Shown piece by piece: positions 1 to 64,000 of a DNA stretch of 64,000 nt; position 1 is the stretch's first letter; each line of letters begins with the position of its first letter. Under the pieces are notes generated by a model. The model was not told the origin of the DNA. It was given only the letters and a program-made list of their open reading frames with translations, and did not search any database. This DNA comes from Streptomyces sp. NBC_01210 (lineage in GTDB: Bacteria > Actinomycetota > Actinomycetes > Streptomycetales > Streptomycetaceae), in contig NZ_CP108549.1 in NCBI RefSeq assembly GCF_036010325.1, positions 2,170,001 to 2,234,000 of the forward strand. The letters run 5' to 3'. A program made the translations under genes and the position numbers.

Positions 1-452
1 CAGGCGTTGACCTCTGCCCAGCGCCAGACGAGGGAGCGGCCGACCGTACCCTCGGGCTCCGGGAACGCCGGGGCGTCATGACGCCGCTCGCCGTTCACCC
101 ACTGCAGGACGTTCTGCCGGCTGCGGCCGGCCCGCTCGGCGATGTCCGATACGCCGACCAGGTCCGGGTCGAGCCGGAGCAGACGCAGCTGGGGCAGCTC
201 CTCGTGCAGCCGTACGACCAGACGGTGCGCCGCGTCAATGGCACTGTCCCCGCTTTCCGACACATCCAGGAGATGCTTGCCCCGGTGAAGGGTGAGCAGC
301 CCGTCGAACTCGTCGAAGATGACGCCGACCGCCACGTCATCGTCCACGCTGATGCCGTCCACGACGAAGACAAACTCGGCAACGAGCCGCTTGAGGACTT
401 CGCGGATCTCTTTGTGCTGGTGATCCGCCGGTGACACTTCGCGCCCGACCAT
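1..452 (-). CDS. HTH DNA-binding protein (3' end cut off by window)
   Basis: The minus-strand frame stays open from an ATG at 452 to the window edge, about 150 residues. A GGGGAG Shine-Dalgarno-like stretch lies just upstream of the ATG. The N-terminal two thirds is acidic with no recognised domain. Around residues 110-130 is a helix-turn-helix-like segment (VSDIAERAGRSRQNVLQW) followed by WVNGERR, as in small MerR/excisionase-like DNA-binding proteins of actinomycetes. The C-terminus lies outside the window, so length and family are uncertain. A perfect palindrome 33 bp upstream of the start could be its operator or that of an unseen regulator. Confidence 0.6.
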   Translation of the reverse strand, partial: MVGREVSPADHQHKEIREVLKRLVAEFVFVVDGISVDDDVAVGVIFDEFDGLLTLHRGKHLLDVSESGDSAIDAAHRLVVRLHEELPQLRLLRLDPDLVGVSDIAERAGRSRQNVLQWVNGERRHDAPAFPEPEGTVGRSLVWRWAEVNA

Positions 453-484
453 CCACCATCTCCCCAACGCTCACGGCGGTACCG

Positions 485-503
485 GGAGTTGACTGTCAAC
501 TCC
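485..503. promoter_or_regulatory. Perfect 19-bp palindrome, candidate operator
   Basis: GGAGTTGAC-T-GTCAACTCC is a perfect inverted repeat with 9-bp arms around one base. It lies 33 bp upstream of the minus-strand HTH gene start. The form fits a dimeric-repressor operator (for example MarR or GntR type); the cognate protein is not known. Confidence 0.5.
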
Positions 504-914
504 GCGTGACCGAGAGACCACCCCTGGGGTACGACAATCGGCGAAATCGCACGTCGATGCGGCATTTGAGACCTCGGGTCGGTCATTCGCGGTCAGCGGT
601 CACGCGGGAGGAGGCAGCGGATCTGCTTGCCGACGGGTGTCGGCCGTGACGTCCCAGCCGGGCGCGAGCAGATCCATGAGCGGGAGCCCACAGCCGGACT
701 CGGCAGTGGTGGCGTCGAGTTGGACGCCAGTGCGGCGTGATGCGAGTGTTTCGCGGTTCCTGGACTACTTGGCGAGCTCCACCTGGTGGGGATCCGGTGC
801 GCAGCGCCGCCTGTGCTCATGAGGTAGTTACCGCGATTTCCGGTTCGGAGCCGGGTGGGAGGCGTGCTTCACTTCCGCGTAGTGATCCGAGGCCGTGAGA
901 AGGGGAGGCCGCTT
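504..914. other. Intergenic region without a supported gene
   Basis: No reading frame here has convincing codon bias, RBS or family resemblance. The only structure I see is nested: GGATCTGCT (619-627) pairs with AGCAGATCC (667-675) and encloses a smaller hairpin, GCCGAC-GGGT-GTCGGC. It may be a terminator-like or degenerate structure. The promoter for the downstream TldD gene presumably lies in the last 100 bases but shows no clear hexamers. Confidence 0.5.
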
Positions 915-2438
915 GTGGCCCATGACATCGATCAGACGTTCACCGCGCTGCCGCTGCGGGCCCTCGCCGACGCGGCACTCGCGCGGGCGCGTGCGCTCGG
1001 CGCCGAGCACGCCGATTTCCGCTTCGAGCGCGTGCGCAGTGCGGCGTGGCGGCTGCGCGACGCCAAGCCCGCCGGTTCATCGGACACCACGGACCTGGGG
1101 TACGCGGTGCGGGTCGTCCACGGCGGTGCCTGGGGCTTCGCCTCAGGGGTCGATATGACGATGGACGCGGCCGCCAGGGTCGCCGGCCAGGCGGTCGCGA
1201 TGGCGAAGCTCTCGGCGCAGGTGATCGCGGCGGCGGGCTCCGACGAGCGGGTGGAGCTGGCGGACGAGCCGGTGCACGCGGAGCGGACCTGGGTCTCCGC
1301 GTACGAGATCAACCCGTTCGAGGTGCCCGACGAGGAGAAGACGGGGCTGCTCGCGGAGTGGAGCGCGCGGCTGCTGCGGGCGGACGGCGTTGCGCATGTG
1401 GACGCCTCGCTGCTCACGGTCCAGGAGAACAAGTTCTACGCGGACACGGCGGGCACCGTCACCACGCAGCAGCGGGTGCGGCTGCATCCGCAGCTCACGG
1501 CCGTCGCCGTCGACGAGACGACCGGCGAGTTCGACTCGATGCGCACGATCGCGCCGCCGGTGGGGCGCGGCTGGGAGTATCTGACCGGCGCGGGCTGGGA
1601 CTGGGAGTCCGAGCTGGAGCAGATCCCGGCGCTGCTGGCCGAGAAGATGCGCGCGCCGAGCGTCGAGGCGGGACGCTACGACCTGGTGGTCGACCCGTCG
1701 AATCTCTGGCTGACCATCCATGAGTCGATCGGCCATGCCACCGAGCTGGACCGGGCGCTGGGGTACGAGGCGGCGTACGCCGGGACGTCCTTCGCCACCT
1801 TCGACAAGCTGGGGAAGCTGGCGTACGGCTCCTCGATCATGAATGTGACGGGCGACCGGACCGCCGAGCACGGTCTCGCCACGGTGGGCTTCGACGACGA
1901 GGGCGTCGAGGCGCAGTCGTGGAACCTCGTCAAGGACGGCACGCTGGTGGGTTACCAGCTGGACAGGCGGATCGCGAAACTGACGGGTCTCGGCCGGTCC
2001 AACGGCTGCGCCTACGCGGACTCCCCGGGCCATGTGCCGGTGCAGCGGATGGCGAACGTGTCACTGCAGCCGGAGCCGGGCGGCCTGTCGACGGAGGATC
2101 TGATCGGCGGGGTGGAGCGCGGCATCTATGTGGTCGGCGACCGGTCGTGGTCGATCGACATGCAGCGCTACAACTTCCAGTTCACCGGGCAGCGCTTCTT
2201 CCGTATCGAGAACGGCAGGCTGGCCGGTCAGCTGCGCGATGTCGCGTACCAGGCGACGACGACGGACTTCTGGGGCTCGATGGAGAAGGTGGGCGGCCCG
2301 CAGACGTACGTCCTGGGCGGCGCCTTCAACTGCGGGAAGGCCCAGCCGGGCCAGGTCGCGGCGGTCTCCCACGGCTGCCCGTCCGCGCTGTTCCGCGGCG
2401 TCAACATCCTCAACACGACGCAGGAGGCCGGTCGATGA
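915..2438 (+). CDS. tldD: TldD-family metalloprotease
   Basis: The 507-residue protein belongs to the TldD/PmbA (peptidase U62) family, whose TldD and TldE members form a heterodimeric zinc protease. It carries the metal-binding HExxxH motif of TldD (HESIGH, near residue 271) and the Gly-rich C-terminal half of the family. I chose the GTG at 915 because AGGGGAGG lies 7 bases upstream; an in-frame start at 855 has no RBS. Its stop overlaps the ATG of the next gene (ATGA), so the two should be co-translated as the two subunits. In other bacteria TldD/E processes microcin and RiPP precursors and degrades unfolded peptides; the substrate here is unknown and no RiPP precursor is visible nearby. 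Confidence 0.88.
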   Translation: MAHDIDQTFTALPLRALADAALARARALGAEHADFRFERVRSAAWRLRDAKPAGSSDTTDLGYAVRVVHGGAWGFASGVDMTMDAAARVAGQAVAMAKLSAQVIAAAGSDERVELADEPVHAERTWVSAYEINPFEVPDEEKTGLLAEWSARLLRADGVAHVDASLLTVQENKFYADTAGTVTTQQRVRLHPQLTAVAVDETTGEFDSMRTIAPPVGRGWEYLTGAGWDWESELEQIPALLAEKMRAPSVEAGRYDLVVDPSNLWLTIHESIGHATELDRALGYEAAYAGTSFATFDKLGKLAYGSSIMNVTGDRTAEHGLATVGFDDEGVEAQSWNLVKDGTLVGYQLDRRIAKLTGLGRSNGCAYADSPGHVPVQRMANVSLQPEPGGLSTEDLIGGVERGIYVVGDRSWSIDMQRYNFQFTGQRFFRIENGRLAGQLRDVAYQATTTDFWGSMEKVGGPQTYVLGGAFNCGKAQPGQVAAVSHGCPSALFRGVNILNTTQEAGR

Positions 2439-3826
2439 GCCGCAACAGCAAGCCGCACGAGACGGTCGAGCGGGCACTGGAGCTGTCCACCGCCGACAGC
2501 TGTGTCGTCATCGCCGACGAGCATTCCTCCGCCAATCTGCGCTGGGCCCGCAACGCCCTGACCACCAACGGTGTGACCCGCGGCCGCACCCTCACCGTCA
2601 TCGCGACCGTCGACGGCGCCGAGGGCACCGCCTCCGGTGTCGTGTCGCGGTCCGCCGTCACCGCTGCCGATCTTGAGCCGCTGGTGCGGGCCGCGGAGGC
2701 CGCCGCACGCGCAGCCGGGCCCGCCGAGGACGCCCAGCCCCTCGTCGAAGGGGTCCCGGCCTCCCCGGACTTCACGGACGCGCCCCTCGAGACGTCCTCG
2801 GCCATCTTCGCGGACTTCGCGCCCGCGCTGGGCGAGGCCTTCGCCCGCGCCAAGGCCGGTGAGCGTGAGCTCTACGGCTTCGCCAACCATGAGCTGAGCT
2901 CCACCTACCTCGGTACGTCGACCGGGCTGCGGCTGCGGCACGACCAGCCGAACGGGACGCTGGAGCTCAACGCCAAGTCCCCGGACCGCGCCCGTTCCGC
3001 CTGGGCGGGCCGTTCGACGCGGGACTTCAAGGACGTGGACCCGGCGCAGCTGGACGCGGAGCTCGCGCAGCGCCTCGGCTGGGCTCAGCGCCGAATCGAG
3101 CTGCCCGCCGGGCGGTACGAGACGCTGCTGCCGCCCACCGCCGTGGCCGATCTGCTGATCTACCAGCTGTGGTCGTCGACGGCGCGGGACGCGGTGGAGG
3201 GCCGTACGGTCTTCTCCAAGCCGGGCGGCGGCACCCGCGTCGGCGAGAAGCTGTCCGATCTTCCGCTCACTCTGCGCAGCGATCCGAACGAGCCGGGCCT
3301 GGAGTCCGCGCCCTTCGTGATCGCGCACTCCTCCGGCGACGACGCCTCGGTCTTCGACAACGGCCTGCCGCTGTCGAGCACCGACTGGGTACGCGACGGA
3401 AAGCTGGAGCACCTGGTCACCACCCGGCACAGCGCCGGTCTGACGGGCCTGCCGGTCGCGCCCGGCGCCGGCAATCTGATCCTGGACGGCGGCGGTGAGC
3501 GTTCGCTGGACGAGATGGTGTCCGCGACGGCCCGCGGGCTGCTGCTGACCTGCCTCTGGTATATCCGCGAGGTCGACCCGGCGACGCTGCTGCTGACCGG
3601 TCTCACCCGGGACGGCGTCTATCTCGTGGAGAACGGCGAGGTCGTCGGCGAGGTCAACAACTTCCGCTTCAACGAGTCGCCGGTCGACCTGCTGTCGCGG
3701 GCCACCGAGGCCGGCCGCACCGAGAAGACGCTGCCGCGCGAGTGGGGCGACTGGTTCACCCGGGCCGCGATGCCCGCGCTCCGGGTCCCGGATTTCAATA
3801 TGAGTTCGGTCAGCCAGGGCGTATAA
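2435..3826 (+). CDS. TldE/PmbA-family protease subunit
   Basis: The 463-residue protein is a TldD/PmbA relative that lacks the HExxxH zinc motif, as expected for the non-catalytic TldE-type subunit. The ATG at 2435 overlaps the stop of the upstream TldD gene, and AGGAGG sits 8 bases upstream. The C-terminal half keeps family features (GLPVAPGAGNL and a Gly-rich GDGERS-like turn). Known biology: TldD and TldE form a heterodimeric cage in which only TldD binds metal. The overlap and matching length support a dedicated partner. The stop is followed after a short gap by the tyrS leader, so readthrough into tyrS is possible. Confidence 0.85.
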   Translation: MSRNSKPHETVERALELSTADSCVVIADEHSSANLRWARNALTTNGVTRGRTLTVIATVDGAEGTASGVVSRSAVTAADLEPLVRAAEAAARAAGPAEDAQPLVEGVPASPDFTDAPLETSSAIFADFAPALGEAFARAKAGERELYGFANHELSSTYLGTSTGLRLRHDQPNGTLELNAKSPDRARSAWAGRSTRDFKDVDPAQLDAELAQRLGWAQRRIELPAGRYETLLPPTAVADLLIYQLWSSTARDAVEGRTVFSKPGGGTRVGEKLSDLPLTLRSDPNEPGLESAPFVIAHSSGDDASVFDNGLPLSSTDWVRDGKLEHLVTTRHSAGLTGLPVAPGAGNLILDGGGERSLDEMVSATARGLLLTCLWYIREVDPATLLLTGLTRDGVYLVENGEVVGEVNNFRFNESPVDLLSRATEAGRTEKTLPREWGDWFTRAAMPALRVPDFNMSSVSQGV

Positions 3827-3842
3827 CCTCGGAGGAGTCTGT

Positions 3843-3890
3843 ATGCACAGACGTTCCCCCAGCACACCGAAGGAGACGCGAGACCCGTGA
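3843..3890 (+). CDS. Possible 15-residue leader ORF coupled to tyrS
   Basis: An ATG at 3843 has a near-ideal Shine-Dalgarno (GGAGGAG, 3831-3837, 5-base spacing) and opens a 15-codon frame, [15 protein letters not shown]. Its TGA overlaps the tyrS GTG (GTGA). The tyrS-proximal AAGGAG is 11 bases from its start, which is long. The arrangement suggests ribosomes load at the leader and reinitiate on tyrS. The peptide has no tyrosine codon, so simple tyrosine attenuation is not supported. This is inferred from signals only. Confidence 0.45.
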
Positions 3891-5155
3891 CGGACATCGT
3901 CGACGAACTGCAGTGGCGAGGGCTGATCGCTCTCTCCACTGACGAGGACGCATTGCGCAAGGCGTTCGCGGACGGTCCCGTCACGTTCTATTGCGGCTTC
4001 GACCCGACCGCGCCCAGCCTGCACCTCGGCAACCTGGTCCAGATCCTCACCATGCGCCGGATCCAGCAGGCGGGGAACCGCCCGCTGGGCCTGGTCGGCG
4101 GTGCCACCGGTCTGATCGGTGACCCGAAGCCGAACTCGGAGCGCACGCTGAACGCTCCGGAGGTCGTCGCGGCCTGGGTGGAGCGGCTGCGCGGGCAGAT
4201 CGAGCGCTTCCTCGACTTCGACGGTCCGTACGCCGCGACCATGGTCAACAACCTGGACTGGACGTCGGGGCTCTCGGCGATCGACTTCCTGCGCGACATC
4301 GGCAAGTACTTCCGGGTCAACAAGATGATCGCGAAGGAGGCGGTCGCCCGGCGGCTGAACTCCGACGCGGGTATCAGCTACACCGAGTTCAGCTACCAGA
4401 TCCTGCAGGGCATGGACTTCCTGGAGCTGTACCGGCGGTATGGCTGCACCCTGCAGACCGGCGGCAGCGACCAGTGGGGCAACCTCACCGCGGGCACCGA
4501 CCTGATCCACCGGGTCGAGCCCGAGGCCGAGGTGCACGCGCTGGCCACACCGCTGATCACCAAGGCCGACGGCACGAAGTTCGGCAAGACGGAGTCCGGC
4601 ACGGTCTGGCTCGACCCGGAGCGGACCACTCCGTACGCCTTCTACCAGTTCTGGCTGAACGCGGACGACCGGGACGTCTCCAAGTTCCTGCGGATCTTCA
4701 GCTTCAAGTCCCGCGAGGAGATCGAGGAGCTGGAGAAGCTGACCGAGGAGCGGCCGCAGGCGCGTGCCGCGCAGCGGGCGCTGGCCGAGGAACTGACGAC
4801 GCTGGTGCACGGCGCTGACCAGTGCGCCGCGGTCGTCAATGCGTCGAAGGCGCTCTTCGGGCAGGGCGAGCTGGCCGAGCTCGACGAGCCGACGCTGCGG
4901 GCGGCGCTCTCCGAGCTGCCGCACGCCCAGGTCGCCGAGCTGGGCCCGGTCGTGGATCTGCTCGCGGAGGTGGGTCTCGCGCCGAGCAAGTCGGCTGCCC
5001 GCCGCACGGTGAAGGAGGGCGGCGCCTACGTGAACAACGTGAAGGTCACCGCCGAGGACGCCGTACCGGCGAAGGAGGAGCTGCTGCACGGCCGCTGGCT
5101 CGTGCTGCGCCGGGGCAAGAAGAACCTGGCTGCGGTCGAGGTCACGGCCGGCTGA
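3887..5155 (+). CDS. tyrS: Tyrosyl-tRNA synthetase
   Basis: The 422-residue class I synthetase charges tRNA-Tyr with tyrosine in the cytoplasm. The HIGH-type motif is HLGN (residues 46-49) and the KMSKS-type loop is KFGKT (from about residue 231). The tyrosine-pocket region [10 protein letters not shown] and the SDQWGN segment are present, and a C-terminal S4-like RNA-binding domain covers roughly residues 350-422 ([18 protein letters not shown]). Length is typical. The GTG start matches the first conserved residues (MTDIVDEL). A perfect 15-bp hairpin terminator follows the stop. Confidence 0.97.
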
Positions 5156-5184
5156 TCAGCCGCGGCAGAAGAACCGAGTCCGGT

Positions 5185-5220
5185 GGCGGCCGGGTGAGCT
5201 TCGTTGCTCACCCGGCCGCC
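5185..5220. terminator. Terminator between tyrS and the convergent GlsB-like gene
   Basis: Perfect 15-bp stem (5185-5199 with 5206-5220) around a 6-base TTCGTT loop, 29 bases past the tyrS stop and 12 bases past the end of the convergent gene. There is no T-tract, which is usual for Streptomyces terminators; it could serve both strands. Confidence 0.85.
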
Positions 5221-5232
5221 GCCGTACCCGGC

Positions 5233-5508
5233 TCAGGCTCTCTGCCTCTTGCTCCGCATCGCGGTGTAGGCCATTTCGCCGAGGAAGACGATGACGACGG
5301 CCGCCAGGAGCTGGAGTCCGTGCCGGCCCCAGTCGATGCCCTTGGTCTCGGCGATGCCGAGACCCATCGCGAGCCAGTTGCCGAGCGCAGCGCCGACGAT
5401 GCCGCAGATGGTGGCCAGCCACAGGGGCATGTGCTGCTTGCCGGGAAGGATCGCTTTCGCGATCAGGCCCAGCACGAAGCCCACGATGATCGCCCACAAC
5501 CAGCCCAT
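5233..5508 (-). CDS. GlsB/YeaQ/YmgE family small membrane protein
   Basis: The 91-residue protein matches the transglycosylase-associated (GlsB/YeaQ/YmgE) family of small stress-linked membrane proteins. It starts MGWLWAIIVGFVLGLIAKAI, with a Gly-rich helix, the conserved LPGKQ turn, then two further hydrophobic segments (about 31-55 and 68-85). The ATG at 5508 has GAGGAGG 6 bases upstream; the longer in-frame ATG at 5535 lacks an RBS. The C-terminus is basic (RSKRQRA). The role in the membrane is not established for the family. Confidence 0.85.
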   Translation of the reverse strand: MGWLWAIIVGFVLGLIAKAILPGKQHMPLWLATICGIVGAALGNWLAMGLGIAETKGIDWGRHGLQLLAAVVIVFLGEMAYTAMRSKRQRA

Positions 5509-5722
5509 GGCTGCCTCCTCGTACGTGCTCCGCATGAGCAGTTACGCCGTCAGTCTCGGCCTGTCCGCGATACAGCGCATTTCGGGCGGCGCCATACGCA
5601 CTACAGCGCAGTCGGGACACTCAGGGGGCTCCCCCGCTCTCGTAGGTGTCGGAGGTGCGGCGTACGGTGGAAGGCGTCAGGACCTGGGAGCGTCCGGCGT
5701 GGAAAATCGGTGGTGGAACCTG

Positions 5723-6106
5723 ATGCGGAAGCATGGCAGTACGGAGGTCTTCCGGATCACGGGAGCCCGGCAGGGGCTCGCGGACGACGTCCGTGGCCGA
5801 CAGCGCCGCTATGTGATTTCGATGTCGGTGCGGACCGTGGCGGTGATCCTCGCCGCCGTCCTGTGGAACGTCGAACGTCATGTGGCGATCGTGGCGCTGG
5901 TGCTCGGTGGGCTTCTTCCCTACATTGCCGTGGTGATCGCCAACGCGGGCCGGGAGAACGCGCCTTCGCTGCCGTCGACCTTCGTTCCGACCCCTTCCCG
6001 GCCGATGATCACGCCTTCCCCGGGACCGCCCACAGCCGCCGCGGCGGAGGACGAGCCGGAAGCCGGAGCCTCCGAGCGGGACCGTCGAGAGCGCGACCAG
6101 AGCTGA
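5723..6106 (+). CDS. DUF3099 family membrane protein
   Basis: The 127-residue protein fits the actinobacterial DUF3099 family. A short basic N-terminus (EVFRITGARQGLADDV) precedes two membrane helices (about 34-50 and 54-75), then a Pro/Ser/Ala-rich acidic tail. I chose the ATG at 5723 because family members begin at the equivalent MRK position; an in-frame GTG at 5699 is the alternative, and neither has a strong RBS. It is divergent from the GlsB-like gene. Function is unknown. Confidence 0.75.
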   Translation: MRKHGSTEVFRITGARQGLADDVRGRQRRYVISMSVRTVAVILAAVLWNVERHVAIVALVLGGLLPYIAVVIANAGRENAPSLPSTFVPTPSRPMITPSPGPPTAAAAEDEPEAGASERDRRERDQS

Positions 6107-6228
6107 TTTCACGGGGCTTGCGAAGCTCAAGAAAAGCTCAGATCAATCATGAAGTTCCGGTGCACCACACCCCGTTCCCCGTGACATACTTCGTAAGCGC
6201 TCCGCATCCCCCGTCGGAGCGACGGACC

Positions 6229-6264
6229 GACGCCGGGCAGCTCCCCCCGTGGCTGCTCGGCGTC
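6229..6264 (+). terminator. Hairpin between DUF3099 gene and next ORF
   Basis: Arms 6229-6241 and 6252-6264 pair over 13 positions (one G-T) around a 10-base loop; GCCTTGTTT follows. It is probably the terminator of the DUF3099 transcript. Because it lies only 22 bases before the next start it could instead be a leader structure. Confidence 0.55.
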
Positions 6265-6286
6265 GCCTTGTTTGGGATGAACATCA

Positions 6287-6589
6287 GTGAGTGACGAAAC
6301 ACCGATCTGCTCCGCCAAGGGCTGCCGCACCGACGCCGTCTGGGTGCTGGCGTGGAACAACCCGAAGCTGCACACTCCTGAGCGCCGCAAGACCTGGCTC
6401 GCCTGCGACGAGCACCGTGAACATCTCTCCCACTTCCTTGACCTGCGCGGTTTTCTCAAGGATGTGGTGACGCTCGAGGAGTGGGAGCGTGGCTCCTCCG
6501 GCTCGGGCTCGGGCTCGGATGCCGACCCGAGCTCGGGCTCGGATGCCGGCTCGCGCGGCCCGGAATCCGGCTCAGCCGCCGATCGCTGA
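6287..6589 (+). CDS. Small Cys/His protein with Ser-Gly tail
   Basis: The 100-residue protein has Cys8, Cys13 and a CDEHREH segment (about 40-46) that could bind a metal ion. A DLRGFLKDV stretch follows, then a low-complexity tail from residue 70 in which GSGSGSDAD and SSGSDAGS are encoded by a repeated ggctcgggctcggatgccg unit. It starts at GTG 6287 (MSDETPICS). The core looks like a conserved actinomycete hypothetical; I do not know its function. It converges with moaA and the 3' ends overlap by 18 bases. Confidence 0.7.
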   Translation: MSDETPICSAKGCRTDAVWVLAWNNPKLHTPERRKTWLACDEHREHLSHFLDLRGFLKDVVTLEEWERGSSGSGSGSDADPSSGSDAGSRGPESGSAADR

Positions 6590-7591
6590 CATCGGCCGGT
6601 CGGGCTGCAGGAACGACGGGTCGTCAAGGCCCGATCCCGCCTTCTTGCCCCACATCGCCACCTTCCAGATGCGTGCGATCTCCTCGTCGGGTGCGTCCGA
6701 ACGCAGCGCGGCGCGCAGGTCCGTCTCCTCGCGGGCGAACAGACAGGTGCGCACCTGACCGTCGGCGGTGAGACGGGTGCGGTCGCAGGCCTGGCAGAAC
6801 GGGCGGGTGACGGAGGCGATGACGCCGACCCGGTGCGGTCCGCCGTCCACGGTCCAGCGCTCGGCGGGCGCGGATCCACGCTCCTCGTCGCCCTCCGTGG
6901 TGAGCGTGAAGCGCGTACGCAGGGAATCCAGGATGTCGCCGGCGGTGATCATGCCGTCGCGCTTCCAACCGTGCTGAGCGTCGAGCGGCATCTGCTCGAT
7001 GAAGCGCAGCTCGTAGTCGTTGGCCACGGCCCAGGCGAGCAGCTCGGGGGCTTCGTCGTCGTTGAGCCCCGGCATCAGAACCGTATTGACCTTGATGGGG
7101 GTGAGGCCGGCGGCGCGGGCGGCCTCCAGGCCGTCCAGCACATCGCGGTGGCGGTCGCGGCGGGTGAGGGTCTTGAAGACGTCGGGCCGCAGGGTGTCGA
7201 GCGAGACATTGACCCGGTCCAGGCCGGCGTCCTTGAGCGCGGCTGCCGTGCGCTTGAGTCCGATGCCATTGGTGGTCAGCGACATCTGGGGGCGGGGCTC
7301 GAGAGCGGCGCACCGCTCGACTATTCCGACCAGCCCCGGCCGCAGCAGCGGCTCCCCGCCGGTGAAGCGGACCTCGGTGATGCCGAGCTCGGTGACGGCG
7401 ATACGGATCAGCCGGACGATCTCGTCGTCACTGAGCAGATCCGGCTTGGCGAGCCACTGCAGACCTTCCTCCGGCATGCAGTACGTACACCGCAGATTGC
7501 ACCGGTCGGTCAGCGAAACTCGTAGGTCAGTGGCCACACGGCCATAGGTGTCGATGAGCACGGTGGGCCCCCTCCCCGCTTGGCGGATCAT
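6572..7591 (-). CDS. moaA: GTP 3',8-cyclase (molybdenum cofactor biosynthesis)
   Basis: The 339-residue radical-SAM enzyme converts GTP to 3',8-cyclo-GTP in the first step of molybdopterin synthesis. The N-terminal cluster motif CNLRCTYC lies at residues 31-38, followed by the FTGGEPLLR SAM-binding segment. A second Fe-S site lies in CQACDRTRLTADGQVRTC. The protein ends in the Gly-Gly tail typical of MoaA. The ATG at 7591 (MIRQAGRGPTVLIDTYGR) fits family length better than the ATG at 7624. No other moa gene is adjacent. Confidence 0.96.
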   Translation of the reverse strand: MIRQAGRGPTVLIDTYGRVATDLRVSLTDRCNLRCTYCMPEEGLQWLAKPDLLSDDEIVRLIRIAVTELGITEVRFTGGEPLLRPGLVGIVERCAALEPRPQMSLTTNGIGLKRTAAALKDAGLDRVNVSLDTLRPDVFKTLTRRDRHRDVLDGLEAARAAGLTPIKVNTVLMPGLNDDEAPELLAWAVANDYELRFIEQMPLDAQHGWKRDGMITAGDILDSLRTRFTLTTEGDEERGSAPAERWTVDGGPHRVGVIASVTRPFCQACDRTRLTADGQVRTCLFAREETDLRAALRSDAPDEEIARIWKVAMWGKKAGSGLDDPSFLQPDRPMSAIGG

Positions 7592-7651
7592 ATTGCCTTC
7601 GAGCCTACGCCAGGGGGCTGACAACTCCGGGGCCCGATTGTCACGAGGAGC

Positions 7652-7691
7652 GGCACGGCCGCGTCGTAGGACTCTACGACGCGGCCGTGCC
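7652..7691 (-). terminator. Terminator downstream of the symporter gene
   Basis: A perfect 18-bp stem (7652-7669 with 7674-7691) closes on a GACT loop, 24 bases past the symporter stop. It separates the symporter transcript from moaA, which lies on the same strand. Confidence 0.88.
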
Positions 7692-7715
7692 CGGCGCTCG
7701 GTACTGCGTCCCGGG

Positions 7716-9359
7716 TCAGTGTGCTCCGATCCCGGTGAGGGACTTGACCTCGAGCTCCGCGTACTTGACCTTGTCGGCCTCTTCCTTCGACAGGAGGGAG
7801 CCGAGCCAGCCGAGGAGGAAGCCCAGCGGGATCGAGACGATGCCCGGGTTCTCCAGCGGGAACCAGTAGAAGTCCACTGTCTTGAACATCGAGGTGGGCT
7901 TGCCGGAGACGACCGGCGAGAAGAGCACCAGCACCACCGACGCGGTCAGGCCGCCGTAGATGGACCACAGGGCGCCCTGTGTGGTGAACCTCTTCCAGAA
8001 CAGGCTGTAGAGGATCGTCGGCAGATTCGCCGATGCGGCCACGGCGAAGGCGAGTGCGACCAGGCCCGCCACGTTCAGATCACGGGCGAGCGCTCCGAGC
8101 GCGATGGAGACGACGCCGATGGCGACCGTCGCCCAGCGGGCCGCGCGGACCTCCTCCTTCTCGGTGGCCTTGCCCCTGCGGATGACGTTCGCGTAGATGT
8201 CGTGCGCGAAGGACGAAGAGGACGCCAGGGTGAGGCCCGCGACCACCGCGAGGATGGTGGCGAAGGCGACCGCGGAGATCACCGCCAGCAGAATCGAGCC
8301 CCCGGCGGATCCCGCTCCGCCGCCGATCTCCAGGGCTGCCAGTGGAGCCGCCGTGTTGCCCGCCTTGTTCGAGGCGATGATGTCGCCGGGCTTGAGCAGC
8401 GCGGCGGCACCGAAGCCGAGCACGATCGTCATCAGATAGAAGGCGCCGATGATGCCGATCGCCCAGATCACCGACTTACGAGCGGCCTTGGCGGTGGGCA
8501 CGGTGTAGAAGCGGATCAGGATGTGCGGCAGACCCGCGGTGCCCAGGACCAGCGCGATACCGAGCGAGATGAAGTCCAGCTTCGAGGTGCCGGTGGCGCC
8601 GTACTTGAGGCCGGGCTCCAGGAACGCCGATCCCTTGCCGCTGTTCTTCGCCGCCGAGCCGAGCAGGTCCGAGAGGTTGAAGTTGAACTTCAGCAGGATC
8701 AGGAAGGTGATGAGCACGGTGCCCGCGATGAGCAGGACGGCCTTGACCATCTGCACCCAGGTGGTGCCCTTCATACCGCCGATGGTCACGTACACGATCA
8801 TCAGTACACCGACCAGCGCGACGATCCCGATCTTGCCCGCGTCGCTGGTGATGCCGAGCAGCAGCGAGACCAGTACGCCCGCGCCCGCCATCTGCGCCAG
8901 CAGATAGAAGATCGAGACGACGATGGTGGAGGTGCCGGCGGCGGTGCGGACCGGTCGCTGGCGCATCCGGTAGGCGAGGACATCGCCCATTGTGTAGCGG
9001 CCGGAGTTGCGCAGCGGTTCGGCGACCAGCAGCAGCGCGACCAGCCAGGCGACCAGGAAGCCGACGGAGTACAGGAAGCCGTCGTAGCCGAAGAGGGCGA
9101 TGGCGCCCGCGATACCGAGGAAGGAGGCGGCGGACATGTAGTCGCCGGAGACCGCGAGGCCGTTCTGGAAGCCGGTGAACTGGCGGCCGCCGGCGTAGAA
9201 GTCGGATGCGCTCTTGGTCTGACGGCCGGCCCACACGGTGATGAAGAGGGTCGCGACGACGAAGCACGCGAAGAGTGTGATGATCAGCGGCCGGTGCTCG
9301 CTCGCCCCTCCTCCGGCGGCGAACTGGACCGTGGGATATGCGGCGTACGCGGCGCTCAT
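7716..9359 (-). CDS. Sodium:solute symporter, acetate/short-chain monocarboxylate type
   Basis: The 547-residue polytopic membrane protein belongs to the sodium/solute symporter (SSS) family, closest in layout to ActP/MctC-type cation-acetate symporters. The signature AGRQTKSASDFYAGGRQF follows the first helix, and SGDYMSAASFLGIAG lies at about residues 71-85; about a dozen further hydrophobic helices follow. The ATG at 9359 overlaps the stop of the upstream DUF485 gene, the usual partner of this class. Substrate (acetate, propionate or pyruvate) is inferred from the pairing, not shown. Confidence 0.9.
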   Translation of the reverse strand: MSAAYAAYPTVQFAAGGGASEHRPLIITLFACFVVATLFITVWAGRQTKSASDFYAGGRQFTGFQNGLAVSGDYMSAASFLGIAGAIALFGYDGFLYSVGFLVAWLVALLLVAEPLRNSGRYTMGDVLAYRMRQRPVRTAAGTSTIVVSIFYLLAQMAGAGVLVSLLLGITSDAGKIGIVALVGVLMIVYVTIGGMKGTTWVQMVKAVLLIAGTVLITFLILLKFNFNLSDLLGSAAKNSGKGSAFLEPGLKYGATGTSKLDFISLGIALVLGTAGLPHILIRFYTVPTAKAARKSVIWAIGIIGAFYLMTIVLGFGAAALLKPGDIIASNKAGNTAAPLAALEIGGGAGSAGGSILLAVISAVAFATILAVVAGLTLASSSSFAHDIYANVIRRGKATEKEEVRAARWATVAIGVVSIALGALARDLNVAGLVALAFAVAASANLPTILYSLFWKRFTTQGALWSIYGGLTASVVLVLFSPVVSGKPTSMFKTVDFYWFPLENPGIVSIPLGFLLGWLGSLLSKEEADKVKYAELEVKSLTGIGAH

Positions 9360-9772
9360 GCGTCGGCCTCCATACGGGACTTGATCGCCTCGGCCTTCGC
9401 GTCGAGCTTCGTGGAGGCGTAACGCGCATACAGCCAGGCGATGAGGAAGGTGGTGGCGAACTGGGAGAGTCCGAAGACGAGGGCGACGTTGATATTGCCG
9501 ATGAGCTTCGTGCCCATGAAGCCGCCAGCGTAGTTGGACAGCAGGACGTACAGCAGGTACCAGGCGATGAAAGCGACGGTCAGGGGGAAGGCGAAGGAGC
9601 GGTAGGTGCGGCGCAGTTCGCCGAATTCCGCACTCTCCTGCACCTCGACGAACGCCTCTGTCGTGGGTTGAGCGGGGCTGGTGTCCAGACCGCCCGGGGG
9701 CGACGGTGCATCGGTAGCCACGGAATCTCCTCGCGACGCGGGTGCGGTGGGGAAGGACTTGGGGATGGTCAC
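9356..9772 (-). CDS. DUF485 membrane protein, partner of the symporter
   Basis: The 138-residue protein has a disordered N-terminus (about 1-45, Pro/Ser/Ala-rich) and the DUF485 core: ELRRTYRSFAFPLTVAF, then two membrane helices with YVLLSNYAGGFM and a FGLSQFATTFLIAWLYARYA segment. DUF485 proteins are typically encoded just before acetate symporters, as here, with a 4-base ATGA overlap. The start at 9772 is the longest ATG frame; the true start may be further in. Confidence 0.87.
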   Translation of the reverse strand: MTIPKSFPTAPASRGDSVATDAPSPPGGLDTSPAQPTTEAFVEVQESAEFGELRRTYRSFAFPLTVAFIAWYLLYVLLSNYAGGFMGTKLIGNINVALVFGLSQFATTFLIAWLYARYASTKLDAKAEAIKSRMEADA

Positions 9773-9903
9773 AGCGGAACCTCACGGTCGGGGACGGTTT
9801 GATGTTGCTCCACCCCCTGACAACGGCACGGAGAGCGCGTCGAAGTGGTTCAGCGTCGGCCTTTTTCTTCCCGGTTTCTTCTCGAACTGATTGATGGGGC
9901 CGC

Positions 9904-9930
9904 ATGATCAGCGATAGCTTCGCTGGTCAT
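9904..9930. promoter_or_regulatory. Imperfect palindrome upstream of the subtilase gene
   Basis: ATGATCAGCGA (9904-9914) and TCGCTGGTCAT (9920-9930) form an inverted repeat matching at 10 of 11 positions around TAGCT. It lies in the divergent gap between the DUF485 and protease genes, so it could be an operator for either. Confidence 0.4.
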
Positions 9931-9985
9931 GTACCCGCCCATTCGCGTCTGTCTGGGCGGTTGTCACGGATGATGTGGAGAACCC

Positions 9986-11518
9986 ATGGCTCATCTGGGA
10001 TCCAGACGGCGGCGCGCACTCGCCCTGCCCGCAGGTCTGGCGCTCACGGCCTCGCTCGGCTTCCTTCCCGCGGGAGCCGCCTCGGCAGCCCCGGTGGACG
10101 AGGTACCCGCCGCGGTGGTGACCGACGGCCCGAAGCTGTCGTACGTCGTGAACGTCAAGGGCGGGCAAGGCACCGCCAAGTCGGTCAAGAAGGCGATAGC
10201 CAAGGCCGGCGGTTCGGTGGTGATCGCCTACGACCGGATCGGCGTCATCGTCGTCCACTCGCAGAACCCGGACTTCGCCAAGACGATCCGCCAGGTCAGG
10301 GGCGTCGCCTCGGCCGGCGCGACGCGTACCGCGCCGATCGCCGCCGCGAGCGACACCTCGATCAACTCCGAGCGCCCGCTCACCGCCCAGGAGGCGAAGA
10401 CCGCGGCGGCGCAGGCCGAGTCGGGGCAGGACCCGCTCGAGCCGCTCCAGTGGGACCTGCCCGCCATCAAGGCGGACAAGGCTCACGAGAAGACGCTGGG
10501 CAGCAAGAAGGTCACGGTCGCGGTCATCGACACGGGTGTCGACGACACGCACCCCGACCTCGCGCCCAACTTCAACGCCAACGCGTCGGCCAACTGCGTG
10601 AGCGGCAAGCCGGACACCACACCCGGCTCCTGGCGGCCGGCCGCCGGCGAGAGCGACCACGGCACGCATGTCGCGGGCACGATCGCCGCGGCCAAGAACG
10701 GTATCGGCGTCACCGGTGTCGCGCCGGGCGTCAGGGTCGCCGGCATCAAGGTGGCGACCACGGCCGGATTCTTCTACACCGAGTCGGTCGTCTGCGGCTT
10801 CGTCTGGGCCGCCGAGCACGGCGTCGATGTGACCAACAACAGCTACTACACCGACCCGTGGCTGTTCAACTGCAAGAACGACCCCGACCAGGGGGCCCTC
10901 GTCGAGGCCGTCACCCGCGCCACGCGGTACGCCGAGCGCAAGGGCACCGTGAACGTCGCCGCGGCCGGCAACTCCAGGATGGACCTCGCCGTCGACGAGA
11001 TCACGGACACCACGAGCCCGAACGACACCACCCCGGTCGAGCGGGTGATCAACCCGCGTGAGTGCCTGGACATCCCGTCCCAGCTCCCCGGCGTCGTCAC
11101 CGTCACCGCGCTCGGCGCCAAGGGCCTGAAGGCCTCGTACTCCAACTACGGCCTCGGCATGGTCGACATCTCCGCCCCGGGCGGCGACTCGACGGCCTTC
11201 CAGAAGCCGGACGCCCCCGCCACCGACGGCCGGATCCTCTCCACGCTGCCGGGCGGCAAGTACGGCTACAAGGCCGGTACGTCGATGGCCTCGCCGCATG
11301 TCGCGGGCGTCGTCGCGCTGATCAAGTCGAAGCACCCGCACGCTTCGGCGGCGCAGGTGAAGGCGCTGCTCTACGCGGAGGCCGACGACACGGCCTGCAC
11401 CAACCCGTACGACATCAACGGCGACGGCACGGTCGACGCGGTGTGCGAGGGCGGCAAGCGCAACAACGGCTTCTACGGAACGGGTGTCGCCGACGCCCTG
11501 GACGCGGTTCGCCGGTAA
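9986..11518 (+). CDS. Secreted S8 (subtilisin-like) serine protease
   Basis: The 510-residue preproenzyme has a signal peptide (residues 1 to about 35: RRRR, hydrophobic core, ASA-A cleavage), an inhibitor-I9-like propeptide (about 50-120) and a peptidase S8 domain. The catalytic triad is Asp182 (VIDTGVD), His225 (DHGTHVAG) and Ser433 (GTSMASPH), with Asn329 (AAGN) as oxyanion residue. It should be exported and activated by propeptide removal. The ATG at 9986 begins MAHLGSRRRR. A 14-bp hairpin terminator follows immediately. Confidence 0.95.
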   Translation: MAHLGSRRRRALALPAGLALTASLGFLPAGAASAAPVDEVPAAVVTDGPKLSYVVNVKGGQGTAKSVKKAIAKAGGSVVIAYDRIGVIVVHSQNPDFAKTIRQVRGVASAGATRTAPIAAASDTSINSERPLTAQEAKTAAAQAESGQDPLEPLQWDLPAIKADKAHEKTLGSKKVTVAVIDTGVDDTHPDLAPNFNANASANCVSGKPDTTPGSWRPAAGESDHGTHVAGTIAAAKNGIGVTGVAPGVRVAGIKVATTAGFFYTESVVCGFVWAAEHGVDVTNNSYYTDPWLFNCKNDPDQGALVEAVTRATRYAERKGTVNVAAAGNSRMDLAVDEITDTTSPNDTTPVERVINPRECLDIPSQLPGVVTVTALGAKGLKASYSNYGLGMVDISAPGGDSTAFQKPDAPATDGRILSTLPGGKYGYKAGTSMASPHVAGVVALIKSKHPHASAAQVKALLYAEADDTACTNPYDINGDGTVDAVCEGGKRNNGFYGTGVADALDAVRR

Positions 11519-11529
11519 CAGTGCTGCTC

Positions 11530-11561
11530 GGGGCCGGACGCGGAGTGCCGCGTCCGGCCCC
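11530..11561 (+). terminator. Terminator of the subtilase gene
   Basis: A perfect 14-bp stem (11530-11543 with 11548-11561) with an AGTG loop begins 12 bases after the protease stop. Confidence 0.87.
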
Positions 11562-11582
11562 TGTGCGTGTCCACGGGTTCCT

Positions 11583-11613
11583 ATGGCACTCGGGTGGCAC
11601 TCAGTGCCATAGT
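11583..11613 (+). promoter_or_regulatory. Candidate promoter/operator of a leaderless CoA-transferase gene
   Basis: TGGCAC-TCA-GTGCCA (11595-11609) is a perfect inverted repeat, nested with ATGGCACT (11583) and AGTGCCAT (11603). The -10-like CATAGT (11608-11613) ends 6 bases before the ATG at 11620, and no RBS is seen. This is the layout expected for a leaderless transcript with an operator over the promoter. Confidence 0.42.
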
Positions 11614-11619
11614 GCGTGC

Positions 11620-13083
11620 ATGGCTCACACATCCTTGAGCGGTACGCCTGCGAGCGGTCGGTCTTCGAGCGGTCGGTCGTCGGCCGGTACGGCCCACGCG
11701 TGGGCGGCGCTCGGCGGCGATCCCGCGCTCCTCGACCGCGTCCGGTACGAAGGCACGGGCGGGCTGCCCGCCCAACTGCCCGTCATGGAGCTGGCCCGCT
11801 CCTGCGTGGCGGTCTGCGCACTGGCCGCCGCCGAGCTCGCCGCGCGCCGCACCGGCGGCCGGGTCCCGGCCGTCCGGGTCGACGACGGAGCGGTGACCGC
11901 GGCATTCCACAGCGACCGGCTGGTGCGGGTCGACGGCGTGGCACCGACGACCTTCGCTCCGCTGTCCCGCTTCTGGCGGGCGGGCGACGGCTGGGTCCGT
12001 ACGCACGCCAACTACCCGCACCACCGGGCCCGGTTGCTGGCCGCGCTCGGGCTGCCCGGCGACGCGGGCGTGGAGGCCGTCGCCGCCGAGATCGGCGGGC
12101 GCCGGGCCGCGGAGGTCGAGGAGACGGTGTACGCGGCCGGTGGTCTCGCCGTGGCCGCCCGTACGCCCGAGGAGTGGGCGGCGCACGAGCAGGGATCGCG
12201 GGCCGCCGCGCACCCGCTGCTGACGATCGCGCCGGTCCATGAGCGCGACGAGCAACCACCGCGCACCTTGCCGGAGTTGACGGGCGAGACCCTGCTCCCG
12301 GCCGCCGGGCTGCGGGTCCTGGATCTCACCCGGGTGCTCGCCGGGCCGGTCGCCACCCGCACTCTCGCCCTGCTCGGCGCGGATGTGCTGCGGATCGACG
12401 CTCCCGGGCTGCCGGAGAGCCAGGAGGCGCACAACGACACGGGCATGGGGAAGCGGTCGACCCGGATGGACCTGGGCGACCGGGTGGGCGATCGGCGGAT
12501 CTTCGAGGAACTGCTGGAGAGCGCCGATGTGGTGGTGCTGGGCTACCGTCCCGGCGCGCTGGACCAGTTCAAGGGAATGACGGCCGACGCGCTCGCCGTA
12601 CGCAACCCGGGGCTGGTGATCGCGCAGCTCTCCGCGTGGGGCCGGTACGGGCCGTGGGCCGAACGACGCGGCTTCGACAGTCTGGTGCAGGTGGCGACCG
12701 GTATCGCCGCGATCGAGGGCGGTAAGGGACAGCCCGGCGCGCTGCCCGCCCAGGCGCTGGACCACGGCACCGGATATCTGCTGGCGGCCGGGGTACTGCG
12801 CGCGCTCACCGAGCAGCACGACGAGGGCAGGGCCCGGCTGGTGCGGCTCTCCCTCACCCAGACGGCGGCCTGGCTGATGAACCGGCTCACGAAGGATCCG
12901 GCCGAGGAGGCCAAGGAGACCGAGAAGTCTGGTGCGTACGACTCCGAGCGGTGGCTCACGGAGACGGACAGCCCCATGGGCCGACTGCGGCACGCCCTGC
13001 CGCCGGTCTCCTTCGCCGGCGGCCCGGCCAACTGGTCACGCCCACCCGGCTTTTGGGGGTCGGACGCGCCCGAGTGGCGCTGA
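11620..13083 (+). CDS. CaiB/BaiF family (class III) CoA-transferase
   Basis: The 487-residue protein belongs to the class III CoA-transferase family, which moves CoA between carboxylic acids. Two half-domains can be seen: an unusual N-terminal half (to about residue 215) and the canonical segment VLDLTRVLAGPVATRTLALLGADVLRI with GMGKRSTRMDL and QLSAWGRYGPWAERRGFDSLVQ. Duplicated half-domains with one canonical core are common in actinomycete members. The expected catalytic Asp is not obvious to me. The ATG at 11620 is probably leaderless. Substrate unknown. Confidence 0.85.
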   Translation: MAHTSLSGTPASGRSSSGRSSAGTAHAWAALGGDPALLDRVRYEGTGGLPAQLPVMELARSCVAVCALAAAELAARRTGGRVPAVRVDDGAVTAAFHSDRLVRVDGVAPTTFAPLSRFWRAGDGWVRTHANYPHHRARLLAALGLPGDAGVEAVAAEIGGRRAAEVEETVYAAGGLAVAARTPEEWAAHEQGSRAAAHPLLTIAPVHERDEQPPRTLPELTGETLLPAAGLRVLDLTRVLAGPVATRTLALLGADVLRIDAPGLPESQEAHNDTGMGKRSTRMDLGDRVGDRRIFEELLESADVVVLGYRPGALDQFKGMTADALAVRNPGLVIAQLSAWGRYGPWAERRGFDSLVQVATGIAAIEGGKGQPGALPAQALDHGTGYLLAAGVLRALTEQHDEGRARLVRLSLTQTAAWLMNRLTKDPAEEAKETEKSGAYDSERWLTETDSPMGRLRHALPPVSFAGGPANWSRPPGFWGSDAPEWR

Positions 13084-13148
13084 GCACGGTCGCGGAGGTT
13101 ACCGTTGCCCGTCCGCCCGTCGTGCCCCGCCCGTACCTGGAGTCACCC

Positions 13149-13736
13149 GTGTACCACGAGAGTTCCTGGGAGCCGCTGCCCGCCCGGTCCGTCGCAGAGC
13201 TGACGCTGCGGTTCGTCCTCACCGTCATCGTGCTGCCACTGCACTGGGCGATGCTGCTGGCGGGCTTCGCGTTCTTCCTCGCGATCGCTTTCGTGGGCGA
13301 TCTGTTCGCGCTGATCCCCGGGTTCGAGAAGGGCTTCGAGAAGACCATCGACGCGCTGGGCGACCGGCTGCAGGTCTGGCCGCGTTGGTTCGTGTCGTGG
13401 CCCGAGCTCCGGCACGAGGGCGACACGGCCTTCTACGGACGCCGCGCGGACAAGGAGGTGGCGGACTGGACGCGCAAGGCGACCGCGCCGCACGGCAAGA
13501 ACAAGCCCGTGCCGCCGTCGACCTGCGAGATACCGGTACGCAAGTACCGTGCCGTGGGCGCCGGTTACGTCCTGCGGACGGCCGAGGCGCAGGGCTGGGC
13601 CCTGCGCCACGACGAGTACTCCGACCTGCCGCACGAGATCAGGCTGCGCCGCGTCCCCGAGCCGCAGACGACGGACGCGGGGAGCACGGCGGCCTCATCC
13701 GGCGATCCGGGTCAGGCCCCCTCGGTCACGGCTTGA
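13149..13736 (+). CDS. Putative membrane protein of unknown function
   Basis: The 195-residue protein has a hydrophobic segment at about residues 17-53 (FVLTVIVLPLHWAMLLAGFA) and a hydrophilic, basic C-terminal domain with KVYRAVGAGYVL-like sequence. I chose the GTG at 13149 because TGGAG lies 6 bases upstream; longer in-frame starts inside the CoA-transferase gene are possible. The 3' end overlaps the convergent dehydrogenase gene by 11 bases. I do not recognise a family. Confidence 0.6.
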   Translation: MYHESSWEPLPARSVAELTLRFVLTVIVLPLHWAMLLAGFAFFLAIAFVGDLFALIPGFEKGFEKTIDALGDRLQVWPRWFVSWPELRHEGDTAFYGRRADKEVADWTRKATAPHGKNKPVPPSTCEIPVRKYRAVGAGYVLRTAEAQGWALRHDEYSDLPHEIRLRRVPEPQTTDAGSTAASSGDPGQAPSVTA

Positions 13737-14769
13737 TGATGACCTTGAGCGCGGTGCGCTCGTCCATCGCCTTGTAGCCGGCCGGGACGCCGTCGAGGCC
13801 GACCGACAGATCGAAGACGGGCGAGGGGTCGATCGTGCCGTCCAGAATGTCGGGCAGCAGCTCGGGGATGTAGGCGCGGACGGGCGCGACGCCACCGCGC
13901 AGGGCGATGTTCCGGTCGAACATCACGCCGAGGTCCAGACCGGTACCGCTGCCGTGGGGCACGCCCACGTAGCCGATCGCGCCGCCGTCGCGGGTGATCC
14001 CGACGGCCGTGCGCATCGACTGCTCGGTGCCGACGGCCTCGATCACGGCGTGCGCGCCCTGGCCGCCGGTCAGTTCGCGGACTGCCGCGACTGCCGCTTC
14101 GCCGCGCTCGGCGACGACATCGGTGGCGCCGAAGGTTTTCGCGATGTCGGTACGCACCTGGTGGCGGCCGAGGGCGATGATCCGCTCGGCGCCGAGCCGC
14201 TTGGCAGCCAGCACGCCGCACAGTCCGACCGCCCCGTCGCCGACGACCGCGACCGTGGAGCCGGCCCGCACCGCGGCGCCCACGGCGGCGTGGTGTCCGG
14301 TGCCCATGACGTCGGAGAGCGCGAGCAGCGCGGTCAGCAGCCGGTCGTCGGATGCGGCTTCGGCCGGGAGCTTGACGAGGGTGCCGTCGGCGAAGGGCAC
14401 GCGCACGGCCTCGCCCTGACCGCCGTCGAAGCCGACCGAGCCCCAGAAGCCGCCCTGCGGGCAGGACGTGTGCAGGCCCTCGCCGCAGAAGTCACAGGTG
14501 CCGTCGGACCAGACGAACGGAGCGACGACAAGATCGCCGGGCGCGAAGCCGCTGACCGCGGAACCGGCCTCCTCGACCACGCCGAGAAACTCGTGTCCGA
14601 TGCGCTGCCCCGGCTGGCGCGCGGACTCGCCGCGGTACGCCCACAGGTCACTGCCGCAGATGCAGGCGCGCAGGACACCCAGGACCACGTCGGTGGGCTG
14701 CTGGATCGCCGGATCGGGCACCTCCTCCACGCGGATGTCGTGCGGGGCGTGGATGACGGTGGCGCGCAT
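13726..14769 (-). CDS. Zinc-dependent alcohol dehydrogenase (MDR superfamily)
   Basis: The 347-residue medium-chain dehydrogenase has the catalytic zinc site in CICGSDLW and GHEFLG, structural-zinc-like cysteines in the GTCDFCGEGLHTSC region, and the nucleotide fold VVGDGAVGLCGVLAAKRLGA. The family oxidises alcohols or reduces aldehydes with NAD(P)H. It starts at ATG 14769 with an MRATVIHAPHDIRVEE start typical of the group. It lies alone between a convergent membrane-protein gene and the YhhN gene. Substrate cannot be read from sequence. Confidence 0.92.
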   Translation of the reverse strand: MRATVIHAPHDIRVEEVPDPAIQQPTDVVLGVLRACICGSDLWAYRGESARQPGQRIGHEFLGVVEEAGSAVSGFAPGDLVVAPFVWSDGTCDFCGEGLHTSCPQGGFWGSVGFDGGQGEAVRVPFADGTLVKLPAEAASDDRLLTALLALSDVMGTGHHAAVGAAVRAGSTVAVVGDGAVGLCGVLAAKRLGAERIIALGRHQVRTDIAKTFGATDVVAERGEAAVAAVRELTGGQGAHAVIEAVGTEQSMRTAVGITRDGGAIGYVGVPHGSGTGLDLGVMFDRNIALRGGVAPVRAYIPELLPDILDGTIDPSPVFDLSVGLDGVPAGYKAMDERTALKVIIKP

Positions 14770-14798
14770 GCGGCGAATCCTTGCTGATCAGACGAGTG

Positions 14799-15491
14799 TC
14801 ATACGGATGTACGACTCTCACGGTACGCCTGCGGAACCCGCGCCAGCACGCCAGTGGCCAGCAGCAGCTGCGCCGCGCAGTAGGTGAGCATGATCCAGAA
14901 ATCGGGCACGGGCGGTTGCGGCCACTCGGCGACGCCGGTGGCGATCAGCGTGTCGGAGAGCAGAAAGAGCGCCCCGCCCGCGCCCGCGACGGGGCCGAGT
15001 CCGCTGGAGCGGCATGCCATGGCGGTGAGCAGCAGCGAGTAGCCGGCGACCGGGATGCGCAGCTCGGCGGGGAGGTCGGGCCAGAGCAGCGCGACGGTAC
15101 CGACGAGGGCGGTGCCGTACACCGCCGCGAGCGGTGTGGACGTATGTGTACGTCGGAAGAGGACCAGGTAGCAGACGTGTCCGGCGGCGAACGACCCCAT
15201 GCCGACGAGGAAGGCCCAGTCCGCGTCGCCGAGCAGGAAGACGTCGCCGACCCAGCCGAGGAGCAGTGCGGCGACCAGCGTCCGGGGCGCGCCGCGGGTG
15301 ACGGCGTACGCCGCGAGCAGCGGCATGAGGAGGGGCTTGGCGATCTGGTGCCCGATGTCCGGGCCGAGGCCGAGGCAGGCCAGATCGCAGCCGACGGCGA
15401 GGAGGAAGGAGAGGAGGAGGGCCCGGCCGATCCGATCACGGGACGCCGCACGGCCCGCGACGGCGGTGCCGACCTGCGGCACCGCGCTCAC
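14799..15491 (-). CDS. YhhN/TMEM86-family protein, putative lysoplasmalogenase
   Basis: The 230-residue protein with about eight hydrophobic helices matches the YhhN family: KPLLMPLLAAY, the LLGWVGDVFLL acidic segment, GMGSFAAGHVCY, and a C-terminal SDTLIA...YCAAQLLLA. TMEM86B of this family cleaves the vinyl-ether bond of lysoplasmalogens; bacterial members are less studied. Its GTG start overlaps the stop of the upstream hydroxylase gene (GTGA), so the two are co-translated. That coupling suggests a shared ether-lipid role (inference). Confidence 0.85.
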   Translation of the reverse strand: MSAVPQVGTAVAGRAASRDRIGRALLLSFLLAVGCDLACLGLGPDIGHQIAKPLLMPLLAAYAVTRGAPRTLVAALLLGWVGDVFLLGDADWAFLVGMGSFAAGHVCYLVLFRRTHTSTPLAAVYGTALVGTVALLWPDLPAELRIPVAGYSLLLTAMACRSSGLGPVAGAGGALFLLSDTLIATGVAEWPQPPVPDFWIMLTYCAAQLLLATGVLARVPQAYRESRTSV

Positions 15492-16393
15492 GCGGCGTGC
15501 TCCGGCGCGGCAGCCGCCGCCGGGATCCCCGACTCCGGCGCGGTAGCCGCCGCCGGAGTCCGGGGCTCCGGCTGCCAGCCGGGTCCGCAGAAGACCCGCC
15601 CGGCCCGCTCGCTCCAGGTGCCCGCGGCCCGTACGTCCCGGGCGATCGCCGCGTACTCATGCGTGGCGACCCGCAGCGGGTTGGAGGTCTCGATGTTCTT
15701 GGTGAGCCCGAACACGGGCCGCTCGGTCTCGGGCGTGAACGACCCGAAGAGCCGGTCCCAGACGATCAGGATCCCGCCGAAGTTCCGGTCCAGATAGCCG
15801 CCCTGGGAGGCGTGGTGCACCCGGTGGTGGGAGGGCGTGTTCAGTACGTACTCGAAGGGCCGCGGCAGCTTGTCGATCCGCTCGGTGTGCACCCAGAACT
15901 GGTACACGAGGTTGGCGGACGAGCAGAAGGCGAGCGCGGCCGGATGCACACCGCACGCGATGAGCGGCAGATAGAACGGCCAGGCCGTCAGACTCGTCCA
16001 GGGCTGGCGCAGCGCCGTGGTGAGGTTGAACTTCCGGCTCGAGTGGTGCACGACATGGCAGGCCCACAGGATCCGGATGACGTGGTGGCCGCGGTGGGAC
16101 CAGTAGTAGAAGAAGTCCTGCGCGAGCAGCATCAGCAGGATCGTCCACCACAGGACGGGGACGCGCGCGGGGGTGAGCTCGTAGACCGCGGTGTAGATCG
16201 CGACGATGGGGATCTTCCACAGGAAGTCGAAGACGAGACTGCCGAGCCCCATGCCGACGCTGGTGGCGGCGTCCCTGGCGTCGTATCCGGCGGCGTCCTC
16301 GTCCGGATGGAGGCGGACGGTCACCATCTCCAGGACGCTGAGCAGCACGAAGGCGGGTATCGACCACAGCACGACATCGGGCAGGTTCGGCAT
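15488..16393 (-). CDS. Sterol desaturase/fatty acid hydroxylase family, alkylglycerol-monooxygenase-like
   Basis: The 301-residue membrane di-iron enzyme has the three histidine boxes HRGHH (100-104), HVVHH (113-117) and HHRVHH (189-194), with four or more hydrophobic segments. The flanking sequence (HHSSRKFNLTTALRQPW; LNTPSHHRVHH; FGGILIVWDRLFGSF) resembles the TMEM195/alkylglycerol monooxygenase branch more than classic sterol desaturases, as I recall them. It starts at ATG 16393 and is the first gene of a coupled pair with the YhhN gene. The C-terminal 25 residues are Ala/Pro-rich. Confidence 0.85.
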   Translation of the reverse strand: MPNLPDVVLWSIPAFVLLSVLEMVTVRLHPDEDAAGYDARDAATSVGMGLGSLVFDFLWKIPIVAIYTAVYELTPARVPVLWWTILLMLLAQDFFYYWSHRGHHVIRILWACHVVHHSSRKFNLTTALRQPWTSLTAWPFYLPLIACGVHPAALAFCSSANLVYQFWVHTERIDKLPRPFEYVLNTPSHHRVHHASQGGYLDRNFGGILIVWDRLFGSFTPETERPVFGLTKNIETSNPLRVATHEYAAIARDVRAAGTWSERAGRVFCGPGWQPEPRTPAAATAPESGIPAAAAAPEHAA

Positions 16394-16499
16394 GGGTGCA
16401 CCGTAGAGGCGGGGGCCGGGCGCGGCTAGACGTTGTTACCGACAAGTATGCGAGACGTGATGTCAGCAACCTTTGGTGACTTCTGCCAAGTCGGCATGC

Positions 16500-16528
16500 G
16501 TACGGTCCGGTCCCGTACGGTCCGGTCC
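16500..16528. repeat. Short direct repeat
   Basis: GTACGGTCCGGTCC occurs at 16500-16513 and again at 16515-16528 in the gap between the hydroxylase start and the VIT gene end. No function is apparent. Confidence 0.6.
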
Positions 16529-16536
16529 GGCGGCTC

Positions 16537-17271
16537 TCAGACGCCCGCCGCGCCCAGCAGCGACCCCGCCCCGTACGTCACCGCCATCGCCAGCGCTCCC
16601 CCGCCCAGGTTCCTCAGCACCGCAGGGCCCGCCGCCGCCGCGCCCAGGCGGGCGCTCCACCAGCCCGTCAGGGCCAGGGCCGTGAGCACCGATCCCACGG
16701 TGACGTACAACCGCATCGACGCCGGCGGCAGGACGATCGCCAGCAGCGGCAGCAGCGCGCCGACCGTGAAGGCCAGGAAGCTGGCGCCGGCCGCGTGCCA
16801 GGGGTTCGCCAGTTGGTCCGGGTCGATGCCGAGCTCCACGCGCGCGTGGGCGCGCAGTGCGTCCCGTTCGGTGAGCTGCTGCGCCGCCTCCCGTGCCACT
16901 TTCTGGGACAGGCCGCGGGACATCAACAGGACGGTCAGCTCATCGAGTTCCTCCTCCGGCTGTTCGCGCAGCTCGCGTCGCTCCACGGCCAGCGCCGCCT
17001 TCTGCGAGTCGCGCTGCGTGGACACGGAGACGTACTCGCCGACCGCCATCGACATGGAGCCGGCCAGTAGTCCCGCCAGTCCGGCGGTGAGCAGGGTGTC
17101 GCGCGAGCCGGTGGCTCCGGCGACGCCGACGACGAGGCCCGCGGTGGAGACGACGCCGTCGTTGGCGCCGAGTACCGCGGCGCGGAGCCAGTTGAGCCGC
17201 GCGCCGAGGGCCCCGCCGTGGGCTTCGTCGTGGGGTCCGTCGTGGGGTCCGTCGTGGGGTCCGTCAGTCAC
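16537..17271 (-). CDS. VIT1/CCC1-family iron/manganese transporter
   Basis: The 244-residue membrane protein belongs to the VIT/CCC1 family, which exports or stores Fe2+/Mn2+. It has LRAAVLGANDGVVSTAGLV in helix 1, AGLLAGSMSMAVGEYVSVSTQRDS in helix 2, an acidic cytosolic metal-binding helix region (EEELDELTVLL), and three more hydrophobic segments. The first 16 residues repeat the unit DGPH three times, encoded by a 12-bp repeat. It follows the second amidohydrolase gene by 24 bases on the same strand, so it may be the last gene of that operon. Confidence 0.9.
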   Translation of the reverse strand: MTDGPHDGPHDGPHDEAHGGALGARLNWLRAAVLGANDGVVSTAGLVVGVAGATGSRDTLLTAGLAGLLAGSMSMAVGEYVSVSTQRDSQKAALAVERRELREQPEEELDELTVLLMSRGLSQKVAREAAQQLTERDALRAHARVELGIDPDQLANPWHAAGASFLAFTVGALLPLLAIVLPPASMRLYVTVGSVLTALALTGWWSARLGAAAAGPAVLRNLGGGALAMAVTYGAGSLLGAAGV

Positions 17272-17295
17272 CCCGGGAGGGTCTCACCCGGCCCG

Positions 17296-18558
17296 TCACC
17301 AGACGCGCACCGACCCGCCCCGCGCGAACGCGGGGCTCGTCGCGCCGGCCGGTATCTCTGCCAGGGGCTCGGCGATCTCCTCGACCGTCGGACCGACCTT
17401 CGCCGCGATCGGGTCGAGGAGGCCGAGGTCGAAGCCGTACACACGCGCGGCGTTGCCGCCGGCCATCGCCGCGACCTCGTCCCTCGGCAGACCCGCGTAG
17501 GCGATGCGGAGGCCTTCGCGGGAGTACGGAGCAGTGCCTTCGTCGTGCGGATAGTCGCTGCCCCACATGATCTTGTCGAGGCCGATCCGGTCCCGCAGCG
17601 GCACCTCGTGCGGGCGCATGAAGCTCGCGCCGACAAAGCAGTTGTCGCGCCAGACCTCGCTGGGGCCTTTGCCCATCGAAGCGGCAAGCCCGGCACCGAA
17701 CTTGGACTCGGCGGTGGCGGCCTTCGTCGCCGCGGCCACCAGGCGCGAGTGGTAGTAGTCCAGCATGTCGAGCACGCCCGGAATCCAGCCGGAGCCCTGT
17801 TCGGTGAGGACCAGTTTCAGCTCCGGGTGGCGGCGGAAGGCGCCGCCGAAGATCAGGTGCCACAGGGCCCGGTGCGAGAACCAGGTGGTCTCCACCATGA
17901 ACACCGCGCGGGCCGCCGGTTCTTCGCCCAGCGGCGGGGACGCCGAGCCGCCGTGGTGGTTGACCGGTAGGCCGAGCTCGGCGCAGACCGCCCAGATCGG
18001 GTCGTACGTCTGCGAGTACAGCTCGGGCAGGCCCGAGCCCGGCGGCGTACCGGGCAGCAGGATCCCCCCGGTGAGTTCCGCCTCCTTGATCCGGTGGATC
18101 TCACGGACGGCCTTTTCCACGTCGTTGAGCAGAATCTGCGCGACGCCCGCCCGGCGCCCGGGGGCCGCCGCGCAGAAGTCGGCGAGCCAGCGGTTGTGGG
18201 CGCGCAGTCCGGCCCAGCGCTGTTCGTACTGTTCGCGCGTCGGCGCCGGGGCCATCAGCGAGGCGCTGGGGAAGAAGGGCGGGATGGTGTTGGGGAAGAC
18301 GACCTCGGCGACGATGCCGTCCGCCTCCAGCTCGGCCATCCGCCGGTCCGAGTTCCAGTTGCGGTCGGCCGTGTCGGCGAGGAGATCCTCGTACGGATTG
18401 ATGTACGTGGCCGCCCAGGCGTCGAAGTCGTCGTGGTACCTCTTCTCCAAGTACGGCTTGTAGTCGAGGAGATCGGCCCCGGCATGGCAGTCGGCGGAGA
18501 TGACGGTGTAGCGGGCCGCCACGCGGTTCGACACCCGTCCCGACACGCGCTCCGTCAT
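17296..18558 (-). CDS. Amidohydrolase-2 family metal-dependent hydrolase (A)
   Basis: The 420-residue protein is an amidohydrolase-2 (ACMSD/gamma-resorcylate-decarboxylase-like TIM barrel) member. It shows ISADCHAG near the N-terminus, PVNHHGGS (metal His), VLTEQGSGWIPGVLD and WGSDYPHDEGT (metal Asp). The N-terminal HxH is altered to DCH, as is common in actinobacterial members of this branch. It shares layout and motifs with the adjacent amidohydrolase B, probably a duplication. It overlaps that gene by 4 bases. The family hydrolyses or decarboxylates; the reaction here is unknown. Confidence 0.85.
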   Translation of the reverse strand: MTERVSGRVSNRVAARYTVISADCHAGADLLDYKPYLEKRYHDDFDAWAATYINPYEDLLADTADRNWNSDRRMAELEADGIVAEVVFPNTIPPFFPSASLMAPAPTREQYEQRWAGLRAHNRWLADFCAAAPGRRAGVAQILLNDVEKAVREIHRIKEAELTGGILLPGTPPGSGLPELYSQTYDPIWAVCAELGLPVNHHGGSASPPLGEEPAARAVFMVETTWFSHRALWHLIFGGAFRRHPELKLVLTEQGSGWIPGVLDMLDYYHSRLVAAATKAATAESKFGAGLAASMGKGPSEVWRDNCFVGASFMRPHEVPLRDRIGLDKIMWGSDYPHDEGTAPYSREGLRIAYAGLPRDEVAAMAGGNAARVYGFDLGLLDPIAAKVGPTVEEIAEPLAEIPAGATSPAFARGGSVRVW

Positions 18559-19841
18559 GACGACGCTCCCAGGACCGGGAAGTCGTTGTCGGTCAGCCAG
18601 TGGCGGCCGACCTCACGCGACCTCGCCCACGACGCCTCGACGGCCGACTGGTCTTCGGACTGGCCCAGTTCGGCCGGCGTCGGGCCGATCCGCCGGGCGA
18701 TCGGGTCCAGCACGGACACATCGAAGCCGAAGACCTCCGCCGCGGCCAGGCCCAGCATGCGTCGGGTCTCGGCGACCGGGATGTCGTGGAAGGTGTTCTT
18801 CAGCCAAGCGCGGGTGTTGGGCCAGGTCCCTTCCGGATGCGGGAAGTCGCTGCCCCAGAGGATGTTGTCGACGCCGATCTCGTATCGCTGGGCGAGCTCG
18901 CGCCGCTTGGTGTTGGTGGCACAGATGAAGATCTGCCTGTCGAGATACTCGCTCGGCGGCCGCTTCAGCTCGGCGAACGGCGACAGCTTCTTTCCGCCGT
19001 GCGCGCCGAGATAGAGCCGGTCCATGAACCAGAGGAGGTTCGGCAGCCACCAGCAGCCGGACTCGGCGACGCCGAACTTCAGGCCCGGGTGACGCTCGAA
19101 GACGCCCGACCAGAGCAGGAACCACAGCGGGCGGGCCGGCCACCAGGTCACCTCCGAGACATAGATGCCCAGGTGGTCGCCGTACTCATGGCGCGGCGCC
19201 GCGCCGGAGTGGGTGACCACCGGCATGCCGGTCTCGGCCGCGGCGGCCCACACAGGGTCGTAACGGCGGTCGTGGTACGGCGCCTTGTCCACCCACATCG
19301 AGGGGATCATCAGCGCGCCGAGCCCGGACTCCTTGGCCCGGTGGATCTCGGCGACGACCCTGTCGACCTCGCCGGTGACGGGCAGCAGGGCGACCCCGCA
19401 GTGGCGTGCCGCGTTCTCCGCGTTGCCGCCGACGAACTCCGCGAGCCAGCGGTTGTGCGCCTGCGCGCCCGCCATGCCGAGGTCGGGGTCCTGGTCGCCG
19501 GAGAGTCCCAGGCCGACCCCGAAGGGCGCGGCGGTCCGGCTGTCGACGGCGTCCGCGTCCGGGAAGACGACTTCGGCCGCCACTCCGTCGCCGTCGAGCT
19601 CCTTGATCCGCTGGGTGGTGTCCCAACCGCCCTTCAGGCCCTCGGAGTTGTCGCTGAACCACTTTGTCGCGAAGGCTTCGTTGCGTACGCCGAGCCGGTT
19701 CATCTCCTCACGGCGCGCGTCGCGCCCGGCGAGGAAACCGTCGAAGGCCCGGTGGAACCTGCTGTCCAGATAGGGCCGGTACTGCTCGGTCGGCAGTCCG
19801 GCATGGCAGTCGGAGGAGATGATCAGGTACGGGTCCGACAT
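18555..19841 (-). CDS. Amidohydrolase-2 family metal-dependent hydrolase (B)
   Basis: This 428-residue paralogue of amidohydrolase A has ISSDCHAGLPTEQYRPYLD at the N-terminus, AHNRWLAEFV, PVVTHSGA (metal His), FGVAESGCWWLPNLL and WGSDFPHPEGTWPN (metal Asp). I chose the ATG at 19841 because it aligns with the start of A. It sits between the SDR and A in the same operon. Two parallel hydrolases suggest consecutive steps, or two ring-opened or carboxylated intermediates of one catabolic route (inference). Confidence 0.86.
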   Translation of the reverse strand: MSDPYLIISSDCHAGLPTEQYRPYLDSRFHRAFDGFLAGRDARREEMNRLGVRNEAFATKWFSDNSEGLKGGWDTTQRIKELDGDGVAAEVVFPDADAVDSRTAAPFGVGLGLSGDQDPDLGMAGAQAHNRWLAEFVGGNAENAARHCGVALLPVTGEVDRVVAEIHRAKESGLGALMIPSMWVDKAPYHDRRYDPVWAAAAETGMPVVTHSGAAPRHEYGDHLGIYVSEVTWWPARPLWFLLWSGVFERHPGLKFGVAESGCWWLPNLLWFMDRLYLGAHGGKKLSPFAELKRPPSEYLDRQIFICATNTKRRELAQRYEIGVDNILWGSDFPHPEGTWPNTRAWLKNTFHDIPVAETRRMLGLAAAEVFGFDVSVLDPIARRIGPTPAELGQSEDQSAVEASWARSREVGRHWLTDNDFPVLGASS

Positions 19842-19851
19842 CACGCATCCC

Positions 19852-20736
19852 TCAATCGAGAATGAAGCTTTCCAGGTACGACGGGTTGGCACGGTCGAGC
19901 ATCGACTGCGACCTGGCGCGGATCTGCCGGTCGCTGTGCTCGCTCTCCGGCAGCATCCAGAACCGGTCCGCACGGATCCCGTCCACGACGAGTGCGGCGA
20001 CTTCCTCGACCGGCGTGAACGTCACCTCGTGCCCGGCGTCCCTCATCGCCGCCTCCCACTGGTCGAGGCTGCGGTACGGCGTCCTGCGCGGCCGCTCCTT
20101 GGCGTATCGCTGGGGCCGGTTGCGGTGCGACTCCCACAGTCCGGTGCGCAGCATGTGCGGTCCCGGGAAGAGCACGGACGCGCCCACGCGCGCGTGCTCC
20201 GCCTTCAGATGCGCGTACAGCGACTCGGTCATCGTCACGACGGCCGCTTTGGTGACGGCGTAGACGGAGGCGGTGGGCAGCGGGGCGATCCCGCCGTCAC
20301 CCGACGAGGTGTTGACGACATGGCCCGGCTCGCCGCTCTCGATCATGCGCGGCACAAAGGCCTGGATGCCGTGGAAGACGCCCCAGACGTTGACGGCGAA
20401 GGCCCATTTCCAGTCGTTGGGCTCGTGTTCCCACATCCGGCCCTCGGCACCGGAACCGACGCCCGCGTTGTTGCACAGCACATGGACGGCGCCGAAGGTC
20501 CTGTACGCCACGTCCGCCAGTGCGAGCACGGAGGCCCGGTCGCTGACGTCGACGGTGCGGGCGAGCACCTGGGCGCCTTCTTCGGTCAGTTCGTCCGCGG
20601 CCTCGCGCAGCGCCTTCTCCTCGACGTCCGCGAGGACGACCTTCAGGCCGTCCGCCGCGAACCGGCGCGCCATCGCACGGCCGATGCCGCTCGCGGCGCC
20701 CGTGACGACGGCGATCCGACCCGCCGTCAACTCCAT
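19852..20736 (-). CDS. Short-chain dehydrogenase/reductase
   Basis: The 294-residue classical SDR has the cofactor motif TGAASGIG (12-19), NNAG (89-92), and catalytic Tyr159 and Lys163 in YAVTK. It should oxidise a hydroxyl or reduce a keto group with NAD(P)(H). The start ATG at 20736 overlaps the last base of the decarboxylase-like gene's stop. The C-terminal 60 residues are longer than in a minimal SDR and end in YLESFILD. Part of the TetR-flanked operon. Confidence 0.92.
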   Translation of the reverse strand: MELTAGRIAVVTGAASGIGRAMARRFAADGLKVVLADVEEKALREAADELTEEGAQVLARTVDVSDRASVLALADVAYRTFGAVHVLCNNAGVGSGAEGRMWEHEPNDWKWAFAVNVWGVFHGIQAFVPRMIESGEPGHVVNTSSGDGGIAPLPTASVYAVTKAAVVTMTESLYAHLKAEHARVGASVLFPGPHMLRTGLWESHRNRPQRYAKERPRRTPYRSLDQWEAAMRDAGHEVTFTPVEEVAALVVDGIRADRFWMLPESEHSDRQIRARSQSMLDRANPSYLESFILD

Positions 20737-21533
20737 CAGACGCTCCCCTCGGGCGGGCCGTCGAGGATCTGCTGAGGGTCGTCGTAGCGCTGATGGATGT
20801 ACGGCAGCAGCGCCTGCGCGCTGACCCGTTCCGCGACCCGGCCCTTCTGGTCGGTGGTCTTCTCTCCGATGGTGAGCTCGACGACACTGCGTACGGGGAG
20901 GTCGGCGACGGGGTCGTACATCGACTCGCGCAGCACCACATCGCCGGTGATCCTCTCCAGCCTGCGGAACTTCTCGTTACGGATGCAGTGGACGAGGACC
21001 GGGTCGGCGTCGAAGCCCTGGCCGTCCACGGCGGGCAGGAATTTGAAGTAGAAGTCGAGCTTCTCGGCCGGCTCGGGCAGGGGAAGCGGTCCGTCCACCG
21101 CGCCCCGCACCTCGACGAAGGCGATGCCGTGCCGGGCGAGCACCGCCCGTACGACCAGGCCGTCGCGTTCGACACCGACCTCGCCCAGCTTCTTCGGCTC
21201 GCCGAAGACCTCACGGCCGCCGATCAGCGCGCGCTCATGGGTCATCGGCATGACCAGGGGGTACCAGCCCTCGCGGCCGTCGTGCAGCGCGGCGACCGCA
21301 ACAGAGCCGGCGCCGAGCGGATAGCCGGGCAGGTCGACCTTGCTGATGGCGGCCCGTACGAGCGGCCGCTCGGTGGGCTTGAGCGGCGGCGGCAGTACGG
21401 CCGCCACCGCGTCCGGGTCGCTCTCCCAGAGCGCCACCACGCCCGTGGACCAGATGTCGGGGAGCTTGGAACTGGATGCGCGGGCCGCGGCGATCTCCGC
21501 CTCGGTGCGCGCGCCGTACCGTACGCGTGCCAT
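20736..21533 (-). CDS. Acetoacetate decarboxylase family protein
   Basis: The 265-residue protein matches the acetoacetate decarboxylase fold: PLVMPMTHERAL, then GREVFGEPKKLGEV, where Lys114/Lys115 correspond to the Schiff-base lysine pair. It is the first gene of the four-gene operon, starting at ATG 21533, 39 bases from the TetR-type palindrome. Many family members in catabolic operons are not true acetoacetate decarboxylases; with two amidohydrolases and an SDR, a role on a larger beta-keto or aromatic acid is plausible but unproven. Confidence 0.87.
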   Translation of the reverse strand: MARVRYGARTEAEIAAARASSSKLPDIWSTGVVALWESDPDAVAAVLPPPLKPTERPLVRAAISKVDLPGYPLGAGSVAVAALHDGREGWYPLVMPMTHERALIGGREVFGEPKKLGEVGVERDGLVVRAVLARHGIAFVEVRGAVDGPLPLPEPAEKLDFYFKFLPAVDGQGFDADPVLVHCIRNEKFRRLERITGDVVLRESMYDPVADLPVRSVVELTIGEKTTDQKGRVAERVSAQALLPYIHQRYDDPQQILDGPPEGSV

Positions 21534-21571
21534 GTCGTACCGCCCTTCGTGGAGTGTCCTTTCCGGGGGTC

Positions 21572-21586
21572 TGTAACACAGTTACA
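21572..21586. promoter_or_regulatory. Candidate TetR operator in divergent promoter region
   Basis: TGTAAC-ACA-GTTACA is a perfect inverted repeat. It lies 38 bp from the decarboxylase-like start and 52 bp from the TetR start, where a TetR repressor would control both directions. Confidence 0.72.
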
Positions 21587-21638
21587 CCGCAGCCGATGAA
21601 GGGTAAAGAGCCGTGCACGTACCGGAATTGGGGGCACC

Positions 21639-22259
21639 ATGCCGAGAACCGCCCTGACCCGCGACGAGGTCCTCGACTCGGCTGCCGCCCTCGTCAGGCA
21701 GCACGGCCCGCAGGCCCTGACGATGCGCAAGCTGGCCGCCGAGCTCGGCACCGCCGTCACCTCGATCTACTGGCATGTGGGCAATCGCGAGTCGCTGCTG
21801 GACGCGCTGGTCGAGCGCACGGTCCAGGAGATGGGCGCCATCCGGCCCACCGGCCTTACACCCGCCGGGCGCGTGGTCTCGGTCGCACGCAGGCTCCGCC
21901 GTGAGCTGCGGGACCGTCCTCATCTGATCGCGATGGTCCATGAACGGGGGCTCACCGAAAGGATGTTCCTGCCCGCACAGCAGGCGCTCGTCCATGAGGT
22001 GCACGCGGCCGGGCTGCGCGGGGCGCGCGCCGCCGAGGCCGTGCGCGCCGTGCAGTTCCAGGTCGTCGGCTTCGTACTCGTCGAGCGCAACCGCGAACGC
22101 TCGCCCGTCCAGTCGCCGGGCGAGGGCGAGTTGTGGGAGGGCGCCGGCGCGGCGGAACACGACCTCGCGCTGGCCCGCGCGCTGGCGCAACCCGCCGATC
22201 CGGAGAAGCTGTTCACCGCCTCGGTACGGGCGCTGGTGAGCGCCCTGCTGGACGACTGA
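21639..22259 (+). CDS. TetR/AcrR family regulator
   Basis: The 206-residue protein has an N-terminal TetR HTH (about residues 6-52: LTRDEVLDSAAALV, then MRKLAAELGTAVTSIYWHVGNRESLLDALV). A C-terminal ligand-binding domain of the TetR_C type covers the rest. It is divergent from the four-gene catabolic operon and faces a perfect palindrome at 21572-21586. By analogy it represses the operon and itself until an intermediate binds. The ATG at 21639 is followed by PRTALTRDEV, as in family members. Confidence 0.92.
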   Translation: MPRTALTRDEVLDSAAALVRQHGPQALTMRKLAAELGTAVTSIYWHVGNRESLLDALVERTVQEMGAIRPTGLTPAGRVVSVARRLRRELRDRPHLIAMVHERGLTERMFLPAQQALVHEVHAAGLRGARAAEAVRAVQFQVVGFVLVERNRERSPVQSPGEGELWEGAGAAEHDLALARALAQPADPEKLFTASVRALVSALLDD

Positions 22260-22574
22260 AACCGGACGACTGAAACGTGACGACAGGAATCGGACGACAG
22301 GAATGGGACGACAGCGACCGGAGGGGCCGGGACAACGGCGCCGCGCCTGCCTCCGAACCCACTGCCGGCAAGCGGGGGTTGCTCGCCCGGGCCCGGTTCC
22401 ACGTCCCCCGAAGGAGCGACAGCTACCGTCTGCCCGCTCCGCCCCGGAGCGGTCGACGGCCACCCCGGCCTGGCCCCGGCCTGGCCCCGGTCACCGACGG
22501 GCCTCGTCGCGGGCCCGGTAACCGAGCCGGGCGGATGGGGGGACTGTCAGTCCCGGCCCGTATTCTCTGTGACC
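22260..22574. other. Intergenic region with short degenerate repeats
   Basis: From 22260 to about 22320 there are four or five degenerate copies of a GGACGACAGGAAT-like unit. The rest has no supported gene. TATTCT at 22561-22566 is a good -10 candidate 8 bases before the exonuclease ATG, so that gene may be leaderless. Confidence 0.5.
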
Positions 22575-23552
22575 ATGCTCGACGACCGTACAACCGCAGC
22601 AACAGTGTGGCCGGCCGCGTACCCACAGGGGTACGCGGTCGTCGACGTGGAGACCACCGGACTCGCCCGCGACGACCGGATAATCTCCGCTGCGGTGTAC
22701 CGCCTCGACGCCCGGGGCAATGTCGAGGACCACTGGTACACCCTGGTCAACCCGGAACGGGATCCGGGCCCGGTGTGGATCCACGGTCTGACCAGCGATG
22801 TGCTGGAGGGCGCCCCGCTCTTCGGCGAGATCGCGGGTGAGTTCTCCGAGCGGCTCGACGGCCGGGTCCTCGTCGCGCACAACGCCATCTTCGACTGGTC
22901 GATGATCGCCCGGGAGTACGCACGCTCGGAGCGGACCGCGCCCACCCGCCAGCGACTGTGCACCATCGCACTCTCCAAGGAGCTGCGGCTGCCGCTGCCC
23001 AACCACAAGCTGGCGTCGCTCGCCGCGCACTTCGGTGTCGTACAGCAGCGGGCGCACCACGCGCTCGACGACGCACGCGTGCTGGCCGAAGCGTTCCGGC
23101 CGAGTCTGCACACCGCGGCCCGCGACGGGGTGCGGCTGCCGCTGCTGGAGTGCCGCCCGCTGACCGAGTGGTCGGACTCCCCCGCCACCCCGCGAATCGG
23201 CTACCAGGCCTCGTACGGACAGAGCAGTTGGCGGCCCTCGCGCAAACGCCCGCCCTGCCCCTATCCCAACCCCGGGCGGTACGAGGCGGACAAGCCGCTC
23301 ACGCAAGGCATGCGGGTGGCCTTCTCCGGCGACACCTCCGTCGACCGCGAGCTGTTGGAGGACCGGGCGATCGAGGCGGGGCTGCATATCGCCTCCGGCG
23401 TCTCCCGGCTGACCAGCCTGCTGGTGACCAACGATCCGGAGGCGTCGACCTCGAAGACCGTCAAGGCGAAGTCGTACGGCACACCGGTCATCGACGAGGC
23501 GGCCTTCACCCAGCTGTTGCGGGACGTGGCTCCGGCACCCGCATCGGAGTGA
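22575..23552 (+). CDS. DEDDh 3'-5' exonuclease with BRCT domain
   Basis: The 325-residue protein has a DnaQ-like exonuclease domain (about 20-180) with Asp24/Glu26 in VVDVETTG, HNAIFDWSM (Exo II) and HHALDDARV (Exo III). A C-terminal BRCT domain (about 235-320; GMRVAFSGDTSVDRELLE) follows a linker. This pairing is seen in actinobacterial DNA-repair exonucleases and resembles the epsilon subunit's nuclease. The GTG at 22569 is an alternative start. There is no RBS; a -10-like TATTCT suggests a leaderless mRNA. Confidence 0.9.
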   Translation: MLDDRTTAATVWPAAYPQGYAVVDVETTGLARDDRIISAAVYRLDARGNVEDHWYTLVNPERDPGPVWIHGLTSDVLEGAPLFGEIAGEFSERLDGRVLVAHNAIFDWSMIAREYARSERTAPTRQRLCTIALSKELRLPLPNHKLASLAAHFGVVQQRAHHALDDARVLAEAFRPSLHTAARDGVRLPLLECRPLTEWSDSPATPRIGYQASYGQSSWRPSRKRPPCPYPNPGRYEADKPLTQGMRVAFSGDTSVDRELLEDRAIEAGLHIASGVSRLTSLLVTNDPEASTSKTVKAKSYGTPVIDEAAFTQLLRDVAPAPASE

Positions 23553-23615
23553 ACCCGGCGCGACTCGCCCGGCGACCGCTCGCCCCGTGGCGCCTCGCGT
23601 CCCACCCTGTGGCGC

Positions 23616-23849
23616 ATGGCACGTTGCGAGGTATGCGGAAACGACTACGGCATGTCCTTCGAGGTGCACGCGCAGGGCGCGGTGCACGTCTTCGACTGCT
23701 TCTCCTGCGCCATTCACCGCATGGCGCCCATCTGTGAACACTGCCGGGTCCAGATCATCGGCCAGGGCGTCGAGGTCGAGGGCCACTGGTTCTGCGGCGG
23801 GCACTGCGCCCGCGCCGACGGGAGGGCGGGCATCGTCGACAAAGTCTGA
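23616..23849 (+). CDS. Small Cys-rich zinc-ribbon-like protein
   Basis: The 77-residue protein has eight cysteines, including paired CEVC (4-7), CEHC (about 42-45) and CGGHC near the C-terminus, with FDCFSCAIHRM between. The pattern suggests two treble-clef or zinc-ribbon sites, as in small actinomycete proteins often annotated as metallothionein-like. It starts at ATG 23616 and is highly hydrophilic. Function is unknown; metal or redox binding is inferred from Cys spacing. Confidence 0.8.
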   Translation: MARCEVCGNDYGMSFEVHAQGAVHVFDCFSCAIHRMAPICEHCRVQIIGQGVEVEGHWFCGGHCARADGRAGIVDKV

Positions 23850-23948
23850 TCCCACGCCCCACAACCCACGGCCCCAGGCCCCGCGCCCGGGGGCCGCACC
23901 CCGACCCCCACCCGCCGCACCCCATGGCCCGAGTTGTACGGTCATGGG

Positions 23949-24737
23949 GTGTACCGCTTCCTGTTGTCCCGGCAGTGGGTGATCCTCACCCTCATCGCCC
24001 TCGTCCTCATCCCCGCGATGATCGAGCTGGGCTTCTGGCAGCTTCACCGGCACGAGCACCGGGTCGAGCAGAACACCCTGATCTCGCGGAACCTCAAGGC
24101 GAAGCCCGTCCCCGTGACCGAGCTCACCTTCCCGGGGCACACCGTCCCGCGCACCGACTACTGGCGCCAGGTCACCGCCACCGGCACCTTCGACACCGCG
24201 CGCGAAGTCGTCGTACGCCGCCGCACGTCCGCCGACGACCGGGTCGGCTTCCATGTGCTGACCCCGCTGGTCCTGGCCGACGGGCGGGCGGTCCTGGTCA
24301 ACCGTGGCTGGGTCTCGTCCGCCGCCGACCAGAAGTCCTTCCCGCCCGTACCCGCCGCGCCCAAGGGCACCGTGACCGTCACCGGCCGGCTCAAGGCCGA
24401 CGAGACGACGAGTGCCAGCGGAATCAAGGACCTGTCCGGTCTGCCGCCCCGCCAGATCATGCTGATCAACAGCGCCCAGCAGACGAAGTCGCTGGGCCGG
24501 CCCGTCCTCGGCGGCTATCTGGAACAGAGCGGGCCCGAGCCCTCGGGCGGCAACCCGGAACTGATCCCCGAACCCGACCACGAGTCCATCGGCCCGCACA
24601 TGGCGTACGCAGTCCAGTGGTGGCTGTTCGCCGCGGCCGTACCTGTCGGCTGGGTGACACTCGTACGCCGCGAGAAGCGCGACCGCCAGTCGGCCGAGGC
24701 CGGGAGCGCCCCGGAGCCGGCCCCCGCGACTGCTTAA
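23949..24737 (+). CDS. SURF1 family cytochrome oxidase assembly protein
   Basis: The 262-residue membrane protein has the SURF1 layout: a first helix (about 8-28) with FLLSRQW and the GFWQLHRHEHR segment, a periplasm-side domain with RGWV in VLVNRGWVSS, and a second helix near residues 218-238 (HMAYAVQWWLFAAAVPVGW). SURF1 helps assemble haem-copper oxidases. I place the start at GTG 23949, not the upstream in-frame TTG, because TACGGT (23937-23942) ends 6 bases before it, consistent with leaderless transcription. Confidence 0.92.
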   Translation: MYRFLLSRQWVILTLIALVLIPAMIELGFWQLHRHEHRVEQNTLISRNLKAKPVPVTELTFPGHTVPRTDYWRQVTATGTFDTAREVVVRRRTSADDRVGFHVLTPLVLADGRAVLVNRGWVSSAADQKSFPPVPAAPKGTVTVTGRLKADETTSASGIKDLSGLPPRQIMLINSAQQTKSLGRPVLGGYLEQSGPEPSGGNPELIPEPDHESIGPHMAYAVQWWLFAAAVPVGWVTLVRREKRDRQSAEAGSAPEPAPATA

Positions 24738-24767
24738 CGGCAGCGTTCGGCGGGAACACGCCAAAGC

Positions 24768-26552
24768 GTGACCCAACGTATCGAGGACTACGCGCTCATC
24801 GGCGATCTGCAGACCGCGGCGCTGGTCGGCAAAGACGGCTCCATCGACTGGCTGTGCCTGCCCCGCTTCGACTCTCCGGCCTGCTTCGCCGCGCTGCTCG
24901 GCGAAGAGGAGAACGGCCACTGGCGGATCGCCCCCAAAGGCGCGGGTCCGTGCACCCGCCGCAGCTACGTCGGTGAATCGCTCGTCCTGGAGTCGGTGTG
25001 GGAGACCCGGACCGGCACTGTGAAGGTCCTCGACTTCATGCCGCAGCGCGACACAGCGCCCGATGTCATCCGGATCGTGGAGGGCGTCAGCGGCACGGTC
25101 GAGATGAACGCGACCCTGCGGCTGCGTTTCGACTACGGCTCCGTCGTGCCGTGGATGCGGCGCTCGGACGGGCACCGGGTGGCGATCGCGGGCCCCGACT
25201 CCATATGGCTGCGCAGCGAGCCGCAGGTCAAGACCTGGGGACAGCAGTTCAGCACCCGCTCGTCGTTCACGGTCGGACCGGGCGAGAAGGTGGCGTTCGT
25301 CCTCACCTGGCATCCCTCGCACGAGCCGCGGCCAAGGCTCGTCGACCCGTTCGATTCGCTGGAGCAGAGCCTGGAGGACTGGACCCAGTGGTCCTCGCGC
25401 TGCCGGAGCGACAGCCCGTACCACGAGGCCGTCGTCCGCTCCCTGATCACCCTCAAGGCACTTACCTTCGCGCCGACCGGCGGGATCGTCGCCGCGCCCA
25501 CCACGTCACTGCCGGAGGAGATCGGCGGCGTACGCAACTGGGACTACCGCTTCTGCTGGCTGCGTGACTCCACCCTCACGCTGGACGCGCTCATTTCGGC
25601 CGGCTACCTCGACGAGGCCGCGGCCTGGCGCGACTGGCTGCTGCGGGCAGTGGCCGGCGACCCCGCCGATCTGCAGATCATGTACGGGCTGGCCGGCGAG
25701 CGCCGGCTGCCCGAGACGGAACTGCCGTGGCTGAGCGGGCACGAGGGCTCCGCACCGGTCCGTACCGGCAACGCGGCCGTACACCAGCTGCAGCTCGATG
25801 TGTACGGAGAGGTCATCGACTCCCTCCATCTGGGGCGGGAGGCGGGCCTGTCCGCGGAGGAGCACGCCTGGAATCTGCAGCTCAGCCTGCTCGGCTTCCT
25901 GGAGTCGAAGTGGCGTGAGCCGGACGAGGGGCTGTGGGAAGTACGGGGCGCGCGCCGCCACTTCGTGCACTCCAAGGTGATGTCGTGGGTCGCGGCGGAC
26001 CGTGCCGTACGGACCCTGGAGCAGCGCCCTTCGCTGCGCGGTGACGTGGCACGGTGGCGGGCGATGCGGGACGAGGTGCACCGGGAGGTGTGCGAGAAGG
26101 GGTACGACCCGGTACGGAACACCTTCACGCAGTCGTACGGCTCCGAGGAACTCGACGCCGCGGCGCTGCTGATCCCGCGGGTCGGCTTTCTGCCGCCCGA
26201 CGATCCGCGGGTGATCGGGACGGTGGACACGGTACGGGCGGAGCTCGGCCACGACGGTCTGGTGCGCCGCTACAGCACGGACAACAAGGCGGTCGACGCG
26301 CTGCCGGGAGGCGAAGGGGCGTTCCTGGCCTGCTCGTTCTGGCTGGCGGACGCGCTGCGGATGACGGGCCGGGTGAAGGAGGCCAGGGAGCTCTTCGAGC
26401 GGCTGCTCACCCTGCGCAACGATGTCGGTCTGCTCGCCGAGGAGTACGACCCGGTGAGCGGGCGCCAGGTCGGGAACTTCCCTCAGGCCTTCAGTCATAT
26501 CGGGCTGGTGAACACGGCCCTCGCACTGGGCGGGGAAGACACGGCAGGATAG
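24768..26552 (+). CDS. Glycoside hydrolase family 15 (glucoamylase/trehalase-like)
   Basis: The 594-residue cytoplasmic protein fits the bacterial GH15 class. It has the beta-sandwich N-domain (IEDYALIGDLQTAALVGKDG; IDWLCLPRFDSPACFAALL) and an (alpha/alpha)6 catalytic domain from about residue 225, with RNWDYRFCWLRD near 256 and LAEEYDP near 557, where the two acid residues are expected. Mycobacterial homologues act as trehalases; alpha-1,4-glucan hydrolysis is the alternative. GTG start at 24768. An SDR gene follows 4 bases downstream. Confidence 0.92.
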   Translation: MTQRIEDYALIGDLQTAALVGKDGSIDWLCLPRFDSPACFAALLGEEENGHWRIAPKGAGPCTRRSYVGESLVLESVWETRTGTVKVLDFMPQRDTAPDVIRIVEGVSGTVEMNATLRLRFDYGSVVPWMRRSDGHRVAIAGPDSIWLRSEPQVKTWGQQFSTRSSFTVGPGEKVAFVLTWHPSHEPRPRLVDPFDSLEQSLEDWTQWSSRCRSDSPYHEAVVRSLITLKALTFAPTGGIVAAPTTSLPEEIGGVRNWDYRFCWLRDSTLTLDALISAGYLDEAAAWRDWLLRAVAGDPADLQIMYGLAGERRLPETELPWLSGHEGSAPVRTGNAAVHQLQLDVYGEVIDSLHLGREAGLSAEEHAWNLQLSLLGFLESKWREPDEGLWEVRGARRHFVHSKVMSWVAADRAVRTLEQRPSLRGDVARWRAMRDEVHREVCEKGYDPVRNTFTQSYGSEELDAAALLIPRVGFLPPDDPRVIGTVDTVRAELGHDGLVRRYSTDNKAVDALPGGEGAFLACSFWLADALRMTGRVKEARELFERLLTLRNDVGLLAEEYDPVSGRQVGNFPQAFSHIGLVNTALALGGEDTAG

Positions 26553-26556
26553 GCCC

Positions 26557-27312
26557 ATGGATCTTGGACTGAAGGACCGCGTCTATATCGTCACGGGTGC
26601 GTCGCGGGGGCTGGGCCACGCGTCCGCCCGTGCGCTTGTCGCCGACGGCGCGAAGGTCGTCATCAGCGGGCGCGGCGAGAAGGCGGTCGCGGACGCCGCC
26701 GCGGAACTCGGCCCGAACGCCGTGGGTCTCGCCTCCGACAACGCCGAGCCGGCGTCGGCGGAGCGCCTCGTCGCGGCGGCGCGGGCACAATTCGGACGCC
26801 TCGACGGCGTACTGATCAGCGTGGGCGGCCCGGCACCGGGCTTCGCCGCGGACAATACGGACGAGCAGTGGGAGGCGGCCTTCCAGTCGGTCTTCCTGGG
26901 CGCGGTGCGCCTGGCCCGCAGCGCGGCGGCGGCGCTGGGCGAGGGCGGCGTCATCGGCTTCGTCCTGTCCGGCTCGGTCCATGAGCCGATCCCGGGGCTG
27001 ACGATCTCCAACGGCCTCCGTCCGGGCCTGGCCGGTTTCGCCAAGTCCCTCTCGGACGAGCTGGGCCCGCGCGGCATCCGGGTCGTCGGCCTGCTGCCGG
27101 CCCGTATCGACACGGACCGGGTGCGCGAACTCGACGCGCTGTCGGGCGACGCGGAGGCGGCACGTACGGCGCACGAGTCCCGCATTCCGCTGCGGAGGTA
27201 CGGCACCCCGGAGGAGTTCGGCAACGCCGCGGCGTTCCTGCTGTCGCCGGCGGCGTCGTACTTGACGGGAGTGATGCTCCCGGTGGACGGGGGCGCGCGA
27301 CACGGGTTCTAG
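26557..27312 (+). CDS. Atypical SDR lacking the catalytic Tyr-Lys pair
   Basis: The 251-residue protein has the SDR cofactor motif TGASRGLG (13-20) and a C-terminal GVMLPVDGGARHGF end typical of SDRs. Where YxxxK is expected it has SNGLR (151-155). NNAG is replaced by SVGGPAPG (88-95). This matches the 'BKR-like' SDR subgroup known to lack the catalytic tetrad. It probably binds NAD(P) but its chemistry is uncertain. It lies 4 bases after the GH15 gene, in the same operon. Confidence 0.88.
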   Translation: MDLGLKDRVYIVTGASRGLGHASARALVADGAKVVISGRGEKAVADAAAELGPNAVGLASDNAEPASAERLVAAARAQFGRLDGVLISVGGPAPGFAADNTDEQWEAAFQSVFLGAVRLARSAAAALGEGGVIGFVLSGSVHEPIPGLTISNGLRPGLAGFAKSLSDELGPRGIRVVGLLPARIDTDRVRELDALSGDAEAARTAHESRIPLRRYGTPEEFGNAAAFLLSPAASYLTGVMLPVDGGARHGF

Positions 27313-27330
27313 GGCGTTGCGGGCGCCCGC

Positions 27331-27918
27331 TCAACTCACCCGTTGCGCCCGATGCTTCGCCGCCCTGAGGCGGACCTCCGCCGGCAGCGACGCCAGGCCC
27401 GCCGAGTCCCGTGCGTGTGCCACCGCCTCGTCCGTGAGGCGCGCCAGCGTCTCGACGGGCGCCGCGTGCGGTTCCAGCAGCAGGTCCACCCGGGCCTCGG
27501 GCGTGCTCCGGCGGCCGGTCAGGCTCACCCGGGCGCGGGCGACCCCGTCCAGGGCCTTCGCCTCGCCCTCCAGCACGCCCTCCAGCGCGCGGCCCCGCAG
27601 CAGCGCGCCCTCGCCGTCGCCGCTGTCGACCAGGACTTCCGCCAGCCGGGAGCGCCGCAGTTGGGCGAGCAGCCACCACACGGCGAGCAGCACCAGCACC
27701 GCGAGCGCCGCGATGACCGTCGGCCACCACCAGCCCTCGTCCCGCCAGCGGTACCGGTCCGCCTTGCTCAGCAGCACATCGTGGCGCCCGTCCCAGGGCC
27801 ACCAGGACGGCACGGAGAGCCCGGCCCCCGCCGCCATGACCCCGCCACCCACGCACAGCAGCACCAGCCCGGCAAGGCCCAGCAGGACCCGGTTGACCAC
27901 TCGCAGCTTTGCGCCCAT
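27331..27918 (-). CDS. amaP: AmaP-like alkaline-shock membrane anchor protein
   Basis: The 195-residue protein has two membrane helices (about 8-30 and 64-85) with an extracytoplasmic loop, then a soluble C-terminal domain (LAEVLVDSGDGEGALLRGRALEGVLEGEAKALDG). This is the layout of AmaP, which anchors Asp23 to the membrane in Firmicutes. I place the start at ATG 27918 (MGAKLRVVNRVLLGLAGL); a longer frame runs into the upstream gene. It is the last gene of the Asp23-type cluster. Confidence 0.78.
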   Translation of the reverse strand: MGAKLRVVNRVLLGLAGLVLLCVGGGVMAAGAGLSVPSWWPWDGRHDVLLSKADRYRWRDEGWWWPTVIAALAVLVLLAVWWLLAQLRRSRLAEVLVDSGDGEGALLRGRALEGVLEGEAKALDGVARARVSLTGRRSTPEARVDLLLEPHAAPVETLARLTDEAVAHARDSAGLASLPAEVRLRAAKHRAQRVS

Positions 27919-27925
27919 CGCGCCC

Positions 27926-28570
27926 TCACCTCTTCTTCGCCGGCGGCCTGACGACATGCACGGCCAGGGCCGGCGGCCTGGCGAGGCCGAGTTCCTTGAT
28001 GGCGGTGGCCAGCGCCGAGTCCAGATCGGCGCGTACGTCGTCGAGTTCACGGAAGTGGGACTGCGCCCGCACCAAGACCCTGGCGCGTCCCATCCGTACG
28101 CGTGCGGACTGCACCCCGGAGACCTCCATCGCCCGGTCCCGCAGCACGAGCGCCGCGGCCGCCCGGTCAAGACCGGCGCGTACGGCAGGGGTGTCGCGGC
28201 GCATCGGCAGCAGCGCCCGCAGTCCGGGTGTCACAGCGAGGACGATCAGACCGACGCCGAGGAGCATCACGACCCCCGCGCACGCCAGCTCCCCCACCTC
28301 CTCCAGCCGCCATTTCGCGAGATGCTCCGCGGTGGCGCGGCGCCATTGCATGGCCGGGCGGTCGGCCCGTACCGCCGCGATGTCGTACAGCAGCAGACCC
28401 GCACCGCCGAGCACCACCACCGCCAGCAGCCCGGCCGGAACCCGGCGCACGGACCAGAAGCGTCCGGCCTTGCCGCCTTCGCCGTCCCTGACCGGAACCG
28501 GCTCGTACGCCGCTGCCGATGCGGACTGGTCCAGATCGAGTACGGGCGGTGCGGACTGTGGCTCGCTCAT
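27926..28570 (-). CDS. DUF6286-type membrane protein of the Asp23 cluster
   Basis: The 214-residue protein has an acidic N-terminus, two hydrophobic helices (about 44-64 and 96-118) and a C-terminal domain with RDRAMEVSGVQSARVRMGRARVLVRAQSHF. Such domains are found in Streptomyces next to Asp23 and AmaP genes. It begins at ATG 28570 and overlaps the stop of the upstream Asp23-like gene by 4 bases. Possibly a second membrane partner of the Asp23 proteins. Confidence 0.75.
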   Translation of the reverse strand: MSEPQSAPPVLDLDQSASAAAYEPVPVRDGEGGKAGRFWSVRRVPAGLLAVVVLGGAGLLLYDIAAVRADRPAMQWRRATAEHLAKWRLEEVGELACAGVVMLLGVGLIVLAVTPGLRALLPMRRDTPAVRAGLDRAAAALVLRDRAMEVSGVQSARVRMGRARVLVRAQSHFRELDDVRADLDSALATAIKELGLARPPALAVHVVRPPAKKR

Positions 28571-28968
28571 CGGATCCTCCCCTGAGCCGCGCTGCGCGAG
28601 TGGGCGGAGTGCAGCCGCTCGACCAGCACGGCCACCTCGGGCACGTCCATCCCCGCCAACGCCTTTACCCGCTGGACGACTCGATGACGCACGGCACCGC
28701 ACTGAGCGCCGATGTCGGAGGGATAGTCGAGTTCGAGGCTGACCCGCACCCGGGCGGCGTCATGGTGGACCGTCACCGTGGCGTTGGGTGGTGAGCCGCC
28801 CTCCGGTACGCCGTCGAGCGCTTCCCGCGCCGCCTGCGAGGCGATCTTCGCCACGACCCGGTCGGCGATCGTGGTCGCGCCGCGCTCGGCGGCCGCGACG
28901 CTCCCCCTGCCTCCGGCGGGGGGACCCCCGGCGGCCACGGCGTCACCGCCGCCGGTCGCCGCGGTCAC
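28567..28968 (-). CDS. Asp23/Gls24-like protein (shorter copy)
   Basis: The 133-residue protein carries the Asp23-like pattern TTIADRVVAKIASQAAREALDGV followed by VTVHHDAARVRVSLELDYPSDI and VQRVKALAGMDVPEVAVLVERL. I place the start at GTG 28968, which overlaps the upstream 63-codon gene; an in-frame ATG at 29025 is possible. It is probably a paralogue of the fuller Asp23 protein upstream, with a degenerate N-terminus rich in Gly/Ala. Confidence 0.72.
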   Translation of the reverse strand: MTAATGGGDAVAAGGPPAGGRGSVAAAERGATTIADRVVAKIASQAAREALDGVPEGGSPPNATVTVHHDAARVRVSLELDYPSDIGAQCGAVRHRVVQRVKALAGMDVPEVAVLVERLHSAHSRSAAQGRIR

Positions 28969-29134
28969 GACCCCGGAAGAAGTAGCCGGGTTCCAGGTCG
29001 CCCTCGAGGAAGCGGCCTGCGACAAAGCCGACCACCCCCAACGCGGCCACCAGCAGGAAGGCGCCGAAGCCGCCGAAGTATCCGGCGAAGCCGAGCGCCA
29101 TGCCGGCCATCAGGCCGACCACCGCCATGCTCAT
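28943..29134 (-). CDS. DUF2273-like small membrane protein
   Basis: The 63-residue protein is nearly all membrane: two hydrophobic helices (about 3-22 and 24-40) followed by a basic tail FFRGRDRGDRRR. Small two-helix proteins of the DUF2273 type sit beside Asp23 and AmaP genes in Firmicutes, and position and size match here. ATG at 29134 has GAGGAGCTCACGATG-type SD spacing. The 3' end overlaps the next gene by 26 bases. Confidence 0.75.
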   Translation of the reverse strand: MSMAVVGLMAGMALGFAGYFGGFGAFLLVAALGVVGFVAGRFLEGDLEPGYFFRGRDRGDRRR

Positions 29135-29145
29135 CGTGAGCTCCT

Positions 29146-29640
29146 CTACTGGAGACGCGGCTCCGGCTCGTCCTCTTCTTCATCGGGCAGTTTCACATCG
29201 CTGACCGCGATATTGACCTCGACGACCTCGAGACCTGCCATCCGCTCGACCGCCGAGACGACGTTCTCGCGGACCGCGCGGGCGACTTCGGTGATGGAGA
29301 CGCCGTAGTCGACGACGATCTCGATGTCGAGGGCCGTCTGCACCTCGCCGACCTCGGCCTTCACGCCTCGGGTGACATTGGACCTGCCGCCGGGCACACG
29401 GTCGCGGACCGCGCCGAGGGTACGGGAGAAGCCGCTGCCCATCGCATGGACACCGGGCACTTCGCGGGCCGCGAGTCCGGCGATCTTCTCCACCACGCCG
29501 TCGGCGATGGTGGTACGGCCGCGGGACGCGGGATCACCGCCGCCGCGCTTGATCCCCGGCGTCTTTCTGAGACCTTCGCCCGAGCCCGACGGATCGTTAC
29601 CAGCGGCCTCGGACCGGTTCCACTGAGCGGTGTCGTTCAT
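29146..29640 (-). CDS. Asp23/Gls24 family envelope stress protein
   Basis: The 164-residue protein contains the Asp23 domain (about 41-155): GRTTIADGVVEKIAGLAAREVPGVHAM, VTRGVKAEVGEVQTALDIEIVVDYGVSI and VRENVVSAVERMAGLEVVEVNIAVSDV. The first 40 residues are disordered. Asp23 forms filaments at the membrane bound by AmaP in Staphylococcus. It is the first gene of the minus-strand cluster, starting at ATG 29640, and faces the divergent Asp23-like gene 93 bp away. Confidence 0.88.
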   Translation of the reverse strand: MNDTAQWNRSEAAGNDPSGSGEGLRKTPGIKRGGGDPASRGRTTIADGVVEKIAGLAAREVPGVHAMGSGFSRTLGAVRDRVPGGRSNVTRGVKAEVGEVQTALDIEIVVDYGVSITEVARAVRENVVSAVERMAGLEVVEVNIAVSDVKLPDEEEDEPEPRLQ

Positions 29641-29733
29641 CGCCGTTCGTCCTTTCCGGGCGGTGGTGGACTCCGCTGCCCACATTAAGTGCGGTTGCCC
29701 GGTTTCGCGCCGGGGATGCTGCAGGCTGGAGTA

Positions 29734-30399
29734 GTGACCACTGCTGATGCGGTACGGCGACGGCTCGGCCTCGGCAGGCTGCTCCCGCTGGGCGGGGCGG
29801 CGGACGGGGCCTGGCTGACCGAGCAGGCGGCCGACACGGTGCTGCGGCGCGCGGCGGCCGGGGTACGGGGGGTGGCGCTCGGGCGGCTCAGGCTGGGGCT
29901 CGCCGACCCGGACTCGACGGCTCGGCCTGCCGTACCGGCTCCGCCGAGCGCCCTGCCGCCGGGGCCACTGCGGATCGAGGCGGATTTCGCGGCCTCGGCA
30001 GTGGAGCCGCTGCCGGCCGCCGCGGCGGCCCTGCGCGCCGCGCTGTTCACGGCCGCGGTGGATCTCCTGGGGCTCGAGGTCTCGGAGGTGGATCTGCGGG
30101 TGACGGAGCTGCTGGACGGCGCCCCGGAAGCCCCGGCACCCGCGCCGCCACCCGGGGTACGGGCCGTCACCGCGAGCGACCCGGCGGGCACGGCGGCATC
30201 CGGAGCGCCGGGTGTCGCGCATCTGACGGCCGCGCTGGGCGCGGCGGTGCACCTGGCGCCCGATCATGTCCGTGTCGAGGTGGCGACGGCGAGCGGGTAT
30301 CACCCGCTGGATGTGGTCCGGGCGGTCCGCGAGGCGGTGACGGCGGCGCTCGCGGACGGCCGACCGGTGGCGGTGCTGGTCACCTCGGTACCTGCGTGA
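29734..30399 (+). CDS. Divergent Asp23-like duplicated-domain protein
   Basis: The 221-residue protein has two weakly similar halves, each ending in a helix-strand of the Asp23 type (LRAALFTAAVDLLGLEVSEVDLRVTEL; VVRAVREAVTAALADGRPVAVLVTSV), separated by a Pro/Ala linker. I place the start at GTG 29734, 5 bases after GGAG. Sequence support is motif-level; the divergent position beside the Asp23 gene supports a role in the same system. The gene is followed by a run of GTGAACCGG repeats. Confidence 0.65.
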   Translation: MTTADAVRRRLGLGRLLPLGGAADGAWLTEQAADTVLRRAAAGVRGVALGRLRLGLADPDSTARPAVPAPPSALPPGPLRIEADFAASAVEPLPAAAAALRAALFTAAVDLLGLEVSEVDLRVTELLDGAPEAPAPAPPPGVRAVTASDPAGTAASGAPGVAHLTAALGAAVHLAPDHVRVEVATASGYHPLDVVRAVREAVTAALADGRPVAVLVTSVPA

Positions 30400-30464
30400 A
30401 CCGGACCGGCGTGAACCGGGGCGGTACTGGCGTGAACCGGAGTGAACCGGAGTGAACCGGGGTG
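30397..30464. repeat. Tandem GTGAACCGG-type repeat
   Basis: At least five copies of a GTGAACCGG(a/g) unit, some separated by CGGTACTGGC or ACCGGC, begin at the stop of the Asp23-like gene. It is a short expandable repeat, with no gene. Confidence 0.75.
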
Positions 30465-30483
30465 ACCAGGGTGGCCGGGCGGA

Positions 30484-31275
30484 TCAGTCCGCAAGGCCCG
30501 CCAGGTCGCGCAGGCGGCGCGCCTGCGCCGCGCGCTCCGCGGTGCGCTGGTCCTCGTACGAGCGGGTGCCCGCACCCTGCAGCAGCGCCTTCGTCTCGAT
30601 CACCGCGTCCCGCGGCGCCGCCAGCAGTGCGGACGCCAGGTCCCGTACGGCACCGTCCAGTTCATCAGCGGACACGACGAGGTTGGCGAGACCGGTACGC
30701 TCCGCCTCGTCCGCGTGGACGAAACGGCCGGTCGCGCAGATCTCCAGCGCGCGGGCGTAGCCGACGAGCGACACCAGCGGGTGCGTGCCCGTGAGGTCCG
30801 GGACGAGCCCGAGGCTGGTCTCGCGCATAGCGAACTGCACGTCCTGCGCGACGACCCGGAGGTCGCAGGCGAGGGCGAGCTGGAAGCCGGCTCCGATCGC
30901 ATGGCCCTGGACGGCCGCGATCGTCACGACGTCGCTACGGCGCCACCAGGTGAACGCTTCCTGGTACTCGGCGATGACCGCGTCGAGCTCCTCGTCGGAG
31001 CCCCGTGCGAGGTCGAGGAAGGACGGCTCGCCGTCGAAGCCCTCAGGCGTGAACGCCTGCCGGTCGAGACCGGCGGAGAAGGACTTGCCTTCGCCGCGCA
31101 GCACCACGACCCGCACATTGCCCGGCAGTGACCGCCCCGCTTGCGCCAACGCCCGCCACAGAGCGGGAGATTGGGCGTTGCGCTTGTCCGGGTTGGTCAG
31201 GGTTACCGTGGCAACCGCGTCCTCGACGGTGAGCCGTACGCCGTCCTTGTCGAGCACAGAGTCGAGCGAAGCCAT
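30484..31275 (-). CDS. Enoyl-CoA hydratase/isomerase family protein
   Basis: The 263-residue crotonase-fold protein has the NPDKRNAQSPALWRALAQA start, the FSAGLDR oxyanion segment, and the second oxyanion segment HAIGAGFQLALACDL. The first catalytic Glu site lies in FAMRETSLGLVPDLTGT. The usual reaction is hydration or isomerisation of enoyl-CoA in beta-oxidation. It starts at ATG 31275. A divergent promoter is not seen; an HTH gene lies upstream on the same strand and has its own terminator. Confidence 0.92.
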   Translation of the reverse strand: MASLDSVLDKDGVRLTVEDAVATVTLTNPDKRNAQSPALWRALAQAGRSLPGNVRVVVLRGEGKSFSAGLDRQAFTPEGFDGEPSFLDLARGSDEELDAVIAEYQEAFTWWRRSDVVTIAAVQGHAIGAGFQLALACDLRVVAQDVQFAMRETSLGLVPDLTGTHPLVSLVGYARALEICATGRFVHADEAERTGLANLVVSADELDGAVRDLASALLAAPRDAVIETKALLQGAGTRSYEDQRTAERAAQARRLRDLAGLAD

Positions 31276-31333
31276 GGGGTGCCTCCGGTTCGGGAACAGT
31301 CACTGCAAACGAAGATAAGTGACTGCACAGTAA

Positions 31334-31365
31334 CCACCCGGTCGACCCTGCGACCGACCGGGTGG
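31334..31365 (-). terminator. Terminator of the small HTH gene
   Basis: Arms 31334-31344 and 31355-31365 form a perfect 11-bp stem with a 10-base loop, 40 bases downstream of the HTH gene (minus strand) and before the hydratase gene. Confidence 0.7.
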
Positions 31366-31404
31366 CCACCGTAGAAACCGGTGGGCCGAAGGAAGCCTCG
31401 GTCG

Positions 31405-31626
31405 TCAGGCCGAGGCGGCCTTCTTGCCTCGCGTCGCTCCGCCGCGTCCCCGCAGCGTGACTCCGGACTCGCTGAGCATCCGGTGGACGAATCCATAGGA
31501 GCGGCCTGTCTCTTCGGCCAACGCCCGGATGCTCGCACCGGAGTCGTACTTCTTCTTCAGGTCTGCCGCGAGCTTGTCACGCGCGGCGCCGGTAACCCGG
31601 CTGCCCTTCTTCAGAGTCTCGGCCAC
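31405..31626 (-). CDS. Small HTH domain protein
   Basis: The 73-residue basic protein has a coiled basic N-terminus (LKKGSRVTGAARDKLAADLKKKYDSG) then an HTH (SIRALAEETGRSYGFVHRMLSESGV) and a Lys/Arg/Gly tail. Such compact proteins occur in many actinomycetes and are presumed nucleoid- or promoter-binding. I place the start at GTG 31626 because GAGGAGG lies 5-6 bases upstream; longer in-frame starts lack an RBS. Target unknown. Confidence 0.78.
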   Translation of the reverse strand: MAETLKKGSRVTGAARDKLAADLKKKYDSGASIRALAEETGRSYGFVHRMLSESGVTLRGRGGATRGKKAASA

Positions 31627-32002
31627 CCGTGCCTCCTCATGGGAAGTGCGCTCTGGACTCTCATGATCACCCCTAGAGAGCTTCCTGGCCACCCATTCGG
31701 CAAGGTCCGTGCGACAAGCTTTGCCGTGCGCCGAGCGGACATCACTACCGGAATCTCTGATTCCGCAGGTCCGTGTTCGCACGTCCGAACGGGTTCCCGG
31801 CAAAAGTGCCAGGTCAGCGCAGGGCAAGGGGCACAGGCAGGACCAGAGGCCCGGACGGAAGGAATCCGCTCGGTGCCACACCGTGGTACGAGACGTTCTC
31901 ACACAGATGATGGATCACCCGTAAGCCGAATGATCCATACGGAGTGGATCAGCGGCGGATCAGCGGCAGAGCAGTCCGGACCGGCACGGGGCCGGGCCGG
32001 GA
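31627..32002. other. Intergenic region, no gene supported
   Basis: This stretch is slightly less GC-rich than the surrounding genes and presumably holds the HTH promoter at its left end. No ORF with a plausible start and codon bias is seen. A GGATCAGCGG repeat (31946-31970) precedes the ABC-F stop. Confidence 0.5.
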
Positions 32003-33601
<1,599 letters not shown>

Positions 33602-33661
33602 GGAAAGACTCCAGGGCGGTATGGACGGCGGAAGGGACGGACGTGGGAGCTTCGACGCCGT

Positions 33662-33685
33662 CTAATGCGCAAGGAGAATTGCCAT
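33662..33685 (-). CDS. Possible 7-residue leader peptide of the ABC-F gene
   Basis: On the minus strand, ATG at 33685 opens MAILLAH and stops at TAG (33662), 60 bases upstream of the ABC-F start. TAGACT, a good -10 hexamer, ends 7 bases before the ATG, so the leader may be translated from a leaderless mRNA. ABC-F resistance genes are often controlled by short-leader attenuation; whether that holds here is inference. Confidence 0.42.
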   Translation of the reverse strand: MAILLAH

Positions 33686-33890
33686 ACGAACCAGTCTAGC
33701 GGGGCTGTGCAAGTGCTTTACGCCTACAAGGCGGCCACCGACGGCGGGGACGGCGCGGTGCAGGCGAGCCGGCCCCGGAGTCAGCGGGCCCCCGGAGTCG
33801 TACGACAAAAGGGGCGAGAGGTACCCGCCTGACCGATACTCGGCGCAGGGCTGCGGGCTGCCGCCGCCCTGGAGCAGAGGGTGATGGCCC

Positions 33891-34781
33891 ATGCAGTTCG
33901 ACGACGACGCCGATCTGGACACTTCCGAGGTCCAGGATGTGCGCGGCAGCCGCATTCCCGGCGGCAGAACCACCGTCGGCGGCGGCATCGTCGGCCTCAT
34001 CGCGTTGATCCTGGGGCTCCTCTTCGGGGTGGGGCCCGACCAGCTCGGGCTGTCGTCGGGCGACACCGACCCGGCAGCGACGGCGTCGTCGCAGGCGCAG
34101 GTCAATCAGGCGTGCAGGCGGGGCTCGGATGCCAACACCAGGGAGGACTGCCGGATCGTCGCGGTGGTCAACAGTGTGCAGGATTACTGGCGGGCCGAGT
34201 TCCCGCGGCGCCAGGGGCGTTATTCGGACGCGCGGACAGTCATGTTCACGGGCCGGGTGGGTACGGCGTGCGGGACCGCGACCTCGGCGGTCGGCCCCTT
34301 CTACTGCCCCGGCGACCGGAAGGTCTATCTGGACCTCGGCTTCTTCGACGAACTGCGGACCACATTCGGGTCGAGCGGCGGTCCGTTCGCCCAGGCGTAT
34401 GTGGTGGCCCATGAGTACGGCCACCATGTGCAGAACCTGACAGGCGCACTGCAGCGGGCACAGGACGGGGGACAGGGCGCCAACAGCAGTGCCGTGAAGG
34501 TGGAGTTGCAGGCGGACTGCTACGCCGGGGTGTGGGCGCACCATGCGACGACCACGCCCGACGAGGCCACCGGCCGGCCGCTGCTGACCTCGCTGACGGC
34601 GGCGGACATCCAGGACGGTCTGGACGCGGCGGCGGCGGTCGGCGACGACCGGATCCAGGAGAAGTTCCAGGGCCGGGTCACTCCGGAGACCTGGACGCAC
34701 GGCTCGGCTGCGCAACGCCGGCAGTGGTTCTACAACGGCTTCCGCACGGGCGACATGGCCCGGTGCAACACCTTCGCCTGA
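33891..34781 (+). CDS. YpfJ-family neutral zinc metallopeptidase
   Basis: The 296-residue protein is membrane-anchored (hydrophobic helix at about 32-49), followed by a metallopeptidase domain with [25 protein letters not shown] lies at residues 174-178 and a distal [14 protein letters not shown] provides the third ligand region. This matches the YpfJ/neutral zinc metallopeptidase family, function unknown. The extracytoplasmic domain has several cysteines. ATG at 33891 is divergent from the ABC-F gene. Confidence 0.92.
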
Positions 34782-34782
34782 G

Positions 34783-34799
34783 CGCCCGACTGCCGGGCG
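34783..34799 (+). terminator. Weak terminator after the metallopeptidase gene
   Basis: CGCCCG-ACTGC-CGGGCG forms a 6-bp stem one base past the stop codon, followed by TTGT. Short, so only a tentative call. Confidence 0.35.
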
Positions 34800-34869
34800 T
34801 TGTCAGTGGCCGGTGCAAGACTGAGACACAGATCACACCCCTACCGTCGAGCATGAAGGAGTGATCGAG

Positions 34870-35274
34870 ATGTCGCAGTCACCGAGCATCTGTCCGACGC
34901 TGGTGTACACGGACGCGAAGGCCGCGATCAAGCAACTCACCGAGGCCTTCGGCTTCACCGAGCACGCGGTGTACGAGGACGAGGCAGGCGCGGTGCTGCA
35001 CGCCGAGCTGACCTTCGGCAACGGCATGGTGATGCTGGGGAGCAAGGGCACCGGCAGCGAATTCGACAAGCTGATGGAGGGCGGCGGGCCGACGGGTGTG
35101 TTCGTCCATGTCGACGATGTCGACGCACATCACAGCCATGCGGTGGAGCATGGCGCGGACATCGTGATGCCGCCGACCGACCAGGACTACGGCGCGCGTG
35201 ACTACATGGCGCGCGATATCGAGGGCAATGTGTGGAGCTTCGGCACGTACACACCAGGGACGGAGGAGTCCTAG
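34870..35274 (+). CDS. VOC (glyoxalase/bleomycin-resistance) fold protein
   Basis: The 134-residue protein has the VOC beta-alpha-beta pairs: LVYTDAKAAIKQLTEAFGFTE and VFVHVDDVDAHHSHAVEHGADIV, and the C-terminal GARDYMARDIEGNVWSFGTY with the terminal acidic metal-ligand region. Members are glyoxalases, dioxygenases or binding proteins. I prefer ATG 34870, with AAGGAG 8 bases upstream, over the upstream in-frame GTG at 34861. Ligand unknown. Confidence 0.87.
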   Translation: MSQSPSICPTLVYTDAKAAIKQLTEAFGFTEHAVYEDEAGAVLHAELTFGNGMVMLGSKGTGSEFDKLMEGGGPTGVFVHVDDVDAHHSHAVEHGADIVMPPTDQDYGARDYMARDIEGNVWSFGTYTPGTEES

Positions 35275-35326
35275 CCTCCCCCGCCACGCGCCGACACTCG
35301 CCGGCTTCCGCCGCGTTCGGGCCCGG

Positions 35327-36796
35327 CTAGACGCCTCCGGTGTGCACCTGGAACGCGGCCCGGCGCACGGCCTTGGCCAGGGCCGGGTCCGGGTGCGCGG
35401 CAGCCAGCGCGACCAGGACCTGGACGGTACGGGGGTGGCCGCCGGCCCGGACCTCGTCGAGCAGCGCCGGGACCGTGCCCTGCACCGCGGAGTCGAGATG
35501 GCGCAGCAACAGCTGGGGCTCGCCGTGGTCGGCGACGGCCGCCGCGGTGTCCACCCAGAGCCAGGTCGCTTCCTCACGGGTGAGGACCTCGGCGGCGTCC
35601 TCGGGGTCCGCTCCCTCGTACTCGGCGAGCCAGAGCAGGACGTAGGGGCGCAGCGAGGGCTCGTCGGCGGCTGCGCGGACGTCTGCCTCGGCGGGGGCGC
35701 CGACAACGCGCAGGGCCTCGAAGGCGAGTCCGCGCAGCAGGGCGTCCTCGCCACGGGCGACGCCGAGGAGCTCGGCTACCGCGCTGGAGACGGTGCGGGC
35801 CGCGAGCCAGGCGCGGTACTCGGCGCGGGCCGGGCCGGGGGTGAGGCGGGCGCAGCCGCGCAGCATGTCTTCGGCGGGCTGCTCGATATTGCCGGCGGGG
35901 CTCTGCGCGGCCACGCAGATCTGCTCGAGTTTGACCCAGACCGCCCAATTGCCGAGCGGGGTGAGCGTGGCGGACCGGCCCTGGTCCAGGGTCAGGGCGC
36001 CGACGGCGGAAAGGCCCTCCAGAGCCCAGTCGAGAAGAAGGGAGACAGGAACGTCCGGCCGGGACTCGGGGTCGGACCCGGGCCAGGACTCGAGCGCGGT
36101 CTCCAGCTCGGTCTCGAGCGCGGTCTTGGCCTCGGAGTCGGCGCCGACGGCCCGTGGTTCGGACTGAGGACCGTAGGCGACCTCGCAGCGCTCCTCGCGC
36201 AGTTCCACGACGCGCTGCTGCAGGAGGTCGAGCAGGACCGGTACGAGCACGGGGCCGGCCGACAGCTGGAGGAGGGAGAGCACCTGGGGGACGGCCTCGA
36301 CGACCTCGGCGACCGCGCTGGGGGCGACATCGTCGGGCGCGGGATGGACCAGCGACCAGGCGTCGAAGAGGGCGACCCAGCCGCGCAGCACGGCCATGTC
36401 GTCACGGTCCCAGGCGCGCAGCCGCCAGCCGGGGCGTGCGGTGTCGCCGTGCAGCTCGACCAGGCCGGCGAGGCGGGCGCGGTCCCAGCCCGCGCGTACC
36501 TGGTGCGGGGTCAACTCCAGGGCGGCCGCGGCCCGATCCTGGGCGCGGTCGGCAAGCGGGGCGGTGCTGGGGTCCCGCTCGACGGCGGCCCAGCGGGCGA
36601 TCCGTACGGCGTCGGCGAGGACCGCCCGCGCCTGGCGGGCGAGCTCGGCGGGGGCCGGAGTGCCCTCGGGAGGCCGCGGGACAGGCCGGGTGCGCCGGGT
36701 CGTCACGGCCCGCCGTGCGGCGGCCAGCGATCGCGGGCGGACAAGACGGAGTCTGGAGTTGCGCGCCAATTGCTCATCAGGCTTTCGGGACGTCAC
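35327..36796 (-). CDS. Conserved hypothetical (large Ala/Leu-rich protein)
   Basis: The 489-residue protein is rich in Ala, Leu and Glu, with no membrane segment and no motif I recognise. The region from about 210 to 480 has several helical repeats (for example AEDMLRGCARLTPGPARAEYRAWLAARTV; LRPYVLLWLAEYEG), suggesting an alpha-helical repeat scaffold. I place the start at GTG 36796, where a basic segment TSRKPDEQLARNSRLRLVR begins; a longer frame from 36877 is possible. Function unknown. Confidence 0.75.
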   Translation of the reverse strand: MTSRKPDEQLARNSRLRLVRPRSLAAARRAVTTRRTRPVPRPPEGTPAPAELARQARAVLADAVRIARWAAVERDPSTAPLADRAQDRAAAALELTPHQVRAGWDRARLAGLVELHGDTARPGWRLRAWDRDDMAVLRGWVALFDAWSLVHPAPDDVAPSAVAEVVEAVPQVLSLLQLSAGPVLVPVLLDLLQQRVVELREERCEVAYGPQSEPRAVGADSEAKTALETELETALESWPGSDPESRPDVPVSLLLDWALEGLSAVGALTLDQGRSATLTPLGNWAVWVKLEQICVAAQSPAGNIEQPAEDMLRGCARLTPGPARAEYRAWLAARTVSSAVAELLGVARGEDALLRGLAFEALRVVGAPAEADVRAAADEPSLRPYVLLWLAEYEGADPEDAAEVLTREEATWLWVDTAAAVADHGEPQLLLRHLDSAVQGTVPALLDEVRAGGHPRTVQVLVALAAAHPDPALAKAVRRAAFQVHTGGV

Positions 36797-36914
36797 GGGG
36801 AGCAGTCTTCCCGCTGACGGCCCGAAAGCCCAAACGGAACCTGGTCGGCCGGACTGAGCGGCCGTCCTGCCAGGCATTACCCGTCGGCTGTCCAGGAACT
36901 ACATCGGGCAGGAA

Positions 36915-38132
36915 CTACATCAGGGGGGTGAGGAAACGGCGCAGGGCTTCTTCGTAGCGTGCCGGGTCGGCGTTCCACATCGCGCCGTGCGGGGCGTGCT
37001 GGACGGTCTGCAGGCTGATCAGCTGGGGGCGGCGGGCAGCGAGTTCGCGGGACGGATACCACGGCGCGAGGGTGTCGTCCGGGCCGTGGTAGATCAGCGT
37101 CGGTACGCGCATCGTGTCCGGGTCCGCGGCCTCGAGCAGCCGGTCGCCGTGCAGTCCCGTTCTGCCCTGCGCAGCCCTGACGGCGAGCGTCAGCAGCGGC
37201 CCCGGGGTGCCCCGGGCGGCGGCCAGATTGCGCAGCGTGGCTTCCCAGTCGAGGACCGGTGAGTCCAGTACGAGTCCGTTGATCCGATCGCGCAGCGCGG
37301 AGTTGGCCGTGGCGTGCAGAGCCATCGAGGCGCCGGTGGACCAGCCGTGGAGGACGATGCGCTGGGCGCCGTAGCGCACGGCGTAGCGGATGGCGGCGTC
37401 CAGGTCGCGCCACTCGGAGTCGCCGAGGTGACCGAGGCCGTCCGGGGATCTGGGGGCGCCGAGATCTCCGCGGTAGGCGAGGGCGAGCACGGGGAACCGG
37501 TGGGCGTGCAGAAACTTCATGATGTTCATGGGGTGTTCCCGTGTGGCGCCCAGGCCGTGCACAGTGATCACCCACGTGTCGCGGGCGCCGGGCACGAACC
37601 AGGCGGGCAGCGCGCCCAGTTCGCCGGGGATGTCGATATCGCTGTACTTGAGGCGTAGCGCGCTGCCCGGGTCGCCGCTGTGCACCTGCGGGGTGAGCCG
37701 CACCCTGGTGCCCGGTTCCAGGTTGCCGTGGGTGACGCGTTCCAGTCGGCGTACGACGGTGTCGGCGGCGTGCGGGACATCGTCGAGGACGGGGCCGACG
37801 ACCGCGTGGACGTCCGGGCCCTCGATTCCGTACGTACCGGGGCGCAGCGAGGCGAGGCTGCGGGTCAGCGTCAGCCGGCCCGGGGCCGTGGCGTGCACGG
37901 TGAGCCGGGGGTCACCGGGCAGGGGCCGGCCGGGCGGCGCCTTGAGCGCGAGATCGCTGGCGTAGCGGCCGGCCGCTATCGCGGCCGCGCCGACACCGAT
38001 CAGAGTGGTGACGGCTACCGCCGTCGCTGTTGCCGGGCGCACCGTTCCAGTGTCGGCACCCCCGCGCCGTGCGGCCAGTGGACGGGGGCCGCCGGTGTCT
38101 GCGGAGGCCTCCGGCGCGGAGGCGGTCGGCAC
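36915..38132 (-). CDS. Membrane-anchored alpha/beta hydrolase
   Basis: The 405-residue protein has a hydrophobic helix (about 36-55) and an alpha/beta-hydrolase domain. The oxyanion-hole loop HGLGA (about 192-196) precedes the nucleophile elbow GWSTG (263-267), with Ser265. YHGPDDTLAP gives the acid-residue region and HAPHGAMWN the catalytic His. This class includes lipases and carboxylesterases; substrate unknown. It starts at ATG 38132 and is followed closely by the aldolase gene on the same strand, upstream. Confidence 0.88.
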   Translation of the reverse strand: MPTASAPEASADTGGPRPLAARRGGADTGTVRPATATAVAVTTLIGVGAAAIAAGRYASDLALKAPPGRPLPGDPRLTVHATAPGRLTLTRSLASLRPGTYGIEGPDVHAVVGPVLDDVPHAADTVVRRLERVTHGNLEPGTRVRLTPQVHSGDPGSALRLKYSDIDIPGELGALPAWFVPGARDTWVITVHGLGATREHPMNIMKFLHAHRFPVLALAYRGDLGAPRSPDGLGHLGDSEWRDLDAAIRYAVRYGAQRIVLHGWSTGASMALHATANSALRDRINGLVLDSPVLDWEATLRNLAAARGTPGPLLTLAVRAAQGRTGLHGDRLLEAADPDTMRVPTLIYHGPDDTLAPWYPSRELAARRPQLISLQTVQHAPHGAMWNADPARYEEALRRFLTPLM

Positions 38133-38133
38133 G

Positions 38134-38796
38134 TCAGCGGGGCTGGCCGTAGCTCTGAAGCTTGTCCGCCACCTCGTGCAGCTGGGACCGGGAGAGCAGG
38201 GTGGGCGAGTAGCCGGGCAGCGCCGCGGCGGTCAGCCAGAGCCGGCACATCCACTCCAGCTGGGCGGTGCGGTCGTAGGCCTGGTCGAGGGAGTCGCCGT
38301 AGGTGACCGTGCCGTGGTTCTGGAGGAGGCAGCCGGTGCGGTCCCGCAGGGCGCACAGCATGTTCTCGGCCAGCTCCTCCGTTCCGTACAGGGCGTACGC
38401 GGCGACGCGCACGGGGCCGCCGAGGGCGGCCGCCATGTAGTGGATGAGCGGCAGCTCCGGGACGAGGGTGGAGACGGCGGTGGCGTGCACGGCGTGGGTG
38501 TGCACGACGGCGACGGCGGTGGTGTTCCGGTAGACCTCGAGGTGCAGCGGCAGCTCGCTGGTGGGGGCGAGATCACCGAGGACCTGGTTCCCGTCGAGAT
38601 CGACGGCGACGGCGTCCTCGGGACTGAGCCGGTCGTAGGGCACTCCGCTCGGGGTGACCAGGACGAGTCCGCCGACCCGTACCGAGACATTGCCCGAGGT
38701 GCCTACCACCAGGCCTTCCGCCGCTGTTCTGCGGGCCGTGGCCACGAGGTCTTCCCACGCCCGCTCGATCGCGTCCTGCCGCACCTGATCGGTCAT
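38134..38796 (-). CDS. Class II aldolase/adducin family protein
   Basis: The 220-residue protein matches fuculose/rhamnulose-phosphate-aldolase-like enzymes. It has SGNVSVR (35-41), acidic site Glu81 in SELPLHLEVYR, zinc ligands His99 and His101 in VHTHAVHAT, and a third His in LLQNHGTVTYG. Class II aldolases cleave or form phosphorylated sugars using zinc. Other members are dehydratases, so the exact reaction is uncertain. ATG start 38796. It is transcribed one base upstream of the hydrolase gene, so likely co-transcribed. Confidence 0.85.
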   Translation of the reverse strand: MTDQVRQDAIERAWEDLVATARRTAAEGLVVGTSGNVSVRVGGLVLVTPSGVPYDRLSPEDAVAVDLDGNQVLGDLAPTSELPLHLEVYRNTTAVAVVHTHAVHATAVSTLVPELPLIHYMAAALGGPVRVAAYALYGTEELAENMLCALRDRTGCLLQNHGTVTYGDSLDQAYDRTAQLEWMCRLWLTAAALPGYSPTLLSRSQLHEVADKLQSYGQPR

Positions 38797-38964
38797 GCGG
38801 CGATCCTGTCAGGCGGGGGCCGGGAGGCCACAGAGGTCACGGTGACGGAGATCACCCAAATCGCCAGAAAAGGCGCCTTCCGCGGCGCCGTCCCCGCCAT
38901 CTCCGTGGTGATCGGCGAGCGGAGTGACGGATCCTCACTTGCGGACACCGCAAAGCCCGTCTCA

Positions 38965-38997
38965 GTTCATCTTCCGTTCACCCAGATTAACTACGTT
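38965..38997 (+). promoter_or_regulatory. PHO box (PhoP direct repeat) upstream of pit
   Basis: GTTCATCTTCC (38965) and GTTCACCCAGA (38976) are consecutive 11-bp units of the Streptomyces PHO-box type (GTTCACC-like), followed by a weaker TTAACTACGTT. The repeat lies 37 bp before the pit ATG. PhoP control of Pit genes is known in Streptomyces coelicolor (pitH2); here it is inferred from the matching layout. Confidence 0.82.
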
Positions 38998-39033
38998 CGC
39001 CGAGCCACTGACGTCAAACGATTGCCTGGGTAA

Positions 39034-40281
39034 ATGGAACACATCACCTTGCTGCTCGCGATTGTGATCGCGACAGCTCTCGTGTTCGATTTCACGAACG
39101 GTTTCCACGACACCGCCAACGCGATGGCGACGACCATCTCGACCGGCGCTCTGAAGCCCAAGACGGCGGTGGCCATGGCCGCCGCGCTCAACCTCGTCGG
39201 CGCGTTCCTGTCGGTGGAGGTCGCCAAGACGATCTCCAGCGGCATCGTCACCGAGTCAGGCATCACACCCGAAGTCATCTTCGCTGCGCTCGTCGGCGCC
39301 ATCCTCTGGAACCTGATGACCTGGCTGATCGGCCTGCCGTCCAGTTCCTCGCACGCCCTCATGGGCGGTCTGATCGGCGCCACCATCGCCTCGGTCGGCG
39401 TCAGCGGCGTCAATGGCGGCACAGTCGTCACCAAGGTGCTGATCCCCGCGATCGCGGCCCCGCTGGTCGCCGGCCTCGCGGCGTTCCTCGCCGCCCGGCT
39501 GACATACAAGATCGGCAAGAACGCCGACGAGAAGGCCACCGCGAAGGGCTTCCGCGCCGGCCAGATCGCCTCGGCGGGCCTGGTCTCCCTGGCCCACGGC
39601 ACCAACGACGCCCAGAAGACCATGGGCGTCATCACGCTGGCGCTCGTCGCCGGCGGCGTCCTCTCCCCCGGCTCCAACCCCCCGATGTGGGTCATCCTCT
39701 CCGCCGGTCTCGCGATCGCGATGGGCACCTACCTCGGCGGCTGGCGCATCATCCGCACCCTGGGCACGGGCCTCACCGACCTCCGGCCGCAGCAGGGCTT
39801 CGCCGCCCAGACCAGCGCGGCCAGCGTCATTCTCGCCTCCTCCAACCTCGGCTTCTCGCTGTCGACGACGCACTCCTGCTCCGGCGCCGTGATGGGCGCG
39901 GGCCTGGGCCGCAAGGGCGGCGTGGTCCGCTGGTCCACCGCCACCCGGATGTTCGTCGCCTGGGGTCTGACCCTGCCGGCCGCGGGTATGGTCGCCGCGG
40001 GCTCGGAGTTCGTGTCCAGGCAGGGCGACTGGGGTGTCGCGGTCGTCGCGGCCTTCCTGATCGGCGCCTGCGTCGCGATCTGGTTCATCTCCCGCCGCCA
40101 GGTGGTCGACCACACCAACGTCAACGCGGTGGACGCCGACGCCGAGCCCGCGGGTGTCGTCACCACCGCCATCGCGGCCGTCACCCCGCCGCCGGCCGGC
40201 ACGCCCGCGCAGGACTTCAAGACCACCATCCCGGCTCCGGCCCCCACCGACTCCGAGCCGACGCAGCCGGCCACGGTGTAA
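39034..40281 (+). CDS. Low-affinity inorganic phosphate transporter, Pit family
   Basis: The 415-residue membrane protein has the Pit signature halves: DFTNGFHDTANAMATTISTGAL at the start (helix 1-2) and, after a cytoplasmic loop (about 150-180), SLAHGTNDAQKTMGVITL. SSNLGFSLSTTHSCSGAVMGAGLGRKGG precedes the C-terminal helices. Imports Pi with protons or metal. A cytosolic Pro/Thr/Ala-rich tail (about 355-415) is unusual. The ATG at 39034 follows a PHO box, so expression probably rises in phosphate starvation. Confidence 0.95.
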   Translation: MEHITLLLAIVIATALVFDFTNGFHDTANAMATTISTGALKPKTAVAMAAALNLVGAFLSVEVAKTISSGIVTESGITPEVIFAALVGAILWNLMTWLIGLPSSSSHALMGGLIGATIASVGVSGVNGGTVVTKVLIPAIAAPLVAGLAAFLAARLTYKIGKNADEKATAKGFRAGQIASAGLVSLAHGTNDAQKTMGVITLALVAGGVLSPGSNPPMWVILSAGLAIAMGTYLGGWRIIRTLGTGLTDLRPQQGFAAQTSAASVILASSNLGFSLSTTHSCSGAVMGAGLGRKGGVVRWSTATRMFVAWGLTLPAAGMVAAGSEFVSRQGDWGVAVVAAFLIGACVAIWFISRRQVVDHTNVNAVDADAEPAGVVTTAIAAVTPPPAGTPAQDFKTTIPAPAPTDSEPTQPATV

Positions 40282-40293
40282 GGACAGATCAGC

Positions 40294-40515
40294 ATGAACA
40301 TCGACTGGGCAGCTCTCGGCTCCGTCTTCGGCGTGAGCCTCGTCGCCACCGTCGCCCTGGTGGGTCTGTTCACCCTGGGCATCGTCGGCCTGACCAAGCA
40401 GGAGTCGGCGGCCGCGCAGGGCGGTTCCGCGACCCTGGCACGCACCGGCGCGTACGCCTGCTTCGCGCTCTGCGCGGCGGCCGTGGCGTACGGGATCTAT
40501 CTGATCGTCATCTGA
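40294..40515 (+). CDS. Small two-helix membrane protein, Pit partner
   Basis: The 73-residue protein has two hydrophobic helices (about 8-32 and 53-72) joined by a short polar loop (TKQESAAAQGGSATLAR). The ATG at 40294 follows the pit stop by 12 bases, so it is co-transcribed. Small proteins of this type follow pit genes in Streptomyces; the function is unknown, possibly stabilising the transporter. Confidence 0.78.
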   Translation: MNIDWAALGSVFGVSLVATVALVGLFTLGIVGLTKQESAAAQGGSATLARTGAYACFALCAAAVAYGIYLIVI

Positions 40516-40560
40516 CGGCACGGTTCACCAGCTTCACGAGCTTCATCAACCGCTTCACAG

Positions 40561-40597
40561 GCCGGGCCGGGCACCCCTTCGGGTGACCCGGCCCGGC
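40561..40597 (+). terminator. Terminator of the pit operon
   Basis: Left arm 40561-40576 pairs with 40581-40597 (bulged A at 40586) around a CTTC loop: 16 bp, very GC-rich, 45 bases past the partner gene's stop. Confidence 0.87.
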
Positions 40598-40714
40598 TCC
40601 TGCGTCGCGGGCGACGTGGCGGTACGGCCCGTTTTCGACACCTGGCGGAAATCCGCCCCACATGTGTGCCCCAACACACTCTTGCATCGCAGGTCAAAGG
40701 CAAGTTGACGGTCG

Positions 40715-40850
40715 TTCTCGCAGCGTGGTGGACTGCCGAAGCCATCTACGGCGGCAGAAGAGGAAGCCGGTGCAAATCCGGCGCGGTCCCGCCACTGTCA
40801 CCGGGGAGCAGTCCCCGGAAGCCAGGAACTCTCACCGCCGGTCACGTCGA
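40715..40850 (+). ncRNA. Adenosylcobalamin riboswitch
   Basis: The B12-box region GAAGCCGGTGCAAATCCGGC (from 40763) and the strongly conserved GCCACTG (40791-40797), followed by GGGGAGCAG and GCCAGGA elements, match the cobalamin riboswitch (RF00174 pattern). Boundaries are approximate. It should bind adenosylcobalamin and lower expression of the cob operon. A short leader ORF and cbiB follow within 110 bases. Confidence 0.88.
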
Positions 40851-40887
40851 ACCAGGGCGCGGACACCCTGAGTGAGGACATATCGCC

Positions 40888-40953
40888 ATGCCCGGCTGCG
40901 GTTCAGTTCCTGCTGTGAGTACGAGGGTCGTTCGAGGCGAAGCGTCGGCCTGA
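40888..40953 (+). CDS. Possible 21-residue leader ORF between riboswitch and cbiB
   Basis: ATG at 40888 opens MPGCGSVPAVSTRVVRGEASA and stops at TGA 40951-40953, 4 bases before the cbiB ATG. A GTGAGGAC stretch lies about 10 bases upstream of the ATG. If real, riboswitch control could act on this ORF and couple to cbiB. Evidence is positional only. Confidence 0.45.
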   Translation: MPGCGSVPAVSTRVVRGEASA

Positions 40954-40957
40954 ACCC

Positions 40958-41923
40958 ATGCGTGCCGACCGTGAATTCGTGTACGGCGCCACCGCCGGCC
41001 TGGCCGGCGACCTGCTGCTCGGCGATCCCCGCCGCGGGCATCCGGTCGCCGCGTTCGGGCGGGCCGCGGGCGCTGTCGAGCATGTCCTGTGGCGTGACCA
41101 CCGTGGCTGGGGCGCACTGCACACCGCCGTGTGCGCCGGAGGCGCCGCGGGTGCCGCCGCGGTTCTCGCGCGCGGTGTACGGGGCCGCGGCCGCGCATCC
41201 GTCGCACTGATCGCCGCGGCCACCTGGGCCGTCGTCGGAGGTACGTCGCTGGGCCGCGAGGCGCGGGCCATCGGCGGCGCGCTCGCCGCCGGTGACGTGG
41301 ACGTGGCGCGGGAGCGCCTGCCGCATCTGTGCGGGCGCGATCCGCAGGCGCTGGACGAGCAGCAGATCGCACGCGCCGTCGTCGAGTCCGTCGCCGAGAA
41401 CACCTCCGACGCCGTGGTGGGCGCGCTGGTCTGGGGCGCCCTCGCGGGCGTGCCGGGTCTGGTGGGGTTCCGTGCCGTCAACACGCTGGACGCGATGGTC
41501 GGGCACAAGTCGTCCAAATACCGGAGGTTCGGCTGGGCCTCGGCGCGGCTCGACGATGTGGCCGGCTGGCCGGGGGCCCGGCTCACCGCGGGACTCGCGG
41601 TACTCGCGGGCGGGGATGCGCGCGGAGCCGTACGGGCCTGGCGGGCCGATGCGAAGAAGCACCCGAGCCCGAACGCGGGCCCGGTGGAGGCTGCGTTCGC
41701 GGGGGCGCTCGGCGTACGCCTGGGCGGGACCCTCTCGTACGGCGGCCGGGTGGAGCACCGTCCCGTACTCAACGGCACCGGGCGCCCGGTGGAGTTCGGC
41801 GACATCGAACGCGCCGTACGGCTCTCGCGGCGCGTCGGCTGGCTGACACTGGCGACCTGCGCGGCGGGCCGCCTGGCAGGTCACGCACTGCGCGCGCGGC
41901 GCGCGGAAAAGGGGCGGGGATGA
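40958..41923 (+). CDS. cobD: Adenosylcobinamide-phosphate synthase CbiB/CobD
   Basis: The 321-residue membrane protein attaches aminopropanol to cobyric acid. Recognisable segments: [66 protein letters not shown], and [26 protein letters not shown]. Several hydrophobic helices are present. It is first after the riboswitch and its stop overlaps cobQ by 4 bases. Confidence 0.93.
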
Positions 41924-43500
41924 GCAGGCGCAGAGGCGGCGGGCTGCTGGTGGCGGGGACCACGTCCGACGCGGGCAAGAGCGTCGTCACGGCCGGGATC
42001 TGCCGATGGCTGGTGCGGCGGGGAGTGAAGGTCGCGCCCTTCAAGGGGCAGAACATGTCCCTCAATTCGTTCGTGACGCGCGAGGGCGCGGAGATCGGCC
42101 GGGCGCAGGCCATGCAGGCGCAGGCCGCGCGCGTGGAGCCGAGCGCGCTGATGAATCCCGTGCTGCTCAAGCCGGGCAGCGACCGGTCGAGCCAGGTGGT
42201 CCTGATGGGTAAACCGGTGGGCGAACTGAGCGCCCGCGGGTTCTTCGGGGGGTCTGAGGGGGCGTCCCCCGGGAAAACCCTGCACGGTGGGCGGCAGGAG
42301 GCGCTGCTCGGGACCGTCGTGGAGTGCCTGGAGGAGCTGCGGGGCACGTATGAAGCCGTGATCTGCGAGGGGGCGGGCAGTCCGGCCGAGATCAATCTGC
42401 GGCGTACGGACATTGTGAACATGGGCATCGCGCGAGCGGCACAGCTCCCGGTGCTGGTGGTCGGAGACATCGACCGCGGTGGGGTCTTCGCCTCGTTCTT
42501 CGGGACCACCGCGCTGCTCAGCGCCGAGGATCAGGCGCTGGTCGCCGGATACATCGTCAACAAGTTCCGCGGCGATGTGTCGCTGCTGGAGCCCGGTATC
42601 GAGATGCTGCGCGGGCTGACCGGGCGGCACACGTACGGGATTCTGCCGTACGCCCACGGGCTCGGCATCGACGAGGAGGACGGGCTGCGGGTCTCGCTGC
42701 GCGGCGCGGTACGGGAGTCGGTGGTCGCGCCGCCCGTGGGCGAGGACATACTGCGGGTCGCGGTCTGTGCCGTGCCGCTGATGTCCAACTTCACGGACGT
42801 GGACGCGCTGGCCGCCGAGCCGGGTGTCGTCGTGCGGTTCGTGGACCGGGCCGAGGAACTTGTCGACGCCGACCTGGTGGTCGTGCCGGGAACCCGGGGC
42901 ACGGTCAGGGCCCTGGAGTGGCTCAAGGAGCGCGGGCTGGCCGACGCGCTTGCGCGCCGGGCTGCCGAGGGGCGGCCCGTGCTCGGTGTCTGCGGCGGTT
43001 TCCAGCTCCTCGGCGAGCACATCGAGGACGAGGTCGAGTCGCGGGCGGGCCGTGTCCAGGGGCTTGGACTGCTGCCCGTGCGGGTGCGGTTCGCGCGCGA
43101 GAAGACCCTCGCCCGGCCGGTCGGCGAGGCCCTGGGTGAATGCGTGGAGGGCTACGAGATCCACCACGGCGTCGCCGAAGTACTCGGCGGCGACACGTTC
43201 ATCTCCGATGGCGACGGACACAGCCTGGACGGCTGCCGGGTCGGCGCCGTCCGGGGTACGCACTGGCACGGATCGCTGGAGAGCGACGGCTTCCGCCGGG
43301 CGTTCCTGCGCGACGTCGCCGAGTCCGCGGGCCGGCGGTTCGTGCCCGCGCCCGACACCAGCTTCGGCGCGCTGCGCGAAGAGCAGCTGGACCGCCTCGG
43401 CGACCTCATCGAAGAACACGCGGATACGGATGCGCTGCTGCGGCTCATCGAGTCGGGCGCACCCTCAGGACTTCCCTTCATCGCACCTGGAGCGCCATGA
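41920..43500 (+). CDS. cobQ: Cobyric acid synthase
   Basis: The 526-residue enzyme amidates the b, d, e and g positions of adenosylcobyrinic acid diamide using glutamine and ATP. N-terminal P-loop domain: [15 protein letters not shown], then [13 protein letters not shown] and [25 protein letters not shown]. The C-terminal GATase domain has the catalytic Cys in [12 protein letters not shown] (near residue 357) and a THWHG His. Between SARG and HGGRQ is an extra stretch ([14 protein letters not shown], about residues 107-120) encoded by a GC hairpin; I do not recall it in other members. Overlaps cbiB and cobN by 4 bases. Confidence 0.95.
42246..42280. repeat. Short hairpin repeat inserted in cobQ
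   Basis: The sequence around GGGGG-CGT-CCCCC (42258-42270), flanked by GGTCTGA and GGGAAAACC, has the appearance of a dispersed Streptomyces hairpin repeat. It adds about 13 codons to cobQ in frame. Confidence 0.5.
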
Positions 43501-46500
43501 GCACCGAGAGCACCGTGCTGTTGCTGTCCACCGCCGATACGGATCTGCTGGCGGCCCGGGCCTCCGGCGCGCCCTACCGCATCGGCAATCCGACCCGTAT
43601 CGATGTGGCGGAGGAGCTGCCCGCGCTCATCGCGGGCGCATCCGTCGCGGTCGTACGGCTGCTCGGCGGGAAGCGGGCCTGGGAGGACGGGCTCGCGGCC
43701 CTCAAGGCGTCCGGGATTCCGACCGTGCTGCTGGGCGGCGAGGCGGTGCCCGACGCGGAGTTGATGGCCGAGTCGTCCGTGCACGCGGGTGCTGTCGCGG
43801 AGGCCCTGCAGTATCTCGTCGAGGGCGGGCCCGGGAACCTCGTCGAGCTGTCCCGGTTCCTGACGGAGGACGTGCTGCTGGCCGGTCACGGTCGTGCCGC
43901 GGACGCGCAGGACAGGCACAGTGCCGAGCCGCAGAAGATGCCGGAGTGGGGCGTGCACGGCGCGCGTGCGTATGTGGAGGAGCGACCGAGCGTCGGCGTG
44001 CTCTTCTACCGCGCGCACCAGCTCTCCGGCAACACCGGATTCGTCGACACGCTGTGCGACGCGATCGAGGCCCGCGGGTCCAACGCCCTTCCCGTGTACT
44101 GCGGTTCGCTGCGCGGCGCCGACGCCGAGCTGTACGAGCTGCTCGCCAGGACCGATGCGCTGGTCGCCACGGTGCTGGCCGCGGGCGGCACGCGGGCGAG
44201 TGACGCCAGTGCCGGCGGGGACGACGAGGCCTGGGACATCGGCGCGCTCGCCGAGCTCAATGTGCCGGTGCTGCAGGGACTGTGCCTGACCTCGTCGAAG
44301 GCCACCTGGGAGGCGTCGGACGCGGCCCTGTCCCCCATGGACGCGGCGATGCAGGTGGCGATCCCCGAGTTCGACGGGCGGATCATCACGGTCCCGTTCT
44401 CCTTCAAGGAGCAGGGCCCCGACGACGTGCCGGTGTATGTCGCCGATCCGGAGCGCGCCGGACGCGTCGCCGGAATCGCCGTACGCCACGCCCGGTTGAA
44501 GCACAAGCCGAACGCCGAGAAGAAGCTCGCGCTCGTCTTCACCGCCTACCCGACCAAGCATTCACGGGTCGGCAACGCCGTCGGTCTCGACACCCCGGCG
44601 TCCGCCGTGCGGGTGCTGGACGCGCTGCGCGACGCCGGTTACGCCGTGGAGGGCTACCCCGACAACGGCGACGAGCTGATCCACCGGCTGATCAACGCCG
44701 GTGGTCACGATGTGGAGTGGCTGACCGAGGAGCAACTGGCCGCCGCCCCCGCGCGCGTGCCGCTCGCCGACTACCGCGCCTGGTTCGACAAGCTGGAGCC
44801 GGACCTGCGCGACGGAATGCTGGAGCACTGGGGCGAGCCGCCGGGCAGCCTGTACGTCGACGGCGACGAGATCGTGCTGGCGTCCCTGCAGTTCGGGAAC
44901 GTCATCGTGATGATCCAGCCGCCGCGCGGCTTCGGCGAGAACCCGATCGCGATCTACCACGACCCCGATATGCCGCCCTCGCACCACTACATGGCGGCGT
45001 ACCGCTGGCTGGACAACAGTTTCGGCGCGGACGCGATCGTGCACATGGGCAAGCACGGCACCATGGAGTGGCTGCCGGGCAAGGGGCTCGGACTGTCGGC
45101 GGGCTGCGGTCCTGACGCGGTGCTCGGCGAACTGCCGCTGGTGTACCCGTTCATCGTCAACGACCCGGGCGAGGGCACCCAGGCCAAGCGCCGCGGTCAC
45201 GCCACCGTCGTGGACCATCTGGTGCCGCCGATGGCGCGTGCCGACACCTACGGCGACCTGGCCAAGCTGGAGCAGCTGCTCGACGAGTACGCGCTCGTCA
45301 GCGATCTCGACCCGACGAAGGCCCCGGCCGTACGGGCGCAGATCTGGACGCTGGTGAAGGCCGCGGAGCTGCACCACGACCTGCATGTCGACGAGCAGCC
45401 GGACGACGGCGAGTTCGACTCGTTCGTCATGCACATCGACGGCTATCTCTGCGAGATCAAGGACGTCCAGATCAGGGACGGTCTGCACATCCTGGGCGGC
45501 GGCCCGGAGGCCGAGGCCCGGGTCAATCTCGTACTGGCCGTGCTGCGCGCCTCTCAGGTGTGGGGCGGCACGGCGAACGCGCTGCCGGGCCTTCGGGCTT
45601 GTCTCGCCGAGCACTTCGGTCTGGTGGAGAAGGAGCTGCTCGGCGAGCCGGGTGCGCCGGTGAAGGTGCCGGTGGAGCTCACGGAGCTGGTCGAGGGCCC
45701 CGCACGGACCGGCGCCGACGCGATCGATCTGCTGGAGCAGCTGTGCCGACGGCTCGCGGAGGGCATGGAGGAGCGCGGGTGGGAGGTGTCCGCCGCTGCC
45801 GGTCTGGTGGCTGAGGTGCTGGGCACCGCTGCGCCTTCCGGGGTGACACCCCCTGGACCCATCTGCCCGGACGCGGTGGCCGTGCTGGGCTTCGCCTGCG
45901 CGGAGGTCGTGCCGCGGCTGGCCCGTACGACGGACGAGATCGACCATATTCTGCTGGCGCTGGACGGCGGATACGTACCGGCCGGTCCTTCCGGGTCACC
46001 GACGCGCGGTCTGGTGAATGTGCTGCCGACCGGCCGCAACTTCTACTCCGTCGACCCCAAGGCGATTCCGTCCCGGCTGTCGTGGGAGGTAGGCCAGGCG
46101 CTGGCCGACTCGCTCGTGGCCCGGTATCTCACGGACACGGGTGAGTACCCCAAGTCGGTGGGTCTGACGGTGTGGGGCACATCCGCGATGCGCACCCAGG
46201 GCGACGACATCGCCGAGATCCTGGCGCTGCTGGGCTGCCGGCCGGTCTGGGACGACGCGTCGCGGCGGGTCACCGGCTTCGAGGTGGTGCCGGTCGCGGA
46301 GCTTGGCCGTCCGCGCATCGATGTGACGGTGCGCATCTCCGGCTTCTTCCGGGACGCCTTCCCGCATGTGGTGGGGCTGATCGACGACGCGGTACGGGCG
46401 GTGGCGGAGCTGGACGAGCCGGCCGAGTCCAACTACGTACGGGCGCATGCCGACGAGGACACCGCCGAGCACGGCGACCGGCGGCGCGCCACGGCCCGGA

Positions 46501-47216
46501 TCTTCGGCTCGAAGCCGGGTGCCTATGGTGCGGGGCTGCTGCCGCTGATCGACGCGCGGAACTGGCGCAGCGACGCCGACCTGGCCGAGGTGTACGCGGT
46601 GTGGGGCGGTTATGCGTACGGGCGCGGGCTCGAAGGGCGGGCGGCGCGCGGGGACATGGAGACGGCGTTCCGGCGGATCGCGGTCGCGGCGAAGAATGTC
46701 GACACCAGGGAGCACGACCTCGTCGACGCCGACGATTACTTCCAGTACCACGGCGGGATGGTCGCGATGGTGCGGCATCTGACCGGTGAGTCGCCCGAGG
46801 CGTATGTGGGTGACAGCGCCACACCGGACCAGGTGAAGACGCGCACGCTGGGTGAGGAGACGCACCGGGTGTTCCGGGCGCGGGTGGTCAATCCGCGCTG
46901 GATGGCGGCGATGCGGCGGCACGGCTACAAGGGCGCGTTCGAGATGGCCGCGACGGTGGACTACCTGTTCGGGTACGACGCCACGGCGGGTGTCGTGGAT
47001 GACTGGATGTACGAGAAGCTCTCCGCGGAGTACGTCTTCGACCCCGAGAACCGCGCGTTCATGGAGAAGTCGAACCCGTGGGCGCTGCGGGGCATCACGG
47101 AGCGGTTGCTGGAGGCGGCGGACCGGGGGCTGTGGGCGGAGCCGGACGCGGAGACGCTGGAGCGGCTGCGGGCGACGTATCTGGAGCTCGAGGGTGATTT
47201 GGAGGGGGACGCGTGA
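43497..47216 (+). CDS. cobN: Cobaltochelatase subunit CobN
   Basis: The 1239-residue large subunit inserts cobalt into hydrogenobyrinic acid a,c-diamide in the late ('aerobic') pathway, with ATP hydrolysed by the helper subunits. CobN/BchH motifs include [62 protein letters not shown] and, near the C-terminus, [24 protein letters not shown] at 43497 overlaps the cobQ stop. It is followed, after a repeat element, by a fused ChlI-ChlD gene that likely supplies the AAA+ and VWA helper functions. Confidence 0.96.
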
Positions 47217-47229
47217 GGACGCCTGCCAG

Positions 47230-47326
47230 CTGCTGGGGCTCCGCCCCGGACCCCGCGCCTCAAACGCCGGCGAGGCTTGATTCGGACCGAAGCCCCCTGG
47301 TTACGGGAAGGGGCGGGGTGGGGCAA
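47230..47326. repeat. Dispersed hairpin repeat between cobN and chlID
   Basis: GGGGCTCCGCCCCGG (47235) and GCCTCAAACGCCGGCGAGGC, followed by CCCTGGTTACGGGAAGGGGCGGGG, closely match in both order and sequence the reverse complement of part of the element inside cobB. This is a Streptomyces-type intergenic inverted repeat. Confidence 0.78.
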
Positions 47327-47358
47327 TCTCCCCGCCTCAACACGATCGAGGAGTCCGC

Positions 47359-49371
47359 ATGAGCACCCCATACCCCTTCACCGCGATCGTCGGCATGGAC
47401 GACCTGCGGCTCGGGCTGCTGCTGAATGCCGTCTCCCCCGCCGTGGGCGGTGTGCTCGTGCGCGGTGAGAAGGGGACCGCCAAGTCGACCGCCGTACGTG
47501 CGCTTTCCGCGTTGATCCCGGAGGTTCCGGTCGTCTCCGGGTGCCGGTTCTCGTGCGACCCCGCGTCGCCGGACCCGGCGTGTCCCGACGGTCCCCACGA
47601 GCTCGGCGGCGGTGTGGCGCGCCCGGCGCGGATGGTCGAGCTGCCCGTCGGCGCGTCCGAGGACCGGCTCGTCGGTGCCCTCGACATCGAGCGGGCGCTG
47701 GCCGAGGGTGTGAAGGCCTTCGAGCCGGGGCTGCTCGCGGACGCGCACCGCGGGATTCTCTACGTGGATGAGGTCAACCTCCTCCACGACCACCTCGTCG
47801 ACCTGCTGCTTGACGCGGCCGCCATGGGCGCTTCGTACGTCGAGCGTGAAGGCGTGTCGGTGCGGCACGCCGCCCGTTTCCTGCTCGTGGGGACCATGAA
47901 CCCCGAAGAGGGCGAGTTGCGGCCTCAATTGCTGGACCGCTTCGGGCTCACCGTCGAGGTCGCGGCCTCGCGGGAGCCCGATCAGCGGGTGGAGGTCGTG
48001 CGGCGGCGGCTCGCGTACGACGACGATCCGGCCGGTTTCGCCGCTCGCTGGGCGGACGAGGAGTCGGCCCTGCGGGCCCGGATCGTGGCCGCGCGGGCGC
48101 TGCTGCCCGACGTCCGGCTGGGGGACGGCGCGTTGCGGCAGATCGCCGCGACCTGTGCGGCCTTCGAGGTGGACGGGATGCGCGCCGACATCGTGATGGC
48201 CCGTACCGCAACCGCGCTCGCCGCGTGGGCGGGGCGTACGGAGGTGCTCGCCGAGGATGTACGGCAGGCCGCTCTGCTGGCGCTCCCCCACCGGCGGCGG
48301 CGCAATCCCTTCGACGCCCCCGGCCTCGACGAGAACAAGCTCGACGAGACCTTGGAGGATTTCGGCGACGACGATCCGGAACTCGATCCGGACCCCGATC
48401 CGGACGGGCCGGGCGGGGGCGGGCAGCCGCCGCAGGGCGGGCCCGAGGTGCCGCCGCAGGGCGATGGCGGACAGGGCGAAGTGCCCGCGCAGGCGGAGCC
48501 GGCCGAGGGTGGTACTCCGCAGGCCGGCGGCGGTGAGCAGCAGCCCGTAGGGGCCGCCGAGCCGTTCCGTACGAAGATGCTGAGCGTGCCGGGTCTCGGC
48601 GAGGGCGCGGCGGGGCGCAGGTCCCGTGCGCGGACCGAGCACGGCCGGACGACGGGTGCGCGGCGGCCCCAAGGGGCGCTCACCAAGCTGCACTTGGCGG
48701 CGACCATGCAGGCCGCGGCCCCGCACCAGCGGGCGCGCGGGCGCAGCGGCCGGGGTCTGGTGGTCCGCCGGGACGATCTGCGGCAGGCGAACCGCGAGGG
48801 ACGCGAGGGGAACCTGGTGCTCTTCGTGGTGGACGCGTCGGGTTCGATGGCGGCCCGGCAGCGGATGAGCGCGGTGAAGGGTGCGGTGCTTTCGCTGCTG
48901 CTCGACGCCTACCAGCGGCGCGACAAGGTCGGGCTGATCACCTTCCGCGGGAAGGACGCGGAGGTGGCGCTGCCGCCGACCTCGTCGGTGGACGCGGCCG
49001 CCGCTCGTCTTCAGACGCTGCCGACGGGCGGTCGTACGCCGCTGGCGGCCGGGCTACTCAAGGCGCACGACGTGCTGCGGGTGGAGCGTATGCGCGATCC
49101 TTCGCGCCGGCCGCTGCTGGTCGTGGTGACGGACGGCCGGGCGACGGGCGGGGTCGATCCGGTGGCGCTGGCGTCGCGTGCGGCGCGGCTGCACTCCGCC
49201 GAAGGGACCGCCGCGATCGTCGTGGACTGCGAGTCCGGGCCCGTACGGCTCGGTCTCTCGAGCACACTGGCCGTCGATCTCGGCGGCACCGCCGTCACCC
49301 TCGACGAGCTGCGCGCCGACTCCATCGCCGGGCTTGTCAGGGACGTTCAGACTGCAAGGAGGGCCGCGTAA
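47359..49371 (+). CDS. Fused ChlI-ChlD chelatase helper (AAA+ and VWA)
   Basis: The 670-residue fusion has a ChlI/BchI AAA+ domain (Walker A GEKGTAKS, 36-43; Walker B ILYVDEVNLL; GTMNPEEGELRPQLLDRFGL), a Pro/Gln/Gly-rich linker (about 345-400), and a VWA domain with MIDAS motif DASGSM near 491 and TDGRATGG. CobS/CobT genes are not in this cluster, so this protein probably provides the ATPase/VWA partners of CobN. ATG at 47359; overlaps cobO (TAATG). Confidence 0.93.
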   Translation: MSTPYPFTAIVGMDDLRLGLLLNAVSPAVGGVLVRGEKGTAKSTAVRALSALIPEVPVVSGCRFSCDPASPDPACPDGPHELGGGVARPARMVELPVGASEDRLVGALDIERALAEGVKAFEPGLLADAHRGILYVDEVNLLHDHLVDLLLDAAAMGASYVEREGVSVRHAARFLLVGTMNPEEGELRPQLLDRFGLTVEVAASREPDQRVEVVRRRLAYDDDPAGFAARWADEESALRARIVAARALLPDVRLGDGALRQIAATCAAFEVDGMRADIVMARTATALAAWAGRTEVLAEDVRQAALLALPHRRRRNPFDAPGLDENKLDETLEDFGDDDPELDPDPDPDGPGGGGQPPQGGPEVPPQGDGGQGEVPAQAEPAEGGTPQAGGGEQQPVGAAEPFRTKMLSVPGLGEGAAGRRSRARTEHGRTTGARRPQGALTKLHLAATMQAAAPHQRARGRSGRGLVVRRDDLRQANREGREGNLVLFVVDASGSMAARQRMSAVKGAVLSLLLDAYQRRDKVGLITFRGKDAEVALPPTSSVDAAAARLQTLPTGGRTPLAAGLLKAHDVLRVERMRDPSRRPLLVVVTDGRATGGVDPVALASRAARLHSAEGTAAIVVDCESGPVRLGLSSTLAVDLGGTAVTLDELRADSIAGLVRDVQTARRAA

Positions 49372-49970
49372 TGCCGCAAGGACAGCCGTCCGTCGTACCG
49401 GACGACGGACTCACCACCCGCCAGCGCCGCAACCGCCCGCTCGTCGTCGTCCACACGGGCATCGGCAAGGGCAAGTCGACGGCCGCGTTCGGGCTCGCGC
49501 TGCGCGCCTGGAACCAGGGGTGGCCGATCGGGGTGTTCCAGTTCGTCAAATCCGCGAAGTGGAAGGTCGGCGAGGAGAACGCGCTGAAGGTCCTCGGTGC
49601 CTCCGGCGAGGGCGGTCCTGTCGACTGGCACAAGATGGGCGAGGGCTGGTCGTGGGTGCAGCGCGACAAGCAGCTGAACAACGAGGAGGCGGCGCGCGAG
49701 GGCTGGGAGCAGGTCAAGCGCGATCTGGCGGCCGAGACGTATCAGCTGTATGTGCTGGATGAGTTCGCGTACCCGATGCACTGGGGATGGGTGGACACGG
49801 ACGAGGTGATCTCGGTGCTCCGGGACCGGCCGGGGACGCAGCATGTGGTGATCACCGGCCGCAACGCTCCGGCGGAGCTCGTCGGGTTCGCCGATCTGGT
49901 GACCGACATGTCCAAGGTCAAGCACCCGATGGACACCGGTCAGAAGGGGCAGCGGGGCATCGAGTGGTAG
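49371..49970 (+). CDS. cobO: Cob(I)yrinic acid a,c-diamide adenosyltransferase
   Basis: The 199-residue CobA/CobO/BtuR-type enzyme adenosylates the corrinoid cobalt with ATP. P-loop HTGIGKGKSTAAFG (about 22-35) and the family segments GVFQFVKSAKWKVGEENAL and YVLDEFAYPMHWGWVDTDEV are present. ATG at 49371 overlaps the TAA of chlID, and the 3' end overlaps cobB. Confidence 0.95.
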   Translation: MPQGQPSVVPDDGLTTRQRRNRPLVVVHTGIGKGKSTAAFGLALRAWNQGWPIGVFQFVKSAKWKVGEENALKVLGASGEGGPVDWHKMGEGWSWVQRDKQLNNEEAAREGWEQVKRDLAAETYQLYVLDEFAYPMHWGWVDTDEVISVLRDRPGTQHVVITGRNAPAELVGFADLVTDMSKVKHPMDTGQKGQRGIEW

Positions 49971-51484
49971 CACGTCTCGTCATCGCCGCGCCGTCTTCCG
50001 GCAGCGGCAAGACCACCGTCGCGACGGGCCTGATGGCGGCCTTCGTCGCGGCGGGCCTCTCCGTGTCCCCGCACAAGGTCGGCCCCGACTACATCGACCC
50101 GGGCTATCACTCGCTCGCCACGGGACGCCCGGGGCGGAATCTGGACGCGTATCTGTGCGGTACGGAGCTGATCGCGCCGCTGTTCGCGCATGGCGCGGCG
50201 GGCTGCGATCTGGCCGTGGTCGAAGGCGTGATGGGGCTGTACGACGGGGCGGCGGGAGCCGGTGAGCTGGCGTCCACCGCTCAGGTCGCGAAGCTGCTGC
50301 GGGCGCCGGTGGTGCTGGTGGTGGACGCGTCCTCGCAGTCGCGGTCGGTGGCGGCGCTGGTGCACGGTTTCGCGTCCTGGGATCCACAGGTGCGGATCGG
50401 GGGCGTGATTCTGAACAAGGTGGGGTCCAAGCGGCACGAGGAGCTGCTGCGGGAGGCGCTGGACGAGTCGGGGGTGCCGGTGCTGGGGGTGTTGCGGCGG
50501 GTGGCTGACGTCGCGTCGCCGTCGCGGCACCTGGGTCTTGTGCCGGTCGCGGAGAGGCGGGCGGACGCGGTGGCCGCGGTGGCGGCGATGGCGGAGGTGG
50601 TGCGGGCGGGGTGCGATCTGGAGGCGCTGCTCGCGCTTGCGCGGAGCGCGCCTGCGTTGCCGGACGCGCCGTGGGACCCGGGGGTCGCCTCCGGCGGGCT
50701 TGTTCCCCACCCCGCCCCTTCCCGTAGCTGGGGGCTCCGCCCCCAGACCCCCGCGCCTCAATCGCCGGAGGGGCTTGATTGTGCGGCCCGGCCGACATTT
50801 TCAGCCTCGCCGGCGTTTGAGGCGCGGGATCCGGGGCGGAGCCCCGGTTACGGGAAGGGGCGGGTAGGGGAACAGCGCCGCGGGCCACTCCTCGTCGCCG
50901 TCGCCGGCGGGCCCGCGTTCACGTTCTCCTATGCCGAGCACACCGAGCTGCTCGCCGCCGCCGGCGCGGAGGTCGTCACGTTCGACCCGCTCCGGGACGA
51001 GCAACTGCCCGACGGGACACGGGGGCTCGTCATAGGTGGCGGCTTTCCCGAGGTGTACGCGCCCGAGCTGTCCGCCAACGACGCGCTGCGCAAAGCCGTC
51101 GCCGAGCTGGCACACTCCGGCGCGCCGGTCGCCGCCGAGTGCGCCGGGCTGCTGTATCTCACACGCGCCCTGGACGGAATGCCGATGTGCGGTGTCCTGG
51201 ACGCCGAGGCGCGGATGTCGCAGCGGCTCACACTCGGCTACCGGGAGGCTGTCGCGGTGAGCGACAGCGTTCTCGCGGCGGCCGGGACACGGCTGCATGG
51301 GCACGAGTTCCACCGCACGGTCATCGAGCCGGCCGCAGGGCCCGGCCCCGCGTGGGGGATGCACCTGCCCGGGCGGCGCGTGGAGGGATTCGTGCAACAC
51401 GGCGTACATGCGAGCTATCTGCATACGCACTGGGCGGCCACGCCCAGCACGGCACGCAGATTCATTGAAAGGTGCGGGGCATGA
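49964..51484 (+). CDS. cobB: Cobyrinic/hydrogenobyrinic acid a,c-diamide synthase with internal repeat insert
   Basis: The 506-residue enzyme amidates the a and c acetate side chains. N-terminal domain: P-loop APSSGSGKTTVATGL and VGPDYIDPGYHSL; C-terminal GATase domain: GGGFPEVYAPELSAN, AAECAGLLYL (catalytic Cys) and a terminal SYLHTHWAATP. Between the two, residues about 247-303 (HPAPSRSWGLRPQTPAPQSP and onward) are encoded by a 170-bp inverted-repeat element that keeps the frame open. Normal CobB proteins are shorter by about this amount. GTG at 49964 overlaps cobO. Confidence 0.93.
   Translation: MVARLVIAAPSSGSGKTTVATGLMAAFVAAGLSVSPHKVGPDYIDPGYHSLATGRPGRNLDAYLCGTELIAPLFAHGAAGCDLAVVEGVMGLYDGAAGAGELASTAQVAKLLRAPVVLVVDASSQSRSVAALVHGFASWDPQVRIGGVILNKVGSKRHEELLREALDESGVPVLGVLRRVADVASPSRHLGLVPVAERRADAVAAVAAMAEVVRAGCDLEALLALARSAPALPDAPWDPGVASGGLVPHPAPSRSWGLRPQTPAPQSPEGLDCAARPTFSASPAFEARDPGRSPGYGKGRVGEQRRGPLLVAVAGGPAFTFSYAEHTELLAAAGAEVVTFDPLRDEQLPDGTRGLVIGGGFPEVYAPELSANDALRKAVAELAHSGAPVAAECAGLLYLTRALDGMPMCGVLDAEARMSQRLTLGYREAVAVSDSVLAAAGTRLHGHEFHRTVIEPAAGPGPAWGMHLPGRRVEGFVQHGVHASYLHTHWAATPSTARRFIERCGA
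50703..50872. repeat. Large inverted-repeat element inside cobB
   Basis: Arms 50703-50744 and about 50831-50872 match nearly perfectly in reverse complement (for example CCGCCCCTTCCCGTA with TACGGGAAGGGGCGG), and the internal GCCTCAATCGCCGG / CCGGCGTTTGAGGC pair extends the hairpin. It resembles the 47230-47326 copy. It reads through in the cobB frame. Confidence 0.88.
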
Positions 51485-52230
51485 GCAGCAGGCTGATCGG
51501 TGTCGGAGTCGGGCCCGGCGACCCGGAGTTGGTGACCGTGAAGGGCGTACGCGCGCTTCGTGAGGCCGATGCCGTCGTCGTACCTGTGATGGCCGGATCC
51601 GACGGAACAGATGGGGGTGAGCCCGGGCGCGCCGAGGCGACCGTCCTGCACTACGTGGGCGCGGAGAAGGTCGTACGCGTCGTCTTCGCGCTCAACGAGC
51701 GCACCGACCGTGGCCGTCGCGAGGCCGCCTGGGACGCCGCGGGCAAGCGTGTCGCCGAGCTGCTGCGCGCGCACGGGTCCGTCGCCTTCGCGACGATCGG
51801 CGATCCCAATGTGTACTCGACGTTCACCTATCTCGCACAGACCATCGCCGAACTGGTCCCGGGTACCGCCGTGGAGACCGTGCCCGGCATCACCGCCATG
51901 CAGGATCTGGCGGCCCGCAGCGGCGCCGTCCTCACCGAGGGCACCGAGCCGCTGACCCTGGTGCCGGTGACCGCTGGGGCCGCCGTGCTCAAGGACGCCC
52001 TGAAGGGACCCGGCACGGTCGTCGCCTACAAGTTCGGGCGGCTCGCCGCGGAGGTGGCCGTCGCACTGCGCGAGACGGGACGTACCGAGGGCGCGGTGTG
52101 GGGGTCGGCGCTCGGGCTGCCCGAGGAGTCGATCCGGCCGGCCGCGGAGCTTGCCGAGGGAGCGCTGCCGTACCTCTCGACGCTGATCGCGCCGGCGCCG
52201 CGCGACGGTGGCCGCGGAGGCAAGCTGTGA
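51481..52230 (+). CDS. cobI: Precorrin-2 C20-methyltransferase
   Basis: The 249-residue SAM-dependent methyltransferase has the tetrapyrrole-methylase fold: VGVGPGDPELVTVKGVRAL (17-residue P-loop-like start), the conserved ATIGDPNVYSTFTYLAQTI, and VETVPGITAMQDLAAR. It methylates precorrin-2 at C20. ATG at 51481 overlaps the cobB stop. A ZIP gene on the opposite strand separates it from cobM. Confidence 0.95.
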   Translation: MSSRLIGVGVGPGDPELVTVKGVRALREADAVVVPVMAGSDGTDGGEPGRAEATVLHYVGAEKVVRVVFALNERTDRGRREAAWDAAGKRVAELLRAHGSVAFATIGDPNVYSTFTYLAQTIAELVPGTAVETVPGITAMQDLAARSGAVLTEGTEPLTLVPVTAGAAVLKDALKGPGTVVAYKFGRLAAEVAVALRETGRTEGAVWGSALGLPEESIRPAAELAEGALPYLSTLIAPAPRDGGRGGKL

Positions 52231-52273
52231 GTTCACCGCTCTCCTCGCTCGGCGGGCCGTTCAGCGGGTCGTT

Positions 52274-52297
52274 CGGCAAGTCACTCGGCAAGTCACT
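52274..52297. repeat. 12-bp direct repeat at the cobI/ZIP junction
   Basis: CGGCAAGTCACT occurs twice in tandem (52274-52285, 52286-52297) and overlaps the 3' end of the ZIP gene. Confidence 0.7.
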
Positions 52298-53018
52298 CGG
52301 CGAGGCCGACCAGCAACCAGATGAAGCCCACGCCTCCCGCCGTGCACAGCAGGGTGGAGCGGGCGGGGTGGGTGTGGTGTGCCTCGGGGAGGATCTCGGC
52401 CGCGGCGAGATAGAGCAGGACGCCGCCGAAGAAGCCGAGATAGCTGCCCAGAAGTTCGGCCGGAATCGTGAACAGCAGCGTGGACGCCGCGCCGACGATC
52501 GGAGCGAGTGCGTCCGCGACGAGCATCGCGATCGCCTTTCTCCGCGTGTTCCCGTACAGGCTGGTGATCGTGTACGTGTTGAAGCCGTCCGCGAAGTCAT
52601 GGGCGATGACGGCGAGCGCCACGGCCGCGCCCATACCGCCGCCCACCTGGAACGCAGCGCCGATGGCGACTCCGTCCATCAGGCTGTGGCCGACCATCGC
52701 CGCGGCCGCCGTCAGCCCCACCTGGGGCACCCTCTCGTCCTCGTCCGCGCCGTGCGCCGCCTGCCGGACGGCCAGCAGCCGTTCCACCAGGTGCGCCGCC
52801 AGGAAGCCGCCGACGAAGAGCAGCAGCCCCTGCGGCACCCCGAACACCTTGTTACCGGCCGCCTCCAGTGCCTCCGGCAGCAGGTCAAGGCCGACCACGC
52901 CGAGCATCAGCCCGCCGGCCAGGCCCAGTACGAGGTGGCGGCGGTCGGTGACGCGTTGCGCCGTCCACCCGCCGAACAGCGTCATCAGGAACGCGCCGAG
53001 CGCGACGAACACCGCCAT
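52293..53018 (-). CDS. ZIP family divalent-metal transporter
   Basis: The 241-residue protein has eight hydrophobic segments and the ZIP binuclear-site motifs HSLMDGVAIGAAF (helix 4) and HDFADGFNTYT (helix 5). ZIP proteins import Zn, Fe, Co or related ions. It sits on the opposite strand between cobI and cobM, so it splits the cob operon. Cobalt supply for CbiX/CobN is an attractive but unproven role. ATG at 53018. Confidence 0.9.
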   Translation of the reverse strand: MAVFVALGAFLMTLFGGWTAQRVTDRRHLVLGLAGGLMLGVVGLDLLPEALEAAGNKVFGVPQGLLLFVGGFLAAHLVERLLAVRQAAHGADEDERVPQVGLTAAAAMVGHSLMDGVAIGAAFQVGGGMGAAVALAVIAHDFADGFNTYTITSLYGNTRRKAIAMLVADALAPIVGAASTLLFTIPAELLGSYLGFFGGVLLYLAAAEILPEAHHTHPARSTLLCTAGGVGFIWLLVGLAE

Positions 53019-53109
53019 GCGCCCTTGCTAGCGGATTGACCCGTCTCTTCGCACCCTTCCGATCGAGATCCGCCCGAATCACCCGAATGACCCGAGAGGA
53101 CCCCCGCTC

Positions 53110-53931
53110 ATGGCCGATGCCGCCACCCACGGCAAGGTGACCTTTGTCGGCGCCGGCCCTGGCGCCGCCGATCTGCTGACGTTCCGCGCCGCGCGTGCCA
53201 TCGCCGACGCCGACATCGTCATCTGGGCGGCGAGCCTGGTGCAGGCCGACGTCCTTGACCACGCCCGCGAGGGCGCCGAGATCCTCGACTCGGCGGCCAT
53301 GTCACTGGAGGACGTCGTCTCCGTGTACGAGCGGGCGCTCGACGAGGGCCTGCGGGTCGCCAGGATCCACTCCGGCGACCCCGCCCTGTGGGGCGGCACG
53401 CAGGAGCAGCTCGACCGGTGTGTGGACCTCGGCCTGGAGGTCGAGATCGTGCCGGGCGTCTCGTCGTTCTCGGCCGTCGCCGCGATCGCTCAGCGCGAGC
53501 TGACGATCCCGGAGGTCGCGCAGTCCGTGATCCTGACCCGGCTCGGCGGCGGCAAGACACCGATGCCGCCGGGCGAGGAGGTACGGGAGTTCGCGCGGCA
53601 CGGCACGACGATGGCGCTCTTCCTGTCGGCGGCGCGCTCGGGCCAGTTGACGCAGGAGCTGCTGGAGGGCGGCTATCCGACGAGCACGCCGGTGGTCATC
53701 GCGTACCAGGCGACCTGGCCGGAGGAGCTGATCCTGCGCTGCACGATCGGCACGCTGGAGGAGACGGTCAAGGAGCACAAGCTCTGGAAGCACACGCTGT
53801 TCCTGGTCGGTCCGGCGCTGGCGGCTTCCGGGACGCGCTCGCATCTGTACCACCCGGGGCACTTCCACGGCTTCCGGAAGGCCGACCCGGCCGCCCGCAA
53901 GGCGCTGCGCGCGCAGGGCGCGACGCCATGA
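53110..53931 (+). CDS. cobM: Precorrin-4 C11-methyltransferase
   Basis: The 273-residue SAM-dependent methylase has VTFVGAGPGAADLLTFRAARAI, the conserved HSGDPALWGGTQEQLDR segment and IVPGVSSFSAVAAIAQRELTIPEV. It methylates precorrin-4 at C11. ATG at 53110 is preceded by GAGAGGACCCCC. Because the ZIP gene lies before it, it probably has its own promoter in the divergent gap 53019-53109. Confidence 0.95.
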   Translation: MADAATHGKVTFVGAGPGAADLLTFRAARAIADADIVIWAASLVQADVLDHAREGAEILDSAAMSLEDVVSVYERALDEGLRVARIHSGDPALWGGTQEQLDRCVDLGLEVEIVPGVSSFSAVAAIAQRELTIPEVAQSVILTRLGGGKTPMPPGEEVREFARHGTTMALFLSAARSGQLTQELLEGGYPTSTPVVIAYQATWPEELILRCTIGTLEETVKEHKLWKHTLFLVGPALAASGTRSHLYHPGHFHGFRKADPAARKALRAQGATP

Positions 53932-55193
53932 TCACGGTCATCGGTACGGGGACGGGCGCGCCGCTCTCCGTACGCGACGCCGAGGCGCTCGCCGCGGCCA
54001 CGCTGGTGGTGGGTGCCCGGCGGCATCTGACGTCGGCGTGCCGTGCGGCCGATGTGCCCGCCGACGCGCAACAGCTGGTGCTGGGGCCGCTCGCGCCGGC
54101 GCTCGACGTGATCGGGAAGAAGCTGGCCTGCGGCGCGGCCGGGGTGGTGGTGCTGGCCTCGGGCGACCCCGGATTCTTCGGGATCGTACGGGCGTTGGCC
54201 GAGCGGTTCGGCGCCGACGCGCTGGACGTACGGCCGGGGGCGCCGTCGGTGGCGGTCGCCTTCGCGCGGATCGGGCTGCCGTGGGACGACGCGGTTGTCG
54301 TCAGTGCGCACGGCCGTGATCTGCGGACCGCGGTCAATGTGTGCCGTGCGCATCCCAAGACTGCTGTGCTGACCGGTCCCGGCTCGGGGCCCGCGGAGCT
54401 GGGCGCCGAGCTGGCGTACCGGGCCGCGGAGCGGACGCTGGTGGTGGCGACGGCGCTCGGCGACCCGGAGCACGAGCGGATCGAGCGGATGTCGCCCGCG
54501 GAGGCGGCGGCGCGTACGTGGGACGCGGTGAGCGTGGTGCTCTGCCTGGACGAGCGGCGGGCGCTGTCGCCGGCGCAGCGGACGGTCTCGGTGCCCATCG
54601 GTCCGGACCGGTGGGCGCTGTCCGAGGGAGAGTTCGAGCACCGCGACTCGATGATCACCAAGTTCGAGGTACGGGCGCTGGCGCTGGCGCGCCTCGGGCC
54701 GCGTACAGGCGATCTCGTGTGGGACATCGGCGCGGGGTCCGGTTCGGTGGCAGTGGAGTGCGCGCGGTTCGGCGCGGCCGTGGTGGCCGTGGAGAAGACC
54801 CCCGACGGCGTGGAGCGGATCCGCGTGAACGCGGCCGCGCACGGTGTGGACGTACGGGCCGTGCACGGCGCGGCACCGACGGTGCTCTCCCATCTGGCGG
54901 ACCCTGACGCGGTGTTCATCGGCGGGGGCGGCGCGGAGCTGCCCGCGATCGTCACCGCGTGCGCGCGGCGGGCCCGGCGCACGGTGGTCGTCGCGCTGGC
55001 CGCGCTGGACCGGGTGGCTGCGGTACGCGGCGCGCTGGCCGCCGCCGGGTTCGTGTCCGAGGGCGTACTGCTGCACTCGTCACGGCTGGCCCCGCTGCCC
55101 GGAGATGTGACACGGCTGGCGTCCGCCAACCCCGTATTCCTGCTGTGGGGCGACCGCCCCGCGGATTCGGTGAACGAAGGAGCAATTCAGTGA
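53928..55193 (+). CDS. cobL: Precorrin-6Y C5,15-methyltransferase/decarboxylase (CbiE-CbiT fusion)
   Basis: The 421-residue fusion has an N-terminal tetrapyrrole methylase (CbiE; VVLASGDPGFFGIVRAL) and a C-terminal CbiT domain from about residue 235 with the SAM-binding WDIGAGSGSVAVECAR and FIGGGG. It methylates C5 and C15 and decarboxylates the C12 acetate. ATG at 53928 overlaps the cobM stop. Confidence 0.95.
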   Translation: MITVIGTGTGAPLSVRDAEALAAATLVVGARRHLTSACRAADVPADAQQLVLGPLAPALDVIGKKLACGAAGVVVLASGDPGFFGIVRALAERFGADALDVRPGAPSVAVAFARIGLPWDDAVVVSAHGRDLRTAVNVCRAHPKTAVLTGPGSGPAELGAELAYRAAERTLVVATALGDPEHERIERMSPAEAAARTWDAVSVVLCLDERRALSPAQRTVSVPIGPDRWALSEGEFEHRDSMITKFEVRALALARLGPRTGDLVWDIGAGSGSVAVECARFGAAVVAVEKTPDGVERIRVNAAAHGVDVRAVHGAAPTVLSHLADPDAVFIGGGGAELPAIVTACARRARRTVVVALAALDRVAAVRGALAAAGFVSEGVLLHSSRLAPLPGDVTRLASANPVFLLWGDRPADSVNEGAIQ

Positions 55194-56887
55194 TCGGCCT
55201 GATCTCCGCGACGGCGGCGGGCGCCGCCGCCCGCGACCGGCTGGCCGCGGCCTGGCCCGGCCGCACCCGGGTGTACGAGGGCCCGGTGCGCGAGTCGGTG
55301 GAGCGCGCGTTCGCGGAGTGCGAGCAGCTGGTGTGCTTCCTGGCGACGGGCGCGGTGGTACGGCTGATCGCCCCGCTGCTCGCGGACAAGTCGGCGGACC
55401 CGGGCGTGGTGTGCGTGGACGAGGGGCAGCGGTTCGCGGTGTCGCTGCTGGGCGGCCACGACGGCGGCGCGAACGAGCTGGCGGCGGAGGTCGCGGACGT
55501 CCTGGGCTGCACCCCGGTGGTGACGACGGCGACGGACGCGACGGACATCCCTGGTCTGGACACGCTGGGCCTGCCGGTGGAGGGCGCGGTCGCGGCGGTG
55601 ACGCGGGCGGTGCTGGACGGCGAGCCGGTGGCGCTGCGGGCGGACGCGGTGTGGGCGTTGCCGCCGCTGCCGCCGAATGTGGGTGCCGACGTGACTGCTG
55701 ACGGTGCCGCCGTCCTCCGGGTGACCGACCGGCTCGTCGAACCGGGCGCACAGGAAGCCGTGTTGCGGCCCGCGTCGCTCGTCGTCGGGGTCGGAGCGTC
55801 CAAGGGTGCTCCCGTCGAGGAGGTGCTCGGGCTCGTCGAGGAGTCGCTGCGTGACGCCGGGCTCTCCGTACTGAGCGTCGTGGCGCTGGCGACGGTCGAC
55901 GCGAAGGCGGAGGAGCCCGGGATCGTCGGGGCCGCGGAGCGGCTCGGAGTGCCGGTCGTCACGTACGCGGCGGAGGAACTCTCCTCGGTCACCGTGCCGA
56001 ACCCGTCCGACGCGCCGCTCGCCGCCGTGGGGACGCCGTCGGTCGCTGAGGCCGCCGCGCTCGTGGGCGGCGGCGAACTCCTGGTCCCGAAGCGGAAGTC
56101 GAGCCCCGGGGGGCGTGCGGCGATGGCGACCTGCGCGATCGTGCGCAGGCCGCCGCGCGGCCGGCTGGCCGTGGTCGGGCTCGGGCCCGGGGCCCGCGAT
56201 CTGGTCACCCCGCGCGCCACCGAGGAACTGCGGCGGGCCTCCGTACTGGTCGGGCTCGATCAGTACGTCGACCAGATCCGCGACCTGCTCAGGCCCGGCA
56301 CGCGTGTGATCGAGTCCGGCCTCGGGGCGGAGGAGGAACGGGCCCGTACGGCTGTCGCCGAGGCCCGCGCCGGGCATGCGGTCGCGCTGATCGGGAGCGG
56401 TGACGCGGGTGTGTACGCGATGGCCTCGCCCGCGCTCGCCGAGGCGTCCGACGACATCGACGTGGTCGGCGTACCGGGCGTGACCGCGGCGCTCGCGGCA
56501 GCCGCGATCCTGGGGGCGCCGCTCGGGCACGACCATGTCTCGATCAGCCTGTCAGATCTGCACACGCCGTGGGAGATCATCGAACGCCGGGTGCGGGCCG
56601 CCGCGGAGGCGGACATCATCGTCACCTTCTACAACCCGCGCAGTCGCGGCCGCGACTGGCAGCTCCCGAAGGCGCTGACGATCCTCGCCGGGCACCGGGA
56701 GCCGGGGACGCCGGTGGGTGTCGTGCGCAACGCGTCGCGCGTGGACGAATCCAGCCGCGTGACGACTCTCGCCGGACTGGATCCGGCGACGGTGGACATG
56801 ATGACGGTCGTGACGGTCGGCAACACGGCCACGCGCGAGATCGCGGGCCGCATGGTGACGCCGCGCGGCTACCGGTGGCAGTCGTGA
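55190..56887 (+). CDS. cobJ: Fused CbiG and CobJ (precorrin-3B C17-methyltransferase)
   Basis: The 565-residue fusion begins with a CbiG domain (VCFLATGAVVRLIAPLL; SLLGGHDGGANELAAEVADVL; C-terminal VGVGASKGAPVEEVLGLV). A CobJ/CbiH methylase follows from about residue 325 (LAVVGLGPGARDLVTPRATEEL; LIGSGDAGVYAMASPALAEA; DIIVTFYNPRSRGRDWQLPKAL). CobJ drives ring contraction at C17; CbiG opens the lactone in the cobalt-first route. GTG at 55190 overlaps the cobL stop, with AAGGAG upstream. Confidence 0.94.
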   Translation: MIGLISATAAGAAARDRLAAAWPGRTRVYEGPVRESVERAFAECEQLVCFLATGAVVRLIAPLLADKSADPGVVCVDEGQRFAVSLLGGHDGGANELAAEVADVLGCTPVVTTATDATDIPGLDTLGLPVEGAVAAVTRAVLDGEPVALRADAVWALPPLPPNVGADVTADGAAVLRVTDRLVEPGAQEAVLRPASLVVGVGASKGAPVEEVLGLVEESLRDAGLSVLSVVALATVDAKAEEPGIVGAAERLGVPVVTYAAEELSSVTVPNPSDAPLAAVGTPSVAEAAALVGGGELLVPKRKSSPGGRAAMATCAIVRRPPRGRLAVVGLGPGARDLVTPRATEELRRASVLVGLDQYVDQIRDLLRPGTRVIESGLGAEEERARTAVAEARAGHAVALIGSGDAGVYAMASPALAEASDDIDVVGVPGVTAALAAAAILGAPLGHDHVSISLSDLHTPWEIIERRVRAAAEADIIVTFYNPRSRGRDWQLPKALTILAGHREPGTPVGVVRNASRVDESSRVTTLAGLDPATVDMMTVVTVGNTATREIAGRMVTPRGYRWQS

Positions 56888-57360
56888 GGGCCCGCGGCGA
56901 CGCGCTCGCGGTCGTGGGGGCGTGCGGGGCGCGTGTGGTGTGCCCCGGCAGCGAAGCGGCCGCCGACTGGGCACCCCACCACGCGGGCACGGGCACGGGC
57001 GCAGCCCAGGCCACGGGCACGGGCACGGGCGCAGCCCAGGCCACGGGCACGGGCGCGGGCGCAGCCCAGGCCACGGGCACGGGCGCGGGCGCAGCCCAGG
57101 CCACGGGCACGGGCGCGGGCGCAGATGCTGACGCAAGCGCAGCCCAGGGCACGGGCACGGGCGCAGCCCAGGCCACGGGCGCAAGCGCGGGCGCAGATGC
57201 TGACGCAGGCGCAGCCCAGGGCACGGGCGCAGCCCCAGGCACGGACCACCCCGGCCGACGCATGTCGCACCCCGGCAGCGCCCAGGCCTGCCCCCCATCG
57301 CCGGCGACAGTCGGCACCGCACCCGTCACCCACCGCCGCCACTCCGGAGTCGCCTCGTGA
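56884..57360 (+). CDS. Low-complexity ORF between cobJ and cobH
   Basis: The 158-residue ORF overlaps cobJ (GTGA at 56884) and cobH (GTGA at 57357), so both ends fit the coupled operon. The first 33 residues (RARGDALAVVGACGARVVCP) look like a normal start; from there AAQATGTG(T/A)G repeats four times, then decays into ADADA and AAQGTG variants. I do not recognise a family. It may be a decayed or rapidly expanding cob-associated protein, or a spacer that keeps coupling. Confidence 0.5.
   Translation: MRARGDALAVVGACGARVVCPGSEAAADWAPHHAGTGTGAAQATGTGTGAAQATGTGAGAAQATGTGAGAAQATGTGAGADADASAAQGTGTGAAQATGASAGADADAGAAQGTGAAPGTDHPGRRMSHPGSAQACPPSPATVGTAPVTHRRHSGVAS
56990..57235. repeat. 30-bp tandem repeat in the cobJ-cobH ORF
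   Basis: Four consecutive copies of a 30-bp unit (GCAGCCCAGGCCACGGGCAC plus ten bases) are followed by degenerate copies with GATGCTGACGCA inserts. The G/C strand bias is high. Expansion by slippage is likely. Confidence 0.85.
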
Positions 57361-57941
57361 CCCGCGTCGTCCACCCCATCGAGCAGGAGTCGTTCCGGCG
57401 GCTCCGGTCCCGGCTCGATACCAGCGGATTCCAGCCACTGACGCGGGCCGTCGTGGAGCGGGTCATTCACTCCGCGGCCGATCTCGAGTACGCCACCGAT
57501 CTCGTCTGCGACGAGGCCTCCCTCGTCGCCGCGCACGACGCGCTGCACACCGGTGCGCCGGTCGTCGCCGATGTCGAGATGGTCGCCGCCGGGATCACCC
57601 GGCGCGAGACCGTCTGCCGGCTCAAGGACGCCGAGTCCGGCCCGGGGCTCACCCGTTCCGCGCACGCGATCCGTCTCGCGTACGAGCAGGTCGGGCCCGG
57701 CGCGATCTGGGTGATCGGCTGTGCGCCGACCGCTCTCGAGGAGCTCCTCGTCCTCGACGCCGCTCCCGCGCTCGTCATCGGGCTGCCCGTCGGTTTCGTC
57801 GGCGCGGCCGAGTCCAAGGCCGCGCTGCGCGAGAGCGGGCTGCCGGCCGTCAGCAACGTGTCCGAAAAGGGCGGCAGCGCGGTCGCCGCGGCCGCGCTCA
57901 ATGCTCTGCTGTACCACCCCCACATCAAGGAGAACGCGTGA
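57357..57941 (+). CDS. cobH: Precorrin-8X methylmutase
   Basis: The 194-residue enzyme moves the C11 methyl to C12, giving hydrogenobyrinic acid. Family segments: IEQESFRRLRSRLDTSGF, RVIHSAADLEYATDLV, DVEMVAAGITRR, and GLPVGFVGAAESKAAL. GTG at 57357 overlaps the repeat ORF stop, with GGAG 9 bases before. The stop overlaps the cbiX start (GTGA). Confidence 0.96.
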   Translation: MTRVVHPIEQESFRRLRSRLDTSGFQPLTRAVVERVIHSAADLEYATDLVCDEASLVAAHDALHTGAPVVADVEMVAAGITRRETVCRLKDAESGPGLTRSAHAIRLAYEQVGPGAIWVIGCAPTALEELLVLDAAPALVIGLPVGFVGAAESKAALRESGLPAVSNVSEKGGSAVAAAALNALLYHPHIKENA

Positions 57942-58876
57942 CCACGCCGCCCGCACTGCTGATCGCCGGCCACGGCACCCGCGACGAAGCCGGGGCCGAG
58001 GCCTTCCGGGACTTCGTACGGGAGCTGGGGCGGCGCCATCCCGAACTCCCCGTCGCCGGCGGCTTCATCGAGCTGTCCCCGCCGCCGCTCGGCGACGCCG
58101 TCACCGAGCTGGTGGGGCAGGGCGTTAACCGCTTCGCCGCGGTGCCGCTGATGCTGGTGTCGGCCGGGCACGCCAAGGGCGACATCCCGGCGGCGCTGGC
58201 CCGCGAGCGGGATCGGCATCCCGGGATCTCCTACATCTACGGCCGCCCGCTCGGCCCGCACCCGTCGCTGCTGACCGTCCTGGAGCGGCGGCTCGACGAG
58301 GCGCTGGGCTCCACGGTCCGTACGCCCTCCGACCGCGCCGATGTGACGGTGCTGCTGGTGGGCCGCGGTTCGACCGACCCGGACGCCAACGCCGAAGTAC
58401 TCAAGGCGGCCCGGCTGCTGTGGGAGGGGCGGGGGTACGCGGGTGTGGAGACGGCGTTCGTCTCCCTCGCCGCCCCCGATGTGCCCAGCGGTCTCGACCG
58501 GTGCGTGAAGCTGGGGGCGCGCCGGATCGTCGTACTCCCGTACTTCCTGTTCACCGGCATCCTGCCGGACCGGGTGCTTCAGCAGACGCAGGGCTGGGCG
58601 GCGGCGCATCCCGAGGTGGAGGTGGTGTCGGCCGATGTGATCGGCCCCACCGAGGAGTTGCTGGACCTGGTCATGGAGCGCTACCGGGAGGCCGTCGCCG
58701 GCGACATCCGGATGAACTGCGACTCCTGTGTGTACCGGATCGCGCTGCCGGGCTTCGAGGACAAGGTGGGCATCCCGCAGCAGCCGCACTTCCACCCGGA
58801 CGACGACGGTCACCACCACGGCCAAGGCCACGGCCACGGCCATCACCCACACGGCAGCCATGCGCACTCACACTGA
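57938..58876 (+). CDS. cbiX: Sirohydrochlorin cobaltochelatase CbiX with His-rich tail
   Basis: The 312-residue long-form CbiX has two half-domains (ALLIAGHGTRDEAG with catalytic-type His; VLLVGRGSTDPDANAEV). It carries MNCDSCVYR, the MxCxxC motif linked to a Fe-S cluster in Bacillus megaterium CbiX, and a C-terminal His-rich tail (HHHGQGHGHGHHPHGS). It inserts cobalt into sirohydrochlorin early in the 'anaerobic' route. GTG at 57938. Confidence 0.94.
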   Translation: MTTPPALLIAGHGTRDEAGAEAFRDFVRELGRRHPELPVAGGFIELSPPPLGDAVTELVGQGVNRFAAVPLMLVSAGHAKGDIPAALARERDRHPGISYIYGRPLGPHPSLLTVLERRLDEALGSTVRTPSDRADVTVLLVGRGSTDPDANAEVLKAARLLWEGRGYAGVETAFVSLAAPDVPSGLDRCVKLGARRIVVLPYFLFTGILPDRVLQQTQGWAAAHPEVEVVSADVIGPTEELLDLVMERYREAVAGDIRMNCDSCVYRIALPGFEDKVGIPQQPHFHPDDDGHHHGQGHGHGHHPHGSHAHSH

Positions 58877-59915
58877 CGCATACGATCTGCGCCACCACGG
58901 TGACGCGGAGGTGCGGGGCGCGCACCTCACGGACCTCGCGGTCAATGTCCGGGCCGGCACTCCCCCGGACTGGCTGCGCGAGCGCATCGCCTGCTCGCTG
59001 ACGACCCTGGCGGCGTATCCGGACGGGCGGGCGGCGCGCGCGGCGGTCGCGCAGCGGCACGGTGTGCCGGTGGAGCGGGTGCTGCTGACGGCGGGGGCCG
59101 CGGAGGCATTCGTGCTGCTGGCCCGCGCCCTGACGGTACGTCAACCACTCGTGGTGCACCCGCAGTTCACGGAGCCGGAGGCGGCGCTGCGGGACGCGGG
59201 CCACGAGGTGGCGCGGATGCTGCTGCGCGAGGCGGACGGCTTCCGGCTCGATCCGGCGGCCGTTCCCGACTCGGCGGACCTGGTGGTGATCGGCAATCCG
59301 ACGAACCCCACGTCCGTACTGCATCCGGCCGCCGACATCGCCGGACTGGCCCGCCCCGGACGGGTGCTGGTGGTCGACGAGGCCTTCATGGACGCGGTGC
59401 CCGGCGAGTCCGAGTCGCTCGCGGGCCGGACCGACGTCCCTGGTCTGGTGGTGCTGCGCAGCCTCACCAAGACCTGGGGTCTTGCCGGTCTGCGGATCGG
59501 CTATGTGCTTGCCGGGCCGGAGACGATCGAGGCGTTGGAGCGGACCCAGCCGCTGTGGCCGGTCGCCACGCCCGCGCTGGCCGCGGCCGAGGCGTGTATG
59601 GAGCCGGCCGCGCTCAAGGAGGCCGCGCAGGCGGCACACGGGATCGCGACGGATCGGGCGCATCTGCTGGCGGGGCTTGCGGAGTTCGAGGAGGTACGGG
59701 TGGTGGAGGCGGCGGAGGCTTCCTTCGTCCTCGTCCATGTGCGGAGTGGCGCCGATGTGCGGGAGCGGCTGCGCGGTCTGGGCTTCGCGGCCCGGCGCGG
59801 TGATACGTTCCCGGGGCTCGGGCCCGACTGGCTGCGGCTGGCGGTACGCGACCGGGCGACCACCAACCGCTTTCTGCAGGCGCTGGACAAGGCACTCACC
59901 ATGGTCGGCGGCTGA
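58860..59915 (+). CDS. cobC: CobC-like PLP-dependent aminotransferase (Rv2231c-type)
   Basis: The 351-residue class I/II aminotransferase has the PLP lysine Lys204 in RSLTKTWGLAGLRIGYV. It belongs to the CobC/Rv2231c group found in cob operons, thought to make the aminopropanol linker precursor. ATG at 58860 lies inside the 3' end of cbiX (17-base overlap). Terminator follows. Confidence 0.9.
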   Translation: MRTHTDAYDLRHHGDAEVRGAHLTDLAVNVRAGTPPDWLRERIACSLTTLAAYPDGRAARAAVAQRHGVPVERVLLTAGAAEAFVLLARALTVRQPLVVHPQFTEPEAALRDAGHEVARMLLREADGFRLDPAAVPDSADLVVIGNPTNPTSVLHPAADIAGLARPGRVLVVDEAFMDAVPGESESLAGRTDVPGLVVLRSLTKTWGLAGLRIGYVLAGPETIEALERTQPLWPVATPALAAAEACMEPAALKEAAQAAHGIATDRAHLLAGLAEFEEVRVVEAAEASFVLVHVRSGADVRERLRGLGFAARRGDTFPGLGPDWLRLAVRDRATTNRFLQALDKALTMVGG

Positions 59916-59927
59916 GTCGGCGGCTGA

Positions 59928-59955
59928 CGCCCCGCACAGCCTTGCGTGCGGGGCG
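59928..59955 (+). terminator. Terminator of the cob operon
   Basis: Perfect 10-bp stem (59928-59937 with 59946-59955), loop AGCCTTGC, 13 bases past the cobC stop and just before the convergent LAETG gene. Confidence 0.82.
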
Positions 59956-59970
59956 CCGTAGGCCGGGGTG

Positions 59971-60894
59971 TCAGCTCCTGGACCGTGCGCGGGCCAGCAC
60001 CATCGCGGCGCCACCGGCCGCCAGCAGCAGGACCGCGCCGCCCGCGAGGTACCGGGTTGTGGTGTTGCCGCCGGTCTCGGCGAGGTCCTCCTTGGCGGGG
60101 GCCTCGCCGGACTGCGCCCGCACGCCGTGGCTCGGCCGGGGGGACGGTTCCCGCGCGGCGGACGTCGCGGGCGACTCGCAGGTCGCCTCGGCGAGGGTGA
60201 CCGTGCCGTTGACCTCGGCGACGTTCAGCTTGAGCGGGTTGACCGACACCTTCAGCTCGAGCGCGGTGGCGGCGGCCGTACGGGACGAAGTGTGCCGCTT
60301 CGACAGATCGAGCGTCACCTCGCCGACCCCCGGCACCGCGACCCGGGTGGTGCCGCCGGTGGAGAGCGTGACCTTCTTGCCGAGCACGGTCACCGGGCCG
60401 AGCAGATTCGACTCGGCCACCGGCTGCTTGCCCGCCTCGCAGACGGCCTTCGACGTGACCTCCTCGACCTCGACGAGCGCGAGCAGCGGCAGTCCCGGCA
60501 CATGCAGCACGGCGCGAGCGAGGTTGGTGTAACCCTCGGCCCGGTGCCGGTCGGCGGTCGCCTTCGCGGTGGCGACGTCCGCACGCAGCACCTGGAAGGG
60601 CCTGCCCTGGTCGACCCCGTCCAACTGCACGGTCAGCGCGGTCTTCTCGGCGCCGGCAGGGGCCTGCACCTCGTTGAGCGTGGCCTTGAGCGGGACGTTG
60701 ACGGTCTTGTTGAGCAGGGACACATCGAGCCCGGTGCGGAGCACGGCCGCACTTGCCCGTCCCTCGCCGCCGCCCCCGGTGGCATGCGCCGGGGCGGCGA
60801 GGACGGCGATGGCCAGGGGGCCTGCGACCAGCGCGGTGGCGGCCGTCGCGGCGGCCCAGCGGCGTGCGGGCATGCGGAAGGTGTGGCTGTTCAA
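59971..60894 (-). CDS. SCO1860-family LAETG-anchored surface protein
   Basis: The roughly 307-residue protein has a signal peptide (AAATAATALVAGPLAIAVLAAPAHA), a beta-rich domain with repeats of VPLKATLNEVQAPAG-like and VTVLGKKVTLSTGG-like sequence, and a C-terminal LAETG sortase motif followed by a membrane helix and Arg tail. It should be covalently anchored to the cell wall. The start is uncertain: TTG 60894 (NSHTFRMPARRW conserved in family) or ATG 60873; AGGGG lies before the TTG. Confidence 0.87.
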   Translation of the reverse strand: MNSHTFRMPARRWAAATAATALVAGPLAIAVLAAPAHATGGGGEGRASAAVLRTGLDVSLLNKTVNVPLKATLNEVQAPAGAEKTALTVQLDGVDQGRPFQVLRADVATAKATADRHRAEGYTNLARAVLHVPGLPLLALVEVEEVTSKAVCEAGKQPVAESNLLGPVTVLGKKVTLSTGGTTRVAVPGVGEVTLDLSKRHTSSRTAAATALELKVSVNPLKLNVAEVNGTVTLAEATCESPATSAAREPSPRPSHGVRAQSGEAPAKEDLAETGGNTTTRYLAGGAVLLLAAGGAAMVLARARSRS

Positions 60895-61215
60895 GGTGGT
60901 GGAACCCCTACAGGAGACTTGGCGCCGCGCCCGTCCCCACGGGGACGCATGGACGGTGGCGACTTGAGACACCGGAATCCTTGCGCACTGAGAGTAAACT
61001 GACAGACACCTGACGTGAGTTCACCCCAAAGTGAGGTTTCCGTGCCCGCATTCGATTGTTGAGGTACGAGTGTTCCCGCGGGGCCACCCCCGTCACCGCG
61101 AACGGATGAGTGCGCCGGTCAACCGCACCGCCCCGCGCGTGAAGTGCTTCGACGAACCGTGCAGCCTCGGTCACGCTGGGTCACCGTGCGCCGCGCCACA
61201 GGGAGCGGCGCCCCC
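60895..61215. other. Intergenic region upstream of the LAETG gene
   Basis: No gene is supported here. It holds the promoter region of the LAETG gene (minus strand) and the 3' flank of the amidohydrolase. No clear hairpin or operator is seen. Confidence 0.5.
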
Positions 61216-62301
61216 TCAGCCGACCACACGGCCGTTGAGGATCACCCGCTGCGGCGCCGCCAGAGCCCTGACATCCGCCCGCGGATCCGTGTCGTAGACC
61301 ACCAGGTCCGCGGGCGCGCCCTCCTCCAGCACCGGGCGGCCCAGCCACTGACGTGCCCCCCAGGCCGTCGCCGACAGCGCCTGGACCGGCGGGATGCCCG
61401 CCTTCACCAGTTCCGCCACCTCCGCGGCGACCAGACCGTGGGCCAGCGAGCCGCCCGCGTCCGTACCGACGAAGACGGGGATGCCCGCGTCGTACGCCGC
61501 GCGCACCGTGTCATAGCGGCGCTCGTACAGCCTGCGCATATGGGCGGACCAGTCGGGGAACTTCGCTTCGGCGCCCGCCGCGAGGTCCGGGAACGTCGCG
61601 ATGTTGACCAGCGTCGGGACGATCGCGACGCCCCGCTCCGCGAACAGCGGGATGGTGTCCTCGGTGAGCCCCGTGGCGTGCTCGATGCAGTCGATGCCCG
61701 CCTCGACCAGGTCCCGGAGCGCGACCTCGGCGAAGCAGTGCGCGGTCACCCGCGCGCCCAGCCGGTGCGCCTCGGCGATCGCCGCGGCGACCTCGCCGCG
61801 GGGCCAGCAGGCGGTCAGATCGCCCGCGTCCCGGTCGATCCAGTCGCCGACGAGCTTGACCCAGCCGTCGCCGCGCCGCGCCTCCTGCGCGACATACGCG
61901 ACGAGGTCGCCCGGCTCGATCTCATGGGCGTAGTTACGGATGTAGCGGCGGGTGCGCGCGATGTGCCGGCCCGCTCTGATGATCTTCGGCAGGTCCTCGC
62001 GGTCGTCGATCCAGCGGGTGTCGGACGGCGATCCGGCGTCGCGGATGAGCAGCGCGCCCGCGTCCCGGTCGGTGAGCGCCTGCTTCTCGCTGGTCGTCTC
62101 GTCGACCGGGCCGTGATGGTCGAGACCGACATGGCAGTGCGCGTCGACCAGACCGGGCAGCACCCAGCCCTCGACGGCCAGCGCCTCGGCGCGCGGCCGG
62201 TCGTACGTGATCCGGCCGTCCACCGCCCACAGCTCGTCCCTGACGTCGTCGGGACCGACGAGCACCCGCCCCTTCACATGCAGCACCACGTGATCGCTCA
62301 T
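61216..62301 (-). CDS. Amidohydrolase (imidazolonepropionase-like)
   Basis: The 361-residue metal-dependent amidohydrolase has the HxH motif in VDAHCHVGLD, the bridging Lys in GWVKLVGDW, His ligands in VTAHCFAE and IEHATGLT, and the catalytic Asp in FVGTDAGGSL. It fits the imidazolonepropionase/prolidase-like subfamily. Substrate unknown. ATG at 62301, divergent from the truncated aminotransferase. Confidence 0.9.
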   Translation of the reverse strand: MSDHVVLHVKGRVLVGPDDVRDELWAVDGRITYDRPRAEALAVEGWVLPGLVDAHCHVGLDHHGPVDETTSEKQALTDRDAGALLIRDAGSPSDTRWIDDREDLPKIIRAGRHIARTRRYIRNYAHEIEPGDLVAYVAQEARRGDGWVKLVGDWIDRDAGDLTACWPRGEVAAAIAEAHRLGARVTAHCFAEVALRDLVEAGIDCIEHATGLTEDTIPLFAERGVAIVPTLVNIATFPDLAAGAEAKFPDWSAHMRRLYERRYDTVRAAYDAGIPVFVGTDAGGSLAHGLVAAEVAELVKAGIPPVQALSATAWGARQWLGRPVLEEGAPADLVVYDTDPRADVRALAAPQRVILNGRVVG

Positions 62302-62375
62302 GTCCAGCACTGTACGAGGCGCTGAGTACCCTCGGCGCAGTAGGCCGAACACACCTTCGCGAAGAGAGCACCGCC

Positions 62376-62642
62376 GTGACGCATCCCCTCCTCGATCCGG
62401 CCCCGCTGACCGCCGCGCACTTCGCGGCCATCGAGGGGCGGGTCGCCGCACTGCTCGCCACCGAGCAGGACGTGGTGATCATGCAGGGCGAGGCGCTGCT
62501 CCCGCTGGAGGGCTGCATCCGCGGCGGTGCGCGGCCGGGAGACCTGGAGGCGGCCCGGCGCGCGGTCACCGAGGCCTGGCGCCGACCCGCGCCCTTCTCG
62601 GCGAACAGCATTTCTCCGGGAACTAAAGTCGGCGTTAATTGA
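62376..62642 (+). pseudogene. Possible truncated alanine-glyoxylate-type aminotransferase
   Basis: The 88-residue ORF begins MTHPLLDPAPLTAAHFAAIE and contains LLATEQDVVIMQGEALLPLE, which resembles the N-terminus of class V PLP aminotransferases (alanine-glyoxylate type). It diverges after RPG and ends 30 residues later, far short of the ~360-residue family, without the PLP lysine. It may be an internal deletion or remnant; a separate small protein is the alternative. Starts at GTG 62376, GAAGAGAG before it, and ends next to a rho-independent terminator. Confidence 0.5.
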
Positions 62643-62647
62643 AATAG

Positions 62648-62690
62648 ACGGGAAGCTGCTTTATTACGAGCAGCTTCCCGTTTTCTTCTG
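62648..62690 (+). terminator. Rho-independent terminator before the ect operon
   Basis: A perfect 13-bp stem (62648-62660 with 62669-62681) around an 8-base loop, followed by TTTCTTCTG: one of the few T-tract terminators in the window. Confidence 0.93.
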
Positions 62691-62945
62691 CCCCCGTTCC
62701 ACGATCCTAAACACCAAGGTTTCGACAGGATCGAATGACGTAATTCGGGCGGATCTCGAGAGAGTTACCGACGTGTGACCGACTCCACAACGTGCCCGAT
62801 TCACCCCGCTAATTCCGGCATAAAAGCCCCGAAAGCACCCCATCGCCGTGCCGCCGCTCACGCCCGCGCGATAACACAAAGAGGCACAGTACCCAACCCC
62901 TTCCCTCGATGCATTTTCTGAATTTGCTCGGTAAATTTCCTCTGC
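62691..62945. promoter_or_regulatory. Upstream region of ectA
   Basis: This gap is AT-richer than its surroundings. It should hold the osmotic-stress-responsive ect promoter, but I cannot assign hexamers with confidence. No gene seen. There is no obvious Shine-Dalgarno just before the ectA ATG. Confidence 0.5.

Positions 62946-64000
<1,055 letters not shown>

Follow-up and report, generated by a model that had tools for sequence, protein, structure and literature searches.

A dispersed palindromic repeat in frame within the interdomain linker of CobB in Streptomyces

The best-known examples of in-frame palindromes within protein genes are those of Rickettsia. The Rickettsia palindromic elements (RPEs), as described in PMC10969869, are dispersed palindromes of ~150 bp found in frame within unrelated protein genes, each coding for a conserved peptide. 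The element analysed here, from the genome of Streptomyces sp. NBC_01210, is also a palindrome of about 150 bp with many dispersed copies, and it lies in frame in several unrelated genes as delimited by our own gene caller (cobB, L012, L177, L181 and the L020 junction). On the other hand, host and base composition differ from those of the RPEs, 74 of 81 distinct copies are outside genes, one orthologous linker is matched in 47 of the 146 ORFs examined, and the peptide encoded varies, 36 ORFs having the core in frame 0 and 6 in frame 1. Since no conserved peptide is encoded, we do not class the element as an RPE, the likeness being one of description. By this analogy, the best reading would be a Streptomyces counterpart of the RPEs. 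We think it likely that a dispersed palindrome of this genus is translated as a probably disordered linker of CobB and is tolerated since the linker is unconstrained. This would place a Rickettsia-like kind of event in a GC-rich actinobacterium. One orthologous linker comparable across more than 100 species forms a natural series, bearing on how non-coding repeats become protein, on frame keeping and on the cost or use of a hairpin inside an ORF.

Other known repeats share part of these features. As in REP/BIME sequences, dispersed palindromes occur outside genes at 3' ends, but the present copies can attain some 190 bp or even exceed this length, and the genome is devoid of Y1_Tnp, the domain of REP-associated transposases. 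The search for this domain (PF01797) gave 0 matches in this genome while being positive in 5 of 14 control genomes, and a REP driven by a RAYT/Y1 transposase was rejected on this basis. The short length, the lack of an own gene and the 23-nt terminal inverted repeats (0 and 2 mismatches) are reminiscent of MITEs. However, a target duplication was not identified, a near-identical empty site being absent from the comparison set, and a search that covered Y1_Tnp alone identified no parent transposon or mobilising enzyme. Among the open-licence titles listed, none reports palindromes translated within Streptomyces genes, which is weak evidence of absence; subscription papers mostly fall outside this literature. 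Streptomyces transcripts often end with stable hairpins containing few U, according to PMC12207403 and PMC8269248. Such U-poor (I-shaped) terminators have in common with our element the stable GC-rich hairpin and, for the family, the location at gene 3' ends, a bias that they would suit; the cobB copy, however, is inside an ORF and not at a 3' end.

The palindrome within cobB

The window, which is the whole stretch of DNA analysed (64,000 nt), contains cobB with the following features, the start codon (GTG, 49964) having been assigned in the present analysis.

49964..51484, + strand: cobB, cobyrinic/hydrogenobyrinic acid a,c-diamide synthase, 506 aa (translation, NCBIfam, Pfam)
49976..50533, + strand: CbiA nucleotide-binding domain, residues 5-190 (Pfam PF01656)
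50699..50878, + strand: translated insert, residues 246-305, predicted disordered (AlphaFold2 pLDDT < 50)
50701..50874, no strand assigned: palindromic dispersed element, ~174 bp (nhmmer bounds in the window; hairpin fold)
50702..50724, + strand: left terminal arm, 23-mer, exact (own-genome pattern search)
50759..50778, + strand: inner-stem core, 5' copy (pattern match, 0 mismatches)
50777..50802, + strand: central loop (at ≤3 mismatches, one match here and one in Streptomyces sp. ISL-1)
50800..50819, - strand: inner-stem core, 3' copy (pattern match, 1 mismatch)
50851..50873, - strand: right terminal arm, same 23-mer, 2 mismatches (own-genome pattern search)
50894..51439, + strand: GATase_3 amidotransferase domain, residues 311-492 (Pfam PF07685)

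The product was assigned to CobB for having both the CbiA and GATase_3 domains and a score of 514 bits with the NCBIfam equivalog model NF002204 (cut-off 254). Two weak matches to amidotransferases were obtained by sequence search of the PDB, and the first 50 rows of a fold search contained CTP synthases and amidotransferases (GatD, PdxT and HisH types), as expected for the two domains of CobB. The Pfam limits of these domains place the element between them, as the earlier note had proposed, and the linker role suggested there agrees with this position and with the predicted disorder. In the AlphaFold2 model (38 CobB sequences), mean pLDDT is 80 and both domains are mostly above 80, residues 246-305 being the single long stretch below 50. 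Shorter stretches of low pLDDT are outside the insert (residues 43-46, 94-96 and 184-197).

The inverted repeat described in the earlier note at 50703-50872 does exist, with an RNA fold of 50690-50885 reaching an MFE of -170.1 kcal/mol. None of 200 dinucleotide shuffles reaches this value (mean -104.4, sd 4.9; z -13.3). Its "near-perfect long arms" hold when minor bulges and mismatches are tolerated, but not strictly, as the gap-free arm pairs are 81% (50691-50733/50842-50884), 79% (50731-50754/50822-50845) and 88% (50750-50775/50803-50828) complementary. No Rfam match was found within 46000-53000 of the window at E≤1, and reading of the sequence reveals no T-run beyond the right arm of the element in cobB. 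The reading frame is open from the GTG at 49964 up to the stop codon, whose last base is 51484, confirming that the element is read in frame, and cobB's own frame is the single fully open one among the three forward frames across the element. CobB is presumably made at full length.

Sequencing is error-prone in long GC-rich hairpins, and broken cobB frames were found in two relatives. In L139 (G070) the frame is broken by one TGA at or near the linker, and in L220 (G007) the N-terminal frame stops in the element region with the C-terminal domain in another frame. Insertion may thus do harm in some cases, unless the two assemblies are in error. For the window, an assembly artefact or chance is hardly credible. 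The cobB of the independent Streptomyces sp. ISL-1 genome (L031) contains an insert with the same central loop and a likewise open frame, which makes a sequencing frameshift in the window's cobB unlikely, and an artefact is also contradicted by the fold z-score and by the absence of matches in 730 shuffled controls (see below).

Dispersal in the genome and copies in other genes

In the 9.2-Mb genome, the inner-stem pattern gave 152 matches against 8 for the reversed control, and the 23-nt terminal arm was found in 52 places at ≤3 mismatches against 0 for its reversed control. At least 81 distinct copies were recovered by profile from 105 own loci, many of them overlapping, plus the window, counting among the pattern matches listed (100 of the 152 inner-stem matches); 6 of the 105 loci have no profile copy. 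Gene overlap was classified with a simple codon-usage gene caller, inspected on window positions 40001-56000 alone, a copy being considered outside genes when overlapping a gene by less than 60%. By this measure, 74 of the 81 copies are outside genes and 7 overlap a gene, in line with the earlier view of a dispersed, mostly intergenic element. The genes flanking these 74 copies are convergent in 42 cases, tandem in 30 and divergent in 2, compared with 3 convergent, 17 tandem and 9 divergent among the window gaps without the element (Fisher p 1.6e-5 for convergent and 1.4e-4 for divergent). The convergent excess and divergent deficit locate the family at gene 3' ends. Intergenic copies have 2.9 of 6 frames open, against 4.0 for length-matched segments drawn at random from the window, which indicates that keeping a frame costs something. 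Stop-poverty as the cause of tolerance was rejected for the same reason.

One intergenic copy is near cobB, between genes for which we keep the names of the earlier note (cobN and chlID) as they stand.

47223..47323, no strand assigned: intergenic copy between the genes called cobN and chlID (pairwise alignment, nhmmer)

This reverse-complement copy, already pointed out from the sequence, is present as two matching blocks, 47222-47277 versus 50803-50858 (88%) and 47294-47323 versus 50705-50734 (90%). It sits at the same place in ISL-1, where it is 67% alike against 90% for its flanks, so copies change or turn over in place. Also in the window, a tract of GC-rich tandem repeats (period lengths 6 to 72 nt) occupies 56984-57228, downstream of the cobalamin genes.

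Besides cobB, copies overlap further genes of the same genome. The seven gene-overlapping copies, according to our gene caller, are that of cobB and the six below, whose gene identities come from reading of translations alone.

L012, double-ATPase ABC protein: copy between its two ATPases
L177, PfkB-type kinase: copy internal to the gene
L181, membrane protein: copy internal to the gene
L020, junction of soxD-like and soxA-like ORFs: copy around 1488-1583
L155 and L180, C-terminal tails of two genes: element copies

At L020, the soxD-like and soxA-like ORFs are fused in frame through the copy around 1488-1583. In the linker of the ABC protein (L012), the element is found in the own genome and in 3 of 19 relatives having the protein (20 genomes searched).

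CobB linkers across relatives

We extracted 150 CobB ORFs, 146 of them distinct: the window's one, 80 from named loci, 30 from the top of a genus search and 39 others, these coming from 40 loci taken in handle order with L220 dropped due to its broken frame. The profile, built from own-genome copies and missing degenerate ones such as L057, matches 47 of the 146 distinct ORFs, always in the linker and never elsewhere in the ORF, while 0 of 730 controls with shuffled linker codons are matched. These 47 do not represent a prevalence, since the named-locus and genus-search sets were picked by best score; by set, matches occur in 23/80 named loci, 20/30 of the genus-search top and 6/39 of the handle-order ORFs. 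Within the series G001-G067, 51 genomes were examined and 14 of them have the element in cobB, frame-broken L220 included, which splits into 7/40 for the handle-order genomes (with L220) and 7/11 for the genus-search top. In 2 genomes of this series the cobB match is absent. The element is thus not confined to a single cobB, a wider finding than that of the earlier note.

The aligned linker stretch varies from 39 to 142 aa across relatives. Among the 146 ORFs, 36 have the inner core in forward frame 0 and 6 in frame 1, with one having both, and none has it in forward frame 2; the reverse core is read in one frame in 9 ORFs, and no core is found outside the linker. One core DNA read in different frames indicates that the recurring thing is DNA and not a single peptide. 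A TGA in the core shutting the third forward frame was considered and withdrawn, because this depends on the bases 3' of the core. It is very improbable that the linker is conserved at the protein level and merely resembles a DNA repeat. Related species do have common peptides, e.g. SSPPPPLPVP, but the reading of the same DNA in two frames contradicts this explanation outright; moreover, many copies are outside genes, and there is no codon-position bias between the own insert and that of ISL-1. A linker shared by all CobB proteins in the absence of the DNA repeat, which the earlier note had named as the finding that would speak against it, does not fit the varying lengths and the different frames either.

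Some linkers present other particularities. In L061, six inner-core copies 39 nt apart form a minisatellite within the coding linker. L246, L049 and L135 have short tandem duplications of the PVVAVAG type at the linker/strand junction, which are another route of linker growth.

Using the L043 linker as query, 21 to 77 matches were obtained in each of the 7 genomes searched of another group (7/7), and the best dispersed copies are 91-95% identical to this linker stretch, with scoring limited to 40 candidates in every genome. When the comparison is restricted to these columns, L043 has 87-98% identity with the cobB elements of six further species: those of L046, L062 and L105 (97-98%) exceed the best dispersed copies, and those of L055, L061 and L096 (87-91%) are under them. 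The idea that cobB elements are nearer to dispersed copies than to each other was withdrawn, as the same columns give three of six each way. The L057 linker is composed of two families (query nt 34-105 and 97-147), found in many places in the four genomes searched, and a second dispersed palindrome family is present in at least one CobB linker.

A CobB tree was built without the linker, leaving out 5 Streptosporangiaceae rows and 4 duplicates. Element presence on this tree demands at least 26 changes (39.6 for shuffled labels), 9 of them forced by starred branches, although 26 is an inflated figure since the profile overlooks degenerate copies such as L057. These changes are unfavourable to one or few ancient insertions at one site, often lost or eroded, as are the differing families in the linker, and the broad patchwork favours renewal. 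On the other hand, an ancient origin is supported by the common start of the element match, 19-49 nt past the first Trp codon of the linker in 36 of 47 ORFs (median 37), by the central loop common to the own genome and ISL-1, and by the high likeness (97-98%) to L043 of the cobB elements from three of the six genomes compared with it. Some linkers of the avidinii group resemble, by eye, different deletions of one element, and the contrary claim of closeness to dispersed copies fell on the same-column comparison. We see the chances of ancient and of repeated insertion as even.

For the mode of arrival, we infer that a dispersed Streptomyces palindromic repeat, mostly located at gene 3' ends, comes to sit in the cobB linker, where ribosomes would read it as a disordered spacer rich in Pro, Gly, Ala and Arg. 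CobB would tolerate the insert because its linker has no fixed sequence or length, with the frame-keeping copies surviving. The linker would then be a tolerant site in the genus, in which repeats subsequently undergo trimming and duplication and in part come to be read in a different frame, and the insert itself is probably neutral or nearly so.

Divergence of the insert and its possible causes

The nearest named relative found is Streptomyces sp. ISL-1. Within its best 30 places, 14 own copies have a flank match and 13 have both flanks aligned. In 12 of these 13 orthologous elements, identity (44-85%) is below that of their own flanks (83-91%), cobB being the sole case with the element (95.4%) above the flanks (87.0%). 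The two cobB inserts differ in 3/52 sites at each codon position, against 34, 18 and 115 of 444 in the flanks, and 4-fold sites differ in 2/35 for the insert and 81/283 for the flanks (p 0.002). Equal codon positions disfavour selection on amino acids, and the slow change disfavours free drift. In the ISL-1 element (L031), the outer right arm is absent and the left arm has 33 bp more, not present in the window copy; a compensatory pattern among the differences is not apparent by eye. At ≤3 mismatches, neither genome contains a second match to the central loop; this segment was therefore not acquired from another locus of the own genome or of ISL-1. Gene conversion as the cause of slow loop divergence was ruled against in this pair.

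The comparison was extended to groups of relatives selected by hand from the tree, in which the same species recur from pair to pair, the pairs being non-independent. Divergence of the cobB insert is below that of flanking third codon positions in four of the six groups. For the canus-type group (25 rows) this occurs in 247 of 279 non-independent pairs, with medians of 14.7% for the insert and 29.0% for flank third positions, and it is also the case in the pairs own/ISL-1, L036/L066 and L040/L117. In the avidinii group the insert is slower in only 3 of 19 pairs, and in the violascens pair (L037/L038) it is not slower. For the 28 closest pairs, which likewise share species, the insert is slower in 6 and faster in 9 at p<0.05, with no difference in the remaining 13. 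A neutral insert should diverge about like synonymous sites, and since slow divergence extends beyond one pair, our confidence in a neutral spacer is slightly lowered. The remaining candidate causes of the slow change are selection on DNA or RNA, homogenisation through dispersed copies, and renewal.

The cobB hairpin could be kept for a role in DNA or RNA, either slowing ribosomes between the domains or acting as a point of mRNA processing or attenuation in the cob operon. In the first variant, slowed ribosomes would let the first CobB domain fold alone. The 4-fold sites of the ISL-1 pair, the position of cobB as the only one of 13 elements more conserved than its flanks, and the slower canus-type inserts are consistent with such a role. 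We nevertheless regard it as quite unlikely: the differences look non-compensatory and the ISL-1 arms have changed, 99 of the 146 CobB ORFs examined have no element match, the avidinii group, the violascens pair and the 28 closest pairs do not follow the pattern, and homogenisation or renewal from the dispersed family predicts the same. A broader proposal, which we consider unlikely as well, is that the CobB linker is a favoured Streptomyces site turning at least two palindrome families into protein, the hairpin then being held by selection on mRNA or DNA, not on the peptide, in several lineages including the window's. There, the hairpin could serve as a translation pause between the two domains.

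Alternatively, the insert may stay family-like by gene conversion or renewal from dispersed copies and not by any need of cobB, which we take as possible, if improbable. The dispersed copies elsewhere that have 91-95% identity with the L043 linker, among 40 scored candidates per genome, suggest that the family itself changes slowly, and the differing families and ends carried by linkers point in the same direction. Against it, neither the own genome nor ISL-1 has a further match to the central loop at ≤3 mismatches, and the cobB elements of L046, L062 and L105 are closer to L043 (97-98%) than the best dispersed copies.
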